Shown here: in pieces, positions 1-50,163 of the stretch
Numbering within the stretch: position 1 is the stretch's first letter
Layout: each line of letters opens with the position of its first letter
NCBI GenBank assembly: GCA_003134555.1
Contig: PLBO01000149.1
Span: forward strand, 1-50,163
DNA length: 50,163 nt
From: Actinomycetota bacterium
GTDB taxonomy: Bacteria; Actinomycetota; Acidimicrobiia; IMCC26256; PALSA-610
Reading direction: 5' to 3'
Program-made: the position numbers and the translations under genes
The notes under the pieces: generated by a model
The model's input: the letters and a program-made list of their open reading frames with translations, nothing else
What the model was told of the DNA's origin: nothing
The model's database searches: none

Positions 1-105
1 GTCGACTACATGACCGTCAACGCGTCCACCCGGGCCCCGGTGGCGGCGGCGTCCACGACGCACGCCGAGAAGGTCATCGACTACATCCGCGTCTGGCAGC
101 ACTAA
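1..105 (+). CDS. C-terminal end of a probable family 16 glycoside hydrolase (partial)
   Basis: The first 34 codons read in frame to a TAA stop and end in the residues VIDYIRVWQH. A terminal strand of the form DYVRVWQ is typical of laminarinase/beta-glucanase-type GH16 domains, where it closes the jelly roll. Only this tail is inside the window, so catalytic residues cannot be checked and the assignment rests on one short motif. The gene is followed within 9 nt by a perfect inverted repeat, so it is probably the last gene of its transcript. Other beta-sandwich secreted hydrolases with a similar last strand remain possible. Confidence 0.55.
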   Translation, partial: VDYMTVNASTRAPVAAASTTHAEKVIDYIRVWQH

Positions 106-113
106 ACCCCTAA

Positions 114-140
114 CCGGCGACGGCGCGATGCCGTCGCCGG
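114..140 (+). terminator. Perfect hairpin terminator after the glycosidase tail
   Basis: An 11-nt arm (ccggcgacggc, 114-124) is followed by a 5-nt loop and its exact reverse complement (130-140). It starts 9 nt after the TAA stop. There is no T-run, which is common for terminators in high-GC actinobacteria. Confidence 0.7.
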
Positions 141-389
141 TCCACAGCTGGGCCGTCGCCGAAAAATGTGCACCTTGTCCGATTCCCGAGGTTAAGTCTC
201 CGACAAAGGGCGCGATTGCGATCCCCTTTTTGCCGCCCCGCGTGCCATGATCCGAGGCGGCAACACGGAAGTCGCCGGACCACGACCTGCGGGCGTGCCC
301 GGAAGCCGAGCCGACCACGGTGGGAGTCATGGTCGGTGTTGCCGCGCGGACATCGGCGAAGCAATCGTGTCACGAAGGGGCTGTGGGTA
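141..389 (+). other. Intergenic leader of the secreted mosaic protein
   Basis: There is no convincing gene in this 249-nt stretch. It contains a possible sigma-28-like element (ttaagtct at 192-199, 11 nt, cgcgattg at 211-218), which is weak, and a multi-helix fold at 257-345 described separately. A Shine-Dalgarno-like aagggg lies about 10 nt before the ATG at 390. An in-frame extension of the downstream reading frame to 168 has no homology and lacks a signal sequence at its N terminus, so I treat it as non-coding. Confidence 0.5.
257..345 (+). promoter_or_regulatory. Structured 5' leader: 10-bp closing stem with internal hairpins
   Basis: GCGGCAACAC at 257-266 is exactly complementary to GTGTTGCCGC at 336-345. 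Inside it are CGGGC/GCCCG (290-294/297-301) and CGACCA/TGGTCG (312-317/330-335). The result is a three-way-junction-like fold that ends 44 nt before the start codon. It does not match the c-di-GMP-I, SAM, TPP or cobalamin riboswitch consensus sequences as I remember them. It could be a cis-regulatory RNA, or a protein-binding or transcript-stabilising leader. Confidence 0.4.
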
Positions 390-3300
390 ATGGGCTGGGT
401 GCAATCGCTTCTTGGACGTGTCACCACCGCGCTTTTCGCGGCGTCGCTCGCCACCGCTCTCCTCGTCGGAGTCGCGGCCGAGCGTTCGAGTGCGGCGGCG
501 ATACCGCTGTATCCGAACCTGCACACGCTCGCGCCGCGCGAGCTGAAACTCGACCGCGCCGACATCACGCCCGATCTCAGCGGTGTGTTCCACAACGTGC
601 TGCGTTTCTCCAACGACACGTACAACGCCGGCGAGGGTCCGCTCATCGTCAACGCGCACATCGACCCGACCACGAACTCGGGACCGTCGACGCAGCGGGT
701 GATGAACAGCGACGGGACGTTCACCGACATCGCGCTGAACAACAACATCTACTGGCACCAGGCCCATCACCACTATCACTTCGACAACTGGGGCCGGTAC
801 CAGCTCTGGACCAAGTCGGCGTACGACGCGTGGATCGCGAGCGGCCGCACCACCGGCGCACCGAGCTACACGGGCGTCAAGACGACGAGCTGCATCACCG
901 ACGAAGAATTCATCACTTCGGCTCCCAACGCGGTTTACCCCGGCCCCTTTGGCTTGAGCGGCTGCGACGTCGACAGCCAGAACAACATCCACATGGGTCT
1001 GTCGGTCGGTTGGGGCGACACCTACGACTGGTATCGCCAGGACCAGTGGATCGACCTCAACCAGGACACGCTCGCCAACAACACCACCTATGTCCTGCGC
1101 TCCGTTGCCGATCCGCTGAACATCGTGTACGAGAGCGCGGGCAAGAGCGACACGACGCGCGAGAGCGAGGCCGACAACGAGGCCACCACGACCTTCTCGA
1201 CCAACTCGAGCGGCGCGCTCGTCGATTCCAACCCGCCCACCGGCACGGTCTCGATCAACCATGTCGACGCGAACACCACGAACACGAACGTGAGCGTCGA
1301 TGTCGTGGCACGCGACGACGTGAGCGGAGTCAACCAGTTCCGACTCTCGAACAACGGCACGCAGTTCACGACGTTCAACTACACGTCGTCGGGCTCGGTT
1401 CCGACGACGGTCGCGTGGAACCTCGCCGACGCCGCGACCGGTGGATCATCGACGGCCGGAATCCACACCGTCTACGCGCAGGCGCACGACAACGCCGGCA
1501 ATTGGGGTCCGACCTTCACGGACTCGATCAACCTCGGGACGGGGCCGCCTCCACCGCCACCGCCGACGGGGACGTACGCCCAAGTCGTCGCGAACGACGG
1601 CCCGCTGAGCTATTGGCGACTCGACGAGACCTCGGGCACGAACGCCGCCGACTCCAAGGGATCGAACCCCGGCACCTATACGGGTAGCCCGACGCTCGGC
1701 GCGGCGAGCTTGTTGACCAACGACGGCGACAAGGCCGCCACGTTCTCCGGCTCCGCCCAGTACGTGCGCGTCGCATCTTCGGCGTCGCTCTCGTTGGCGT
1801 CGACAGTGTCGCTCGAAGCGTGGATCAAGCCGACCTCGATACCGGCCGCGGGCGCGTTCGCGTCGGTGCTGACCAAACCCGAGTCGTACTCGTTGCAGTT
1901 CAACGGGCCCAAGATGGAATTCACGATCATGCAGGCCGGCACGCGCCGGCGGCTGCAAACCCCCGCAGCGCTCGTCGCCGGTACCGCATACCACATCGTC
2001 GGCACTTACGACGGCACGACGCAACGCCTCTACATCAACGGCGCACTGGTCGCGTCCGCGGCGTTGACCGGCGCGATCACGACCAACACCAACCAGTTGA
2101 ACATCGCGTCGTGGAACGGCTCCTCCGAGTTCTTCGCCGGCACCATCGACGAGGCCGCGGTCTACGCGCCGGTGCTCTCCCCGACACAGGTCGCGAACCA
2201 CTACTCCGCCGGCATCAACCCGCCACCAGCCCAGTCGCAGCTCACCGTGTCGCGTAGCGGCACGGGGACGGGCACGGTCACCTCGACACCGGCCGGTATC
2301 GACTGCGGTGCCACGTGCGCGGCGTCGTTCAACAACGGATCCAGCGTCACGCTCGCGGCCGCGCCCGCGTCCGGCTCGGTGTTCGCGGGCTGGTCGGGTG
2401 GTGGCTGCAGCGGCACCGCCGGCTGCACGCTCACGCTCAGCGCCAACACCACCGTCACCGCGACGTTCAATCCGGCGCCGTCCACGCTGACGGTCCTACG
2501 CAACGGCGCCGGCAGCGGCAACGTGACCTCGGCGCCGGTGGGCATCAACTGCGGTATCACCTGCGCGTCATCGTTCGCCGCAGGAACCAGCATCACGCTC
2601 ACTGCCGCGTCTGCGGTCGGTTCCTCGTTCTCGGGCTGGTCGGGCGGCGGCTGCAGCGGCACCAGCACCTGCACGCTCACGCTCAACGCCAACACGACCG
2701 TCACGGCGACGTTCGCGGTAGTGCCCGTCACGTTGACCGTGACGCCCGCGGGGACCGGTAGCGGCACCGTCACGTCCGCGCCGACCGGCATCGATTGCGG
2801 CGTCACCTGCGCATCGTCCTTCGGACAGGGCACCAGCGTCACGCTCACCGCCGCGTCCGCGGTCGGTTCCGCCTTCTCGGGCTGGTCGGGCGGCGGCTGC
2901 AGCGGCACCAGCACCTGCACGCCCACACTCAACGCCGACACCACCGTCACCGCCACCTTCGACACCGCGCCGCCATCGACGTTGACGGTCACGCCCGCCG
3001 GGACGGGTAGCGGCACGGTCACGTCCGCGCCGACCGGCATCAACTGCGGCGCCACGTGCGCATCGCCCTTCGCGCACGGCACCGGTATCACGCTCACCGC
3101 CGCCGCGGCGTCCGGCTCGGTGTTCGCGGGCTGGTCGGGCGGCGGCTGCACCGGCACCAGCACCTGCACACTCACACTCAACGCCGACACCACCGTCACC
3201 GCCACCTTCGACCCGACACCACCACCGACACTGACGGTCACGCCCGCCGGGACCGGCACCGGCACCGTGACGTCCGCGCCGACCGGCATCAACTGCGGCG

Positions 3301-5375
3301 CCACGTGCGCATCGCCCTTCGCACAGGGCACCGGTATCACGCTCACCGCCGCCGCGGCCTCGGGCTCGGTGTTCGCGGGCTGGTCGGGCGGCGGATGCAC
3401 CGGCACCGGCACCTGCACACTCACACTCAACGCCGACACCACCGTCACCGCGACGTTCAATCTGGGACCGTCCACATTGACGGTCACGCGCGCCGGGACC
3501 GGCACCGGCACCGTGACGTCGGCACCGACCGGCATCAACTGCGGCGCCACGTGCGCATCGCCCTTCGCGCACGGCACGAGCATCACACTCACGGCCGCAT
3601 CCGCGTCCGGCTCTTCGTTCACAGGCTGGTCGGGCGGCGGCTGCACCGGCACCGGCACCTGCGCACTCACACTCAACGCCGACACCACCGTCACCGCCAC
3701 GTTCAGCCCCGCGTCGACCTATCCCCAGGTCGTGAAGGCCGACGGACCGGTGGGTTACTGGCGCCTCGGCGAGCTCTCCGGAACGGCGGCCGCCGACAGC
3801 GCCGGCACCGGCATCAACCCGGGCACGTATCAGGGCACGGTCACTCACGGAGTAGCGAGCCTGCTGCCCAGCGATTCGGTGGACAAGGCCACCGCGTTCT
3901 CCGGTGCCACCCAGTACGTGCGCGTCGCATCTTCGGCGTCGCTCTCGTTGGCTTCGACGGTCTCTCTCGAAGCGTGGATCAAGCCGGTCTCGATCCCGGC
4001 CGCGGGCGCGTTTGCGTCGGTGCTGACGAAACCCGAGTCGTACTCGTTGCAGTTCAACGGGCCGAAGATGGAATTCACCATCATGCAGGCGGGCACGCGC
4101 CGCCGGTTGCAGGCACCCACCGGGGCGATCGTCGCCGGTTCCGTGTATCACGTCGTCGGCACCTACGACGGCACGACGCAACGCCTGTACATCAACGGCG
4201 TCCAGGTCGCCTCGGCCGCGTTGACCGGCGCGATCACGACCAACACCAACCAGTTGAACATCGCGTCGTGGAACGGCAGCTCCGAGTTCCTGGCCGGTAC
4301 CGTCGACGAGGCGGCCGTCTACCCCACGGTGCTCAGCCCCACGAAGATCGCGAACCACTACTCCACCGGCACGACGATTACGACGGCAGCGAGCTCCTCG
4401 GTGTCCGGCGCACCGGCTGCCATCACGCTTGCCGGTAGCTCACCGGTCGCGACCGGCGTCGACGACACGCTCGGCCGGATCTACGTGACCCGCAACCACG
4501 GTGAGGGCCTACGCGCCAGCAACGGCGTCACGGTGATCGACGCCGCGACCCACGGCATCGTCGCCGAAGTGACGACGGGCCGTTGGGGCCCGAGCTCACT
4601 CGCGGTCGACGCGGTCCGCCATCTCGTCTACGTGACGGCGGCGACGTGGGGATCGACGAACGACCACAGCGTCGTGGTCGTCATCGACGGCCGCACGAAC
4701 CGCATCGTGCGCCGCATTCCTGTCGGTCCCGGTCCGAAGTCGATCGCGGTGAACGCGAAGACCAACCGCGTCTACGTCGCCGATCAGAGCGGCATGGACG
4801 CCGGTCAGTCCCTCGCCGTGATCGACGGCGCGACCGGCCGCACTATCGGCGTGATTCCGATGGGTCCGTACGCGCGCTACTACGAGAACCCGTTGGGGCT
4901 CGCCGTCGACAGCCGCTCCAACACCGTTTACGCGACGAACCCGCTCGAAGGAACTCTGTACATCGTCGACGGCGCCACGAATACGGTGAAACGCGCACTC
5001 GCCCTCGGCGACGAACCCACCGCCGTGGCCGTCGACAGCGCGACCGGAAGAGCGTTCGTCGCTCACGCGGGCCGGGGGTCGGCCAAGGTGAGCGTGATCG
5101 ACGGACGTACCGCCGCGGTCGTGAGGAGCATCCGCGTCGCCGGCTCGCCCCGTGGCGTCGCCGTCGATCCGCACGGTGGCACGGCGTATGTGACCACTGC
5201 AGGTCACGGCACGGTTGCCCTCGACACCGCAACCGCACGCGTCGCCGGAGTGCTCGACTGCGGACCCGGCGCGTACGGAGTGACCGTGAGCACCACGGGC
5301 ACCGTGATCGTCGCCGACCGCACCGACGAAATCCTCTGCGTCCTCCCGCGCCGCACCAGAGCTCCCATCAGCTGA
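390..5375 (+). CDS. Secreted mosaic protein: lysyl-oxidase-like, LamG x2, InlB-type repeats x6, YVTN propeller
   Basis: This is a predicted exported protein of 1661 residues. The ATG at 390 gives a clear Sec signal (basic start, hydrophobic run ALFAASLATALLVGV, Ala-rich cleavage region near residue 36). Residues 43-254 resemble the lysyl oxidase fold: the His-rich copper-site-like string WHQAHHHYHF (122-131) and, later, GWGDTYDWYRQDQWIDL, similar to the GWGD...CQWIDI segment of lysyl oxidases. An Ig-like segment follows (about 281-384), then a LamG/concanavalin-like domain (396-609). Next come six about 80-residue InlB-B-type repeats (616-1110; LTV..GTGTGTV, paired Cys, FAGWSGGGC), a second LamG (1111-1329) and about six YVTN-type beta-propeller repeats (1347-1660). 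It is probably a cell-surface or matrix protein. Amine oxidase activity is possible but not proven. The two LamG segments are nearly identical at DNA level. Confidence 0.85.
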   Translation: MGWVQSLLGRVTTALFAASLATALLVGVAAERSSAAAIPLYPNLHTLAPRELKLDRADITPDLSGVFHNVLRFSNDTYNAGEGPLIVNAHIDPTTNSGPSTQRVMNSDGTFTDIALNNNIYWHQAHHHYHFDNWGRYQLWTKSAYDAWIASGRTTGAPSYTGVKTTSCITDEEFITSAPNAVYPGPFGLSGCDVDSQNNIHMGLSVGWGDTYDWYRQDQWIDLNQDTLANNTTYVLRSVADPLNIVYESAGKSDTTRESEADNEATTTFSTNSSGALVDSNPPTGTVSINHVDANTTNTNVSVDVVARDDVSGVNQFRLSNNGTQFTTFNYTSSGSVPTTVAWNLADAATGGSSTAGIHTVYAQAHDNAGNWGPTFTDSINLGTGPPPPPPPTGTYAQVVANDGPLSYWRLDETSGTNAADSKGSNPGTYTGSPTLGAASLLTNDGDKAATFSGSAQYVRVASSASLSLASTVSLEAWIKPTSIPAAGAFASVLTKPESYSLQFNGPKMEFTIMQAGTRRRLQTPAALVAGTAYHIVGTYDGTTQRLYINGALVASAALTGAITTNTNQLNIASWNGSSEFFAGTIDEAAVYAPVLSPTQVANHYSAGINPPPAQSQLTVSRSGTGTGTVTSTPAGIDCGATCAASFNNGSSVTLAAAPASGSVFAGWSGGGCSGTAGCTLTLSANTTVTATFNPAPSTLTVLRNGAGSGNVTSAPVGINCGITCASSFAAGTSITLTAASAVGSSFSGWSGGGCSGTSTCTLTLNANTTVTATFAVVPVTLTVTPAGTGSGTVTSAPTGIDCGVTCASSFGQGTSVTLTAASAVGSAFSGWSGGGCSGTSTCTPTLNADTTVTATFDTAPPSTLTVTPAGTGSGTVTSAPTGINCGATCASPFAHGTGITLTAAAASGSVFAGWSGGGCTGTSTCTLTLNADTTVTATFDPTPPPTLTVTPAGTGTGTVTSAPTGINCGATCASPFAQGTGITLTAAAASGSVFAGWSGGGCTGTGTCTLTLNADTTVTATFNLGPSTLTVTRAGTGTGTVTSAPTGINCGATCASPFAHGTSITLTAASASGSSFTGWSGGGCTGTGTCALTLNADTTVTATFSPASTYPQVVKADGPVGYWRLGELSGTAAADSAGTGINPGTYQGTVTHGVASLLPSDSVDKATAFSGATQYVRVASSASLSLASTVSLEAWIKPVSIPAAGAFASVLTKPESYSLQFNGPKMEFTIMQAGTRRRLQAPTGAIVAGSVYHVVGTYDGTTQRLYINGVQVASAALTGAITTNTNQLNIASWNGSSEFLAGTVDEAAVYPTVLSPTKIANHYSTGTTITTAASSSVSGAPAAITLAGSSPVATGVDDTLGRIYVTRNHGEGLRASNGVTVIDAATHGIVAEVTTGRWGPSSLAVDAVRHLVYVTAATWGSTNDHSVVVVIDGRTNRIVRRIPVGPGPKSIAVNAKTNRVYVADQSGMDAGQSLAVIDGATGRTIGVIPMGPYARYYENPLGLAVDSRSNTVYATNPLEGTLYIVDGATNTVKRALALGDEPTAVAVDSATGRAFVAHAGRGSAKVSVIDGRTAAVVRSIRVAGSPRGVAVDPHGGTAYVTTAGHGTVALDTATARVAGVLDCGPGAYGVTVSTTGTVIVADRTDEILCVLPRRTRAPIS
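2236..3717 (+). repeat. Six tandem InlB-B-type repeats within the mosaic protein
   Basis: Six units of about 240 nt each encode LTVxxxGTGxGTVTSxPxGIxCGxTCAxxF...FxGWSGGGCxGTxxCxxTLxAxTTVTATF. Units 3-6 are almost identical at nucleotide level, which points to recent internal duplication and makes the array prone to length change and to misassembly. Each unit carries four Cys, likely as two disulfides in an exported protein. Confidence 0.85.
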
Positions 5376-5399
5376 AAACTCGCGGTGTCGCGCCGCGGC

Positions 5400-6476
5400 T
5401 CAAGCGATCGTGACGCTTCGCTGCTCCGCGGCTGAGGTCCGCATCGCATCGAGCACGGCCATGTCCGCGACTCCGTCGGCGAACGTCGCCGGACGCGGGC
5501 CGGGCGGCACCTCCGTTCCTTCGATGCGGGCCCGGAAATGCTCGGCGAGACGCGTGTAGGGCCCGAGGTCGAGTCCGTGGCCGATCATCTGCTCGTACGT
5601 CGTGGTGAGGATCTCGCGTGGCGGCGCGGAAGGGCCCGCGGTGCGCAGGTCGTCGGGAACCGTCAGCTGCCGCGTGCCACGCACGTCCGCGACCCACACG
5701 TCGTTGCCGAGGCCGTCGATCCACGCCGTTCCGCGCGTGCCGACGATGCGGGTCTCGATCAGGAACGGGCCGCGATCGGCAGCCGTGCTCTGCATCACGC
5801 CGACGACGCCCGACGTCAACCGGAAATCCACGATGAAGCCGTCGTCGGCCGTGGTGGTGCGCGCGAGATGCAAGAGCGACGCGGTCACCGTGTCGAATTC
5901 TCCGAGCGTGACCCGGATCTGGTCGATCACCTGCGAGCCGTGCGCGCCGAGCCAGCCACCGCCCTCGGTCGCGTCGGCCCACCAGCCGGGCAGCCCGGCG
6001 TCGCGGTCGGCGAGCACCGGAACGTGCAACAGGAACATCGCCAGACGGGGCTCGCCGACGGCGCCATCGTGCACCGCGCGCGCGAGAAGCGCCTGGCCGG
6101 TATCGAAGCGGAACTCAGTGCCAAGGAAGTCGACTACTCCGGCTACCTGCGCGGCTGCGAGCAGAGTGCGCGCCTCGGCGGCGTCGCGAGCGAAGGGCTT
6201 CTCGCACAGCACGTGCTTGCCCGCTTCGATCGCAGTCAACACGAGTGGGGCGTGCGTGTGCGGTGGCGTCGCGATCGTCACCGCGTCGACGCCGGGCAGG
6301 GCGAGCGCGTCGGCGAGCGAGGTGCACGCTCGAGGAACGTCTACGGCCTGGGCGCGCAGTTCGGTCTTGGCCGGATCGCGGCCCACCAGCGCCTGCACCT
6401 CGAAGCCGGCCGCCCGCAGGGCCCGCACGTGTGTGAAACACCCGAAACCCGTGCCCACGACGGCGACGCCGGTCAT
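5400..6476 (-). CDS. Gfo/Idh/MocA family oxidoreductase (copy 2 of the tandem)
   Basis: A 358-residue NAD(P)-dependent oxidoreductase. It begins MTGVAVVGTGFG, a Rossmann GxGxxG fingerprint at the N terminus. ATPPHTHAPLV and EKPFARDAAEA follow; the CEKP lysine is the conserved active-site-region residue of the family. The C-terminal half contains GGGWLGAHGSQVIDQIR, where the Asp/His pair of this family normally sits. The substrate is unknown; sugars, inositols and cyclic polyols are usual for the family. The start ATG overlaps the stop of the upstream paralogue (ATGA), so translation is coupled. It is clearly homologous over its full length to the gene just upstream, so the pair arose by tandem duplication. 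Confidence 0.88.
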   Translation of the reverse strand: MTGVAVVGTGFGCFTHVRALRAAGFEVQALVGRDPAKTELRAQAVDVPRACTSLADALALPGVDAVTIATPPHTHAPLVLTAIEAGKHVLCEKPFARDAAEARTLLAAAQVAGVVDFLGTEFRFDTGQALLARAVHDGAVGEPRLAMFLLHVPVLADRDAGLPGWWADATEGGGWLGAHGSQVIDQIRVTLGEFDTVTASLLHLARTTTADDGFIVDFRLTSGVVGVMQSTAADRGPFLIETRIVGTRGTAWIDGLGNDVWVADVRGTRQLTVPDDLRTAGPSAPPREILTTTYEQMIGHGLDLGPYTRLAEHFRARIEGTEVPPGPRPATFADGVADMAVLDAMRTSAAEQRSVTIA

Positions 6477-7552
6477 CGAGGCAGCTCCACCGACCTGCCC
6501 TCGCGCGCCGACTGCCGGATCGCATCGAGCACCTCCATCGACGCAACCCCGTCGGCGAAGGTCGCCGGCGCGGGGTCGAGCATCCCGGGTGCGCCCTCGA
6601 TGCGCGCGCGGAACTGCTCGGCGAGGCGCGTGTAGGGGCCGATATCGATGCCGGTCGAGTGCAGCAGGTCGTAGGCGCTGACGAGCAAATCGGGCGGTGG
6701 CGGATCGGGCGCGCCAACCGCGAGCTCGGGCGGGCACGCGACGTCGCGCGAGCCGCCGGCGTCGGCGACGCGGACACGGTCGCCCTCGGCCCAGACCGTG
6801 CCTCGGGTTCCCGCGACGCGCGTCGCGAACAACATCGGTCCCCGATCGCCGGCGACGCTCTGCAACAGCCCGGCGCACCCGTTGCGCAACCGGAAATGCA
6901 CGAGGTACGCGTCCTCGGCGCTCCACGCATGTTCGCCGACGCTCGGCAGGCTCGCGCTCACGCTCGCGAACTCGCCGAGCGTGGTGCGGATCTGATCGAC
7001 GACGTGCGATCCCTGCGCGCCGAGCCATCCGCCGCCCGCGGCGGCGTCGCCCCACCAGACCGGCACCTCGGCCTCGGGGTCGGCAAGCAGGGGAATGTGC
7101 AGCAGGAATGTGGCGAGGCGCGGCTCGCCGATCGCGCCGCTGCGCACGACACGCGCGAGCAACGCCTGCCCGGGCGCGAATCGGAATTCGGTACCGACGA
7201 AGTGCACTACGCCCGCGCGCTCTGCGGCCGCGAGGAAGATGCGCGCCTCGGCCGCGTCGCGAGCGAACGGCTTCTCACAGAGCACGTGCTTACCCGCGCC
7301 GACGGCTTCGAGAACGAGCGGCGCGTGCGTGTGCGGCGGCGTCGCGATCGTCACCGCGTCGACGCCCGGGACGGCCAACGCCTCGGCCAGGCTCGTGAAC
7401 CCGTGCGCGATCTCGAAGCGCTCGGCGCGCGCGGCCGTCTTGTCGGGGTCGCGGCCGACCAGCGCGTGCACCTCGAAGCCCGCCGCGCGCAGGGCGCGAA
7501 CGTGCGTGAGGCAGCCGAAACCAGTGCCGACGACAGCCGCACCGATGGTCAC
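6473..7552 (-). CDS. Gfo/Idh/MocA family oxidoreductase (copy 1 of the tandem)
   Basis: A 359-residue Rossmann-fold oxidoreductase starting from GTG within a GTGA overlap with the upstream gene. The N terminus TIGAAVVGTGFGCLTHVRALR holds the dinucleotide fingerprint. ATPPHTHAPLV and CEKPFARDAAEA match the family's conserved core, and GGGWLGAQGSHVVDQIR the C-terminal domain. It shares long identical strings with the next gene (GFEV.ALVGRDP, GKHVLCEKPFARDAAEAR, GQALLAR). A dehydrogenase pair of this type could act on successive or related substrates, or form a heteromer. The substrate cannot be read from the sequence. Confidence 0.88.
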   Translation of the reverse strand: MTIGAAVVGTGFGCLTHVRALRAAGFEVHALVGRDPDKTAARAERFEIAHGFTSLAEALAVPGVDAVTIATPPHTHAPLVLEAVGAGKHVLCEKPFARDAAEARIFLAAAERAGVVHFVGTEFRFAPGQALLARVVRSGAIGEPRLATFLLHIPLLADPEAEVPVWWGDAAAGGGWLGAQGSHVVDQIRTTLGEFASVSASLPSVGEHAWSAEDAYLVHFRLRNGCAGLLQSVAGDRGPMLFATRVAGTRGTVWAEGDRVRVADAGGSRDVACPPELAVGAPDPPPPDLLVSAYDLLHSTGIDIGPYTRLAEQFRARIEGAPGMLDPAPATFADGVASMEVLDAIRQSAREGRSVELPR

Positions 7553-8079
7553 GCCGGAATGCCCGCCGCGTTCGCCACCATCGACAACATCGTGTACTGA
7601 CCGACGACGAACAGGATCTCGACGAGCGCCGGCGCGTCGTAGTGCTCGGCCAGGACGGCCCACGTCGGGTCGGAGACGTCGCAACCGCTGTGCAACTCGT
7701 CGGCCGCGCCGAGCAGCGCGCGCTCGGCCTCGTTCCAGGCGCCCTCGCCCATCGTCTCGGCGACCGTCGCGATCTCGTCGTCGGTCAGCCCGGCGGCACG
7801 CGCGTACTCGACGTGTTCGACCCACTCGAACTCGGAGCCGCAGTTCGACGCGACGCGCAGCGCCAAGAGCTCGTGATCGCGTTGCGGGAGCACGCCGCTC
7901 AGCGCCAGCGCGGCCGCCCAGCCGAGGAACGGGGTGAGCAGGTCGGGCTGGCGGGCGAGCACGGCCATGGTGCGCGCCGGTTCGCGTCCCGGCGGTGCAA
8001 TCAAGGGCAGCAACTCGCTCACGTCGGCGCGCAGCTCCTCGGACCGCGGAACCGGAATGCGCGCGTCGTGCAACGTCAT
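7549..8079 (-). CDS. Carboxymuconolactone decarboxylase-like (AhpD-fold) protein
   Basis: A 176-residue all-helical protein of the CMD/AhpD superfamily. The core LLALRVASNCGSEFEWVEHVEYARAAGLTDDEI matches the helix pair around the usual active site (RxxxxxxxxEFEWxxH). The CxxC of peroxidase-type AhpD is absent: a single Cys precedes SEFEWVEH, so a thioredoxin-like peroxidase role is unlikely. Related proteins sit in aromatic or lactone catabolism clusters. It is the first gene of a three-gene operon; its stop overlaps the GTG start of the first dehydrogenase. A G-rich SD-like gggggatc lies upstream of the ATG. Confidence 0.8.
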   Translation of the reverse strand: MTLHDARIPVPRSEELRADVSELLPLIAPPGREPARTMAVLARQPDLLTPFLGWAAALALSGVLPQRDHELLALRVASNCGSEFEWVEHVEYARAAGLTDDEIATVAETMGEGAWNEAERALLGAADELHSGCDVSDPTWAVLAEHYDAPALVEILFVVGQYTMLSMVANAAGIPA

Positions 8080-8387
8080 GCGAGAGATCCCCCCGGGTCA
8101 CTGCGCCCGCACGACGCGGGTGCGACGACGCGGGCGACGCTAGCCCGGACCCGGAAAACCCGTCCGCGGGGGCGCCGAAGGAGCGGATATTCCGCGAGCT
8201 GGACCACAGCCGCCTGTGCGGGGAGCCACAGGCGACTATCGGACGATGGGAAGACCTCCTAGGCGAAACGCACCGAGTTGCTGACGTGGTGTCCCGAGCG
8301 CGCGCCTCGGCGCTCGCGAGTCGGTCCCGGAGCGTCACGCCGGGTACCTTGCCCTACTTCGCACGGGCGCAAGATACGGAAAGCGCG
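8080..8387. other. Divergent intergenic region with two inverted repeats
   Basis: This 308-nt stretch separates the CMD-dehydrogenase operon (minus) from the LuxR pair (plus). It holds GCGGA-tat-TCCGC (8183-8195) and the perfect hairpin CGCCTGTG-8nt-CACAGGCG (8211-8218/8227-8234). Both could be operators for the adjacent LuxR-type regulators. No coding potential is convincing here. Confidence 0.5.
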
Positions 8388-9167
8388 ATGTCGGATCCCA
8401 TGCTGCTTCCTGTGGAAGTAGCCACGCTGGAAGAGGCGCAGGCCTTCGTTCGAGACCGCCCACTCTCGATCGGCCTGGTCGACATGTCGACGGCGACCTT
8501 GTTGGTCGTGAGCTGGCGCGCGCAGCGCCTTCTGGGTTTCGACGGCCCGGGGGCGAACGCCGATGCCGGCGGACTCGTCTCGGACGATCCGCGGGCGACG
8601 GGCGACGCGCTGGCGCTGGTGCTCGACGGAACCATCGACGGATACAAAGGGAACCGTCGACTTCGGGCGCCCGACGGGAGGGTGATCGACTGCACCTTCA
8701 CATTGCAGGCAATCGAGGTGGACGGCCTTCGCCGTTTCGCTTTCGTCTGCTTCACGTCCGCCCGGTTCTTCGGCTCGAATCCCGATCACGCCGTGGAGAT
8801 CATCGATCTCGTGCATCCGATTGAGCCCGCCGACGCGAGCGACGTCGACACCCGCACCGCGGCCGATCGGGTCGCGCAGTTGGAGCAGCACCTCTGGCGG
8901 ATCGCGCACGAGATCGAGGCGGCGGGCGTCATCTCGACGGTTGCCCGGAGTCCCGCGCCGTCGTCGGCTCCGGGCCTCTCCGACCTCTCGACGCGGCAGT
9001 GGGAAGTCGCGACGCGTCTGCTCCGCGGCGAGCGGGTGTCGACCATCGCCCGAGAGATGTATCTGAGCCCGAGCACCGTTCGCAATCATCTGGCGGCCAT
9101 CTATCGCAAGGTCGGCGTGAGATCTCAGGCCGAGTTGCTCGAGCTCCTACGCGGAGCACGCTGGTGA
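8388..9167 (+). CDS. PAS-like/LuxR-type transcriptional regulator 1
   Basis: 259 residues. The ATG at 8388 follows ggaaag with suitable spacing. The N-terminal ~120 residues (SIGLVDMSTATLLVVSWRAQRLLGF... DGYKGNRRLRAPDGRVIDCTFTLQ) have the outline of a PAS sensor domain. A helical linker (AADRVAQLEQHLWRIAHEIEAAG) leads to a C-terminal LuxR/GerE helix-turn-helix at about residues 198-255 (LSTRQWEVATRLLRGERVST, then IAREMYLSPSTVRNHLAAIY). No phosphoacceptor receiver domain is present, so the input is probably a ligand or a redox/light cofactor. Its stop overlaps the GTG start of the paralogous next gene. It diverges from the CMD-dehydrogenase operon, a plausible target. Confidence 0.82.
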   Translation: MSDPMLLPVEVATLEEAQAFVRDRPLSIGLVDMSTATLLVVSWRAQRLLGFDGPGANADAGGLVSDDPRATGDALALVLDGTIDGYKGNRRLRAPDGRVIDCTFTLQAIEVDGLRRFAFVCFTSARFFGSNPDHAVEIIDLVHPIEPADASDVDTRTAADRVAQLEQHLWRIAHEIEAAGVISTVARSPAPSSAPGLSDLSTRQWEVATRLLRGERVSTIAREMYLSPSTVRNHLAAIYRKVGVRSQAELLELLRGARW

Positions 9168-10237
9168 CTGCATCACGCGGTGACGAGAACGCGACAGCAC
9201 TGCAGACCGCGCGGAGCGGGATCGTCCCGGAACCCGAGCTCGAGGCCGCAGTGCGCGCGAGCCGGCTCTCGGTCGTTCTCTTCGACGTCGAGCGCGCGCG
9301 GATGATCGCCATCAGCCGGCGAGCCGAGCGAGATCTCGACCTGATCGACGTCGACTTCGAGACCTTCGACCTGGTGGGGTCCTCCTCCAACCCCGAAGGG
9401 GTGCGGGAGCTACTCACATGGATTCAGCGCGGCACTGCAAAGGAATGGAGCTGGCGGAGTCGCCTGCATTCGCCCGATGGGGCGATCTACTACGCGGATG
9501 CCGTCGTGCGCGCTGTTCCGGGCGCATTGTCACGACCCCGACGTTGCATCGCCTTCTACCCGTCCGCTCCGGCTCCGGGAACCGAGCACAACATCGTCGA
9601 GTCGTTCGGCGACTTGACGGTTGGTTCCATCGGTGCGAACGGACACCTCGAATGCGTCAGATCCGTTGCACCAGAGCTGGGATTCGCACCCCGACCCGTG
9701 TCGCGTGCCGCGCGCCCACTCGAGTTGCACGGCGAGGACGCGATCCGAATCGAGAACGCGACGCGGCTGATACTCGAGGACGACATATGCGTGTCGACCG
9801 TCGCACGTGTCCGCGACGCCGCGGGTCCCTGGCGGGGCGTGCGCGTGACGCTCGAGCAGAACATCGACATCGCGGACGATCCGGACTATGCCTTACTGCC
9901 GCCGCCGCACGCGCCACACCAGTTCGCGCAGCAGCGCGTCATCGAGCTGGAGCGTTACCTGCGGCGAATCGCGCGCGCGGTCGAGGCTGCGGGATTCACA
10001 CCGGCCCGCGTCGTTCCGGACGCGTCGAGCGTCCCCGGGCTCGAGGATCTTTCCGCGCGGCAGTGGGAAGTCGTCACTCGCCTGTTTCGTGGTGAGCGAG
10101 TCGCGACGATCGCGCGCGACATGTTCCTGAGTCAGAGCACGGTCCGCAATCATCTCGCGAGCACCTACCGCAGGCTCGGCGTGCGGTCTCAGGCCGAGCT
10201 CCTCGAAAAGCTGCACGCCGCGACCCGGCGTCGCTAG
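9164..10237 (+). CDS. PAS-like/LuxR-type transcriptional regulator 2
   Basis: 357 residues from the GTG at 9164, which overlaps the preceding stop (GTGA), so the two regulators are translationally coupled. It has the same plan as its neighbour with a longer sensor part: one PAS-like segment (SVVLFDVERARMIAISRRAERDL..., WRSRLHSPDGAIYYADAVVRA) and a second less clear segment at about residues 150-250. It ends in a LuxR HTH (DLSARQWEVVTRLFRGERVA, then IARDMFLSQSTVRNHLASTY). The HTH is closely similar to that of regulator 1, so they may share an operator or heterodimerise. The stop TAG shares the tetramer CTAG with the stop of the convergent sigma factor gene. Confidence 0.82.
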   Translation: MTASRGDENATALQTARSGIVPEPELEAAVRASRLSVVLFDVERARMIAISRRAERDLDLIDVDFETFDLVGSSSNPEGVRELLTWIQRGTAKEWSWRSRLHSPDGAIYYADAVVRAVPGALSRPRRCIAFYPSAPAPGTEHNIVESFGDLTVGSIGANGHLECVRSVAPELGFAPRPVSRAARPLELHGEDAIRIENATRLILEDDICVSTVARVRDAAGPWRGVRVTLEQNIDIADDPDYALLPPPHAPHQFAQQRVIELERYLRRIARAVEAAGFTPARVVPDASSVPGLEDLSARQWEVVTRLFRGERVATIARDMFLSQSTVRNHLASTYRRLGVRSQAELLEKLHAATRRR

Positions 10238-10968
10238 GGCGAACAAGCAGGAACGTTCCGTGAGCGCTCGGCGGCCGCAGCACGGAGGTTGTCGAGGCCG
10301 GTCCGGACAAGCCGGGAGACCTGCATCTGGCTTACTCCTATGCGAGTGCCGATCACCGATTGCCCGAGCTCCTCGAAGTAGCGCATCGTGACGACCGCGC
10401 GCTCGCGGGCGTCGAGGCCGCCGAGAAGGTCGTCGAGGACATGTCGCTGCTCGACGCGCGAGAAATGGTCGTCGATCGACCCGGGCTCGCGAGAGCCATC
10501 CGGGTCGGCCGCATCCCAGTGCTCGAGGTATCGATGAGAGCGCTCCGCAAGCGCTTCGCGCACCTGTTGATCGGACCATTTCCCGTACGAGGCAATCTCT
10601 CCGACCGTCGGAACGCGCCGCAGCTCGCCAGTGAGGATCTCGATGGCCGCGTTGACCTCGAGATACCGCTCCTGCAAGGGGCGCGGCGGCCGGATCGCCC
10701 AGGTGCGATCGCGAAAGTGCCGCTTCAGGCTGCCGACGATGGTCGGCATCGCGAACGACGAGAAGGCCAGGCCGCGTGACGAATCGAACCGATCGGCCGC
10801 TTGCACCAGCGCGAGCAGCGCGACCTGCCTGAGATCGTCCATCTCCTCACCACGACCCGCGAAGCGCCGCGCGACGGCATACGCGAGATCGACATGCGTC
10901 TCGATGAGGCGGTCTCGTGCGTGACGCTCTCGCCTTGGTCTGCACTCGACAGCTAGTCCGTTTGGCAT
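10234..10968 (-). CDS. SigB/SigF/SigG-type RNA polymerase sigma factor
   Basis: About 244 residues from the ATG at 10968 (MPNGLAVEC). Upstream in-frame sequence to 11091 is Arg-rich and non-homologous. Region 2 is clear (LAYAVARRFAGRGEEMDDLR, then QVALLALVQAADRFDSSRGL, then AFSSFAMPTIVGSLKRHFRD). Region 3 follows (RVPTVGEIASYGKWSDQQVREAL), then region 4 with its HTH (LDARERAVVTMRYFEELGQS, then VIGTRIGVSQMQVSRLVRTG). This is the group 3 sigma family used for general stress or sporulation-like responses in Actinobacteria and Firmicutes. No anti-sigma factor or anti-anti-sigma factor lies beside it, so control must be elsewhere. The RBS is weak. Confidence 0.9.
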   Translation of the reverse strand: MPNGLAVECRPRRERHARDRLIETHVDLAYAVARRFAGRGEEMDDLRQVALLALVQAADRFDSSRGLAFSSFAMPTIVGSLKRHFRDRTWAIRPPRPLQERYLEVNAAIEILTGELRRVPTVGEIASYGKWSDQQVREALAERSHRYLEHWDAADPDGSREPGSIDDHFSRVEQRHVLDDLLGGLDARERAVVTMRYFEELGQSVIGTRIGVSQMQVSRLVRTGLDNLRAAAAERSRNVPACSP

Positions 10969-11200
10969 GCATCGAAGATCGCAGGCCCGGACCGCGCGCA
11001 CCACACGCGAGGACGTAGTCCGCGAACCGATCCGGCGAGGACGAGGCCACGAGGGTGTGACCGGACGGCTGCGCCGGGCAAGGAACACCACGTGGAAGAT
11101 CCGTGCGCACTACGCGCTTACGGGGTGATGGAGACCTTCGCGGCTGGAAAGCTCGACGGGCGACCAGTACCCCCGCGCACACGGTGAAGAGGAGCTCGAC
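10969..11200. other. Divergent intergenic region, sigma factor / aldo-keto reductase
   Basis: 232 nt with no convincing ORF. A good Shine-Dalgarno (gaagaggag) sits before the ATG at 11201. I found no clear GTTT...GGGTAT-type SigB promoter on either strand. Confidence 0.4.
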
Positions 11201-12055
11201 ATGCGTCATCCGACCACTACGGCCGCCCGGGCCGGCACGATCGACGTCGGCGGCGATCTCACGGTCAATCGCCTCGGATTCGGGGCAATGCGCATCACCG
11301 GCCCCGGCATCTGGGGTGAGCCGCCCGACCGCGACGAGGCGAAGGCCGTGCTGCGTCGCGCCGTCGACCTCGGCGTCAACTTCATCGATACGGCCGACTC
11401 GTATGGTCCGGCGGTCAGCGAGACGCTCATTGCCGAGGCCCTGTATCCGTACCCGGACGACGTGGTCATCGCGACGAAAGGCGGCCTCGAGCGAACGGGC
11501 CCGAACGTGTGGCCCCACAACGCGCGACCCGAGCACTTGAAGGAAGCGTGCGAAGGCAGCCTCCGTCGACTTCGGCTCGATCAGATTCCGTTGTATCAAC
11601 TGCACCGTCCCGATCCCGCGGTGCCCTACGAAGATTCCGTCGGGGCGCTCGTCGAGTTGAAGGCCGAGGGCAAGGTGCGCCACATCGGAGTGTCGAACGT
11701 CACGGAAGACCAATTGCGGCGTGCACAGGCGCTCACGCCGGTCGCGTCGATACAGAACCGCTACAACCTCGGCGACCGGAGCTCCGAATCTCTCGTAGAC
11801 CTGTGCGAGCAGGAGTCACTCGTCTTCCTCCCCTGGGCACCGATGCAAGATCTCGACGGCAACGACGTGGTCCGAACGATCGCGGCCCGCCACGACGCGA
11901 CCCCGCGACAGCTGATTCTGGCGTGGCTCCTCGCCCGTTCACCGGCCATTCTCCCGATCCCCGGGACGGGCTCGGTGACCCACGTCGACACCAACATCGC
12001 GGCAACCGACCTTCGGCTCGACGCGCGCGAGGTCGAACAGCTTACGAACGCGTGA
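11201..12055 (+). CDS. Aldo/keto reductase
   Basis: 284 residues, (beta/alpha)8 NADPH-dependent reductase. The catalytic tetrad is complete: D63 and Y68 in FIDTADSYG, K93 in ATKGGL, H135 in YQLHRPD. GVSNVT and the C-terminal IPGTGSVTHVDTNI correspond to the cofactor-binding part of the family. It resembles the YdhF/Tas-like or IolS-like group of general carbonyl reductases, whose natural substrate is usually uncertain. The start is supported by gaagaggag eight nt upstream. It is a single gene, convergent with the dioxygenase gene that ends 6 nt away. Confidence 0.9.
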   Translation: MRHPTTTAARAGTIDVGGDLTVNRLGFGAMRITGPGIWGEPPDRDEAKAVLRRAVDLGVNFIDTADSYGPAVSETLIAEALYPYPDDVVIATKGGLERTGPNVWPHNARPEHLKEACEGSLRRLRLDQIPLYQLHRPDPAVPYEDSVGALVELKAEGKVRHIGVSNVTEDQLRRAQALTPVASIQNRYNLGDRSSESLVDLCEQESLVFLPWAPMQDLDGNDVVRTIAARHDATPRQLILAWLLARSPAILPIPGTGSVTHVDTNIAATDLRLDAREVEQLTNA

Positions 12056-12061
12056 ACCGAA

Positions 12062-12991
12062 TCACGTGAAGAGCTCGCCCCGCAGCGGTACCGATTCGAA
12101 GCCGTCCGGCCCAACCGGAAGGTCGCCGGCGATCGTCACCCGTTCGACGCGACGATCGAAGTCACTCGACGCGAGGTCGACGGGCCCGAGATGCGCGGTC
12201 GACCGGTTGTCCCAGAACGCAAGGCTGTCGGTCTCCCACCGGAACCGCACGGTGAACTCCGGTCGGGCGATCTGGTCGAAGAGGAGGTCGAGGATCCGGC
12301 GGTTCTCCCGGTCGGTGAGACCGACGATGTAGCGCGTGAACCCCGGGTTCACGAACAATGCGCGCTCCCCCGTGACCGGGTGCACCCGCACCACCGGGTG
12401 GACCGCGGCGGGGGGCGGCTGGCTGCGGTCGTAACCCTCGCGGGTCTCACCGGTGAAGCCGTGCCATTGGTGGACCGCTTGGAGATGGTCGATCAGATCG
12501 CGGATGGGCTCGGACAGGTCTTCGTACGCCGCGACGAGATTCGTCCAGAGTGTGTCGCCGCCGTACGGCGGAACCACCGCGCCGCGCAGGATCGAACCGA
12601 GAGCCGGGTTGGCGACGAAGGTGATGTCGGTGTGCCAGCCGGTGGCGGTGAAGCGCGGCGGCGCGAATTTCGGGCGGACCTGGCCGTGTCCGAACAGCGC
12701 CTTCTCTTGTCGGGAATCGACGACGTAGATCTCGGGCTTCTCGGCGAGACCGGGCTCGATCGGGTGCGCCGGTGTGACGGCGCCGAAGTTGCGCGCGAAC
12801 GCGATCTGCTGGTCGTAGCTGATCCTCTGGTCGCGGAAGAACAGGACCTTCCAATGCACAAGCGCGTCGGCAATCTCCGAAACCGCCTGGGCGTCCAGAG
12901 GCTCGCGCAGATCGACACCTTCGATCTCGGCGCCGATGATGCTCGTGACGGGCTTGACCTGGACGCGCCGGTTCGTCGCCTCGATCGTCAT
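12062..12991 (-). CDS. TauD/TfdA-family Fe(II)/2-oxoglutarate-dependent dioxygenase
   Basis: 309 residues. The facial triad is visible: H120 and D122 in GWHTDITF, and H267 in DNRSTAHLGPVD. Arg residues (R281/R284) follow at the position that binds 2-oxoglutarate. VKPVTSIIGAEIEGVDLREPL and VLFFRDQ are the usual N-terminal TauD landmarks. Family members oxygenate taurine, alkyl sulfates, 2,4-D or related compounds, releasing sulfite, sulfate or phenol. The substrate here is not determined; no sulfonate transporter is adjacent. It diverges from the MFS-CNB gene. Confidence 0.9.
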   Translation of the reverse strand: MTIEATNRRVQVKPVTSIIGAEIEGVDLREPLDAQAVSEIADALVHWKVLFFRDQRISYDQQIAFARNFGAVTPAHPIEPGLAEKPEIYVVDSRQEKALFGHGQVRPKFAPPRFTATGWHTDITFVANPALGSILRGAVVPPYGGDTLWTNLVAAYEDLSEPIRDLIDHLQAVHQWHGFTGETREGYDRSQPPPAAVHPVVRVHPVTGERALFVNPGFTRYIVGLTDRENRRILDLLFDQIARPEFTVRFRWETDSLAFWDNRSTAHLGPVDLASSDFDRRVERVTIAGDLPVGPDGFESVPLRGELFT

Positions 12992-13077
12992 GTCGGTAAC
13001 CGTAGATCAATATCGCGCCGCGCGTCCCGGCCGCTGTGGGGCAGTATTCCCGAGGTACGAGCGGCGCCGCGGGGGAC

Positions 13078-14733
13078 ATGAAGCACTCACAAGGTATGTA
13101 CGCCGCGCTGCGGCACCGCGATTTCCGCAGGCTGATCGAGTCGGCGGCCGTGTCGCAGATCGGCGACTGGCTGTACAACGTCGCGCTCGCGGTCTACGCC
13201 TTCGAGCGGACGCATTCCGCCGCGTGGATCGGCGTCGTGACGCTGCTGCGGCTCATCCCGTACGTGCTGCTTGCTCCGCTCGGTGGGGTGATCGCCGACC
13301 GCTACGAGCGACGAACGGTGCTCATCGTCTCCGACGTGCTGCGCGCCGTCCTCATGGGCTCGCTCGCACTGGTCGTCGCCTCCGGGGCGCCCGTCATCGT
13401 TGCCGGCCTGCTCGCGAGCCTGACGACCGCGGCCGGTACCGCCTACTTCCCGTCGACCGTGGCGCTGCTTCCGGATGTGCTCGACGAGGACGACCTGGCC
13501 GCGGGGAACAGCATCATCAGCATCGTCCAGAGCGCTTCGATCGTCGTTGGACCCGCGATCGGTGGTCTACTGCTCAGCATCGCCGCGCCCACGTGGTCGT
13601 TCGTCGCCAACGCCGTCACGTTCGCGCTCGGCGCGGTGCTCACGGCGACGATCGCCACTCGAAGCCGGGCCCGGGGCGATCAGATCGAAACGTCCGGCCC
13701 GGCGACCCGATTCCTCACGGAGCTGGGCGGTGGCGTGAAAGTGCTGCGCGACTTCTCGATCGTTCGCGTGCTCACGTCGCTCGCCGTCGGCGCGAGTTTC
13801 ATCTACGGGACACAAACCGTGTTGCTCGTCATCGTCGCCGGTGAGCGCGCCGGGCATTCGCCCGAGAACGTGGGCTATCTCTACGGTGCGCTCGGACTCG
13901 GCGGCCTCATCGGCGCCCCCATCGCGGCACGGTTGGCGCGTCATCCTCGCCTGGGCGGCATTGCCCTGGCCGCGCTCGGCCTGACCGCACTTTCCCTTGC
14001 CCTTTTGTGGTTCGCCCACGACGCGCCTCTCGCCTTCGCGCTCGTGGCCGTGTCGGGCGTGGGCCAGGTCGTCGTCGACGTGTTGTCGGTCACGCTGCTG
14101 CAGCGCAGCATCGCGAACGAGGTCACCGGCCGCGTGTTCGGGATCTTCGACGCGTTGACCGTCGGAGCGATGATCGTCGGGTCACTGCTGGTCGCCCCAC
14201 TCCGGGGCGTGTTCGGGTTCGGTCCGATGCTGCTGGTCGTCGCGGTCGCCGGCCCGTTGCTCGTGATCGCGCAGTTCCGGTCGCTCCTCGCCGCGGATCG
14301 CGAAGCCGCCATAACCGGGGCGCACCTCCGACGCGCGGTCGACGATCTGCGGCGCGTCTCGCTGTTCGCCTCCTTGCGCGAGGGTGCGCTCGAACGGCTC
14401 GCACGGGGCGCAACGAGGGAGCGCTTCGCCGTGGGTGACACGATCCTGCTCGAAGGTGAGCTCGGCACACACTGCTACACCGTGCTGCACGGCCGCGTCG
14501 ACGTGCGCCGCGGCGACGGCGAGGTCATCGCTACCCTGCACGAGGACGATCATTTCGGCGAGATCGGCCTGCTCAAGAACGTGCCGCGCACGGCGTCGGT
14601 CACCACCGCATCCGACTGCGTTCTGTACGCGATCGACGCCGATACTTTCAAGAGCGCGCTCGAGACCGACGCGATGGTCGCATCGCAAGCCTTCGAATCG
14701 GCGACCTCCCGCCTCTCGATGTTGAGCAACTGA
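13078..14733 (+). CDS. MFS transporter fused to a C-terminal cyclic-nucleotide-binding domain (1)
   Basis: About 551 residues from the ATG at 13078. Residues 1-410 form a 12-helix MFS_3/EntS-like transporter: ALRHRDFRRLIESAAVSQIGDWLYN start, and the loop 2-3 motif GGVIADRYERR. After the last helix a CNB domain (about 425-545) follows, with the phosphate-binding-cassette signature FGEIGLLKNVPRTASV, where the Glu and Arg that hold the cyclic nucleotide are kept. The cargo is unknown. The fusion suggests transport gated by cAMP or cGMP. A second protein of the same architecture lies at 29886-31583, and a class III cyclase gene at 18702-22502. Start choice is uncertain: GTG 13036 and ATG 13096 are possible. 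Confidence 0.88.
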   Translation: MKHSQGMYAALRHRDFRRLIESAAVSQIGDWLYNVALAVYAFERTHSAAWIGVVTLLRLIPYVLLAPLGGVIADRYERRTVLIVSDVLRAVLMGSLALVVASGAPVIVAGLLASLTTAAGTAYFPSTVALLPDVLDEDDLAAGNSIISIVQSASIVVGPAIGGLLLSIAAPTWSFVANAVTFALGAVLTATIATRSRARGDQIETSGPATRFLTELGGGVKVLRDFSIVRVLTSLAVGASFIYGTQTVLLVIVAGERAGHSPENVGYLYGALGLGGLIGAPIAARLARHPRLGGIALAALGLTALSLALLWFAHDAPLAFALVAVSGVGQVVVDVLSVTLLQRSIANEVTGRVFGIFDALTVGAMIVGSLLVAPLRGVFGFGPMLLVVAVAGPLLVIAQFRSLLAADREAAITGAHLRRAVDDLRRVSLFASLREGALERLARGATRERFAVGDTILLEGELGTHCYTVLHGRVDVRRGDGEVIATLHEDDHFGEIGLLKNVPRTASVTTASDCVLYAIDADTFKSALETDAMVASQAFESATSRLSMLSN

Positions 14734-14755
14734 ACAGTTAGCGTTGGAGGCCTGC

Positions 14756-15577
14756 ATGAGCGACGCCCGAACCGCCGTCACCACCGGGGCGAACTCCGGA
14801 ATTGGGCTCGCGACCGTCCTCGAGCTCGCGCGCCGGGGCTTTCGATCGGTGGGCACCGTCCGCTCCGACGAGAAGGCGGCCGTAGTCGCAGAAGCTGCAC
14901 GCGCGGCCGCCGTAACGGTCGAAACGGTGCTGCTCGACGTCACGGATCCCGACGGTTGCGCTCGGGTGATCGACGAGCACAAGCCGTTCGCCCTCGTCAA
15001 CAATGCGGGCTACTCGATCACCGGTTCGATCGAGGACGTCACCGACGCCGAGGCCCGCGCCGCGTTCGAGACGATGGTGCTCGCACCCATGCGTTTGGCT
15101 CGGCTCGCGATTCCGCACATGCGCGACCGTGGGAGCGGCCGCATCGTCAACGTCTCGTCGATCTACGGACGCGCGTCGACCCCGTTGACCGGCTGGTACC
15201 AGGGCACGAAGCACGCGCTCGAAGGACTTTCGGACGCGTTGCGAATGGAGGTCGCGCGCGACGGGATCCGCGTCGTCCTCGTCGAGCCCGGCGGCTTTCG
15301 TACCGGGATCTGGGAGGAGACGGAGCGCGAGATCGCCAAGCGAGCCGGCTCACGCTACGACGCCGCGTATCGGCGAACCCTCACCACGACGAGGTTGTGG
15401 CAGCCGTTCATGGGCGATCCCGTGCAGTGCGCCAAGACCATCGGTACCGCGCTCACGACGCGCCGGCCTCGGGCCCGCTATCTCGTCGGCTACGACGCGC
15501 AGGCGTTTGCGCTCTGGAGCTCGCTCACGCCGACCGAGATGAAGGATCGCATCGTCCGCCTGGTCATGTCGTTGTGA
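14756..15577 (+). CDS. Short-chain dehydrogenase/reductase
   Basis: 273 residues. Start fixed by ggagg 7 nt before the ATG at 14756; an in-frame upstream ATG at 14744 lacks an RBS. Classical SDR motifs: TGANSGIG (10-17), NNAG (82-85), Ser134/135 and Y148-x3-K152 (WYQGTKHAL). The C-terminal part has the PGGFRTGIWEE segment typical of oxidoreductases acting on lipophilic or steroid-like substrates. The cofactor preference cannot be assigned safely. It starts 22 nt after the MFS-CNB gene on the same strand and may be cotranscribed. Confidence 0.9.
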   Translation: MSDARTAVTTGANSGIGLATVLELARRGFRSVGTVRSDEKAAVVAEAARAAAVTVETVLLDVTDPDGCARVIDEHKPFALVNNAGYSITGSIEDVTDAEARAAFETMVLAPMRLARLAIPHMRDRGSGRIVNVSSIYGRASTPLTGWYQGTKHALEGLSDALRMEVARDGIRVVLVEPGGFRTGIWEETEREIAKRAGSRYDAAYRRTLTTTRLWQPFMGDPVQCAKTIGTALTTRRPRARYLVGYDAQAFALWSSLTPTEMKDRIVRLVMSL

Positions 15578-15611
15578 GTGAACGCCGCGAGCGCAGATCC
15601 GCGGTGGTCGC

Positions 15612-15971
15612 TCAGCGCTGGTTGGAGGCGACGTAGCTGCGATACACCGCGAGCAGGGCGTCCTTTTGTTCCGCGCTCAACGCGACATCGGCGCGGATCG
15701 CGGGTTCGGTCGCGAGCGGCGCGGCTTCGTCGTCGTCTTCGAGCAATCCTGCTTCGGCGAGCAGTGTCTCCGCCGGCAGGCCGAGCGCATTCGCGATCGC
15801 CTTGAGCACACGCACCGACGGCTCATGCAAACCGCGTTCGATCTGACTGAGGTAGGGGTTCGAGACGCGTGCGCGTTCCGCGAGCTCGCGCAGCGAGAGC
15901 TGCGCGAGCTGTCGCTGCACGCGGATGAACTGGCCGAGCGCGTCGACGTGCGCCTGCCAGGGGTCGGTCAC
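15612..15971 (-). CDS. XRE-family regulator, Rv0474-like
   Basis: 119 residues from the GTG at 15971 (VTDPWQAHVDALGQFIRVQR). This opening is very similar to the mycobacterial regulator Rv0474, which lies next to hbhA. An HTH_XRE domain covers residues ~12-70: LSLRELAERARVSNPYLSQI, then ERGLHEPS. The acidic C-terminal half is variable. A longer in-frame ORF to 16040 would overlap the upstream gene by 64 nt and has no homology. The GTG lies 5 nt after the upstream stop, so the two genes form one operon. Autoregulation through the palindrome upstream of the operon is plausible. Confidence 0.82.
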   Translation of the reverse strand: MTDPWQAHVDALGQFIRVQRQLAQLSLRELAERARVSNPYLSQIERGLHEPSVRVLKAIANALGLPAETLLAEAGLLEDDDEAAPLATEPAIRADVALSAEQKDALLAVYRSYVASNQR

Positions 15972-15976
15972 GTAGA

Positions 15977-16240
15977 TCAGACCGGCGGCGTCAGCGCGTC
16001 GCCCAGCTTGGCCACGAACCGTCGTTGCGACCGCAGCCACTGCTCGGTCGTCTCGAAGCCCCGGTCGGCGAGCTGCGCGGGATTGGGGAGGCGGTTCGCG
16101 AAGCGCGTCGCGGCCGCCGGCAGCACGGTTCGGACGCGTTCGGACACGCGTTCGATCGCGTCGACGACGTTCTCCTGCGCGATCTGCGCGAGGCTCAGCA
16201 ACTGGCTCTGGACCTCGTCGGCGATCTCGGTCACGGTCAT
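15977..16240 (-). CDS. HbhA/phasin-like small coiled-coil protein
   Basis: 87 residues, almost wholly amphipathic helix: TEIADEVQSQLLSLAQIAQE, then NVVDAIERVSERVRTVLPAA. Good RBS (gaaggag) 8 nt before the ATG. It is paired with an Rv0474-type XRE regulator, as hbhA (Rv0475) is in mycobacteria, though the gene order is reversed. The Lys/Ala-rich heparin-binding tail of HbhA is missing, so adhesion is not implied. A phasin-like role on lipid or polymer inclusions would fit the nearby acyltransferase and lipase genes. Function is inferred from context only. Confidence 0.65.
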   Translation of the reverse strand: MTVTEIADEVQSQLLSLAQIAQENVVDAIERVSERVRTVLPAAATRFANRLPNPAQLADRGFETTEQWLRSQRRFVAKLGDALTPPV

Positions 16241-16288
16241 GGGGCAGGCTCCTTCGGGGTCGGACGACGGGTTGCGGTGGGACGCACC

Positions 16289-16323
16289 GCTAGATATAGT
16301 TAGCAGTCTCGCATGTATGTCAA
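16289..16323 (-). promoter_or_regulatory. Promoter and operator-like palindrome before the HbhA-like/XRE operon
   Basis: On the minus strand TTGACA (16323-16318) is followed after 18-19 nt by CTATAT/TATATC. The -10 area overlaps GCTAACTATATCTAGC (16304-16289), an imperfect 16-nt palindrome with 12 of 16 positions symmetric. This is one of the few AT-rich spots in the window and is well placed for autorepression by the XRE protein. Confidence 0.55.
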
Positions 16324-16352
16324 GCGGTACTCACGCGGGAGAGGGAGCATCG

Positions 16353-17342
16353 ATGAGTCGGATCGGACTGGTGCTCGGAGCAGGCGGGGCCGTCGGTCAC
16401 GCGTTCCACGCGGGCGTGTTGGCCGGCCTCGCCGAAGTGACGGGCTGGGACGGGCGCGACGCGGAAGTGATCGTCGGCACCTCGGCGGGGTCCGTGGTGG
16501 GCGCGCTGCTGCGCGCCGGCCTCTCGGGCCCCGATCTCGCGGCCCACTCGACCGAGGTCGCGATGTCGGAGGAGGGCCGGCGCATCACGGCCCGCGGCGA
16601 CGCGGCCCGAAACGACCAGCCACCGATCCCCACCCGTCCGCAACGACGGGCATTCCGCGGCGCTTCGGCGCCGAGTGCCCTGGTGCGCGCCGCGCTGCAA
16701 CCGTGGAATGCGCGCCCCGGCGCGCTCGCGGCCGCGGCATTGCCCGAAGGCCGCGTGCCCACCGAGCTCGTCGCGTCGGGTTTACGCCCGCTGTTCACCA
16801 AGTGGCCGGACCGGCCGTTGTGGATCGTCGCGGTCGACCTCGAACGCGGCCGGCGAGTGACGTTCGGCCGTGAGGGCGCGCCGACGTCGACCGATGTCGC
16901 TTCCGCAGTCGCGGCATCGTGCGCGATCCCGGCGTTCTTCGCCCCCGTCTCGATCGGCGGCGTCCGCTACGTCGACGGAGGCGTGCACTCGCCGACCAAC
17001 GCCGACCTCGTCTCGGGCCTGAACCTCGACCTCGTCGTGATCAGCTCACCGATGTCGGTCGCGCGCACGAACCCGCGCTTCGCACCCGATCAGCCCGCAC
17101 GCCGCCTGGCGCGGTTCCGATTGGTGCGCGAGGTCGCGCGCATCCGTCGTACCGGCATCCCGGCACTCACCTTCCAACCCACCGACGCCGACCTCGCGGT
17201 CATGGGCTTGAACGCGATGGACCCGGACCGCCGTGCCGACGTCACGCGCCGGGCACTCGAGTCGACCCGGCTGCGGCTCGCGCGCCCCGACGCGAGCGAG
17301 CGGGTGTCGATCCTCGCCTCTGCGCCTACTCCGCGATCTTGA
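16353..17342 (+). CDS. Patatin-like phospholipase
   Basis: 329 residues from the ATG at 16353 (gaggga SD). The N terminus GLVLGAGGAVGHAFHAGVL carries the glycine-rich oxyanion loop. GTSAG (42-46) gives nucleophile S44, and YVDGGVHSPTNAD gives the catalytic Asp (D208, DGG motif). These complete the Ser-Asp dyad of patatin/RssA-type lipid acyl hydrolases. It probably cleaves acyl esters at a membrane or at lipid inclusions. It diverges from the HbhA-like/XRE operon. Its 3' end overlaps the convergent WS/DGAT gene by 17 nt, so the two may be reciprocally expressed lipid-storage functions (inference). Confidence 0.9.
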   Translation: MSRIGLVLGAGGAVGHAFHAGVLAGLAEVTGWDGRDAEVIVGTSAGSVVGALLRAGLSGPDLAAHSTEVAMSEEGRRITARGDAARNDQPPIPTRPQRRAFRGASAPSALVRAALQPWNARPGALAAAALPEGRVPTELVASGLRPLFTKWPDRPLWIVAVDLERGRRVTFGREGAPTSTDVASAVAASCAIPAFFAPVSIGGVRYVDGGVHSPTNADLVSGLNLDLVVISSPMSVARTNPRFAPDQPARRLARFRLVREVARIRRTGIPALTFQPTDADLAVMGLNAMDPDRRADVTRRALESTRLRLARPDASERVSILASAPTPRS

Positions 17343-18702
17343 GCAGCTCGGTCATGCCGGCCTCGACGCCGGCGCACAACACCGCGATGTCGGGCGCAGT
17401 GTCGTAGTCGCCGGTTACGCCGTAGTTGAGCAAACCGTTGTACGAGAAGATCGCGACGCCCACGCGTACGTTGCTCGCGAGGGGGACGAAGGGGAACGCC
17501 TCGACCATCGGCCGGCCGCAGGCGAACAAGCGCCACTGCGGGCCCGGGACGTTCGTGGTCACGGTGTTCACGTTCCGCTGGGGTATCCGCATCGCAACCC
17601 GCGTGCCGAGCGCGAGCAGCATCGACGGTGCGAACCCCGAGAGTGACGTGAGCGCTTCGGCGGCGACGGCCTGCTTCGACTCCTTGAGCGCGTCCATCTG
17701 CGTACGAATGGCAGTGAGGCGCTCGACGGGCGAGGCCATACCGACGGGCAGCTCGGCGATCATGGCCGAAACGCGGTTGTTGTACGTGCCGCGTTCGCCG
17801 GGGGTGCGCACCGACACCGGTACGAGCGTGCGCACGACCCGGTTCTCGACGTCCTCGCCCCGCGCCAAGAGCAGATCGCGAAACCCGCGCGTGAGCACGG
17901 TGAGCACGACGTCGTTCACCGTGCCCCCGAGGGCGCGCCGTACGGTCTTCACGTCGGCCAGCGTGGTGCGCGCCCAGTCCCAGCGGCGGTGCGGACCAAT
18001 GGGGCCGTTGATCGACGACACCGGAGTCCGCCGCACGACTCCGGCCCACGCGCGCAGCCCGCGCGCCACCTCGGTGAGCTGAGTGACCACCTGGCGCGGC
18101 GCACGCGTGACCGAGCGCGCGGCGCGGAGTTGCTCGTAGGGACTCGCGACGAGGGCACCGAGGGCATCGACGACGAGGCGCACGTCGGTCGGCTCGGACT
18201 CGGCGTGCCAGTCGTCGGCCAACGGCTGCGCCGGCTCGGGCTCCGAATCGAGCACGACGGTGAGCAGGTCGGTCCCGGACACGCCGTCGACCATGCAGTG
18301 GTGCACCTTCGACACGAGCGCCCAGTGGCCGTGGTCGAGACCGTCGACCATCCACATCTCCCACAGGGGCTTGTTGCGGTCGAGTTGCTGCGACATCACC
18401 CGCCCGACGAGATTGCGCAGCTCCTGGTCGCCGCGGGGAGCCGCCAATGCGGTGTGACGAAGGTGATACCCGAGGTTGAAATGCGGATCGTCGACCCACA
18501 ACGGCCGGCCGAGCTGAAGCGGAACGAATCGCACCTTCTGGCGATACCGAGGGACCGCGGGCAGCTTGCCTGCGACCATCGCCTCGAATTCCTCGTACGC
18601 GGGCACCGGACCCTCGAAGATCGCCACCGATCCGATGTGCATGTGGCTCACGGCGTTCTCGACGTGCAGGAACGACGCGTCGAGCGGGCTCATCCGATCC
18701 AT
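17326..18702 (-). CDS. WS/DGAT-family O-acyltransferase
   Basis: 458 residues, typical family length. MSPLDASFLHVENAVSHMHI at the N terminus and HHCMVDG at 134-140 (HHxxxDG catalytic motif) identify a wax ester synthase/diacylglycerol acyltransferase, which moves a fatty acyl group from CoA to a fatty alcohol or diacylglycerol. The C-terminal DUF1298-type half includes NNRVSAMIAELPVG and NVNTVTTNVPGPQWRLFACG. The start ATG overlaps the cyclase stop (TGATG) with GGAG 5 nt upstream, so it is translationally coupled to a nucleotide cyclase, an unusual partner. The product would be storage lipid or an envelope lipid. Confidence 0.92.
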   Translation of the reverse strand: MDRMSPLDASFLHVENAVSHMHIGSVAIFEGPVPAYEEFEAMVAGKLPAVPRYRQKVRFVPLQLGRPLWVDDPHFNLGYHLRHTALAAPRGDQELRNLVGRVMSQQLDRNKPLWEMWMVDGLDHGHWALVSKVHHCMVDGVSGTDLLTVVLDSEPEPAQPLADDWHAESEPTDVRLVVDALGALVASPYEQLRAARSVTRAPRQVVTQLTEVARGLRAWAGVVRRTPVSSINGPIGPHRRWDWARTTLADVKTVRRALGGTVNDVVLTVLTRGFRDLLLARGEDVENRVVRTLVPVSVRTPGERGTYNNRVSAMIAELPVGMASPVERLTAIRTQMDALKESKQAVAAEALTSLSGFAPSMLLALGTRVAMRIPQRNVNTVTTNVPGPQWRLFACGRPMVEAFPFVPLASNVRVGVAIFSYNGLLNYGVTGDYDTAPDIAVLCAGVEAGMTELLKIAE

Positions 18703-21700
18703 CACAGCTCCAATCCACGGTCGACGACGCCGAGCGTTCGGAAGACACCGAGAGCTTCGGCTCGCAGCGCGGGTGAGGCGACGCCGCGCGCGTCGTCGAT
18801 GTCGGCTCGGGCGAGCAGCGCCTCCGCGATCTCCCCCGGTGCCCGTGCCGCGCGAGCGAGACCCAGCGCGTGCTCGATCGCGGCGCGCGCGCCCTCGACG
18901 TCGCCCAGCGCGAGCAAGCACCTTGCACGGACGCGGTGCAGCGCGCTACGGAGGTTTGGATCCTGGTCGGCGTCGCCGATCTCGGCCAGCACCGATTCGA
19001 TGACGGTCAGCGCATCCCCAGGTTGGTCGCGCGCCAGGAAACACTCGGCGCGCCGCACCTGCGCGTCGAGCACGAAACTCGGCGCAGTGATCGCACGGAA
19101 CATCACCAGCGACTCGTCGAGGAGTGGGAGCGCGGCTTCGATGTTTCCGGCGCGAGCTTCGGTTCGGCCGAGATACAACGTCGTCGCCGCGATGAGGATC
19201 TCGAATTGGGCCGCGATCGACGAACGCCGGGCCTCGAGCAGGACCTTGCGCGCCTCGTCGAGCCGGCCCTGATCGCACAGCACCTCGCCGAGATTGCACA
19301 TCGCGAGCGCGGCGCTGCCGACATCACCGGCCTGCTCGGCGACCTCCCGCGATCTCTCGTTGAGCCTCGCGGCATCGTCCCACTGGCCGGCTTGGTGAGC
19401 CGCGAGCGCCAGATTGCTCAGCACGCTCGTCTGGCCGACGAGATCGCCGAGCTCTTCGTAGATCGTCAAGGCCGCGCCCGGTACGTCGGACGACTCGGCC
19501 GCCGGATACGAGATCAGCGCGAGGTCGATGAGGTCGAGCGCGTGCGCCAGACCGCGTCGATCATCGATGCGGCGAGCGTCGTCGGCCGCCCGCCGAGCCC
19601 ACTCGACCGCCTGGGCATAGAGCCCCTGCCGATAACGGACGGCGCTGAAGACGATCGCGATCTCGACCAGGTTCTGGTCCTGGGCGCCGGTGTCGTTGCT
19701 GCGCTGCGCGGCGCGCAAAGCCCGTCCCAGCCATCGGAGCGCCTCGGTATAGCGGCTCCTCCGTTCGCGCAGCCGTCCGTGCTTGCGCAGCAGCCGAACC
19801 ACCGTGATCGGATCCGTCGTGTGCCGGCGCGCCCGCGAGTAGGCGACGTCGGCGTCGACGTAGCGGCTGAGGAGCTCCAGGGTGTCACCGAGCGCTTCTG
19901 CGACACGCGCGATCTCGTTGTCGTCGACCACCGTGGCATTGCCGTTGCGCAGTGCGCGCTGAAAGAACTCGGCGGCTTCGACGTTCGCGTACTTGGCCGT
20001 CGCGTCCTCGCCGGCAAGCACGGAGTAGCGCCACGCTCGTTCACCGTCGCCGCTGACGTCGAAGTGCAGCGAGAGCAGGCCGGCGACGGCACGCGGATCG
20101 GTCGCGCGCCGCTCGATGACGAGACCGACCGCCTCGTGCACCTGCATTCGCCGGCGGTACGAGAGCCCTTCGTACGCCACGGCACGGAACAGCGCGTGGC
20201 GGAAGCGCAGTGAGTCGTCGTCGTCGGGCACGAGGAAGGGATCGAGTGGATCCCAGCGGACTATTGCTCGCACGCTCTCGTCGTCGGTCGCCTCCGCGAG
20301 GACGATCGTGTCGACCCGGGCACCGAGCACCGAGGCGTCGCGCAGCAGAAGACGGTCGCGCGGCGCCAAGGTGTCGATGCGCGACGTGAGCAGTTGCTCG
20401 ATCGAGTCCGGCAGCGAGTCGGTAGAGCCCTTCGCCGTAGCGGCCGCGACGAGCTCGATGACGAACAAAGGATTTCCGCCGGCGCGATCGGCGAGTCGTT
20501 GGATGTCGTGCAGGGCGAGACCGCGGCTCTCGTCGGCCAGCGCGATCGCGAGCTCGCCGGCCGCCTCGGCCGCGAGTGGTTCGAGCGCGAGCTGCAGCGC
20601 GCCGGCCGCGGGAGGCATCACCGGCGGCCCCGGCCGGCGCGTGCACACGACCAGCCAGCGGCTGCGCCGTTCGGTGCCCACGAGCTCCGCGAGCAGCGAA
20701 TGTGACGCGTCGTCGAGCCAGTGCGCGTCCTCCACGAGCAGGAAGCCCGTCGGCGGCATCACGGAGCCGAGCAGATCCAGCAGCGCCCGTTCCAACTGCG
20801 CGCGCCTGAACTCCGGCGCGATGCGGTCGGCTTCCGGCGTCGGGGGAACCGTCGCGTCGAACGGGATCGCGAGCAGCGGCAACCACTGCGTCAGGTGGGG
20901 TGCGACCTCTTGCGCCCACGCGGAGAGGCGTACACCCGCTTCGATCGAGTCGGCGTCGGCAGGAATACCGCTCAGCGTCCGCAGCACTGATCGGACCGCG
21001 AGATACGGCGTCGCCCGTAGGTATTGGCCGCACGTGATCGTCAACGAGGCCGGCGGTTGTGCGCGGCGCCGGAACTCGTCGACGAGGCGACTCTTTCCCA
21101 TGCCCGGCTCGCCGACGATCTCGATGACGTAACCCTCGCCGCGCGCCGCCGCGTGGAGCCCTTCCTCGAGTGCTGCGAGCTCGGCCGTCCGGCCCACGAA
21201 CGGCGCACCTTCGATCTCGTCGACCGCGCGGGTCGCACGGACGAGCGCACCGAGCTTCGAGGCCTCGATGGGTTGCGACTTGCCCTTGACGAAGAACGGC
21301 TCGAGCGGCTCGGTCTCGAACCGGCTCACCGCGCGTTCGAGCACATAGCGACTTGCGACGATCTGGCCTGCTTCCGGCTTTTGCATGAGCCGCGCCGCGA
21401 GGTTCACGGCATCGCCCATGACCGTGAACGTCCGCCGCGTGTCCGAACCGAGGTCGCCGACGTAGACGGGGCCGCGATTCACGCCGACACGAACCTCGAG
21501 GGGCGGCTTCCGATCGATGAAGGCGCGCAACGAGTGCAGCATGTCGTCCTCGTCGCGCCCCGACGACGACGGTGCGCCGGCCGTGAGAATGAACTTGCCG
21601 CCGTCGGGATAGACGTCGGTGGCCAATTGGTGCACGCCGTGCAATGCAATGGCTTCGGTGAGGAGCGCGGCGGTCTCGCCCAGCCGGGCCGCGAGCTCTT

Positions 21701-22502
21701 CGGGTCCATTTCGTTCGATGATCGCGTCGGTGTGCGAGAACTTCACGAAGGCGATGGTCGCGCGGCGGTGCTCGCCCCTGACTCCCGCCGAGATCTGCTC
21801 CTGATGCGCCCGCGGTACGAATTCCCGGAGATCGAGGTCGGTGATCGGCTCGGTGAGATCGATCGGCTCGGTGAGATCGAGCACGCGCCGCCGCAAGATG
21901 TGCCCTTCGGGGCGCTGGTCGCCGAGCCACGCGCGGTCGACCGAGCGCGCCGCGGCATGGCTCAGCAGGATCTCACCGGCATTGGCGGCGGCCTCGCACT
22001 CGACGGTCGCGGTCGCGCCCGGCCCGGTGACGATCAGCTCGCGATGGTCGCCGTCGACGAGGAACAGCGTGAACTCGCCGGAGTGGATGCCCTGCGACAT
22101 CCGGAGCTTCACCCGGCCGGCGCGCGCGCTCACGAGCGGCTCGGCGATCCCAGTGCGCATGCCGACCGCCGCCGCGCACGCGCGGGCGGCGTTGTCGGTG
22201 CCGGTGAAGAGGATCAGGAGCGCGTCACCGCCGAACTTCAGAACGTCGCCACCGAACGCGGTCGCGGTCGCGATCATGTCTTCGAAACAAAGGTTGAGCA
22301 GATCGGTCAGTTCCTCGGCACCCGCGCGACCGATCGCCGCGAGGCGTTCCGACAGGGCGGTGAATCCCGAGATGTCGGCGGAGAGCAGCGAACCCTCGAC
22401 GACCCGGACGCGCTCGGAAGCGTGGTTCCGGGCCCAATCGGCGACCAGGCGCGGGACGTACGGCGCAAGTGACGTTGCAAGCGCTTCGCCGGGCGAGCTC
22501 AT
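18702..22502 (-). CDS. Soluble-adenylyl-cyclase-like protein: two cyclase domains, AAA-type ATPase, TPR-like C terminus
   Basis: 1266 residues, cytoplasmic. Residues ~35-200 form a class III cyclase homology domain with both metal-site aspartates (D43 in SADISGFTALSER, D93 in LKFGGDALLILF). A second domain (~245-415) keeps RVGVNRGPVYVGDLGSDTRR and MGDAVNLAARL but has FVKFSHTD where the first metal Asp would be. This suggests one catalytic and one regulatory/ATP-binding half, as in mammalian soluble adenylyl cyclase. A P-loop follows (GEPGMGKS, about 462-469) with Walker B-like LLVEDAHWLDD near 585, then a helical TPR-like region from about 800 to the end. The start lies 4 nt after the giant surface protein's stop. 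It likely makes cAMP or cGMP in response to an unknown cue. Confidence 0.9.
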   Translation of the reverse strand: MSSPGEALATSLAPYVPRLVADWARNHASERVRVVEGSLLSADISGFTALSERLAAIGRAGAEELTDLLNLCFEDMIATATAFGGDVLKFGGDALLILFTGTDNAARACAAAVGMRTGIAEPLVSARAGRVKLRMSQGIHSGEFTLFLVDGDHRELIVTGPGATATVECEAAANAGEILLSHAAARSVDRAWLGDQRPEGHILRRRVLDLTEPIDLTEPITDLDLREFVPRAHQEQISAGVRGEHRRATIAFVKFSHTDAIIERNGPEELAARLGETAALLTEAIALHGVHQLATDVYPDGGKFILTAGAPSSSGRDEDDMLHSLRAFIDRKPPLEVRVGVNRGPVYVGDLGSDTRRTFTVMGDAVNLAARLMQKPEAGQIVASRYVLERAVSRFETEPLEPFFVKGKSQPIEASKLGALVRATRAVDEIEGAPFVGRTAELAALEEGLHAAARGEGYVIEIVGEPGMGKSRLVDEFRRRAQPPASLTITCGQYLRATPYLAVRSVLRTLSGIPADADSIEAGVRLSAWAQEVAPHLTQWLPLLAIPFDATVPPTPEADRIAPEFRRAQLERALLDLLGSVMPPTGFLLVEDAHWLDDASHSLLAELVGTERRSRWLVVCTRRPGPPVMPPAAGALQLALEPLAAEAAGELAIALADESRGLALHDIQRLADRAGGNPLFVIELVAAATAKGSTDSLPDSIEQLLTSRIDTLAPRDRLLLRDASVLGARVDTIVLAEATDDESVRAIVRWDPLDPFLVPDDDDSLRFRHALFRAVAYEGLSYRRRMQVHEAVGLVIERRATDPRAVAGLLSLHFDVSGDGERAWRYSVLAGEDATAKYANVEAAEFFQRALRNGNATVVDDNEIARVAEALGDTLELLSRYVDADVAYSRARRHTTDPITVVRLLRKHGRLRERRSRYTEALRWLGRALRAAQRSNDTGAQDQNLVEIAIVFSAVRYRQGLYAQAVEWARRAADDARRIDDRRGLAHALDLIDLALISYPAAESSDVPGAALTIYEELGDLVGQTSVLSNLALAAHQAGQWDDAARLNERSREVAEQAGDVGSAALAMCNLGEVLCDQGRLDEARKVLLEARRSSIAAQFEILIAATTLYLGRTEARAGNIEAALPLLDESLVMFRAITAPSFVLDAQVRRAECFLARDQPGDALTVIESVLAEIGDADQDPNLRSALHRVRARCLLALGDVEGARAAIEHALGLARAARAPGEIAEALLARADIDDARGVASPALRAEALGVFRTLGVVDRGLEL
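21843..21878 (-). repeat. Perfect 18-nt tandem duplication in the cyclase gene
   Basis: Two adjacent identical 18-nt copies (21843-21860 and 21861-21878) encode DLTEPI DLTEPI in the linker between the two cyclase domains. The duplication is in frame. It could vary in copy number and change linker length. Confidence 0.85.
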
Positions 22503-22506
22503 GGGG

Positions 22507-25500
22507 CTATTTCAGCAGGAAATAGGCGCGGTAGAGCTTGTTGAGGTACGCGGCGTCGGTAGCGCTGCCCACAGGCGTGGCGGGATCGCTCGTGACTCGG
22601 AAGTTGAGCCAGTTCTTGTTCGGCGTCTTCAGGAACCGGCTGTCGGTCTTCAGGTTGTATTGATAGACCTTCGACGAGGCCGTGAAGCTGAAGTTGTTCC
22701 CCGTGCTACCGGCCTGGTTCGGCGACAACAGCGCACCGTTGTTGTCGGCGGCGACAGCAGTCAAGGTGATCGACGCCGACGAGAGGATGGTTCCCGCCGC
22801 GTTGCAGAGCTGGATCTTCATCGGGAACGCGGAGCCGATGTTCGACGGCTTCGTCGGGTCGTACTGCAGGCACAGGTTGTAGACCACGCGGTACTGGTAG
22901 GTCTTGCTCGACGTGTTGCCGGCAACGTCGGTGCTCTGCACGGAGAAGCTGTGCATTCCCAACGTGTTCGTGTCGAGCTGCGCGAGCGACGCCTTCGCCG
23001 TCGGGCCGTCGGAGCCGCTGCAGCCGCCCAGCCCGGTCACGAGACCCGACATCGGGTCGCTGCACGAATAGGTAACCCGCACCGGAGACTGGTTCAGCAG
23101 GTAGACGGGGATCGGAGCACCGGTCGCGGGATCGTTTGCCTGCGGCCCCACCGGCGCGGTGGTGTTCGTTCCCGGGATCGCGAGGTTGATCACCGGCGGG
23201 GTCTTGTCGAGCTTCACGACGCGCGTCTTGGCGACGGGTTCGACATTGCCCGCGACGTCGGTCGAATGGAACGTGAACGTCGTGATGCCCTCGGTGGAGA
23301 GCGTGTACGTCGCCGCGGTTCCGCTGACGTCCGTCGTGCTGACGATCGCGCCGCCCTTCACCGCGTCTTTGGCCGCGGAGTACGTCACGGTCGCAACGCC
23401 CGAGCCGGTCGTTCCGTCGGCCAACAACGGGTCGGTGCCGGTGAACGTCACCGCAGTGTTCGCCCTCTCCCATCCGGCTGCGTTCTCGGCCGGGACGACC
23501 GATGCCGCGGTCGACGGTGGCGTCAGGTCGACGTTGACGTTCACCGTGGTCTGCCCGGAGGAGTTGCCGGCATCGTCGAACGCCGTGGCCGAGATGACGT
23601 TGTGCCCCTCGCTCAGGAGACTCGAGTCGACGACGGCCTGGAGCGACGAGGCACCTGGTGTGATGTCAGTCGCGACCTGCACCGGCGTTCCCAGCGCGGG
23701 TGGTGTCGCCGGCGACTGGCCGTTGACCGTGTACACGATCCGGGTCGCGCCGGAGCTCGGGGCCGCATCGCTTGCCGTAATCGTCACCGCCGGCACGGAC
23801 TTGTGCCAGTGGGCCGGATTCGCGATCGGGCTCGCGGCGAAGCCCAGCGTGGGCGCATGAGAGTCGACTCCGACGGCGAAGTCGGTCGCCGGGAGCGCGG
23901 TGTTGCCGGCGCGGTCGGTCGCGCTCACGTTGAAGGTGGTGACCCCGTCGTTGGTGATGTTCTCGGAGACAGGGGGGCTGCCGACCGCCGGCTGCGGGAC
24001 CGTCTTCGATGCGATCGTCGTCGCACCGCGCGCCGAATAGGTGATCGTCGCGACGCCCGAACCGAACTGACCGGGGTCGTTGGGGACGATGCTCGTCTTG
24101 TGCGGCGAGTCGTTGTACCAGCCGCCGTCGCTCGGCGCGGCGGAAGTGGGCGCGCCGATCAGCGGCGAGGGCGCGCGCTTGTCGATCAGCACCTCGGCGC
24201 GTGATTGTTGCTGACCCGACTGGAACGCGACGATCGTGTGCACGCCCTCATTGAGATCGGTGAACGTCGGGAGGGTCACCGGTCCGATCAGCGGCGCGGT
24301 GATCGTCTTGCCGCCGTCGATGCTGTAGGAGATCTTGCGCAGTTGAGTCACTGCCGGCGGCGTGATCTTCACCGACACGTTCGACGTGAACCAGCCGTTG
24401 TTCCCCTGTGCACCGGTGAACGTGAAACGGAGCGGCCCGGTCGGCGCGAGGTTCTCGGCGTTGAAGTAGGCGCCCTTGCTGGCCGACACGCCGACGTTGC
24501 CCGCGGAATCGGCAGCCTGCACGTAGTAGTCGACGAGGCTGTTGGGTGCGGGCAACGACGCAAACTGGCCGACCCATGTACCCGGAGCGTCGGTAAGAGA
24601 CAACGACGGGTGGAGCTCGATCGGGAACCACGTGCCCGCGCCCGCGCCCGATTGGCTGACGAGCGCGAACACGCGCTTGACGTTGCCTACCGGATCGGTC
24701 GCGCCCGTGTCCTGCACCTGCGCGGTGATCGTGACGGTGTTGTTGAACACCTGCGTGCCCGACGTGAGGATGGTCGGCGGCACGCTGTCGGAGCCTTCCG
24801 GCCCGTAGTACACGTGCGCGCGGAAGTGCGTGAACAAGCGCTCGGTGCCACGCCCGGGCTCGGCCAGGCCCGGAGTCGGACGGAACTGCGCGGGGACCAC
24901 GTTGACGTGCTGCGTCAATCCGTTGTCGTGACCGTATGTCGTCAGTGATTGCAGTCCGGCCGGGAACGACGCGTCGCCGACGGGTTGGGCGTGCTCGTTC
25001 TGCGACTGATCTGTCGCGGGTCGGGAGTAGTCGGGCAAGAAGCCGACGGTGTCCTGCGAATGCAGCTCCGTGATGATGGTGCCCTTCGCCACCTCGCCCG
25101 CGAGATTGGTCGGATCGGTCGCCGCCGGCGAGACGTCGAACTCGTAACGGGGCTGAATGGGTCGCTGCGATGCGACGAGCGTCTGGCCGTTGACCTCGTA
25201 GTGGCCGGCAGGCGACGGCGCACCGGGATTCGTCACGAAGTGCAACGGGTCGACGCCGGCGCTGCCGACCCCGTTCGGGTCGAAGTCGCGGCTGAAGTCG
25301 CTCGAGCGCAGACCGGCGATCTGACCGTCGACCGCCGAACCCGACGTGCTCGGCAGGACCACCGGTCCGGAGCTGGGCGCCCCGAGCGACCACTGCGGCA
25401 GACCGTAGAACGTCGATTCCTCCATCACCTTTTCGTCGTAGGGGCTGACGACCGCGAGGGCCGCGCGGTACCGCTGCTTCGCGACCCTTAGCGCCTCGCC

Positions 25501-28500
25501 AATAGTGCTCGAGCGATCGAGCTGGTCGGCGAGCAGGGCCATGAGCTTCTCCGACAGCGCAACCGTGTCGGTGTCGCCGTAACCGAAACCCGTGTTCGCG
25601 ATCCAGAGCGCGCCTTGCTGCGCCATGAACTGCGACCAGTCACCGGTATCACCAACGCGTCCCAAGACGGTCGCCATCGCGTCGGGCAGGTTGAGCCCGG
25701 CGTGACAACCCATGCTGAACAGCAGCGCGCCCTGGAGCGTTGTGCCGCCGTTGCGCGTGCCAGCGGCCTGGGCATCGGCGAGGCTGAACAGCGCCGACGC
25801 GTTCTTGTTCGTGTTGCCGATCGCGGGGAGAATGTTCTGCTCGTCGAAGTGCGCGTTCACCGAGGCGATATTCGGAATCGGCTTCGAGGGGTCGGACGAC
25901 GCGCCGGCGCTCGGTGCACCGAGCAACTTGCTTGCGAGGTCGTCGCGTGTCCACGTGTCGTTGATCAGCGAGGTGTCGGGATTGTGCTGGCCCGCCGCGA
26001 GGGCGTCGGCGACCGCGTGCGCGCCGTCGCTGAGGAAGTCGTAACCCGTGACGAGGCTCTTCGCCGACGCGGGGAGCACGCCGTTCGCGGCCGCGAAGTC
26101 GGAGAACGCCTTGGCGATCTCGTCCGGACGGTCGACGAGGCGACCGACCTGCAGGTCGGGCACGAACAGATCGCGACCCGCGACCGCGAGCGGGTGCTGC
26201 TGCGCGTAGACGTCGTCGGTCAGCAGGAAGCCACCCGAGAACACCGACGCGAGCGCGTTGGCGGCATTGCTGAAGTCGGGCGCGCGCCCGCGCTCGTTCG
26301 CGATCCGCGTCGCGTCGCGCAGGCGCGCCATCGGGATCTGGTCGTCGCCGCCGACGACGGTCACGAACTTGATGTTCGGGTTCTGGGCGAGGAGCGCGTC
26401 GAGTTGCGCGCCGATGGCCGTCACGACGCCGTTCGCGCCCGCGACCCCGCACGGATCCGCGTCCCACGCCGTGTACGCGTCGCGCGTCGCCTGGTTGTCC
26501 TCCACCGAAACGAGCTGGGCCTTGCCGTAGGCGTTCATGAACGCCGTCAGCGCCTTCCACACCGGCTGGACCGCCGCGGCGCCCCACGTCTGCGCGAGGC
26601 GGTTGGGATCCATGAGCACCACGGTGTCGACCGCGGCAGACGGCGCGGGCGGGGTGAAGGCGGGTGCCTGATCGGTCGGGAACTGGAACGTGTGCGTGCC
26701 CGGACACGTTGCCGCGGCGTCGTTCGTGATGCGGGCCCGCAAGCTGTACGGCAGGTCGCTCGACGCGCCGTTATAGCCGGCAACCTGGACGAGGTATTGC
26801 CCGGCGGGCAACGTGCCGGTGTCGATCTCTTCGTCCTTCAGCCCGCGGTTCGCGGAGACGTCGTAGACCCGGCGGCCCGCAACGAGCGGCAGGTCCTGCA
26901 GCGTCTCGGTCGGGAGCGAGTCCTGCGCCGGAGTGAGCGAAGGCGCGGGGTCGCTCACCGGGATGACGCTGCCGCTCGGCGAGAGGCGAAGGTGGACGGC
27001 CGCCCCGGAAGCGTCGTAGAGGATGAGGTCGTAGTCGGCGGGAAGGTTGCCGAGCAACAGCGAGACGCGCTGGCCTCCGGCGATCGTCAGCTGGAAGAAG
27101 TTCGACGTCTGTCCGGCGCTGACGTGCCCGAGGTACAGCGTGTCGGGCGACATCGTGGTCGGGTTATTCGAATCGGTCGACGCCGCCGACGGCGCGGTGT
27201 TGGTCACCGCAACGTCGGAGCTCACGGTCGGGTTCGCGGTGCCCACGCTTCGCAGGTGAGCTTCAGCCGACACGGTTTCGGTCCCGAGCGCGGTACCCGG
27301 CTCCAACTGGAACGTCAGCGACGACGTGCCGACGGGCACCTGGAGCAACGTCCACTTGAGCTGCTGCCCGCCGCTCGAGCTCGACACCGCCGGATCGGCG
27401 ACAGGCGTGCCGCCGAGCGACGACGACCCCGGCACGTACGCGAAGTCGGCGGGAATCGTCGCGTTCGCCTCGATGTCCTGCGGGCCGTCACCGTTCACGA
27501 CGAGCGTCCCGGTGAAGGTGATCAGGGTTTGCGGCGACGCGTACGTCTGCAGGTTCACGCTGCCGATGTCGAGCTGCTCCCACGGGAGGTCCTGCTGGCC
27601 GAGCAACGCGAGCAGCAGGTCGTCGAGGGTGATGCCGGTGGCGCTGGCAATCGCCGACAGAAGTTCGCCGAGGTTGGTTCCGTTGAGGATGTCAGGCGGC
27701 AGCGCGCCGAAGAGCTCCTCGAGCGTGGTGCGGTCCTGGTCGGCGACGGACAGCCCGCTGAGGAGGACGCCCAGCTCGACGTCGGCACCGCCGAAGACCG
27801 GGATACCCACGGCGTGCGCAACGGCGGTCGAACCGTTGAGTCCGCGGGTGACCGTCCACGTCTGGGTGCCGTCGCCGTGGTCGACCGCGGCGGTGACGTT
27901 CATCAGTTCGGAGCCGCCGAACACGGTGAACGCGCCGGCCGGCGGCGCGGTTGTGCCGTGGATTTCGAGCGTCGTGCTCGCGTCGTCGATTGCCGTGCCG
28001 ACGGTCCAGTCGGTTCCGACGACCTGGTCGGCCTGGGCGAAGAAGTCGGCGAGCGTCATCTGGTAAGGCGGCGTGTCGAGAGTGCTCGAGTTGAACGCGT
28101 TGATCTGCCCGATGTAATCGGCGAAGGTGACCGTGTCACCCTCGGTCGTTCCGGGAAGCAGCGCGCCGATGATCGGTCCGGAGCGCAGGCCCGCGAACGC
28201 GACCGCGCTCGCGCTGTTGGCGACGAGCGCGTTGGAAAGATCGAACAGCGTCGCGTTCGGCTGCAGGAGCGCGTTCCCGACCGAGCCGAGTGTGGCGTTG
28301 GCAGTCGTGCAGTCGAACACGGTGCACTGCACGATCGAGCCCGCGTTGGTGCCGAGGTCGGACAACGGGATGTCGGCCAGGCCCGCGGCCGCAAGATCGA
28401 GGTCGGCGAGAAGGAACTTTCCGATGCCTATGGGCCCGCTGGTGTCGCCGAGCACCATCAATCCCAGAGGTACTGCTCCCGGTCCGCTGGTGCCGACGGC

Positions 28501-29727
28501 AGTATGCCCGACACCCGTGTGACCGACACCGGTGTGCCCGACGCCGGTGTGCCCGACGCCCGCGGCATTCAAGTCGGTGTGGCCGACGCCCGTGTGCCCG
28601 ACACCCAGGTTGGCGATGTCGGTGTGACCGACACCCGTGTGACCGACACCCGTGTGACCGACACCCGTGTGACCGACACCCGTGTGACCGACACCGGTGT
28701 GTCCGACGCCGATGTCGGCGAGCGTGACGTCGGGACTGAACCCTGGGATATTCGCCGTGCCGACACTCGCGACGCCGAGCGGCGAGGTGCCGAGCACGTT
28801 CCTCGGAGTGTTGACGTCACCCGTGACGGTGATCGCGGCGAGCGGCAGCACGCTGAAGTCGACGCCCGCGAATGCGAGCGTGAGGAGCGTGATGTCGTCG
28901 ACGGTCGCGACGTTCGCGCTGGTGATCGTCGTAGGGTCGACGCCCAGGTCGGCGAGGCAGTCGACGCCCGTCGTCAGGTTCGAGAGCGTGTCGCACCAGT
29001 TCTGGAACGTGTGCGCGGGGTCGAAGTTGCCGTCGAGCGAGAGTTGCGAGATCGGAATGCCCGAGAGCGCGACGGCCGCGAGCGGAAGGTTCGTGAGCGA
29101 AGTCTTCGAGAGGTCGAGGTCGGACAGCTGCAGCGAGTTGAAACGCGCGAGCGCAGTGCTGTCGAGGATGACGTCCTTCATCGTGATCGTCTGCCGGGGC
29201 AGCGCCGCGAGGGCTGTACCGGCGAGGACGCCTTCCCATCCGGTGCACGGCGTCGTGCTCGCGGGATCGTCGCACCCGTGCGGATACCAGATCGGGAGAT
29301 CGGTGATGAGGATGTTCTGCATCGCCGCGCCGACGACGTCGGTGTGCCCGACCCCGGTGTGCCCGACGCCGAGTTGACCGAGGGCGAGACGCGCGATGCC
29401 GGTGTGCCCGACACCGGTGTGCCCGACTCCCGTGTGCCCGACACCGGTGTGCCCGACACCGGTGTGCCCGACTCCCGTGTGCCCGACCCCGATCGACTCG
29501 ACCGGGCTCGGGTTGTTCGAGGCGTTCGTGGCGAACGCCTGACTCGGGATCGCGTTGACCGGAAGGCTGAACGCGCCGGCCGGTGTCGTGCCCGGGTTGG
29601 AGGAGAGCGATGTGAGGGTCGCCGCCGGTGTGATCGCGTACGCCCGGGTCGCGCCGGTGACGACGCCGCCGAGCGCGACGAAGGACGCGATAAAGCTCGC
29701 AACAGCGCGCCGCCGCATCCGCACCAT
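22507..29727 (-). CDS. Giant secreted protein with GVGHT pentapeptide repeats, C25-like peptidase domain and Ig-like domains
   Basis: 2406 residues with a Sec signal peptide (MVRMRRRAVASFIASFVALG, cleaved near AYA). Residues 80-129 and 340-409 are arrays of GVGHT units in phase with pentapeptide-like units (GIARL, ALGQL, DLNAA, DIANL). Leu-rich solenoid-like sequence lies between and after them. About 866-1020 resembles a PPC domain (YDLILYDASG). About 1030-1445 resembles a peptidase C25/gingipain-type caspase fold: H1293 in NAHFDEQN and C1341 in FSMGCHAGLNLPD. About 1580-2280 holds several Ig/OmpL47-like repeats (GWY.D..., SGVATITYSA, DRAGNT). The C terminus (about 2285-2406) resembles PxKF-type domains. 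No sortase motif or TM anchor is seen. It is the first gene of a run with the cyclase and the WS/DGAT. Probable surface or secreted protease/adhesin; function unproven. Confidence 0.82.
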   Translation of the reverse strand: MVRMRRRAVASFIASFVALGGVVTGATRAYAITPAATLTSLSSNPGTTPAGAFSLPVNAIPSQAFATNASNNPSPVESIGVGHTGVGHTGVGHTGVGHTGVGHTGVGHTGIARLALGQLGVGHTGVGHTDVVGAAMQNILITDLPIWYPHGCDDPASTTPCTGWEGVLAGTALAALPRQTITMKDVILDSTALARFNSLQLSDLDLSKTSLTNLPLAAVALSGIPISQLSLDGNFDPAHTFQNWCDTLSNLTTGVDCLADLGVDPTTITSANVATVDDITLLTLAFAGVDFSVLPLAAITVTGDVNTPRNVLGTSPLGVASVGTANIPGFSPDVTLADIGVGHTGVGHTGVGHTGVGHTGVGHTGVGHTDIANLGVGHTGVGHTDLNAAGVGHTGVGHTGVGHTGVGHTAVGTSGPGAVPLGLMVLGDTSGPIGIGKFLLADLDLAAAGLADIPLSDLGTNAGSIVQCTVFDCTTANATLGSVGNALLQPNATLFDLSNALVANSASAVAFAGLRSGPIIGALLPGTTEGDTVTFADYIGQINAFNSSTLDTPPYQMTLADFFAQADQVVGTDWTVGTAIDDASTTLEIHGTTAPPAGAFTVFGGSELMNVTAAVDHGDGTQTWTVTRGLNGSTAVAHAVGIPVFGGADVELGVLLSGLSVADQDRTTLEELFGALPPDILNGTNLGELLSAIASATGITLDDLLLALLGQQDLPWEQLDIGSVNLQTYASPQTLITFTGTLVVNGDGPQDIEANATIPADFAYVPGSSSLGGTPVADPAVSSSSGGQQLKWTLLQVPVGTSSLTFQLEPGTALGTETVSAEAHLRSVGTANPTVSSDVAVTNTAPSAASTDSNNPTTMSPDTLYLGHVSAGQTSNFFQLTIAGGQRVSLLLGNLPADYDLILYDASGAAVHLRLSPSGSVIPVSDPAPSLTPAQDSLPTETLQDLPLVAGRRVYDVSANRGLKDEEIDTGTLPAGQYLVQVAGYNGASSDLPYSLRARITNDAAATCPGTHTFQFPTDQAPAFTPPAPSAAVDTVVLMDPNRLAQTWGAAAVQPVWKALTAFMNAYGKAQLVSVEDNQATRDAYTAWDADPCGVAGANGVVTAIGAQLDALLAQNPNIKFVTVVGGDDQIPMARLRDATRIANERGRAPDFSNAANALASVFSGGFLLTDDVYAQQHPLAVAGRDLFVPDLQVGRLVDRPDEIAKAFSDFAAANGVLPASAKSLVTGYDFLSDGAHAVADALAAGQHNPDTSLINDTWTRDDLASKLLGAPSAGASSDPSKPIPNIASVNAHFDEQNILPAIGNTNKNASALFSLADAQAAGTRNGGTTLQGALLFSMGCHAGLNLPDAMATVLGRVGDTGDWSQFMAQQGALWIANTGFGYGDTDTVALSEKLMALLADQLDRSSTIGEALRVAKQRYRAALAVVSPYDEKVMEESTFYGLPQWSLGAPSSGPVVLPSTSGSAVDGQIAGLRSSDFSRDFDPNGVGSAGVDPLHFVTNPGAPSPAGHYEVNGQTLVASQRPIQPRYEFDVSPAATDPTNLAGEVAKGTIITELHSQDTVGFLPDYSRPATDQSQNEHAQPVGDASFPAGLQSLTTYGHDNGLTQHVNVVPAQFRPTPGLAEPGRGTERLFTHFRAHVYYGPEGSDSVPPTILTSGTQVFNNTVTITAQVQDTGATDPVGNVKRVFALVSQSGAGAGTWFPIELHPSLSLTDAPGTWVGQFASLPAPNSLVDYYVQAADSAGNVGVSASKGAYFNAENLAPTGPLRFTFTGAQGNNGWFTSNVSVKITPPAVTQLRKISYSIDGGKTITAPLIGPVTLPTFTDLNEGVHTIVAFQSGQQQSRAEVLIDKRAPSPLIGAPTSAAPSDGGWYNDSPHKTSIVPNDPGQFGSGVATITYSARGATTIASKTVPQPAVGSPPVSENITNDGVTTFNVSATDRAGNTALPATDFAVGVDSHAPTLGFAASPIANPAHWHKSVPAVTITASDAAPSSGATRIVYTVNGQSPATPPALGTPVQVATDITPGASSLQAVVDSSLLSEGHNVISATAFDDAGNSSGQTTVNVNVDLTPPSTAASVVPAENAAGWERANTAVTFTGTDPLLADGTTGSGVATVTYSAAKDAVKGGAIVSTTDVSGTAATYTLSTEGITTFTFHSTDVAGNVEPVAKTRVVKLDKTPPVINLAIPGTNTTAPVGPQANDPATGAPIPVYLLNQSPVRVTYSCSDPMSGLVTGLGGCSGSDGPTAKASLAQLDTNTLGMHSFSVQSTDVAGNTSSKTYQYRVVYNLCLQYDPTKPSNIGSAFPMKIQLCNAAGTILSSASITLTAVAADNNGALLSPNQAGSTGNNFSFTASSKVYQYNLKTDSRFLKTPNKNWLNFRVTSDPATPVGSATDAAYLNKLYRAYFLLK
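28501..28710 (-). repeat. GVGHT array B: 14 pentads (12 GVGHT)
   Basis: Fourteen 15-nt units without a gap in phase. From the protein's N-terminal side: six GVGHT, DIANL, two GVGHT, DLNAA, four GVGHT. Several adjacent units are identical at DNA level (cgtgtgaccgacacc on the plus strand), a sign of recent tandem expansion. The two variants match the A(D/N)LxX look of pentapeptide repeats. Confidence 0.92.
29341..29490 (-). repeat. GVGHT array A: 10 pentads (8 GVGHT)
   Basis: Six GVGHT, then GIARL-ALGQL, then two GVGHT, all in a strict 15-nt period. Unit DNA differs from array B (GGG rather than GGT for the second Gly in most units), so the two arrays have been homogenised separately. Confidence 0.92.
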
Positions 29728-29885
29728 GCCCCAGCCCCTCTCGCAGCGCCCCTGCGCCCGCTGCTCGCGTGAAAAGCTACAGGGATTCGACGGGCCCGGA
29801 CAATGCGCGCAAGGAATCCCGGACCGGTTTCCCGTTCACAAATCGGACACATCGCCGGAACTCGCCGCCGTCGGCTCACCCCACG
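29728..29885. other. Intergenic region between the MFS-CNB gene and the giant protein gene
   Basis: 158 nt; both genes read on the minus strand. A gagagggg SD precedes the giant protein's ATG. A promoter may lie here, but I see no clear -35/-10 pair. Confidence 0.35.
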
Positions 29886-31583
29886 TCAGGCCGGGCCGAT
29901 CTCGACGCCGAGTCGCCCGAGCAGGCCGCCGCCCAGGGTTCCGCCCGCGGCGGCCGCAACGGCATTGACGGTCGCGACGAAGCGGTCACCACTGATCCGC
30001 AGGACGACACTCCTCTCGCGCGCGACGACGCCGGCCGTACGCGGCACCTGTTGCAGCAGGCCGACCTCGCCGAAGCCTGCTCCGGGCGCAAGAGTCGCGA
30101 TCACGTCCTCGCGACCATCCGTGCGGCGTAGCACTTCGAGCGCGCCCGATACGAGCACGAAGAAATCGTCGGGATCCGCGCCTTCTTCGATCACGCGAGC
30201 GCCGGGCTCGACCGTCTCCGCGCGCGCTTCGACCGCGAGGGCTTCGAGCGTCGGTGCGAGCGCGTTGTGCAGCCACGGCAGTCTGCGAAGTAATGCGACA
30301 CGTTCAGCAACGGATTCGTCGAGCCGCCGGCTCGCGCTGCGTGCAAAACGCACCGAGATGAAGAGCGCTCCGGCGGGGATCACGCCACCGAGGGTCGCGA
30401 GCGCGACTCGTACGCCGAACGCGTGAATGAGCGGGGGCGCGATCACGGAGCCCAGAAAGAGCGCCGCGAAGATCAGCGAGTCGAGCAGTCCGAACACGTG
30501 CGCGACGCGTTCGCGTGAGACGACGCGTTGCACGAGCGTCACCGCGAGCACCTCCGTCGCGACGCATCCGGCGCCCGCGGGAACCATGAGCGCCGCCGCG
30601 ACGACTGTGGACGACACGCCACCGAGCAGGGCGAACGGCACACCGGCGAGCAATGTCACGGCGCCCAGGACGAAGAGTTGGCTTTGCGAACGGGCCAGCC
30701 GGTTGGTCATCATCGCGCCGAGGAGCGCGCCGACGCCCAGACCGGCGTTCAGGAGCCCGAAATCGGCGCCCCCGCTCAGGACGTCCTCCGCGTAGAGCAC
30801 GAGCGCGACCAAGGCGCCGGCATAGGTCAGATTCACGACCACCACGAGCACGACCGGCGCCGCCAACTCCGGCACCGTTTTCATGGCTCGGGCCCCGGCC
30901 AACAGCTCGCTCTTCAACGAATCCGCAACGGCTCGGGGCGCGGGGACCGCGTCGAGGAGCGCCGCGAGCCCAATCGCGACGACGAAGATCCCGGCGTTGA
31001 CCAGCAGCGCCGCGACCGGAGACCCGCTCAGCAGCGCGAGCCCGCCCAGCGCGGGCCCCGCGATGAACGACAGGGTCTCCAGACCCGTGAGGAGCCCGTT
31101 GCCGGGAGCGAGATCCTCGGCGGTCAAGGTCGCAGGAACCGCGGCAGCCATCGCGGGATAGCACGGCGTTCCGAACGCCGCGAAGAAGAACGCAAGCGCG
31201 ACCAAGGCGAGCGGAGGAAAGTGCGCGGCAACGGCCAGTGCGAGAGCCGCCACCAATGCCGCGCGCGCCGCGGCCGACCACATGAGCAAGCGCCGCCGCG
31301 GAACGCGGGCCGCAATGACGCCCGCGAGCCCCGGAACGAGGATGTACGGCAACACACGGGCCGCGGCAATCGCGGCGACCCAACCGGCGGAGCCCGTGCG
31401 CGAAAAGATCGCGACCGCCATTGCAACGGTCCCGAACGTCTGGCCGATGGCCATGACGAAGTACGTGGCGATGAGGTGGCGGAACTCGACGTGCCTCAGC
31501 GCGTCGCGGTAGGTGCCCGGTCGAACCCCCCACCGGAACCGAACCCGTCTCGATCTCTTCGCAACTACAGCGTCAGGGCTCAT
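29886..31583 (-). CDS. MFS transporter fused to a C-terminal cyclic-nucleotide-binding domain (2)
   Basis: About 565 residues from the ATG at 31583. GTG 31631 is an alternative and neither has a good SD. The MFS core starts at YRDALRHVEFRHLIATYFVM with many Ala/Leu-rich helices and the loop GVIAARVPRRRLLMW. The CNB domain occupies the last ~150 residues, with the cassette FGEVGLLQQVPRTAGV (Glu and Arg kept). The architecture matches the protein at 13078-14733, but sequence identity is modest, so they are older paralogues. It lies upstream of the giant protein and cyclase on the same strand, so cyclase product could gate this transporter. Cargo unknown. Confidence 0.85.
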   Translation of the reverse strand: MSPDAVVAKRSRRVRFRWGVRPGTYRDALRHVEFRHLIATYFVMAIGQTFGTVAMAVAIFSRTGSAGWVAAIAAARVLPYILVPGLAGVIAARVPRRRLLMWSAAARAALVAALALAVAAHFPPLALVALAFFFAAFGTPCYPAMAAAVPATLTAEDLAPGNGLLTGLETLSFIAGPALGGLALLSGSPVAALLVNAGIFVVAIGLAALLDAVPAPRAVADSLKSELLAGARAMKTVPELAAPVVLVVVVNLTYAGALVALVLYAEDVLSGGADFGLLNAGLGVGALLGAMMTNRLARSQSQLFVLGAVTLLAGVPFALLGGVSSTVVAAALMVPAGAGCVATEVLAVTLVQRVVSRERVAHVFGLLDSLIFAALFLGSVIAPPLIHAFGVRVALATLGGVIPAGALFISVRFARSASRRLDESVAERVALLRRLPWLHNALAPTLEALAVEARAETVEPGARVIEEGADPDDFFVLVSGALEVLRRTDGREDVIATLAPGAGFGEVGLLQQVPRTAGVVARERSVVLRISGDRFVATVNAVAAAAGGTLGGGLLGRLGVEIGPA

Positions 31584-31842
31584 CGCGTCTGCCGCACGCT
31601 CCAAACCCACGGCGCTCCCGCCGACCGTCACGCCGTCGTTTCGACGTGGCTACCAGTCTGACTGACTCCACGATGTTGGCGCGTGGGCGTGAACGTGCAG
31701 GACTCCTCCAGGTGGATCAGCATGCGTTTGTGGAGGAGTTGGGGCCCTACCAGGACGTCGCCGACCACACGAGTCGACGAACTCATGTTTGAGGTGGCTC
31801 GTTCCCCGGTATGGGTGAGGCACAAACTCGCCAGGGGGGCAT
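31584..31842. other. Intergenic region with a 9-bp hairpin
   Basis: ACTCCTCCA (31702-31710) pairs exactly with TGGAGGAGT (31731-31739) across a 20-nt loop. A second weaker helix is GGTGAG/CTCGCC near 31814-31832. Short ORFs here show no homology I recognise. It may be the leader of the small Cys protein that follows, or a gene remnant. Confidence 0.4.
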
Positions 31843-32085
31843 ATGGCAGGCAGTCGTCAGCCCGAGAACCCGATCAGGCCTCGTCCGCAAACCGGCGCAC
31901 CGTCGTCCCCGCTCAAGGGACACGCGTACCTACTGCTCACAGCCGAACGCGGACTGCTCCCGGCCTCCTGTTGGTGTGAGCGTTCGATCGTCGCGGTGAC
32001 TCGGTCTGATGTCCTGGCGGGGCGAACGGGATCGTGCAGCCGTCCGACCTGCATCGCACCCGAACAGAAGTCGACGGTCGGTTAG
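31843..32085 (+). CDS. Small putative zinc-ribbon-like protein
   Basis: 80 residues with aggggggc just before the ATG. The C-terminal half has four Cys in the order C43-x-C45...C65-x4-C70: SCWCERSIVAVTRSDVLAGR, then TGSCSRPTC. This could bind one zinc ion. The first 30 residues are Pro/Arg-rich and probably disordered. I do not recognise a named family. Similar short CxC...SC proteins occur in actinobacteria, but that is from memory. It ends 16 nt before the convergent cydB. It may be spurious; the even Cys spacing and the RBS argue for a gene. Confidence 0.5.
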   Translation: MAGSRQPENPIRPRPQTGAPSSPLKGHAYLLLTAERGLLPASCWCERSIVAVTRSDVLAGRTGSCSRPTCIAPEQKSTVG

Positions 32086-32100
32086 CCCGGAGCGCCGACA

Positions 32101-33117
32101 TCACGATGCCGCGACGGTCTCCTCTGGTTCGAGGAGGTTCCTCTGATCGAGGTAGTAGAGCAAGCCCAGCGACGGCACGATGACGATCACCGCGATCACG
32201 AACACGACGAAGATCGAGGTGAGTGTCGGATCGGGCGCGGCGGCCTGCGACACCTTCAACGACGTCGGGAGCATGTAGGGCCACTGGGCGACACCCCAGC
32301 CGAGCACCACCGTGGCGACTCCACCCGCCGCGAACAACCGGGCGGCGCGACCCGCGCGCCGAACGAGGAGTATCAGCGAGCCGATCCCGCCGAGCGCGGC
32401 AAGGACCACGAGTGCAAGTGCGCGTGACGTGAGTCCGTCGAACAGGTAACGGGCGTCGGCGCGCAGGACGAAGATTCCCGCGAACGCCACGACGCCGGCT
32501 GCGACCGCGGCCGCCACCGCGCGCCGGCGGAAGTATTCGACCATTTCGGCGTCATCACTTCGCCGCGCGTCCCATACGAGGTACACCGCCGCGAGGTACG
32601 CGCACGTGGTGACGGCCAGGACACCGCCGAGTACGGAGGTCGGGTTGATCCAACTCGACCACAAGGGCCCGGCGTTGCCTCCGGCGGGTACGCGACCGGA
32701 GGCGATTGCGCCGGCGATGGCGCCCATGCAGTACGGAACGAGAATCGAAGAGGTCGCGAAAGCCGCGCCGAAGTTCCTCCGGCTTGACGTGCGCGTCACC
32801 TGCTCGCGGAAGGCGAAGCTCGAACCTCGAAGGACGATGCCCAGCGCGGTAATCGACAGCGGGACGAACAACGTCAGCCCGACGGACGCGAACACTTCGG
32901 GGAAGCTGGTCCAGAGCACGACCAGCGAGAAGATCAGCCAGATGTGGTTCGCTTCCCATACGGGCGCGATGGCGTGCTGGATGATCGCGCGCGGCCGCCT
33001 GCCGCGCGTGGCGCCTCCCGCGACGAGATCCCAGAAACCGGCGCCGAAATCGGCACCGCCGAAGAGCGCGTAGGCGGTGATGCCCAACATCAGCGTCACC
33101 GCGACCACGCGACTCAC
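32101..33117 (-). CDS. cydB: Cytochrome bd ubiquinol oxidase subunit II
   Basis: 338 residues with about eight membrane helices. GGADFGAGFWDLVAGG near the N terminus and the segments HAIAPVWEANHIWLIFSLVV and VLWTSFPEVFASVGLTLFVP are hallmarks of CydB. It starts at GTG 33117 inside a GTGA overlap with cydA, so the two subunits are made in step. With CydA it forms the membrane oxidase that reduces O2 to water with quinol electrons, with high O2 affinity. The cydDC export genes needed for assembly in many bacteria are not in this window. Confidence 0.95.
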   Translation of the reverse strand: MSRVVAVTLMLGITAYALFGGADFGAGFWDLVAGGATRGRRPRAIIQHAIAPVWEANHIWLIFSLVVLWTSFPEVFASVGLTLFVPLSITALGIVLRGSSFAFREQVTRTSSRRNFGAAFATSSILVPYCMGAIAGAIASGRVPAGGNAGPLWSSWINPTSVLGGVLAVTTCAYLAAVYLVWDARRSDDAEMVEYFRRRAVAAAVAAGVVAFAGIFVLRADARYLFDGLTSRALALVVLAALGGIGSLILLVRRAGRAARLFAAGGVATVVLGWGVAQWPYMLPTSLKVSQAAAPDPTLTSIFVVFVIAVIVIVPSLGLLYYLDQRNLLEPEETVAAS

Positions 33118-34523
33118 TGGACGCCGACCTCCGCGCCGACGGGACCGGGCACCGGACCACGCGGTTCGTAGGGACCGCCGACGTCGGCGTCGTCACCTTC
33201 GCGCGATCGACGGCTCATCCCGCGGAGAATCAGCACGAGCGTCACCGCCACACCGATGTAGAGCGCGGAAGTCACGAGGAAGGTGATCCACACTCCCGGG
33301 TTCGTGGTCGCCGCCTGGTCGACCGTCATGTAGCCGTGGACGATCCATGGTTGGCGACCGACCTCGGTGACGACCCAACCCGCCTCCATCGCGACCACGG
33401 AGGCGACGCCCGCGCCCGATGCCAACCACAGGAAGAGACGGGCTTTCGGGATGTCGCGCCGGAGCAGCCACGACAAGGCGTACCAAGCCGACAACAGCGC
33501 GAGGAGCGTCGCGAGCCCGATCATCACGTCCCACGCGAGATGCACGACGTTCACTTCGGCGTTCGTCGGTCGATCGGTCGCGGGCACCGCGCCGAGGCCT
33601 TGCACGACGGTGTTCGTGCCCTTGCTCGGGTCGGACAATCGCGACGCGAGTCCGGGAATGACGAGACCGCCGCTGACCTCGCCCTTCGAGTCGAGGTGAC
33701 CGAAGAGGGTCTCGGGCACGTCGCTCGACGTCTTGGGCACGATCTCGATCGCCGCGAACTTCACCGGCTCGTTCTTGTAGACCCAACGCGTCAACTGATC
33801 GCCGACGACCATCTGAATCGGCGCGGCAATCGCCGCGACCGTAAACGGAATGACGAAGCCGAGCCGATGATAACGATCGCGCCGCCCACGCAGCATCGCC
33901 GCCGCGTACACAGACGCAATCAGGAACCCGCCCACGAGATATGCCGCCACGAGCATGTGGAGCGTTTCGTAGGGCATGGCCTTGTTGAAGATCACCGCCC
34001 ACGGATCGACGGCGACGACCTTGCCCACCGAGTTCAACCTGAACCCGGCCGGCTCGTTCATCCAGCCATTCGCGGCAACGACGGATGCCGTGCCACCGAT
34101 ACCGGCGATCACGATGGGGACACCGGTCCAAAAGTGTGCCCACGGCGAGAGCCGGCGCCATCCGTAGATGTAGACGGCGATGAAGATCGCCTCGAGGAAG
34201 AAGAACAACCCTTCGATCGCGAAGGGAATGCCGTACGCGCCGCCGAAGCGACCCATGAACCGTGGCCACAGGAGGCCGAACTCGAAAGAGAGCACCGTGC
34301 CGGTGACCGCGCCCACTGCGAACGTCACCGCCATGTACTTCGACCAACGCCGCGCGAGGAGCAACGCGTCGGGCTCGTCGTGCTTGATCCCCCGGTAGTT
34401 CGCGACCAGCGCCATGAAGGCCCACGCCACGCCGAGCGGCACGAGGACGATGTGTACGGCGAGCGTGAACGCCATCTGCGAGCGCGCCCACGGCACGGGC
34501 TCGACCGCCAGGAGCAACCCCAA
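33114..34523 (-). CDS. cydA: Cytochrome bd ubiquinol oxidase subunit I
   Basis: About 469 residues. WARSQMAFTLAVHIVLVPLG holds the N-terminal heme-ligand His region. GFLIASVYAAAMLRG and the Q-loop EPVKFAAIE follow, and the signature GRQPWIVHGYMT appears near residue 390. The C-terminal tail is polar. The start is uncertain. An ORF to 34634 exists but the first ~37 residues are not CydA-like. An aaggggg SD (34536-34542) favours TTG 34523 or TTG 34532; GTG 34496 or ATG 34475 would lose the first conserved residues. It is divergent from mscS. Confidence 0.93.
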   Translation of the reverse strand: MGLLLAVEPVPWARSQMAFTLAVHIVLVPLGVAWAFMALVANYRGIKHDEPDALLLARRWSKYMAVTFAVGAVTGTVLSFEFGLLWPRFMGRFGGAYGIPFAIEGLFFFLEAIFIAVYIYGWRRLSPWAHFWTGVPIVIAGIGGTASVVAANGWMNEPAGFRLNSVGKVVAVDPWAVIFNKAMPYETLHMLVAAYLVGGFLIASVYAAAMLRGRRDRYHRLGFVIPFTVAAIAAPIQMVVGDQLTRWVYKNEPVKFAAIEIVPKTSSDVPETLFGHLDSKGEVSGGLVIPGLASRLSDPSKGTNTVVQGLGAVPATDRPTNAEVNVVHLAWDVMIGLATLLALLSAWYALSWLLRRDIPKARLFLWLASGAGVASVVAMEAGWVVTEVGRQPWIVHGYMTVDQAATTNPGVWITFLVTSALYIGVAVTLVLILRGMSRRSREGDDADVGGPYEPRGPVPGPVGAEVGVQ

Positions 34524-34633
34524 ACCGTGCAAGTGCCCCCTTACATCTGGACGGGTTCGCCCGCTTGTGTCATTGAGGCCGCGATTGCGCCCAATCGTAT
34601 TGCCCGGCTTCGAGGAAACGCCGGACGCAGGCA

Positions 34634-35530
34634 ATGATGTCCGCCATGACGGTGGCCATCACGTCGCTCGGCGACATCGACAAGTGGGCGCGTAGCAACG
34701 GACTCCAGATCGTCTTGCTGATCGTCGGCTCGATCCTGTTGACGCGGTTCGTCGGTTGGTTCGGCGCCAAGCTGACCGCACGCATCGACGCCCAGGACGA
34801 GAGCGGCGACGCGCTCGTCCGTTCCGAAGCGGCCAAACATCGCCACTCACTGACCCAGGTCGTCACCTGGACGGCGATCGTGTTGATCTACTCGATCACG
34901 GGCGTGGTCGTACTGGAACGATTTGGTGTCCCGCTCGCCGGCCTGATCGCTCCGGCCACCGTCGCCGGCGTTGCACTCGGCTTCGGCGCGCAGCGTGTGG
35001 TCCAGGACATCCTCGCCGGCTTCTTCATCATCACCGAACGGCAATATGGATTCGGCGACCTCATCCGCATCTCCAACCTGGGCGCAACGACCGGAGTGAC
35101 GGGCACGGTCGAGGACGTCACACTTCGCATCACCCGTATGCGTACCGTCAACGGTGAGGTCGTGATCATCCCGAACGGCCAGATCAACCAGGTCACGAAC
35201 CTGTCGCGGGACTGGGCCCGGGCCGTCATCGACGTGCCTCTGCCCGCGACCGCCGACATCAACCGGGTGAACGCGCTCTTGCAGGCCGTCGGCGAGGACG
35301 TCTACTCCGACGAATCCCTCCGTCCGCTCATGCTCGATGCCCCGACCGTGATGGGCGTCGAGAGCCTCGACGTCGGCGGATTCAGCATCCGCATGGTCTC
35401 CCGCACGCTTCCCGGCAAACAGTTCATCGTCGGCCGAGAGCTGCGAACCCGCATCGCTACCGCTCTCCGGAAGGAGGGCATCACGCTGCCCGCCGATGTC
35501 GAGACCACTGGCGTCGCGAGCTCGAGCTGA
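34634..35530 (+). CDS. Small-conductance mechanosensitive channel (MscS family)
   Basis: About 298 residues. Three membrane helices, the third being the Gly/Ala-rich pore helix (PATVAGVALGFGAQRVVQDI, then LAGFFIITERQYGFGD), then the cytoplasmic beta domain (GTVEDVTLRITRMRTVNGEV, then VIIPNGQI). It opens under membrane tension to release solutes during hypo-osmotic shock. Three in-frame ATGs (34634, 34637, 34646) compete and none has a strong RBS. Its stop overlaps a short membrane-protein ORF (TGATG). Confidence 0.92.
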   Translation: MMSAMTVAITSLGDIDKWARSNGLQIVLLIVGSILLTRFVGWFGAKLTARIDAQDESGDALVRSEAAKHRHSLTQVVTWTAIVLIYSITGVVVLERFGVPLAGLIAPATVAGVALGFGAQRVVQDILAGFFIITERQYGFGDLIRISNLGATTGVTGTVEDVTLRITRMRTVNGEVVIIPNGQINQVTNLSRDWARAVIDVPLPATADINRVNALLQAVGEDVYSDESLRPLMLDAPTVMGVESLDVGGFSIRMVSRTLPGKQFIVGRELRTRIATALRKEGITLPADVETTGVASSS

Positions 35531-35619
35531 TGCGCCTACGCGTCCGCACCTCCACAGTCGTGTTGAGTCTCGTCTTCGTCGCGACCCTCGTCACCTACAT
35601 CCTCGTGCGTCCGGCGTAA
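35530..35619 (+). CDS. 29-residue single-pass membrane microprotein downstream of mscS
   Basis: ATG at 35530 shares its A with the mscS stop (TGATG). The product is MRLRVRTSTVVLSLVFVATL followed by VTYILVRPA: an Arg-rich cytoplasmic start, one hydrophobic helix of about 18 residues and a short tail, ending in TAA. It obeys the positive-inside rule. It is below usual ORF cutoffs and so easily missed. Tight coupling to mscS suggests a channel accessory or regulatory peptide (inference). Confidence 0.65.
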   Translation: MRLRVRTSTVVLSLVFVATLVTYILVRPA

Positions 35620-35639
35620 AGCGGACCTCGCCGCGCAGT

Positions 35640-36620
35640 TCAGGGATTCCGGAGCACGGTTGCGGGCCGCGCCGTCAAGACGTCGGCCGCGTCCGCAACG
35701 AGGTCGCGCACCACGTCGGCTGCCGACTCGATACCCGTGACGAACGATGCTGCCTCGCCCGCCCATATCGCCCTCTCCGCGACCTCGGTATCCCCACCGA
35801 GACTGCGGTACTGGTCGCGATGTTCGATCGCCCAGGTTCGAAGCTCGTCCTCGCGACTCTCCCAGCGTTCGACGAAGCGGTTTCTGATCGCGCGGCCGGA
35901 TACCCCTTCGGGCCACGGCATCCCGACGGCGATGTCGAAGAGATCGGTGAGGACGGTGTCATCTCCGGTGGCGGAGACGACACGCTCCTTGTACGCGTCC
36001 GACGTTCCGCACTCGTGCGTCGCGAGAAACCTGGTGCCGAGCCAGACCCCTTCGGCGCCGAGCATCAGTGCCGCGGCAATCCCGCGACCGTCCGCGATTC
36101 CTCCCGCGGCGACGACCGGCACGGGAGCCACGGCGTCGACGACCGCGGGTAGGAGCGGGAACGTCGACACCAGTCCGGTATGACCGCCGGCCTCCGTGCC
36201 CTGGGCCGTTACGACATCCACGCCCGCCGATGCGGCGCGTCGCGCATCGTCGACGGTGCGAACTTGGCACAGCACGATCGCTCCGACATCGTGAGCGGCC
36301 TCGACGAAGGGAGACGGGTCCGCGAACGAGTGGGCGACGATTCGGACTCCTTCGCGCAACGCCACGGCCATCAGCTCCGCCGCATTCGGGAGGTGACTGA
36401 TGAACCCGACGCCGAAGGGACGATCCGTGAGGTCACGCGCGAGCCGGATTTGCGCCACCAACCACTCGGCGCCGCCCATGGTCGTACCGCCGATAAGTCC
36501 GAGACCGCCGGCTTCGGAGACCGCGGCCGCGAGTTGCGCCGGCGCATCCCCACCTCCCATCGGCGCGTTGAGCACCGGGTAATCGATGCCGAACAGATCA
36601 CACAACCGCGTATGCAGCAC
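35640..36620 (-). CDS. Nitronate monooxygenase / 2-nitropropane dioxygenase-like flavoprotein
   Basis: 326 residues, FMN-dependent TIM barrel. Landmarks: LFGIDYPVLNAPMGGGDAPA at the N terminus, DVVTAQGTEAGGHTG in the middle, and VPVVAAGGIADGRGIAAALM followed by LGAEGVWLGTRFLAT, the phosphate-binding part. It oxidises alkyl nitronates such as propionate-3-nitronate in known members. Many actinobacterial homologues are uncharacterised, and some act in lipid or polyketide pathways. The ATG at 36620 matches the family's usual start. Confidence 0.9.
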   Translation of the reverse strand: MLHTRLCDLFGIDYPVLNAPMGGGDAPAQLAAAVSEAGGLGLIGGTTMGGAEWLVAQIRLARDLTDRPFGVGFISHLPNAAELMAVALREGVRIVAHSFADPSPFVEAAHDVGAIVLCQVRTVDDARRAASAGVDVVTAQGTEAGGHTGLVSTFPLLPAVVDAVAPVPVVAAGGIADGRGIAAALMLGAEGVWLGTRFLATHECGTSDAYKERVVSATGDDTVLTDLFDIAVGMPWPEGVSGRAIRNRFVERWESREDELRTWAIEHRDQYRSLGGDTEVAERAIWAGEAASFVTGIESAADVVRDLVADAADVLTARPATVLRNP

Positions 36621-36644
36621 TTAGATCCGCCTCCAGAATCCGCG

Positions 36645-37045
36645 TCAGAGCACGAGCATCATGCCCTCGGTCGCGGCGGTCGCGCCGACCCGCTTCGCGA
36701 TGTCGTAGACGGCCGCGTTGCTGCGAGCCGGCGCATGATGGGTCAGGACGAGTCGCCGAACCCGCGCGCGTTTCGCGATCGCGGCCGCGACCTCGGCGGT
36801 TCCGTGACCGAACGCGGCGGCCCGTTCGGATTCGTCGAGCACGAACGGTGCGCCCCGAATGAGGACGTCGGCATCGGCGGCGAGCTCCAGGATCGCCTCG
36901 TCGTTCGCGTCGAGCGCGTCCGGAACGTACGCGAAGGTCGAGTCGCCGGCACGCACTCGATATCCGAACGTGCGCCCACCTTTGTGGACGACGTCGCGGG
37001 CGAGAACTTCGAACGCTCCGAACTGATGCTCACGTGTCGCGGCGT
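36645..37045 (-). pseudogene. 5'-truncated MBL-fold hydrolase remnant
   Basis: Reading from about 37040, the minus strand encodes EHQFGAFEVLARDVVHKGGR, then TFGYRVRAGDSTFAYVPDAL, ending LVLTHHAPARSNAAVYDIAK. This matches the C-terminal half of ribonuclease Z/MBL-type hydrolases, including the late HH motif. The N-terminal half with the HxHxDH zinc site is missing, and upstream sequence in this frame is Arg/His-rich shadow reading. No start codon with an RBS is present. It lies head to head with another truncated gene; together they look like a deletion junction. Confidence 0.6.
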
Positions 37046-37062
37046 CTCTTCGCGCCGGTGAC

Positions 37063-37086
37063 CCTCGCTCACGGTCGCGAGCGAGG
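37063..37086. repeat. Inverted repeat at the junction between two gene remnants
   Basis: CCTCGCTC (37063-37070), 8-nt loop, GAGCGAGG (37079-37086). It sits between the two truncated genes, close to the presumed breakpoint. Confidence 0.55.
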
Positions 37087-37109
37087 ACCGATCGATCTGG
37101 TCGGAACGC

Positions 37110-37418
37110 GCTACCGCCACCCTCACCTTCGTGATGGCACGCAGGGTGGCGGTTCGCCGGCCCGCTTCGACGATGGCGCGTTCGCCGACGCTGGCGATCG
37201 TAGGCCTCGTGGTCGGCATTCCCCTTGGCGTCTTGGTCGGGAACGTCGTCTGGCGCCACGTCGCCGACAGCCTCGGAATACTGCCGGTCGCCATCTTCCC
37301 GGTCGTCGCGCTCGCGGTCACCGTCCCGTGCGTGATCGCGCTCGTGAACCTCGTCGGGTTCGGGCCGGCGCGCAAGGCCGCGCGCACCTGGCCCGCCGAC
37401 GCGTTGTCGTCGGAGTAG
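37110..37418 (+). pseudogene. 5'-truncated FtsX-like ABC permease remnant
   Basis: From about 37110 the frame reads ATATLTFVMARRVAVRRPAS, then TMARSPTLAIVGLVVGIPLG, and further on VALAVTVPCVIALVNLVGFG and ARKAARTWPADALSSE. This matches the last ~95 residues of MacB/FtsX-type permeases: the TLGFxRRQ...WQAS loop, the penultimate helix, and the final NLxxxxPARxAARxxPAxALRxE tail. The preceding ~300+ residues are absent. A GTG at 37131 could start a 95-residue peptide, but the protein would be non-functional as a permease. Confidence 0.6.
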
Positions 37419-37469
37419 CGCCGCCCGACGACGCGTTGCCCGGCGCCTTCAGATCGTAGGATTTCCGGA

Positions 37470-38114
37470 ATGCCCTTGGACGCCTCGCGCACGCGAGAGA
37501 AGCTCATCGACGAGGCGGCCCGGGCCTTCGCCGCGCACGGCGTGTACGGGGCATCGTTGATCGACATCACGCGCCGCGCGGGTCAGAAGAACCGGGGCGC
37601 GCTTCACTACCACTTCGGGTCGCGTGCCGGTGTGCTGTCGGCGGTACTCGAGCGGCATGTCGATTTCCTCGCTCGCCGAGAGGGCGAGCTGCTCGAGATC
37701 GCGTTGAAGCAACCGGACGACGACGTGAAGTCGGTCATCGAGGCGATCGTGCGTCCCGCGACCGAGTTGGCCGAGAGCGGCTGGCGCGGACGGTGTTTCC
37801 TGGTCATCCTCGCCGAGCTCGTCGAGGAGGATCCGAGCAGTCTCGACGCCGACGTGTCTGCGGCGCTCGAGCGCACCGGCGGGTACGCGGTCTACGACCT
37901 CCTCGCGAAGCGGATGGCCGACGTCGGTCCCGACGTCAGGGCGGAACGATTCGCGCTGGCCACGGGCTTCATCTTGCGTGCGGTCGCCGACCGCGCGCGC
38001 GTGCGGGGTCGTCGAGGGCGGCGCGGGCGCCCGCAGCTCGAGCACGAAGAGTTCGTGCAGAACCTGGTGGCGATGTTGGCGGCGGCGATGTCGGCTCCCC
38101 TGTGGGAGCTTTGA
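37470..38114 (+). CDS. TetR-family transcriptional regulator
   Basis: 214 residues. The N-terminal HTH (AARAFAAHGVYGASLIDITR, then RAGQKNRGALHYHFGSRAGV) is standard TetR. The ligand-binding helical part is variable and ends in a basic RGRRGRRGRPQ stretch. The stop codon lies inside the TTGACA of a promoter for the next gene, so transcription of the sulfotransferase may be independent. It could regulate that gene or itself. No operator palindrome was identified. Confidence 0.9.
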   Translation: MPLDASRTREKLIDEAARAFAAHGVYGASLIDITRRAGQKNRGALHYHFGSRAGVLSAVLERHVDFLARREGELLEIALKQPDDDVKSVIEAIVRPATELAESGWRGRCFLVILAELVEEDPSSLDADVSAALERTGGYAVYDLLAKRMADVGPDVRAERFALATGFILRAVADRARVRGRRGRRGRPQLEHEEFVQNLVAMLAAAMSAPLWEL

Positions 38115-38139
38115 CATAAGGAGACCTGCTTAGTACCGT
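38111..38139 (+). promoter_or_regulatory. Probable promoter giving a leaderless sulfotransferase mRNA
   Basis: TTGACA (38111-38116), a 17-nt spacer, then TACCGT (38134-38139). The ATG at 38149 lies 9 nt beyond the -10 element, about where transcription would start. No SD occurs at a usable distance: aaggag at 38118-38123 is 25 nt away. Confidence 0.55.
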
Positions 38140-38148
38140 CGCCCGGCA

Positions 38149-39315
38149 ATGGATCACGATGAGCTGATCGGCGCCGCGCGCGCGCAGACCGGACTCGACG
38201 ACTTCGGATCCGACAGCTTCCGCGAGGGTCTCTCGGTGTACTGGGCTTCGGTCAACGCCGAAGCCCGACTCAACGAGCTCGGCGCGACCGCGATACGCGC
38301 CAACGTCGTGAGCAATCTCGCCAACCGGCTGCGGATCGTCGACTGGGCGCGCCGGCATCCCGATGTCGCCGACGAGCGCATCGATGCGCCGCTCGTGGTG
38401 ATCGGGATGTTCCGCGCCGGGACGACGTTCCTCAGTTACCTGCTCGAGCAGGACGTCCGTAACCGCGCGCTGTTGCGCTGGGAAGCGGGCGACAGCGTGC
38501 CGCCGCCGACGCCGGGCAACTTTCGAGAGGGACCGCGTGTCGAAGCCGCCCGCCTCGGCAACGACATGCTGGAACAGATCAACCCTCGAATACGGGCCAT
38601 CCACCACGAGGAGCCCGACGGCCCGACGGAATGCATCTCGGTGATGAGTCAGGACTTCAAGAGCCTGGCGTGGGAGGCCATATCCAACGTGCCGACCTAC
38701 GGCGAGTGGCTCCTGCAGGTCGACCAGCGTTCGGCCTACGAGTATCACCGCCTGGCTTTACAAGTGCTCCAGAACGGCGGTGTCCGCGGCCGGTGGACGC
38801 TCAAGAGCCCGCATCACGCGCTCAACCTCGAGGCGTTGACCGCGGTGTACCCCGACGCCCGCCTCGTGCTGTTGCACCGCGACCCGGTCGTGCTCTGCGC
38901 GTCGGTCTGCAGCCTCATCAACACGTTGTCGGGAACGTTCACCGACGCCGATCATCGTGCCTACATCGCCCAACATTGGGTGGCGATGCTCGAGGAATCG
39001 ATCCGCCGCATCGACGCGTTCCGCTCGACGCATCCCGAGCACCGGGTCGTCGACGTCCAGTACGACGACCTGGTGCGAGATCCCGTTGGCGCGGTCGAGT
39101 CGATCTACTCGGCCTCGGGCGACACCGGAGATGATCCTCTGGGCGCGAACGCGCGCCAGGCGATGACGGCGTACGTCGCGGCGCACCCGAAGGACGGCAT
39201 GGGGGTGCACGGGTACGACCTCGACGAGTTCGGGCTCGACGCCGCGCAACTGGCCGAGCGCTTCTCCAACTACGTCGACCGCTACCGCGTCCCGAGCAAC
39301 CGACCCGCGCGCTGA
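38149..39315 (+). CDS. Sulfotransferase family protein
   Basis: 388 residues. The 5'-phosphosulfate-binding loop is GMFRAGTTFL at 86-95; the family usually has PRSGTT, so this is a variant. LLHRDPVVLCASVCSLINTL near residue 243 corresponds to the 3'-phosphate site. It transfers a sulfuryl group from PAPS to a hydroxyl acceptor; similar actinobacterial proteins act on lipids or glycolipids. The acceptor is unknown. The start is probably leaderless. It follows a TetR regulator and converges on the Liv operon with a 3-nt gap. Confidence 0.87.
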   Translation: MDHDELIGAARAQTGLDDFGSDSFREGLSVYWASVNAEARLNELGATAIRANVVSNLANRLRIVDWARRHPDVADERIDAPLVVIGMFRAGTTFLSYLLEQDVRNRALLRWEAGDSVPPPTPGNFREGPRVEAARLGNDMLEQINPRIRAIHHEEPDGPTECISVMSQDFKSLAWEAISNVPTYGEWLLQVDQRSAYEYHRLALQVLQNGGVRGRWTLKSPHHALNLEALTAVYPDARLVLLHRDPVVLCASVCSLINTLSGTFTDADHRAYIAQHWVAMLEESIRRIDAFRSTHPEHRVVDVQYDDLVRDPVGAVESIYSASGDTGDDPLGANARQAMTAYVAAHPKDGMGVHGYDLDEFGLDAAQLAERFSNYVDRYRVPSNRPAR

Positions 39316-39318
39316 GCC

Positions 39319-39693
39319 CTACGGGGTCCGGCCGGACGACGCGTCGTCGATCGCCGCGCGCTGCTCGTACGACTGGCGCAACAGCCAGAAGCGCAGGAAC
39401 TTCGCAAGCGAGTACCGCAGGAAGAGGAAACCGCCCGTGACGCTGATCGCCAGACCGGCGATGGCGAGCGGGGTATAGGAGTTCGAGTCGAGGACGTCGA
39501 CGTTCGTTCCCGGCGTCGCGGTGACGTTCAGCGACGCGCTGTACGCGCCCAGCGCGATGGCGATGCCGGCGACCATGAGGATCACGCCGAGAAGTTGCAG
39601 CAGGTTCTCCATCCGCGCGCGCCCGGTCTTCAACCTCATCTCCGCGATCTCGGCCTTGAACTGTTCGGCGCGGTCGTTCGATTGGCTCATCAT
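39319..39693 (-). CDS. Small two-helix membrane protein at the end of the Liv operon
   Basis: 124 residues from ATG 39693 (agga SD); an ORF to 39825 only reads through the livF end. The N terminus is a charged helix, possibly coiled coil: MMSQSNDRAEQFKAEIAEMR, then LKTGRARMENLL. Two membrane segments follow (LLGVILMVAGIAIALGAYSA and LAIAGLAISVTGGFLFLRYS), separated by a Thr/Asn-rich loop. I do not recognise the family. It sits 16 nt after livF, so it is cotranscribed with the importer, but transport function is not implied. Confidence 0.75.
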   Translation of the reverse strand: MMSQSNDRAEQFKAEIAEMRLKTGRARMENLLQLLGVILMVAGIAIALGAYSASLNVTATPGTNVDVLDSNSYTPLAIAGLAISVTGGFLFLRYSLAKFLRFWLLRQSYEQRAAIDDASSGRTP

Positions 39694-39709
39694 TTTGATC
39701 CTGCGTCTC

Positions 39710-40414
39710 TCATTCACCCAGATATGCGGTCGACAACTCGGCTTCCATCGCGGCGGGCGCGCCGAAGTTCGAGATCCGACCCCGGAGCATGATCCCCACC
39801 CAGTCCACGATTCCCAATACTGCACGCGCGAACTGCTCGACGACGAGGATCGAGACGCCCTCGTTGGCGACCTGCGCCACGATCTCGTACAACTGCTCGA
39901 CGACTATCGGCGCCAATCCCATCGACAGCTCGTCGAGCAGCAACAGCGAGGGATTCGTAGCCAGCGCGCGCGCCATCGCCAGCATCTGCTGCTCGCCGCC
40001 CGAAAGCCTTCCGGCGAGCTGCCGCCGCCGTTGTCCGAGCTGCGGGAAACGCGCGTAGGCGATCTCCTCGATCTCCATCAGGGAGGTGCCGCTGTGCGTT
40101 GCCATCCAGAGGTTCTCGCGCACCGTGAGATTCGGGAAGATCCCTTTGCCTTCCGGGATCAGGCACACGCCGCGGCGCGCCAGCTCGTCGGGAGCGGCGC
40201 CGTTGACGCGGCGGCCCGCGACGAAGACGTCACCGCCCGTCGTCGGCAGTTGGCCGGCGATGACCCGCAGTGCGGTCGACTTCCCGCCCCCATTCGGACC
40301 GAGCAACGCAACCAGGCTGCCGTACGGGACCGCGAGGTCGACCCCGCGCAGGACGTTGATCGTTCCGTAGGCCGCGCGCACGTCGCGCAGCTCGAGCGCA
40401 CTCGCAGCGCTCAC
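39710..40414 (-). CDS. livF: Branched-chain amino-acid-type ABC transporter ATP-binding protein LivF
   Basis: 234 residues. Walker A GPNGGGKS (39-46), signature LSGGEQQ, Walker B LLLLDELSMGLAP, switch His region replaced by VVEQF as is normal for LivF. It starts at GTG 40414 within a GTGA overlap with livG. With LivG it powers uptake through the fused permease. Substrates of this family range from Leu/Ile/Val to urea, amides and aromatic acids, so the gene name indicates family only. Confidence 0.92.
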   Translation of the reverse strand: MSAASALELRDVRAAYGTINVLRGVDLAVPYGSLVALLGPNGGGKSTALRVIAGQLPTTGGDVFVAGRRVNGAAPDELARRGVCLIPEGKGIFPNLTVRENLWMATHSGTSLMEIEEIAYARFPQLGQRRRQLAGRLSGGEQQMLAMARALATNPSLLLLDELSMGLAPIVVEQLYEIVAQVANEGVSILVVEQFARAVLGIVDWVGIMLRGRISNFGAPAAMEAELSTAYLGE

Positions 40415-41178
40415 GAGGTCGAGGTCCCGAGGTAGGCATCATGAACACGCGGGTCGCGGCGAACGTCGTCGGGTGTGCCGACGGCGATGACCTCGCCGAA
40501 GTCGAGCACGTGGATGCGGTCGCATACGTCCATGACCAGCGTCATGTCGTGCTCGACGAGCAGGATGCTGAGACCGTCGTCGCGCACGAGCCGCCGCAGG
40601 AGGTGGGTGAACGCCCTGGTCTCGTCGTCGGACTGACCCGACGCCGGTTCGTCGAGCAGCAGCACGCGCGGCCGGATCATCAAGGCCCGCCCGAGCTCCA
40701 CGACGCGCGCAGTACCGGTCGGGATCGTCGACACGTCCGCGTCGGCGAGGGCGCCCAATCCGATCAGGTCGAGCACACGCTCCGTTTCGTGGGCGACGTT
40801 GATCCGTCGCACGCGGCCGCCGAGACCCTTCCCGAATCCGCTCCACGTGTTGCGGATCTCGCCCGCGACCCGGAGGTTGTCCCGCACGGTCAGATCGGTG
40901 AACAGCTCGAGCCGCTGGAATGTGCGCGCGATCCCCAGCCGGGCGCGCTTGTGCGTGTCGATGCGGCTCACGTCGCGCCCGTCGAACCGGATCCGACCCG
41001 CCGTCGGCGACAGCAATCCGGTGATGACGTTGAAGAGCGTGGTCTTGCCGGCGCCGTTCGGACCGATCAGGCCGGTCACCTCGCCGGCCCGGGCGTCGAG
41101 ATCGACTTCCGACAACGCGCGATTGCCGCCGAACTCGACCGTCACGTGTTCGGCGACCAGCAAGCTTTCGCCCGTCAT
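40411..41178 (-). CDS. livG: Branched-chain amino-acid-type ABC transporter ATP-binding protein LivG
   Basis: 255 residues. Walker A GPNGAGKT (39-46), ARTFQRLELF Q-loop, Walker B VLLLDEPASG, switch VEHDM. The ABC signature is unusual: IPTGTARVVELGRA in place of LSYGQQRRLEIARA. PTG-type signatures recur in actinobacterial LivG proteins as I recall, so this is a subfamily trait rather than damage. The ATG overlaps the permease stop (ATGA). Confidence 0.92.
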   Translation of the reverse strand: MTGESLLVAEHVTVEFGGNRALSEVDLDARAGEVTGLIGPNGAGKTTLFNVITGLLSPTAGRIRFDGRDVSRIDTHKRARLGIARTFQRLELFTDLTVRDNLRVAGEIRNTWSGFGKGLGGRVRRINVAHETERVLDLIGLGALADADVSTIPTGTARVVELGRALMIRPRVLLLDEPASGQSDDETRAFTHLLRRLVRDDGLSILLVEHDMTLVMDVCDRIHVLDFGEVIAVGTPDDVRRDPRVHDAYLGTSTS

Positions 41179-43619
41179 GCGCGCACTCTCTCGCCGCCGC
41201 GATCGAGGTCGCGATCGAGACCGATGCCGCGATCGATCTCGCGCAGGTCTTGCGCGGTGAACGCGCGATCGATGCCGATCAGCTCGAGCGGCATCGCGCC
41301 GCCCGCATCGTCGTCGACAGCTTGCTTGATCCCACGGCGCCGCGCCGAGGGATCAAGCACCGATCCGAGTTGAGGCACCAGCACGACGAGCGCGGCTGTC
41401 ACTATCGCAAACGTCCAGTTGTTGATCGTGTGCCGGAAGGCGAGGAACCACACGAGCAGCTCGACGCCGGCGCTCGCGACCAGCATGGCTCTGGCGTCGC
41501 GCATCATCGTCCGCCAGCGAGCGAAGGCGTCGTGGAGGAAGCCGCTCGGGTTGCGACCGAGCCCGATACCGATAAGCGCCGGCAGCAGCGCGGTGAAGTG
41601 CACGAGCCACGCGCTCACGCCGTGCACCGCGGAGTAGTCCTGCCCCAGTTTGGCGATGATCGACTCGAGCGCGACGAAGACGGCTCCGTAGAGCAGCCCC
41701 GCGGTCAATCCGCCCGACACGTAACCGGCGCCCGCCACCACGAGCAGCATCAACATCGTCATCGACTCGAACAGGCCGAACCGGTCGCTCGTGACCGCTC
41801 CGATCTCCTGCGCGAACAAGCAGCCGCCCAAGCCGGCGATGGCGGCGGAGATCATGAACACCGACAACTTGAGCCGGACGATGTTCATGCCGAGCGTCGC
41901 GCACGCGGCCGGGCTGTTCTTCATCGCCGTCAGCCGCCGGCCGTACGCACTCCGGCGCAGGGCGATCATCATCACGCCGAGCACCGCGAACACGACGGCG
42001 AGCAGCAAGAGGAAATTGTCCTGCGGAGTGAAGTCGATACCCAGCAGCTGGGGTCGCGGGACTTGCAGGTTGCCATTGGGGAAGATCGCGCTCCACCGCT
42101 CGCGCTGCAGCCACGAGTTGGTCGCGGCCAGCGCCACCACGGCGCCGGACCCGACGGCGGCGACGGCGGCGCCGCGCGTTCGGTGCGACGAGAAGCCGCG
42201 GTAGACCGCGCCGCATCCGAAGGCGACGAGCAGTATCAACGTCGCGGGGTAGATCCGACGCTCGGCCGCGTACTCCTTGAACAACATCTGTTCGACCGCG
42301 ATCGAGAAGGCGGCGGTCGCAAGCGCGAGATACAACCCGCGTAGGCGCAACGCGGGCAGTGCGATCGCGGCGCCCACGAACGCGGTCGCGACGATGGCGA
42401 TCACGAACGCCATGACCCCGGCCCGGCTCGACGCCGCGTGTCCGACATGGTGGTACAGGACGGTGCCGCCGATTCCCGCGAGCGCCATGGTCGCGAGGCT
42501 CACTTCTCCCGCGTAGCCGACGAGGAGGACGAGCGACAAGATGATGATGGCGGCGGCGAGCGCGTCGCTCAGTGTGAGCAACGGCGACGCGGCCATGATG
42601 CGCGACAGCAGGAAGATGGCGACGACGAGCGCGATGCCACTGATGCACGCGGCCCGCATCGACGGCAACGAAAACCGCTCGCGGGTGCGATACGCCACTG
42701 CGCCGCGCAGGCGGTCCTGGGGCAGAACCAGTAACACGACGAACAGAAGGATCATCGGAACGGCGAGTCGGAGGTTCCCACCCCAGTCGAACGACTTGGG
42801 CATGAGCCCGGTCGGACGCTCGAACGCCATGCGCGTCGCGAAACCCAACACGACGGCCCCGACGAATGTCAGGGGCAGGTTGCGCAAACGACCGAACATC
42901 GCCGCCGCGAACGCGTTGATCACGAGCAGCGTGAGGAGCGTCGAGCTGAGCGACCCACCCTGGAACGGGGTGATGAGGATTCCGGCGAGCGCGGAGAGCG
43001 ACACACCGATCATCCAGCTCACAAGCGACACCCGATCGGGCCGGGCGCCGTTCAGCTCGAGGAGGGGACGATCGTCGACGACCGCGCGCATCGACACCCC
43101 GACGCGAGTGCGGTACAGCAGCAAGCGCAACCCGATGGCGAGCGCGACGGCGACGAGCAGGATCGTCAGGTCGTGCCAGAGGAGCACGACGCCGAACACC
43201 GTCACCTTGTGATCGGCGCCGAAGAAGGGCTGGATCGAGTGCGAGTCGGTCGGTTTCCAGACCCAGTTGGCGAGTCCGATCGCCGCCAGCAGCACTGAGA
43301 TCGGCACGACCAACTTCACGATCTCGGACGTCTCCTGCAGGCCGCGGATCACCACGCGGTAGAGGAGCGCGCCGATGAGCGGCGCGAACACGAGCAGCAC
43401 GAACGCGAGCGCGAGGGGCGCCGGCCAATGCCCCTTCGGAAGCAACGGCCAGGTGTGGCTGTCGTTGACCCGGAGATCCCAGTAGACGTACGCGCACAAC
43501 ATTCCGAGCGCGCCGTGGGCGAAGTTGAACACGCCCGAGGTCGAGTACGTCACGACCAGGCCGCTGGCGGCGATCGCGAACACCGCACCGGTGATCAGAC
43601 CGTTGATCAACAGGTTCAT
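41175..43619 (-). CDS. Fused LivH-LivM ABC transporter permease
   Basis: 814 residues from ATG 43619 (gagg SD 7 nt upstream). The first ~300 residues are LivH-like (MNLLINGLITGAVFAIAASG, then LVVTYSTSGVFNFAHGALGM). From ~385 a LivM-like half follows (LVGYAGEVSLATMALAGIGG, MKNSPAACATLGMNIVRLKL). Both usually separate permeases are joined in one chain, as in several actinobacterial systems. A polar tail of ~55 residues rich in Asp/Arg (IDRGIGLDRDLDRGGERVRA) is extra. Upstream in-frame sequence to 43730 is non-homologous. Confidence 0.92.
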   Translation of the reverse strand: MNLLINGLITGAVFAIAASGLVVTYSTSGVFNFAHGALGMLCAYVYWDLRVNDSHTWPLLPKGHWPAPLALAFVLLVFAPLIGALLYRVVIRGLQETSEIVKLVVPISVLLAAIGLANWVWKPTDSHSIQPFFGADHKVTVFGVVLLWHDLTILLVAVALAIGLRLLLYRTRVGVSMRAVVDDRPLLELNGARPDRVSLVSWMIGVSLSALAGILITPFQGGSLSSTLLTLLVINAFAAAMFGRLRNLPLTFVGAVVLGFATRMAFERPTGLMPKSFDWGGNLRLAVPMILLFVVLLVLPQDRLRGAVAYRTRERFSLPSMRAACISGIALVVAIFLLSRIMAASPLLTLSDALAAAIIILSLVLLVGYAGEVSLATMALAGIGGTVLYHHVGHAASSRAGVMAFVIAIVATAFVGAAIALPALRLRGLYLALATAAFSIAVEQMLFKEYAAERRIYPATLILLVAFGCGAVYRGFSSHRTRGAAVAAVGSGAVVALAATNSWLQRERWSAIFPNGNLQVPRPQLLGIDFTPQDNFLLLLAVVFAVLGVMMIALRRSAYGRRLTAMKNSPAACATLGMNIVRLKLSVFMISAAIAGLGGCLFAQEIGAVTSDRFGLFESMTMLMLLVVAGAGYVSGGLTAGLLYGAVFVALESIIAKLGQDYSAVHGVSAWLVHFTALLPALIGIGLGRNPSGFLHDAFARWRTMMRDARAMLVASAGVELLVWFLAFRHTINNWTFAIVTAALVVLVPQLGSVLDPSARRRGIKQAVDDDAGGAMPLELIGIDRAFTAQDLREIDRGIGLDRDLDRGGERVRA

Positions 43620-43659
43620 TCGGGTCCTCGATGAGCCGCCGCGCCCCGACCGACGCCCG

Positions 43660-45093
43660 CTACTTCGGCGTGAAGGTACCGAACTGGGTAGCCACGCGGT
43701 TGGCGTCGAGCTTGGCCGCGGTGACCGCACTCGTGGTGATGCCCTTGACTAGGTACTTGTCGTTGCAGTCGAACAGCGTGTCGCCGCTGGGAACGACCTT
43801 GACCCACGCTGAACCCGTCAACTTGAGCAGCATGCCGCACTTCGACGCGGTGTTCGACCCGGGGTCGGCAGGGATGTGGAGACCGCCTCCGGTCCAGTCG
43901 GTCTGTTTGGCGGCACTGTCGAGCACGCACTTGGCCGTGACAGCCGAGCCGCACGCCTTCACCCCCGTGGCCCACAACAGGAACGCGGATGCCGCCTGCT
44001 CGCCGAGGAGGCCGATCGTGCCGTGCGACTTGGCGACGAGGTCCGTGTACTGCTTCACCGCCGGCACCTGGGCCGCGAACTCGAACGGCACCCCGGTCAT
44101 ACGCACGTAGACGTTGTCGGCCGCGCCTCCGTTCTGCCCGTTCCACTTGGCGAACGCGGCCGTGTACTGGTTCGGGTCGGTCACCCACGCCTTCGGCGCG
44201 AAGCCCACCTGCTTCGACGCGTTGAGGAAGTTCTCGAGGTTCGGATCGGGTGACCCGACCCAGACAACCGCCTCGACTCCGCACGACTTGAGGGTGCTGG
44301 CGAACGGTTTCCAGTCGGATTCGCCCGCGATGTTGTACTTCTGGTCGCAGGCGAGGAACTTCCAACCGGCTTTCGGATATCCGGCCGCGGCCTTGTCGCG
44401 CGTCTCTAGAGTCGCGGGGAACTCGGCGAAGACGAAGGCGGCCTTCTTCACCGCGTCGGGAAACAGCTGGGCGATTTGGAACGCGGACGAAATTGTCTCC
44501 TCGTCGCCGGGGTTCGGGAGCGGCTGCTGCATGCCCGAACCACTCGCGAACGCGGTCCCGACGGCAAAGCCGGGGATCGTCGACAGCTTGCATGCGATTC
44601 GCGTCTGCTCCTGCCCGGAGTCGAGGACCCAGCCTTGACCGACGAGCATGAACACCTTGTCGTTGCAGGCCTGGGTCATCACCTGCGTGACCTGTAGCAC
44701 CTTCGCGTCGTAGTAATTGCCGACGACCTTGCGGCCGTTGATACCGCCCTGGTCGTTGCACCACTTGATCATCGGCTTGACCGCGTCGGACATCTCCTTG
44801 TCGAGCCCGGGCGCGGCGGAATAGCCGGCGTCGTCGCCGTAACCGATGGTGATCGACGTGTTGGTCACGCCGTTCGCGGTCGCGCCCGTGGCCGATCCCC
44901 GACCACAAGGCGAGACCAGCGTCCCGAACTTGGGAACGACCGGCGCGACGGTGGTAGGCGTGCCAGTACTTCCCGGCGTGACCGCAGACCCGTTGCCGTG
45001 ATTCCCGCCGCACGCGGCGGCCGCCATCCCGATCACGACCACAAGCGTTGCGCGACGCGCGCACGAAACCGTCGGCAGCTTCCGCGAAAACAT
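43660..45093 (-). CDS. Liv-type extracellular substrate-binding lipoprotein
   Basis: 477 residues. Lipoprotein signal with AAAC lipobox (C28 in GMAAAACGGNHG), then a Thr/Pro-rich linker and a type 1 periplasmic-binding fold (TNTSITIGYGDDAGYSAAPG, CNDKVFMLVGQGWVLDSGQE). Several Cys pairs in the mature part suggest disulfides. It is the first gene of the Liv operon; ggggg lies 4 nt before the ATG. The substrate is unknown; the fold binds amino acids, amides, urea or aromatic acids. Confidence 0.9.
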   Translation of the reverse strand: MFSRKLPTVSCARRATLVVVIGMAAAACGGNHGNGSAVTPGSTGTPTTVAPVVPKFGTLVSPCGRGSATGATANGVTNTSITIGYGDDAGYSAAPGLDKEMSDAVKPMIKWCNDQGGINGRKVVGNYYDAKVLQVTQVMTQACNDKVFMLVGQGWVLDSGQEQTRIACKLSTIPGFAVGTAFASGSGMQQPLPNPGDEETISSAFQIAQLFPDAVKKAAFVFAEFPATLETRDKAAAGYPKAGWKFLACDQKYNIAGESDWKPFASTLKSCGVEAVVWVGSPDPNLENFLNASKQVGFAPKAWVTDPNQYTAAFAKWNGQNGGAADNVYVRMTGVPFEFAAQVPAVKQYTDLVAKSHGTIGLLGEQAASAFLLWATGVKACGSAVTAKCVLDSAAKQTDWTGGGLHIPADPGSNTASKCGMLLKLTGSAWVKVVPSGDTLFDCNDKYLVKGITTSAVTAAKLDANRVATQFGTFTPK

Positions 45094-45226
45094 GCAACCC
45101 CCAAGTCACGCGATTTCGGTTCAATCTAAACACATCTCTCTACATCCGCAAGGAGGTGCTGGCCTTGCCCCGTTGGTGCTGTTAGACACGCGAAAAGTCA
45201 CGAGAACCCCGGAGCAGGTGACCCAG
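45094..45226. other. Divergent promoter region with a possible Cys-ending mini-ORF
   Basis: 133 nt between the Liv operon (minus) and the MDR gene (plus). A near-perfect SD (aaggagg) ends at 45156 and lies 8 nt before TTG 45165, which opens a 6-codon frame MPRWCC ending at 45185. The AT-rich ttcaatctaaacacatctct nearby (45120-45139) may carry promoter elements. Confidence 0.4.
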
Positions 45227-46291
45227 ATGCAGAACGCGGATCGCACGATGCGAGCGTGGCGGACACACGAATACGGCCGGCCGACCGAAGTGCTGAAGCT
45301 CGACACGGTGCCCGTCCCGGCACCCGACGCCGGTGAGCTCCGCGTCCGGGTGCAAGCCATCCCGTTCAACCTCAACGACCTCGAACGCATCAACGGCGGC
45401 AACATGATGGTGCGTCCGGAGTTGCCGTACAGCCCGGGCATGGAGGTGATGGGAATCGTCGACGGGTGCGGCGAAGGAACCGACGAGTGGCAGGGCCGCC
45501 GCGTCGTCGCGATGCCGAAAGGCGCCAACGGCGGCTTCGCGGAATACGCGATCTGTCCGGTCGTGTCGACCTTCGACATGCCGGAGTCGATTCCACTGCC
45601 GGGTGCCGCCGCGCTCTACTTCCCGTTTCATCTCGCCTGGCTCGGGCTCTATGACCGCGCCGAGCTCCGAACCGGCGAAAGCGTGCTCATCCACGCGGCC
45701 GCGGGTGGATCGGGGTCGGCCGCGATCCAGCTCGCCAAGCGCGTCGGAGCGCGCGTCTTCGCGACGGCGGGCACCGACGAGAAAGTGCAACTGTGCAAAG
45801 ACCTCGGCGCCGATGTCGCGATCAACTACAACGACGCCGATTTCGCGCAAGTCGTGCTCGCCGAGACCGCGAACCGGGGCGTCGAGGTCGTGTTCGACAA
45901 CGTCGGTGAGGCGGTGATGGAGAAATCGATGCACTGCACCGCCTACAACGGCCGTTACCTGATGATGGGCTTCGCCTCCAACAAACTCGTCGCCGACGAG
46001 CCGTTCATCGTCCCCCGCCGCGTCATGCTCGGGAACTTCAAGTTGTGCGGAGTGCTGCTCGCATACCAGCAACCCGAGATGTCGGAGATGCTGAAGACCG
46101 CAATGGGATGGAACTTCGCGAGTGCGGCGCTCGGCGACAAGATCATGCGCGAGATCGTCCAGCTAGTACTCGACCAGGAGATCAAGCCGGTGGTCGGCCG
46201 GACGATCGACTTCGAAGACATCCCCGCGGCGATCGAAGCCATGGCAGACCGCCGGACGATCGGGCGCACGATCGTGATGCTCGACGACTGA
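45227..46291 (+). CDS. Zinc-independent MDR / NADPH:quinone oxidoreductase-like protein
   Basis: 354 residues. The GroES-like N-terminal half (MRAWRTHEYGRPTEVLKLDT ... FNLNDLERINGG ... YSPGMEVMGIV) lacks the zinc-binding Cys set. The Rossmann part has HAAAGGSGSAAIQLAKRVGA and ATAGTDEKVQLCKDLGADVA. NADPH-linked reduction of quinones, enones or enoyl thioesters is typical. The ATG at 45227 is preceded by aggtg; GTG 45218 and an ORF to 45092 are alternatives with less support. Confidence 0.88.
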   Translation: MQNADRTMRAWRTHEYGRPTEVLKLDTVPVPAPDAGELRVRVQAIPFNLNDLERINGGNMMVRPELPYSPGMEVMGIVDGCGEGTDEWQGRRVVAMPKGANGGFAEYAICPVVSTFDMPESIPLPGAAALYFPFHLAWLGLYDRAELRTGESVLIHAAAGGSGSAAIQLAKRVGARVFATAGTDEKVQLCKDLGADVAINYNDADFAQVVLAETANRGVEVVFDNVGEAVMEKSMHCTAYNGRYLMMGFASNKLVADEPFIVPRRVMLGNFKLCGVLLAYQQPEMSEMLKTAMGWNFASAALGDKIMREIVQLVLDQEIKPVVGRTIDFEDIPAAIEAMADRRTIGRTIVMLDD

Positions 46292-46294
46292 GCC

Positions 46295-46306
46295 GCGAGC
46301 GCTCGC
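46295..46306. terminator. 12-nt palindrome between convergent genes
   Basis: GCGAGCGCTCGC is a perfect palindrome, 4 nt after the MDR stop and 8 nt before the P-type ATPase stop. It could contribute to bidirectional termination, but there is no loop or T-run. Confidence 0.35.
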
Positions 46307-46313
46307 TCTGAGC

Positions 46314-48935
46314 TCAGGGCGGTGGGCCGCCCGCGCGCGGTCCAGGCAGCTTGCCGAGTCGCTGGGATTGACTGAACCGCGCCGCGCGCCGATGGATCCG
46401 GCGAACGTGCTTCGGGCGTTGCTCGGCGACCGGTGCGCCAATCGGATGAGTCCTGTAGAAGAACGCCTTCGCCTGCTCCACGAGCGCGAGGTATGCGAAC
46501 ACGAGCCCGACCAGGATCGGGTAGTACTGCCACGGCAAGCGCGTGAAGCCGAGGTCGTGGCCGAACCACAGGTACGGCAACGTCACACCGATCGCCGGCA
46601 CCACCAACGACGCGACCAGTAGCGACGAGCTCGGGTGGCTGTGCCAGAAGGGTCGCCGGCGAGTGCGTATGACGAAGATCACCAGCGTCTGCGTTGCGAG
46701 CGATTCGACGAACCAGCCGGTCCTGAACTCGGACGCGTGCGCGTGGAGAAGCCCGATCATCACCGCGAACGTAAGAAAGTCGAAGATCGAGCTGAGCGGC
46801 CCGAAGAACACCATGAAGCTGCGGATGAAACCGAGATCCCATGACGAAGGTCGCGCGAGCATCTCCTCGTCGACCTGATCGGTCGGGATCGTCATCTGAC
46901 TCCCGTCGTACAAGAGGTTGTTCAGAAGTATCTGCACCGGGAGCATCGGCAGGAACTTCAAGAACGCCGACGCGGCCGCCGCGCTGAACATGTTCCCGAA
47001 GTTCGACGAGGTGGCCATCAGCACGTACTTGATCGTGTTGGCGAAGATGCGGCGCCCCTCGACTACGCCGTCGGCCAGCACGCCCAGATCCTTGTCGAGC
47101 AGGATGATGTCGGCTGCGTCCTTGGCCACATCAGTGCCCGTATCGACGGATATCCCCACGTCGGCATGGTGAAGCGCGACCGCATCGTTCACGCCGTCAC
47201 CGAGGAACGCGACATCGGCACCGTGCAACCGCTCCACGCGCACGATGCGCGCCTTCGTCTCCGGACCGACCCTCGCGAATATCGATGTCCGGCCGATCGC
47301 GGCGCCCAGCGCATCGTCGTCCATCGCGTCGACCTGCGCACCCGTGAGCGCGTCGACGTCACGAAAGCCGAGATCGCGACACACCTTCACCGCGACCTGG
47401 AGACTGTCGCCGGTGATCACCTTCACCACGATCCCGAGACGATCGAGCCTTGCCAGCGACGCGGCCGCGTCGGCCTTGGGTTGGTCGACGAACACCAGGA
47501 AGCCGACGAGCTCGAGATGCTGTTCGTCGGCGTCGCTCGCGACCGTCAGCTCCGGCGCGAGCCGCGCGCCTACCGCGATGACACGGGCTCCCGCGTCGTA
47601 GAGCTCCGACAGCGTCGCGGCCGCCTCGGCCGGCGCGCCGTCGCTGTGCGCCAGCACACGTTCGGGCTCGCCCTTCACCACCAGCCAGCGGTTCCCGTCC
47701 GGCGCGTCCGCGATCACCGTCGTGAGCCTGCGCTCGTGATCGAAAGAGCGGATCGACACACGCTTCCAGCGCTGCGCTTCTGTAATCGTTGCTTCGTCAG
47801 CCGCATCCCACAACGCGACGTCGAGTGCGTTCCCGCTGACCGCCTTGCGGTCGTCGAGCAACGCCTCGTTGCAGACGAGGCCGAGCAGCTGCGGTCGCGA
47901 TGCCGTCGCAGCGAGCGCATCGAGTGCTCGATCGAAGGTGATGTGCCCCTCGGTCAAAGTCCCCGTCTTGTCGGTGAACAGCAGCGTGATGTTGCCGAGA
48001 TCCTCGATGCTCACCAATCGCTTCACAAGCACCTTCCGTCGCGCGAGCCGCCGCGATCCCGTAGAAAGGCTCACGGTCACGATCGCGGGCAAGAGCTGCG
48101 GCGTGAGACCGATCGCGATCGCGAGCGAGAACAGCAGCGCGTCGACGAACGGGCGATGCAGAACCAAGTTGATGACGAAGATCGACGCGGTCAACACCCC
48201 CGCGACGCGCACGAGCAGGAACGAGAACCGCCGCAAGCCAACCTGGAACGCCGTCTCGGCCGGCCGCTCGCCGAGGCCCGCCGCAATGCGGCCGAAGCCC
48301 GTCCGCATGCCGGTGCGTACGACGACGCCGCGCGCTGATCCTTCGCGCACGATCGTTCCCATCAACGCGCATGATCGACCGCCGTCCGGTACCGCGTCGG
48401 CCGTCTTCTCGACGGGAAGCGACTCTCCGGTGAGCACGGCTTCGTCGCACTCGAGCTCGTCCGTCTCCAACAGGCGAACGTCGGCGGGAACGATGTCACC
48501 GACCGACAGTTGGAGGAGGTCGCCCGGCACGAGCGCGGCAACATCGACCCGCTCGGGTGCGCCGTCGCGAATGACGAGGGCCGTGTGCCGGATCTGAGAA
48601 TGCAGCGCCTCGACTGCCTTTTCGGATCGGAACTCGTTCACGAACCCGAGACCGACCGAGAGGCTGACGATCACGCCGATGATGACGGCGTCGGTCGGGT
48701 CGCCCGTGAAGCCCGACACGGCGGCGGCCGCGAGCAGCAACAACAGGAGCGGATTTCGCAGCTGGCGTGCCAACACTGTCCACGCGCGCGCACCATGACT
48801 GTGCAACGCGTTCGGCCCGTAGACGCTCAGCCGGCGGTGCGCTTCTTCGCCAGACAGTCCGCCCGGACCCGACTCCAGTGCGGCGAGCACGTCGTTGGTT
48901 GACGTGCGCGCGGCGATGTCGAGGTCTTGGAGCAC
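46314..48935 (-). CDS. MgtA-type magnesium-translocating P-type ATPase
   Basis: 873 residues. GTG start at 48935. Motifs: TGES actuator loop (DEAVLTGESLPVEK), DKTGTLTEG with phosphorylated D322, GDGVNDA hinge. The last transmembrane block FGNMFSAAAASAFLKFLPML and PVQILLNNLLYDGSQ is characteristic of type IIIB Mg2+ ATPases. It imports Mg2+ at the plasma membrane at the expense of ATP. A basic C-terminal extension (RPKHVRRIHRRAARFSQSQR) follows the last helix. No Mg2+ riboswitch-like leader is seen. Confidence 0.92.
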   Translation of the reverse strand: MLQDLDIAARTSTNDVLAALESGPGGLSGEEAHRRLSVYGPNALHSHGARAWTVLARQLRNPLLLLLLAAAAVSGFTGDPTDAVIIGVIVSLSVGLGFVNEFRSEKAVEALHSQIRHTALVIRDGAPERVDVAALVPGDLLQLSVGDIVPADVRLLETDELECDEAVLTGESLPVEKTADAVPDGGRSCALMGTIVREGSARGVVVRTGMRTGFGRIAAGLGERPAETAFQVGLRRFSFLLVRVAGVLTASIFVINLVLHRPFVDALLFSLAIAIGLTPQLLPAIVTVSLSTGSRRLARRKVLVKRLVSIEDLGNITLLFTDKTGTLTEGHITFDRALDALAATASRPQLLGLVCNEALLDDRKAVSGNALDVALWDAADEATITEAQRWKRVSIRSFDHERRLTTVIADAPDGNRWLVVKGEPERVLAHSDGAPAEAAATLSELYDAGARVIAVGARLAPELTVASDADEQHLELVGFLVFVDQPKADAAASLARLDRLGIVVKVITGDSLQVAVKVCRDLGFRDVDALTGAQVDAMDDDALGAAIGRTSIFARVGPETKARIVRVERLHGADVAFLGDGVNDAVALHHADVGISVDTGTDVAKDAADIILLDKDLGVLADGVVEGRRIFANTIKYVLMATSSNFGNMFSAAAASAFLKFLPMLPVQILLNNLLYDGSQMTIPTDQVDEEMLARPSSWDLGFIRSFMVFFGPLSSIFDFLTFAVMIGLLHAHASEFRTGWFVESLATQTLVIFVIRTRRRPFWHSHPSSSLLVASLVVPAIGVTLPYLWFGHDLGFTRLPWQYYPILVGLVFAYLALVEQAKAFFYRTHPIGAPVAEQRPKHVRRIHRRAARFSQSQRLGKLPGPRAGGPPP

Positions 48936-49008
48936 CGGTCCCGGACGCTACCCACCGTGGCACGAGGCCGCGTCGTTCTACGGGGCTTCGCCGGCGCGGA
49001 CGCGCTTC

Positions 49009-49614
49009 TCAGTCGCCCGCCGACTCCTCCTCCACTTGCGCTTGCACGACGCCGTTCGAACACGCCGCTTGGATCTTCGAACGGTGGCTGCCGTTCTCGA
49101 ACTCTTGGTCGATGCCGCGGGAGCCCTCCACGTCGACCGTGCGCCGATAGCCGCTCTTCGGCACGGCCGCGACGTACGAGATCGTGTCCGGGCCCGAGCA
49201 GCGGCTCCAGATGGTGCCGCCTTGCGAGGTCGTGACCGTGTTGTGTTCGCCACCCGACGCAGGAGACGGGACCGTCGTCGTCGGCGCGGGCAGTGTCGTC
49301 GATTCCGCCGGCGGAGGCGCGGCGCTGGTTGTCGACACCTCCGACGTCGTCGGCCGCGGAAGGGTCGACGATGGCCTCGACGCGGTCGGAGAACTGACCG
49401 AGGAGGAGCGCGGCGTCGACGGGTGCGCGCTTTCGCTCGTATGCGGTCTCGCTGTCGTCGCGGTCAAGGCGTTGTCGATCGCACGGCGCGAGAGTGAGGA
49501 GACGTTGGGAGCGGCGACGCCGCTCGCGACTCGCCCGACGGCGGCGAACGCGAACGCGACGGCTATGCCGGAGCCGATCATCCATACGCCAGCCAGGAGC
49601 AGTCCGCGCCGCAC
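49009..49614 (-). CDS. Membrane-anchored Ser/Thr/Pro-rich extracytoplasmic protein
   Basis: About 201 residues from GTG 49614 (VRRGLLLAGVWMIGSGIAVA, then FAFAAVGRVASG); the ORF continues upstream to 49734 without homology. There is one N-terminal signal/anchor helix, then ~85 low-complexity residues rich in Ser, Thr and Pro (probably extended, possibly glycosylated). A C-terminal ~65-residue domain follows (GGTIWSRCSGPDTISYVAAV, then PKSGYRRTVDVEG) with two Cys that may form a disulfide. Similar GGTxxxRC proteins lie beside two-component regulators in actinobacteria, from memory. Here a response regulator starts 112 nt away, divergently. Confidence 0.65.
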   Translation of the reverse strand: MRRGLLLAGVWMIGSGIAVAFAFAAVGRVASGVAAPNVSSLSRRAIDNALTATTARPHTSESAHPSTPRSSSVSSPTASRPSSTLPRPTTSEVSTTSAAPPPAESTTLPAPTTTVPSPASGGEHNTVTTSQGGTIWSRCSGPDTISYVAAVPKSGYRRTVDVEGSRGIDQEFENGSHRSKIQAACSNGVVQAQVEEESAGD

Positions 49615-49726
49615 AGGCAGATTGTCGCCCAAACGCGGGGCCTGTAGGTTCAAGCCGAGCCCAAGCCCGTGACAAACTTGACTCGTGCGGCGCCGGACGG
49701 TTCGCGCGAAAGTCCTACCCTGCACT

Positions 49727-50163
49727 ATGGCCAAGGTGCTTATCGTCGAAGACGACGACCGCGTCCGGCTCCCTCTCGTGCACTCGCTGACAGCCCGCGG
49801 CCACTATGTCACCGAGGCTTCATGCGGTCTTCCCGCGCTGCAATCGGTGGTAGACACTCCTCCCGACGTCGTGATCCTCGATCTCGGGCTCCCCGACATC
49901 GACGGTGGCGACCTTCTCAAGATGCTCCGGGCCGTGAGCGGCGTGCCCTTGATCGTCGGCACGGCCCGTGACGACGAACACGAGATCGTGCGACTGCTCG
50001 ACGCAGGCGCTGACGACTACATCGTGAAGCCGTTCTCGGCCGAGCAGGTCGATGCCCGGATCCGTGCTCTCTTGCGCAGAACGTCGAGCGACGAGCCGGT
50101 CCGTGTCGAAGTCGGCGAGCTGGTGATCGACCCCCCGGCGCGAACGGCCGCACTGGCGGGCGA
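49727..50163 (+). CDS. OmpR-type response regulator (3' end outside the window)
   Basis: The first 145 codons are present and open to the edge. The receiver domain is complete: acidic pocket EDDD (8-11), phosphoacceptor D52 in VILDLGLPD, Thr79, and K101 in DYIVKPFSAEQVDARIRALL. After ~118 the sequence VEVGELVIDPPARTAALAG opens an OmpR/PhoB winged-helix DNA-binding domain, which is cut. The partner histidine kinase is probably downstream outside the window. Confidence 0.88.
   Translation, partial: MAKVLIVEDDDRVRLPLVHSLTARGHYVTEASCGLPALQSVVDTPPDVVILDLGLPDIDGGDLLKMLRAVSGVPLIVGTARDDEHEIVRLLDAGADDYIVKPFSAEQVDARIRALLRRTSSDEPVRVEVGELVIDPPARTAALAG

Follow-up and report, generated by a model that had tools for sequence, protein, structure and literature searches.

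Comparison of the available genomes indicated that the gene for a giant exported protein and the gene for an sAC-like cyclase lie next to each other in every possible orientation, that the type of exported partner fits the cyclase tree, that the residues of the composite catalytic site of the enzyme are kept in nearly all members, and that genes for CNB-domain proteins cluster nearby. We tentatively interpret this arrangement, with a confidence that falls a little short of even, as a two-gene module in which an exported surface protein is matched with a cytosolic sAC-like sensor cyclase whose outputs are gated by CNB domains, such that the state of the surface would be read inside the cell. 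The components belong to known families. A search limited to the open-licence PMC literature found no published description of a surface-protein/cyclase pairing, which suggests that the pairing is undescribed there. To our knowledge, the stimuli of class III cyclases, of which genomes of this kind carry dozens, are mostly unknown. A cyclase clade located beside surface proteins offers a testable stimulus or target for each enzyme, and CNB fusions a few genes away are candidate readers of the signal. The pairing is also of interest for how bacterial enzymes related to human sAC are regulated, and it provides a setting for the C25-like surface proteins and their striking, locus-specific five-residue repeats.

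The window, i.e., the whole stretch of 50,163 nucleotides that was analysed, is the complete contig G000:C115 of a draft genome of 4.63 Mb. Table 1 shows its relevant features. A sequence-only reading had described a run of four genes on one strand, and all four were confirmed on the minus strand, including the 4-nt gap between the stop codon of the giant and the ATG of the cyclase and the TGATG stop/start overlap between the cyclase and WS/DGAT genes. The spacing between the MFS-CNB gene and the giant is 158 nt. In the MFS-CNB protein both the MFS and the cNMP_binding matches exceed the Pfam cut-offs. The WS/DGAT protein belongs to TIGR02946 (440.8 bits, NCBIfam cut-off 309.95), and its translation includes HHCMVDG, which we take to be the HHxxxDG motif of this family. 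The patatin and WS/DGAT genes are located tail to tail. Domain searches of the window's genome produced 10 WS_DGAT, 14 CNB and 30 Guanylate_cyc matches. An Rfam scan of the window gave no match, and a tRNA search of it found none.

Table 1. Features of the window.
Feature	Coordinates	Strand	Remarks
MFS transporter with C-terminal CNB domain	29886..31583	-	Open frame 31631..29886, in-frame ATG at 31583; probable output
Giant exported protein, 2406 aa	22507..29727	-	Five-residue repeats, PPC-like and C25-like core, OmpL47/Big-type repeats, PxKF-like end
C25-peptidase-like region of giant	25375..26706	-	Contains invariant His (aa 1293) and Cys (aa 1341)
Tandem GVGHT repeats in giant, first block (aa 80-130)	29338..29490	-	
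Tandem GVGHT repeats in giant, second block (aa 340-410)	28498..28710	-	
sAC-like cyclase, 1266 aa	18702..22502	-	C1-C2 catalytic pair, AAA_16 ATPase, TPR repeats
WS/DGAT acyltransferase, 458 aa	17326..18702	-	TGATG overlap with cyclase stop; not conserved with the pair
Patatin-like phospholipase	16368..17342	+	Coordinates run from the start of the Pfam domain to the stop; convergent with WS/DGAT

The N-terminus of the giant resembles a signal peptide. Its core, one of the rows of a 25-row family alignment, matched nothing in Pfam at a threshold as lax as E 1; across the family, 14 of the 25 cores matched Peptidase_C25 (PF01364) at E up to 1 (best 2.1e-9) and seven matched PPC. In the giant of locus L029, the C25 match covers aa 379-719. 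All 25 core rows share an invariant His and an invariant Cys, which are candidate catalytic residues. The core can be considered C25-peptidase-like, and protease activity is at most a plausible property of it. Peptidase family C25 is the gingipain/PorU type. The giants resemble it in the PF01364 matches of the 14 cores and in the invariant His and Cys, but they differ in their very large size, in the presence of five-residue tandem repeats and, for the window row, in a core that lies below Pfam detection. A five-residue unit occurs in three or more identical tandem copies in 26 of the 33 genes that carry the core and were called with a length of at least 1000 aa; the seven without them include fragments and the weak partial match G614. 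The unit is locus-specific (PLGAI, PVSSI, PLNAF, SPSAF, PIRST, PVGST, GVGHT and others). Core identity to the window row ranges from 26 to 38% across the family. A PDB profile search with the core returned nothing credible (best E 0.24), and neither NCBIfam nor PADLOC named the complete protein. AlphaFold produced no usable model of the C25-like region (mean pLDDT 36.8, with an alignment consisting of the window and L026 rows only) or of the N-terminal repeat region (mean pLDDT 37.1).

The core profile matched 24 of 395 genomes of the class and 22 genomes in a phylum sample of 396, the latter mostly through short partial matches; eight genomes of that sample, the window's own included, matched at E below 1e-30. 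Strong giant matches in the order (58 genomes) were found, besides the window, in G021 only, and the genus (four genomes including the window's) held no further full giant. A scan of contigs added a Thermoleophilia MAG, L026, to the carriers. Adjacency was assessed in the flanking DNA, with genes called by a simple GC-position caller and a tblastn check. At 29 of the 30 loci with enough flank (28/29 when the window is left aside), the giant has a same-type cyclase-AAA-TPR gene as its neighbour. Eight giant places at contig ends lie outside this count (G021:C267, G378:C335, G378:C262, G316, G355:C131, G204:C189, G432:C83 and G638). Only the G093 giant lacks such a neighbour; the closest cyclase there belongs to another type and lies more than 5 kb away.

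The paired genes are codirectional with the giant first in the window, G021:C124, G176:C1 and G694, and codirectional with the cyclase first in G179, G355:C34, G202, G244, G284, G706 and G254:C36, the latter counted through an end overlap with contig C6. They are divergent in G256, G227, G126, G242, G342, G118, G254:C134, G272, G432:C173, L026 and G336, and convergent in G367, G313, G096, G400, G565, G204:C16 and G176:C1b. The pair in G336 is a remnant, with a TPR piece next to a shortened giant, and in G176:C1b a single 150-aa ORF separates the two genes. The G227 giant has one cyclase on either side. In G706, gene calling split the giant into two genes, one with the core and one with the N-terminal part. 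Only the first part of the G021:C124 cyclase is present before the contig ends; contig C26 of the same genome starts inside a cyclase and shares 12 bases with C124, which is suggestive of a join, not proof of it. In C26, an alpha-glycerophosphate-oxidase-like gene is located 10 nt after the cyclase. As the orientation varies, a mere operon was ruled out as the explanation of the pairing, and a single transcript cannot be the general rule because many pairs are divergent or convergent.

The sequence-only reading had called the window cyclase a two-domain enzyme. Two stretches of PF00211 agree with this description, which was incomplete in that an AAA_16 ATPase (E 9e-20) and TPRs (TPR_12, with TPR_MalT also among the Pfam matches) went unmentioned. 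Comparison of the N-terminal part with human ADCY10 matched C1 (whole-sequence E 6e-17) and, more weakly, C2. The C1 metal residues Asp30 and Asp80 and the C2 residue Arg358 are kept in 25/25 cyclase rows, and C2 Asn354 in 24/25, the exception being L026. Conservation of these C1 and C2 residues predicts that nearly all members form a single composite C1/C2 active site; together with the tandem Guanylate_cyc domains, the residues place the enzyme in the sAC-like two-domain class III type. A Walker A pattern was found in 50 of 64 cyclases (absent in 14) and a Walker-B-like pattern in 37 (absent in 27), some of the rows being truncated. A membrane-helix-like hydrophobic window occurs in just one of the 64, and therefore the enzymes look cytosolic.

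In human sAC, ATPase and TPR parts follow the catalytic pair. The position that we take to be the C1 Arg of the sAC bicarbonate site is occupied by Val in the alignment of the window cyclase, so bicarbonate control is not expected. The base-pocket Lys of sAC (K334) presumably corresponds to Ala, at a place where the alignment is uncertain. Human sAC ADCY10 (4oya, 4clf) and the window cyclase are alike in having the C1-C2 tandem on one chain and one composite active site, but the window enzyme is bacterial and is kept adjoining the gene of an exported protein. Other actinobacterial proteins, such as Rv0386, Rv1358 and Rv2488c, have the cyclase-AAA-TPR(-LuxR) organization. They come from the same phylum and also join a class III cyclase to an ATPase-TPR half, whereas the Pfam scan of the window cyclase showed a pair of cyclase domains and found no LuxR domain. 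The accessible portion of the survey PMC2447327 mentions neither TPR nor "two cyclase domains" in its text.

The association was also examined starting from the cyclase. With a limit of E 1e-60, a 25-row profile of the catalytic halves found matches in 69 of the 395 genomes of the class, and the cyclase-first sample comprised 40 loci and one own-genome locus, hand-picked and not random. A giant core or an exported neighbour was present at 37 of the 44 cyclases with both neighbours called, against a background of 59/287 genes (p 1.6e-10), from which 0.37 per cyclase is expected. Seventeen of the 44 have a called giant neighbour at loci that had been chosen via the giant; among the cyclases without one, 20/27 adjoin an exported protein (same background, p 9.5e-5). 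Export was judged by a crude, home-made hydropathy rule, and the background that it gives shifts with leniency (58/520 genes versus 59/287, the latter with at least 150 aa), and the set of 44 omits the phylum loci and L026. The weak partial core matches G595 and G614 were dropped from the gene statistics, and the cyclases G093:C66|16 and G400:C229|0 were dropped as another type. The seven cyclases lacking a match include that of G176:C1b, whose giant lies behind one small ORF, those of L165, L167 and L179, with partner pieces at contig ends, and that of L182, with a short called gene that has the C-terminal domain described below. Inspection of the neighbours revealed no partner for the L180 and L196 cyclases.

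The second type of exported partner is often an adhesin-like stalk protein (DUF11, Big_1, Big_9/cadherin, SdrD_B, FN3) and has a conserved C-terminal domain ending in ..DPxFxR, with two subfamilies, A4 and A5. Of the 20 listed pairs of this type, 19 have their genes in convergent orientation (gaps of -53 to 141 nt), as has the pair in G227; four of the 20 (L168, L178, L191 and L199) were listed by their exported look or end, without an A4/A5 row. One such pair is found in the window's own genome (contig C37, L106), where the cyclase spans 71408-75226 and the 526-aa partner 69802-71382. Profiles of the C-terminal domain identified 9 and 16 places in 365 genomes; 18 of these 25 are beside this cyclase type, and 17 of the 18 are profile seeds, which makes the search mostly circular. 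Among the eight non-seed places, G002:C125 adjoins a cyclase, G117:C167 does so by synteny, beside a gene that runs off the contig, three lie apart from a cyclase (a tandem pair in L226 and one in L227) and three could not be judged. On these searches, the domain is rare outside cyclase pairs, though not bound to them.

A tree of 64 cyclases built with a quick method was used to map the partners. The giant-type partner required 6 changes compared to 20.1 after shuffling (0/500 as low), and C-terminal-domain type A required 2 compared to 5.8 (0/500 as low). Type B, with 8 changes compared to 9.4 (50/500 as low), was not significant. The window cyclase groups with those of G694, G176:C1 and G179, all of them giant-paired. 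As judged from this tree, partner type follows cyclase phylogeny. Core and cyclase distances correlate with r 0.69 (n 24, 0/5000 permutations), and with r 0.40 (n 18, 10/5000) once a divergent clade and two more rows are removed; species relatedness is included in both values.

CNB proteins are encoded by 17 of 293 genes within three genes of a pair or cyclase compared to 1 of 413 far genes (p 2.7e-6), and the only far one belongs to the window. Fourteen of 65 loci have a CNB gene within this distance and 51 do not. The domain is found in MFS-CNB, ABC ATPase-CNB, ABC transporter-CNB, SulP/STAS-CNB and NTE-patatin-CNB proteins, with a histidine-kinase-type ATPase domain, or alone. In G179, the ABC ATPase-CNB gene adjoins a MacB/FtsX permease gene. 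The earlier proposal that the cyclase signals to CNB-fused transporters thus stands as a genomic pattern, i.e., CNB proteins recur near such cyclases at the 14 loci mentioned. CNB-fused patatin-like phospholipases are among the proteins recurring there. MBL-fold hydrolases were considered as dedicated phosphodiesterases and set aside, the difference (7/293 versus 2/413, p 0.03) being too weak to claim.

In the mechanism that we favour, the AAA/TPR half would act as a STAND-type switch responding to the condition of the partner surface protein, such as an unexported precursor or a fragment freed by the C25-type protease. The C1/C2 half would convert this state into a pulse of cyclic nucleotide, probably cAMP, and the outputs would be exporters, permeases or phospholipases that carry a fused CNB domain, in the window the MFS-CNB protein. 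Both the direction of the signal and the signalling of surface state by the pair are at most suggested by the sequences. Each surface protein could keep its own cyclase because the homogenised five-residue repeats would make each one distinct. A more specific version, possible and somewhat less probable than the general module, is that every sAC-type cyclase serves a single adjacent surface protein, either a C25-like giant or a ..DPxFxR adhesin-like protein, and reports to CNB-gated transporters or phospholipases. This would be a receptor-to-cyclic-nucleotide pathway without a transmembrane cyclase. Counting against the module, a cytosolic enzyme and an exported protein need an additional step to meet, the G093 giant has no adjacent cyclase, and the L180 cyclase has no partner.

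The strongest rival reverses the arrow. The cyclase would sense an internal cue, a metabolite or peptide at its TPR half, and the cyclic nucleotide would control synthesis, export or processing of the surface protein. The resemblance of the AAA/TPR half to MalT-like sensors of small ligands (Pfam TPR_MalT) agrees with this scheme, as do the CNB domains on exporters (MFS and MacB-type ABC), which fit export control, and the adhesins and protease, which look like effectors. However, the pair includes no transcription factor and in most cases does not form one operon, so strict adjacency would be unneeded, and a partner type that tracks the cyclase clade suits specific recognition somewhat better. 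We consider the reversed direction unlikely, if not by far, and retain surface-to-inside signalling as the preferred reading.

A role in defence or conflict is improbable. A STAND cyclase would detect an invader or a kin-recognition signal, with the exported protease or adhesin and the CNB proteins as effectors. Pycsar systems consist of a PycC cyclase and a CNB-linked effector, PycTIR or PycTM. The likeness is a cyclase gene near a CNB protein, but the cyclase architecture and the CNB fusions differ, the partner is exported, and PADLOC matched Pycsar cyclases and CNB effectors weakly, in the cyclase fold and the CNB domain only, with no TIR or PycTM partner seen. The putative STAND-type architecture, those weak matches, the patchy distribution of the giant and its locus-specific repeats are compatible with conflict. 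According to the accessible part of PMC7159879 (VMAP systems, membrane two-gene system 4), NTPase-regulated systems use caspase-like peptidases and cNMP cyclases, and both recur in conflict systems. As far as that part goes, those are mutually replaceable domains of cytosolic or membrane components, while in the present pair it is an exported partner that carries the peptidase-like part. The CNB domains are found on transporters and a phospholipase rather than on TIR or nuclease effectors, and PADLOC finds no match for the giant.

The sequence-only reading had joined cyclase, surface protein, transporter and storage-lipid synthesis in one regulated unit, an idea slightly less probable still than a defence role. 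It drew on the 4-nt gap and the TGATG overlap, which may couple translation of the cyclase and WS/DGAT in the window; the patatin gene tail to tail with WS/DGAT, the CNB-patatins near other pairs and the glycerophosphate-oxidase-like gene of G021:C26 are in line with it. However, tblastn of WS/DGAT against the flanks of the other giant loci gave no match, and the genome's 10 WS_DGAT matches also speak against the idea. With respect to gene order in relatives, giant and cyclase stay together at the testable loci, whereas WS/DGAT adjoins the pair only in the window, and the lipid-synthesis arm is not supported. WS/DGAT is most likely a local addition to the pair. A conserved four-gene cassette was ruled out, as tblastn found no WS/DGAT in the flanks of the other giants, a comparison that lies outside the window's genus, where no further full giant was seen. 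Linkage without function, in which the pair travels together by chance or as hitch-hikers, could be imagined from the patchy distribution and the many cyclase genes per genome (30 matches in the window's), but is highly improbable given adjacency at 29/30 testable loci within the class and beyond it, in all orientations and between sequences as diverged as the cores.

Where the cyclase gene and the gene of its exported partner converge, the two share 4 to 53 nt at their 3′ ends in the nine loci listed (L164, L168, L170, L177, L186, L188, L191, L199 and contig C83 of genome G227). Because the 3′ ends overlap in this orientation, the cyclase and partner messages could base-pair at these loci. 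MBL-fold hydrolase genes lie no more than three genes from the pair at G227:C83, G254:C134, G244:C25, G342:C213, G565:C137, L166 and L170, a weak enrichment for genes at that distance, and cyclic-nucleotide hydrolysis is a possible function of these enzymes. Partner-type exported proteins also occur as a tandem of two, one per C-terminal subfamily, at L226 (1999-5665), and no cyclase was found near them within the 14 kb examined.

The five-residue tandem repeats of the giant exported proteins are near-identical inside one protein and their unit changes between loci, as if they had undergone repeated rounds of homogenisation. The contig of the giant also encodes a further surface protein, the large exported-looking one at 390-5375, in which Laminin_G_3 domains are combined with Flg_new_2 repeats of the InlB type, six in number.

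Features of the window

Feature	Position	Strand	Remarks
Large exported-looking protein	390-5375	+	1661 aa counted from called start
Second MFS-CNB protein	13078-14733	+	
Patatin-like phospholipase gene	16368-17342	+	
Five-residue tandem repeats of giant	28498-28710 and 29338-29490		
Cytochrome bd oxidase subunit genes	32101-34532	-	upstream of MFS-CNB gene, same strand

The second MFS-CNB gene adjoins short-chain dehydrogenase and TauD-type dioxygenase genes, and an MscS-type channel gene is located farther out, past the cytochrome bd oxidase genes. The patatin-like phospholipase and WS/DGAT genes share 17 nt at their 3′ ends. At L236 (G021:C26), 10 nt separate a related cyclase from downstream oxidase/kinase genes (3395-6824), which encode alpha-glycerophosphate-oxidase-like, FAD-linked oxidase and FGGY kinase proteins.

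Follow-up and report, generated by a model that had tools for sequence, protein, structure and literature searches.

Private Five- to Six-Residue Words in the Arrays of a Family of Giant Secreted Proteins with a Caspase/Gingipain-Fold Domain

Why would one giant protein repeat the same five residues twenty times? The question arises from a 50,163-nucleotide stretch of an Actinomycetota contig (hereafter the window), in which an earlier note, made from the sequence alone, had counted twenty GVGHT units in two arrays of a giant secreted protein. This count is confirmed (8 + 12 units in an open reading frame of 2406 aa). The note had further proposed that the arrays form a pentapeptide-type beta-helix carrying a ladder of His residues. 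Here, we report that a giant secreted protein family uses private words, of which GVGHT is the version found in this genome, and that the main phenomenon, the replacement of such words in concert, is invisible from a single sequence.

The GVGHT Arrays and Their Gene

The features of the array gene, P0001, and of its neighbor are listed in table 1. The boundaries of the PPC-like domain are approximate, and its family name comes from inspection only.

Table 1. Features of the Array Gene P0001 and of the Linked Gene P0002 in the Window
Feature	Position	Strand	Basis
Giant secreted array-bearing putative protease gene P0001, 2406 aa	22507..29727	(-)	Open reading frame and translation; homologs elsewhere
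Predicted Sec-type signal sequence MVRMRRRAVASFIASFVALGGVVTGATRAYA, ~residues 1-31	29635..29727	(-)	Read from translation alone
Array A: 8 GVGHT, interrupters GIARL and ALGQL, residues 80-129	29341..29490	(-)	
Inter-array region, residues 130-339, conserved GGW and WC...C motifs	28711..29340	(-)	Family alignment
Array B: 12 GVGHT, interrupters DIANL and DLNAA, residues 340-409	28501..28710	(-)	
PPC-like beta domain, ~residues 861-1010	26698..27147	(-)	Motif DYDLILY and family comparison
Caspase/gingipain-fold C25-like domain, residues 1033-1450	25378..26631	(-)	Pfam and structure match
Predicted catalytic His1293 (NAHFD)	25849..25851	(-)	Family alignment
Predicted catalytic Cys1341 (GCHAG)	25705..25707	(-)	Family alignment
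C-terminal OmpL47-type/Ig-like (Big_13) region, PxKF-like end segment	22633..23961	(-)	Pfam
Linked gene P0002, 1266 aa, Guanylate_cyc + AAA_16 + TPR	18702..22502	(-)	Domains

Positions 28501-29490 comprise both arrays and the 210 residues separating them. In 2000 composition shuffles of P0001, GVGHT never occurred more than once, which excludes chance for its twenty copies. These are written in 11 distinct 15-base sequences with unchanged amino acids. All interrupters are whole pentads and the 5-residue register is unbroken, just as the note had described. Taken alone, this register is weak evidence of a fold, because any interrupter that arose from a word would be in register anyway.

The N-terminal half of P0001 gave no match in Pfam. 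At the other end, an OmpL47 domain (5.7e-15) and Big_13 (2.1e-06) were matched in Pfam, and the PxKF-like segment scored 27.3 bits, under the cut-off of 35. Elsewhere in the window, a gene at 168-5375 (+) encodes Laminin_G_3 domains and six InlB B-repeat-like (Flg_new_2) units, which are also seen as 246-base tandem repeats at 2271-3709.

Rarity of GVGHT and Homologous Loci

No pair of tandem GVGHT units was found in 99 related genomes or in plasmids, and a scan of ~85,000 species genomes returned only three isolated two-unit matches. One is the C-terminal tail of a membrane enzyme, and the other two are in sequence that seems unrelated or out of frame. In Rhodococcus spongiicola (L020, around 285-316 (-)), a phosphatidyltransferase-like membrane protein has the C-terminal tail GVGHTGVGHTGAGNAGAGNTSAGNTDA, a run of degenerate pentads on an unrelated enzyme. 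The claim that no described family has this unit holds for Pfam and the open-access literature; nothing relevant to GVGHT, to other words of the family or to their combination was found in the latter.

Homologs of residues ~640-1500 of P0001 were detected in 6 of 395 other genomes of a phylum sample, and a profile built on their conserved domain (A1) matched 29 times, in 24 of 395 genomes from the class, with more in two families. In addition to the window locus, 48 homologous loci were read, the homologs being relatives of the C25 domain.

A Private Word in Nearly Every Protein

Wherever the array region of a homolog is present, an array occupies the corresponding position, and nearly every protein in the family has its own word. 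Across the family, 37 words were counted, with up to 54 copies per protein. Besides GVGHT, the pentamers are PIRST, GLRTF, PTSRV, PFLHS, PIYRL, PVGHG, PLGAI, GIKHI, STIRH, TALNS, PVSSI, QLRQV, PIANL, PLAAV, PLRGV, PISSL, PLNAF, PVNSI, PLSAI, QLGAI, PLGAV, PFSAI, SPSAF, PSVFS, PSIYS, PLARV, PIASL, PLRSV, PFGAS, and LPSGT; there are also hexamers (SLLNSI, APNMRR, SPVLRS, and AVLKQI), an octamer (GSGSLSFR), and a 12-mer in L038. Even paralogs in one genome differ (PLNAF/PLSAI in G534, GLRTF/PTSRV in G137, GIKHI/STIRH in G051, and PLRGV/PSIYS in G713), the same-genome loci with different words being L087/L089, L035/L036, L084/L097, and L074/L075.

The word is not confined to the main arrays. In homologs, the inter-array region holds the protein's own word at single slots; in this region, Cys186, 198, and 414 of the aligned segment are nearly invariant across the family. 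At L034, L035, L073, L076, and L079, the PPC-like domain, several hundred residues from the arrays, bears the own word again in two loops; unlike in these homologs, the two loops of P0001 lack word copies. L037 and L094-L097 have their array in the PPC-like loops only.

Three further observations concern particular loci. L094-L097, L037, L128, and L129 form a subfamily with the array in the PPC-like loops only and with Ser/Pro/aromatic words (SPSAF, PSVFS, and PSIYS). L124-L126, whose C25 domains are 61-68% identical, have the units SPVLRS, AVLKQI, and GSGSLSFR (6, 6, and 8 residues), which indicates that unit length also switches. The array genes of L040 and L039 are split between frames, L040 also containing Ns, by frameshift or assembly error.

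This variety bears directly on the ladder proposed in the earlier note, in which one His per pentad on a solenoid would bind Zn, Ni, or Cu or sense pH. Only five words contain His (GVGHT, GIKHI, TIRHS, PVGHG, and PFLHS). In favor of the ladder, these five occur on unrelated branches, and their His always lies two residues past a hydrophobic position. On the other hand, His is missing from 32 of the 37 words, among them QLRQV of L080 and TALNS of L077, the closest homologs in path length, and the His words are so scattered over the tree that at least three changes are forced. Since His is not conserved among words, the ladder was rejected as a function of the family, and we consider it highly improbable as an explanation of the arrays. 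The His of GVGHT is part of the word surface rather than a common principle.

Selection on Words and Joint Switching

Among 726 in-register pentads of 21 genes, 548 are the exact word of their gene, 27 match it at four of five positions, 3 at three of five, and 148 at two or fewer. Counts of exact, near, and other pentads were used instead of pN, which is inflated by serine codon changes between TCN and AGY. In most genes, synonymous diversity between copies reaches 0.7-1.1 times the value expected from codon usage; for example, the 53 copies of PISSL have 43 DNA versions. Such codon scatter argues against recent conversion.

A comparison of orthologs reveals two states. In pairs sharing a word, the word slots (85 to 235 residues) are 100% identical with pS of 0.37-0.67, whereas their C25 domains are 58-89% identical. 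The slots comprise 85 residues, with a C25 identity of 89%, in L116/L117, 195 residues (C25 80%) in L073/L076, 235 residues (C25 58%) in L089/L121 (both PLSAI), and 90 residues (C25 73%) in L095/L129. Pairs with different words show the reverse: The word slots of L083/L086 (PLAAV/PISSL) are 21% identical versus 71% for C25, and those of L121/L122 (PLSAI/PLRSV) 40% versus 69%. Thus, the word differs between genes and is the same within a gene, and it is kept by strong selection at the protein level, not by recent DNA duplication.

The slots themselves outlast the words. In array B, L086 and L083 align at 20 word/word and 6 interrupter/interrupter slots (interrupters 13/29 identical), and L086 and L089 at 23 and 5 (11/25 identical); none of 500 shuffles was as good in either case. 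Alignments of array B with the more distant L084 were no better than shuffles. Among closer relatives, the places of words and interrupters are therefore inherited, and one word gives way to another at almost every slot, a pattern that does not fit regrowth of an array from one seed. Word slots are kept in place, and the word switches together at nearly all of them.

The words could also have been homogenized by short-tract gene conversion and then have undergone long codon drift. If conversion or slippage spread a word and synonymous drift scrambled its codons, no word-specific function would be needed. In favor of this, some local near-identical copies exist: TRF found one run of recent near-identical copies in array B of the window, and L094 has few DNA versions of its unit. 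However, conversion evens codons too, yet here the codons are scrambled and the amino acids fixed; 195-235 word residues remain 100% identical while neighboring sequence falls to 49-68%; and interrupter slots survive the switches. Mutational homogenization is thus quite unlikely as the general explanation. We have high confidence in this account of the anatomy and evolution of the word arrays.

Repeat units in proteins normally drift apart after duplication (PMC5120217). Unlike such repeats, dozens of copies here stay letter-perfect while the catalytic domain diverges, and then change jointly at fixed slots. Word arrays are a clear example from nature of copies that change in concert as protein without their DNA being homogeneous.

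Fold of the Arrays

The earlier note had likened the interrupters to pentapeptide units, and the likeness extends over the family: Asp occupies position 1 in 63 of 148 such pentads and Leu position 2 in 81 of 148. Several homolog arrays match Pfam families (best E-values 3.9e-21 for Pentapeptide_4 and 1.3e-13 for Pentapeptide). On these sequence grounds, we take the arrays to be probably pentapeptide-related in origin.

A regular beta-helix is not supported for the GVGHT arrays. The GVGHT protein matches no Pentapeptide family at E ≤ 1, nor does the array segment at 0.01. The superfamily is recognized by at least eight contiguous consensus-matching repeats (PMC8145042), and GVGHT, read as T-G-V-G-H, fits only one of five consensus positions. 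AlphaFold2 with 24 homologs gave pLDDT ~30 in both GVGHT arrays, although a low value on repeats does not prove disorder. In the inter-array region, pLDDT is mostly 70-95 over ~residues 130-300, and in the PLNAF arrays of L087 it is mostly 23-55. A fold search with the N-terminal model of the window protein stayed at background level, with a lowest Foldseek E of 2.0 and a highest Z of 4.9, the latter in an unrelated part. The right-handed quadrilateral beta-helix of the superfamily has four pentads per coil; interrupter spacing showed no enrichment of such a periodicity, and only L082 looks regular.

Could folding alone explain the words? The arrays would then be stalks of pentapeptide-type beta-solenoid, in which stacking like with like gives the most regular tower and no reader exists. 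The A(D/N)L-type interrupters are canonical pentads, the Pfam matches above concern some homologs, and of 162 gaps separating nearby words, 150 have a length divisible by 5. Moreover, hydrophobic residues are common at positions 2 and 5, and many words have the form P-hydrophobic-small-small-hydrophobic, a likeness that suggests a fold constraint and speaks against recognition. However, close homologs use other words at the same slots, so that no one word is demanded; the predicted outward-facing positions are invariant too; and pLDDT is ~23-55 in most of the array in both AlphaFold2 models. Homologous array sites also hold units of 6, 8, and 12 residues, which speaks against an obligatory quadrilateral helix. 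We therefore regard a pure folding constraint as unlikely.

The C25-Like Domain

Pfam Peptidase_C25 was matched at E ≤ 0.1 by all but one of seven family members, the best E-value being 2.6e-10. The domain of the window protein scored 15.4 bits against a gathering cut-off of 23; since its caspase fold and dyad fit but its score is below the cut-off, we name it C25-like rather than a C25 member. A profile search of the domain against PDB sequences gave no match, and a structure search later found RgpB. In the AlphaFold2 model of L087, confidence is ~90 across much of the C25 domain, and Foldseek matched it to RgpB (4ief, E 9.4e-12), separase (3.8e-05), PorU (7.8e-05), and caspase-4 (6.7e-04). 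The model thus points to the caspase-haemoglobinase fold of clan CD. The catalytic His and Cys of this clan are also predicted: All 48 aligned homologs have the His, and 47 of them have the Cys, the exception being L040, which has a gap there in its split reading frame.

The Linked Cyclase-ATPase-TPR Gene

P0002 starts 5 bases past the end of the array gene, and its TPR region matches TPR_12 at 2.2e-22. A P0002 homolog was found at 37 of the 48 family loci; it adjoins the array gene in 36 and lies within ~1 kb of it in 35 of the 37. At L039 it is located beside the array gene split between frames, and at L090 a weak match lies at a distance of 5.6 kb. In the 11 loci without a homolog, the contig ends no more than 0.5 kb from at least one side of the array gene. 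The two genes may lie on the same strand or be divergent or convergent, which indicates that adjacency itself is kept. Only one other full-length P0002-like gene is present in the window genome, so abundance does not account for the linkage. In an analysis of co-variation between TPR and word, same-word pairs had high TPR residuals of +5 to +12, but two close pairs with different words also had high ones, +6 and +7.

The other full-length P0002-like gene (L131:8412-12230 (-)) is located beside a gene for a predicted secreted protein (L131:6725-8380 (+)), which has a DUF11-like stretch and no word array; pairing of P0002-like genes with secreted proteins may thus be general. At L073, the array gene is flanked on both sides by P0002-like genes. 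In the window, 29886-31631 (-) and 13036-14733 (+) encode MFS transporters fused to a C-terminal cyclic-nucleotide-binding domain, one of them directly upstream of the array gene and near the linked cyclase gene.

A Putative Reader of the Words

The protein family is built of a signal sequence, word arrays, a PPC-like domain, a caspase/gingipain-fold C25 domain, and an Ig-like tail, and the array gene and the adjacent cyclase-AAA-TPR gene make up a conserved two-gene module. We hypothesize that the word copies are a multivalent recognition module on a pentapeptide-like scaffold, all of which must match one putative reader, and give this proposal about an even chance. A drifted copy would be lost, and a word would change only when the reader changes. 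If all copies had to fit a single reader, one would expect copies to be exact, words to be frozen, switches to be joint and at fixed slots, and further copies of the word to occur at a second site, as is the case here.

Three candidate readers may be considered: the TPR region of the linked protein, once the C25 domain has freed word peptides as in RRNPP signaling; other copies of the same array, in homotypic assembly; or the C25 domain itself, in processing or latency. We have moderate confidence in a recognition function of the words and low confidence in the identity of the reader. Against a peptide signal, the copies are contiguous, without spacer or processing site, and up to 54 of them would be costly. 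The narrower proposal, a new type of bacterial recognition code in which a secreted caspase-fold protein displays its private 5-6 residue word in dozens of identical copies and the linked cyclase-ATPase-TPR protein, or the array, reads that word and no other, is tentative and somewhat unlikely to hold as stated. If true, each locus would be a self-specific peptide channel, and word switches would mark changes of specificity.

Private words might also be expected of exposed epitopes or of contact sites for phages or predators, changing fast in an arms race, and the lectin, cadherin, PKD, and RTX modules of homologs make a surface-type architecture. However, once fixed, a word changes less than the catalytic domain does, whereas diversifying pressure on an antigen would have the contrary effect, and the linked cyclase-TPR gene would be left unexplained. 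This possibility appears very unlikely.

Under the recognition proposal, word arrays, a caspase-fold putative protease, and a cyclase-ATPase-TPR gene would make a testable two-gene signaling or self-recognition system, of which we found no description in the open-access literature.

Comparison with Known Systems

The C25 gingipains and other clan CD proteins resemble the family in fold (RgpB, PorU, separase, and caspases) and in the His/Cys dyad. Unlike gingipains, the word proteins are giant multidomain putative proteases with arrays and a cyclase-AAA-TPR partner.

Pentapeptide repeat proteins (PF00805 and PF13599) share the 5-residue units, the A(D/N)LXX-type interrupters, and the Pfam matches of some homolog arrays. 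In contrast to their loose consensus, word arrays consist of exact copies; GVGHT has no match, unit length varies in the word family, and the arrays are coupled to a putative protease.

In RRNPP systems, a secreted propeptide, sometimes with tandem pheromones, is accompanied by an adjacent TPR receptor (PMC10075063, PMC11343458). A TPR receptor encoded directly beside the propeptide gene is a mark of these systems (PMC10075063), and P0002 has this position here and at 36 homologous loci. The likeness of GVGHT to the Rap3T ligand RGHTS (PMC11343458) was treated as a coincidence. As in RRNPP/RRNPPA systems (Rap-Phr and AimR-AimP), a secreted carrier of short repeated peptides is encoded beside an intracellular TPR protein, the signals, putative in the word family, have 5-6 residues, and proteolysis is extracellular (in the word family, predicted). 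The sizes differ, with 2406 and 1266 aa here versus a propeptide of 10-100 aa and a receptor of 250-500 aa. Across the family, the word carrier has ~1600-5000 aa and up to 54 copies versus 1-4, and the partner P0002, at 1266 aa, contains a cyclase and an ATPase; the likeness may be one without homology.

Yeast alpha-factor-type precursors contain identical peptide copies that are species-specific and read by one receptor. Similarly, copies are identical within one word-array protein and differ between proteins. Unlike in these precursors, word copies have no spacers or processing sites and lie within the polypeptide of the putative protease.
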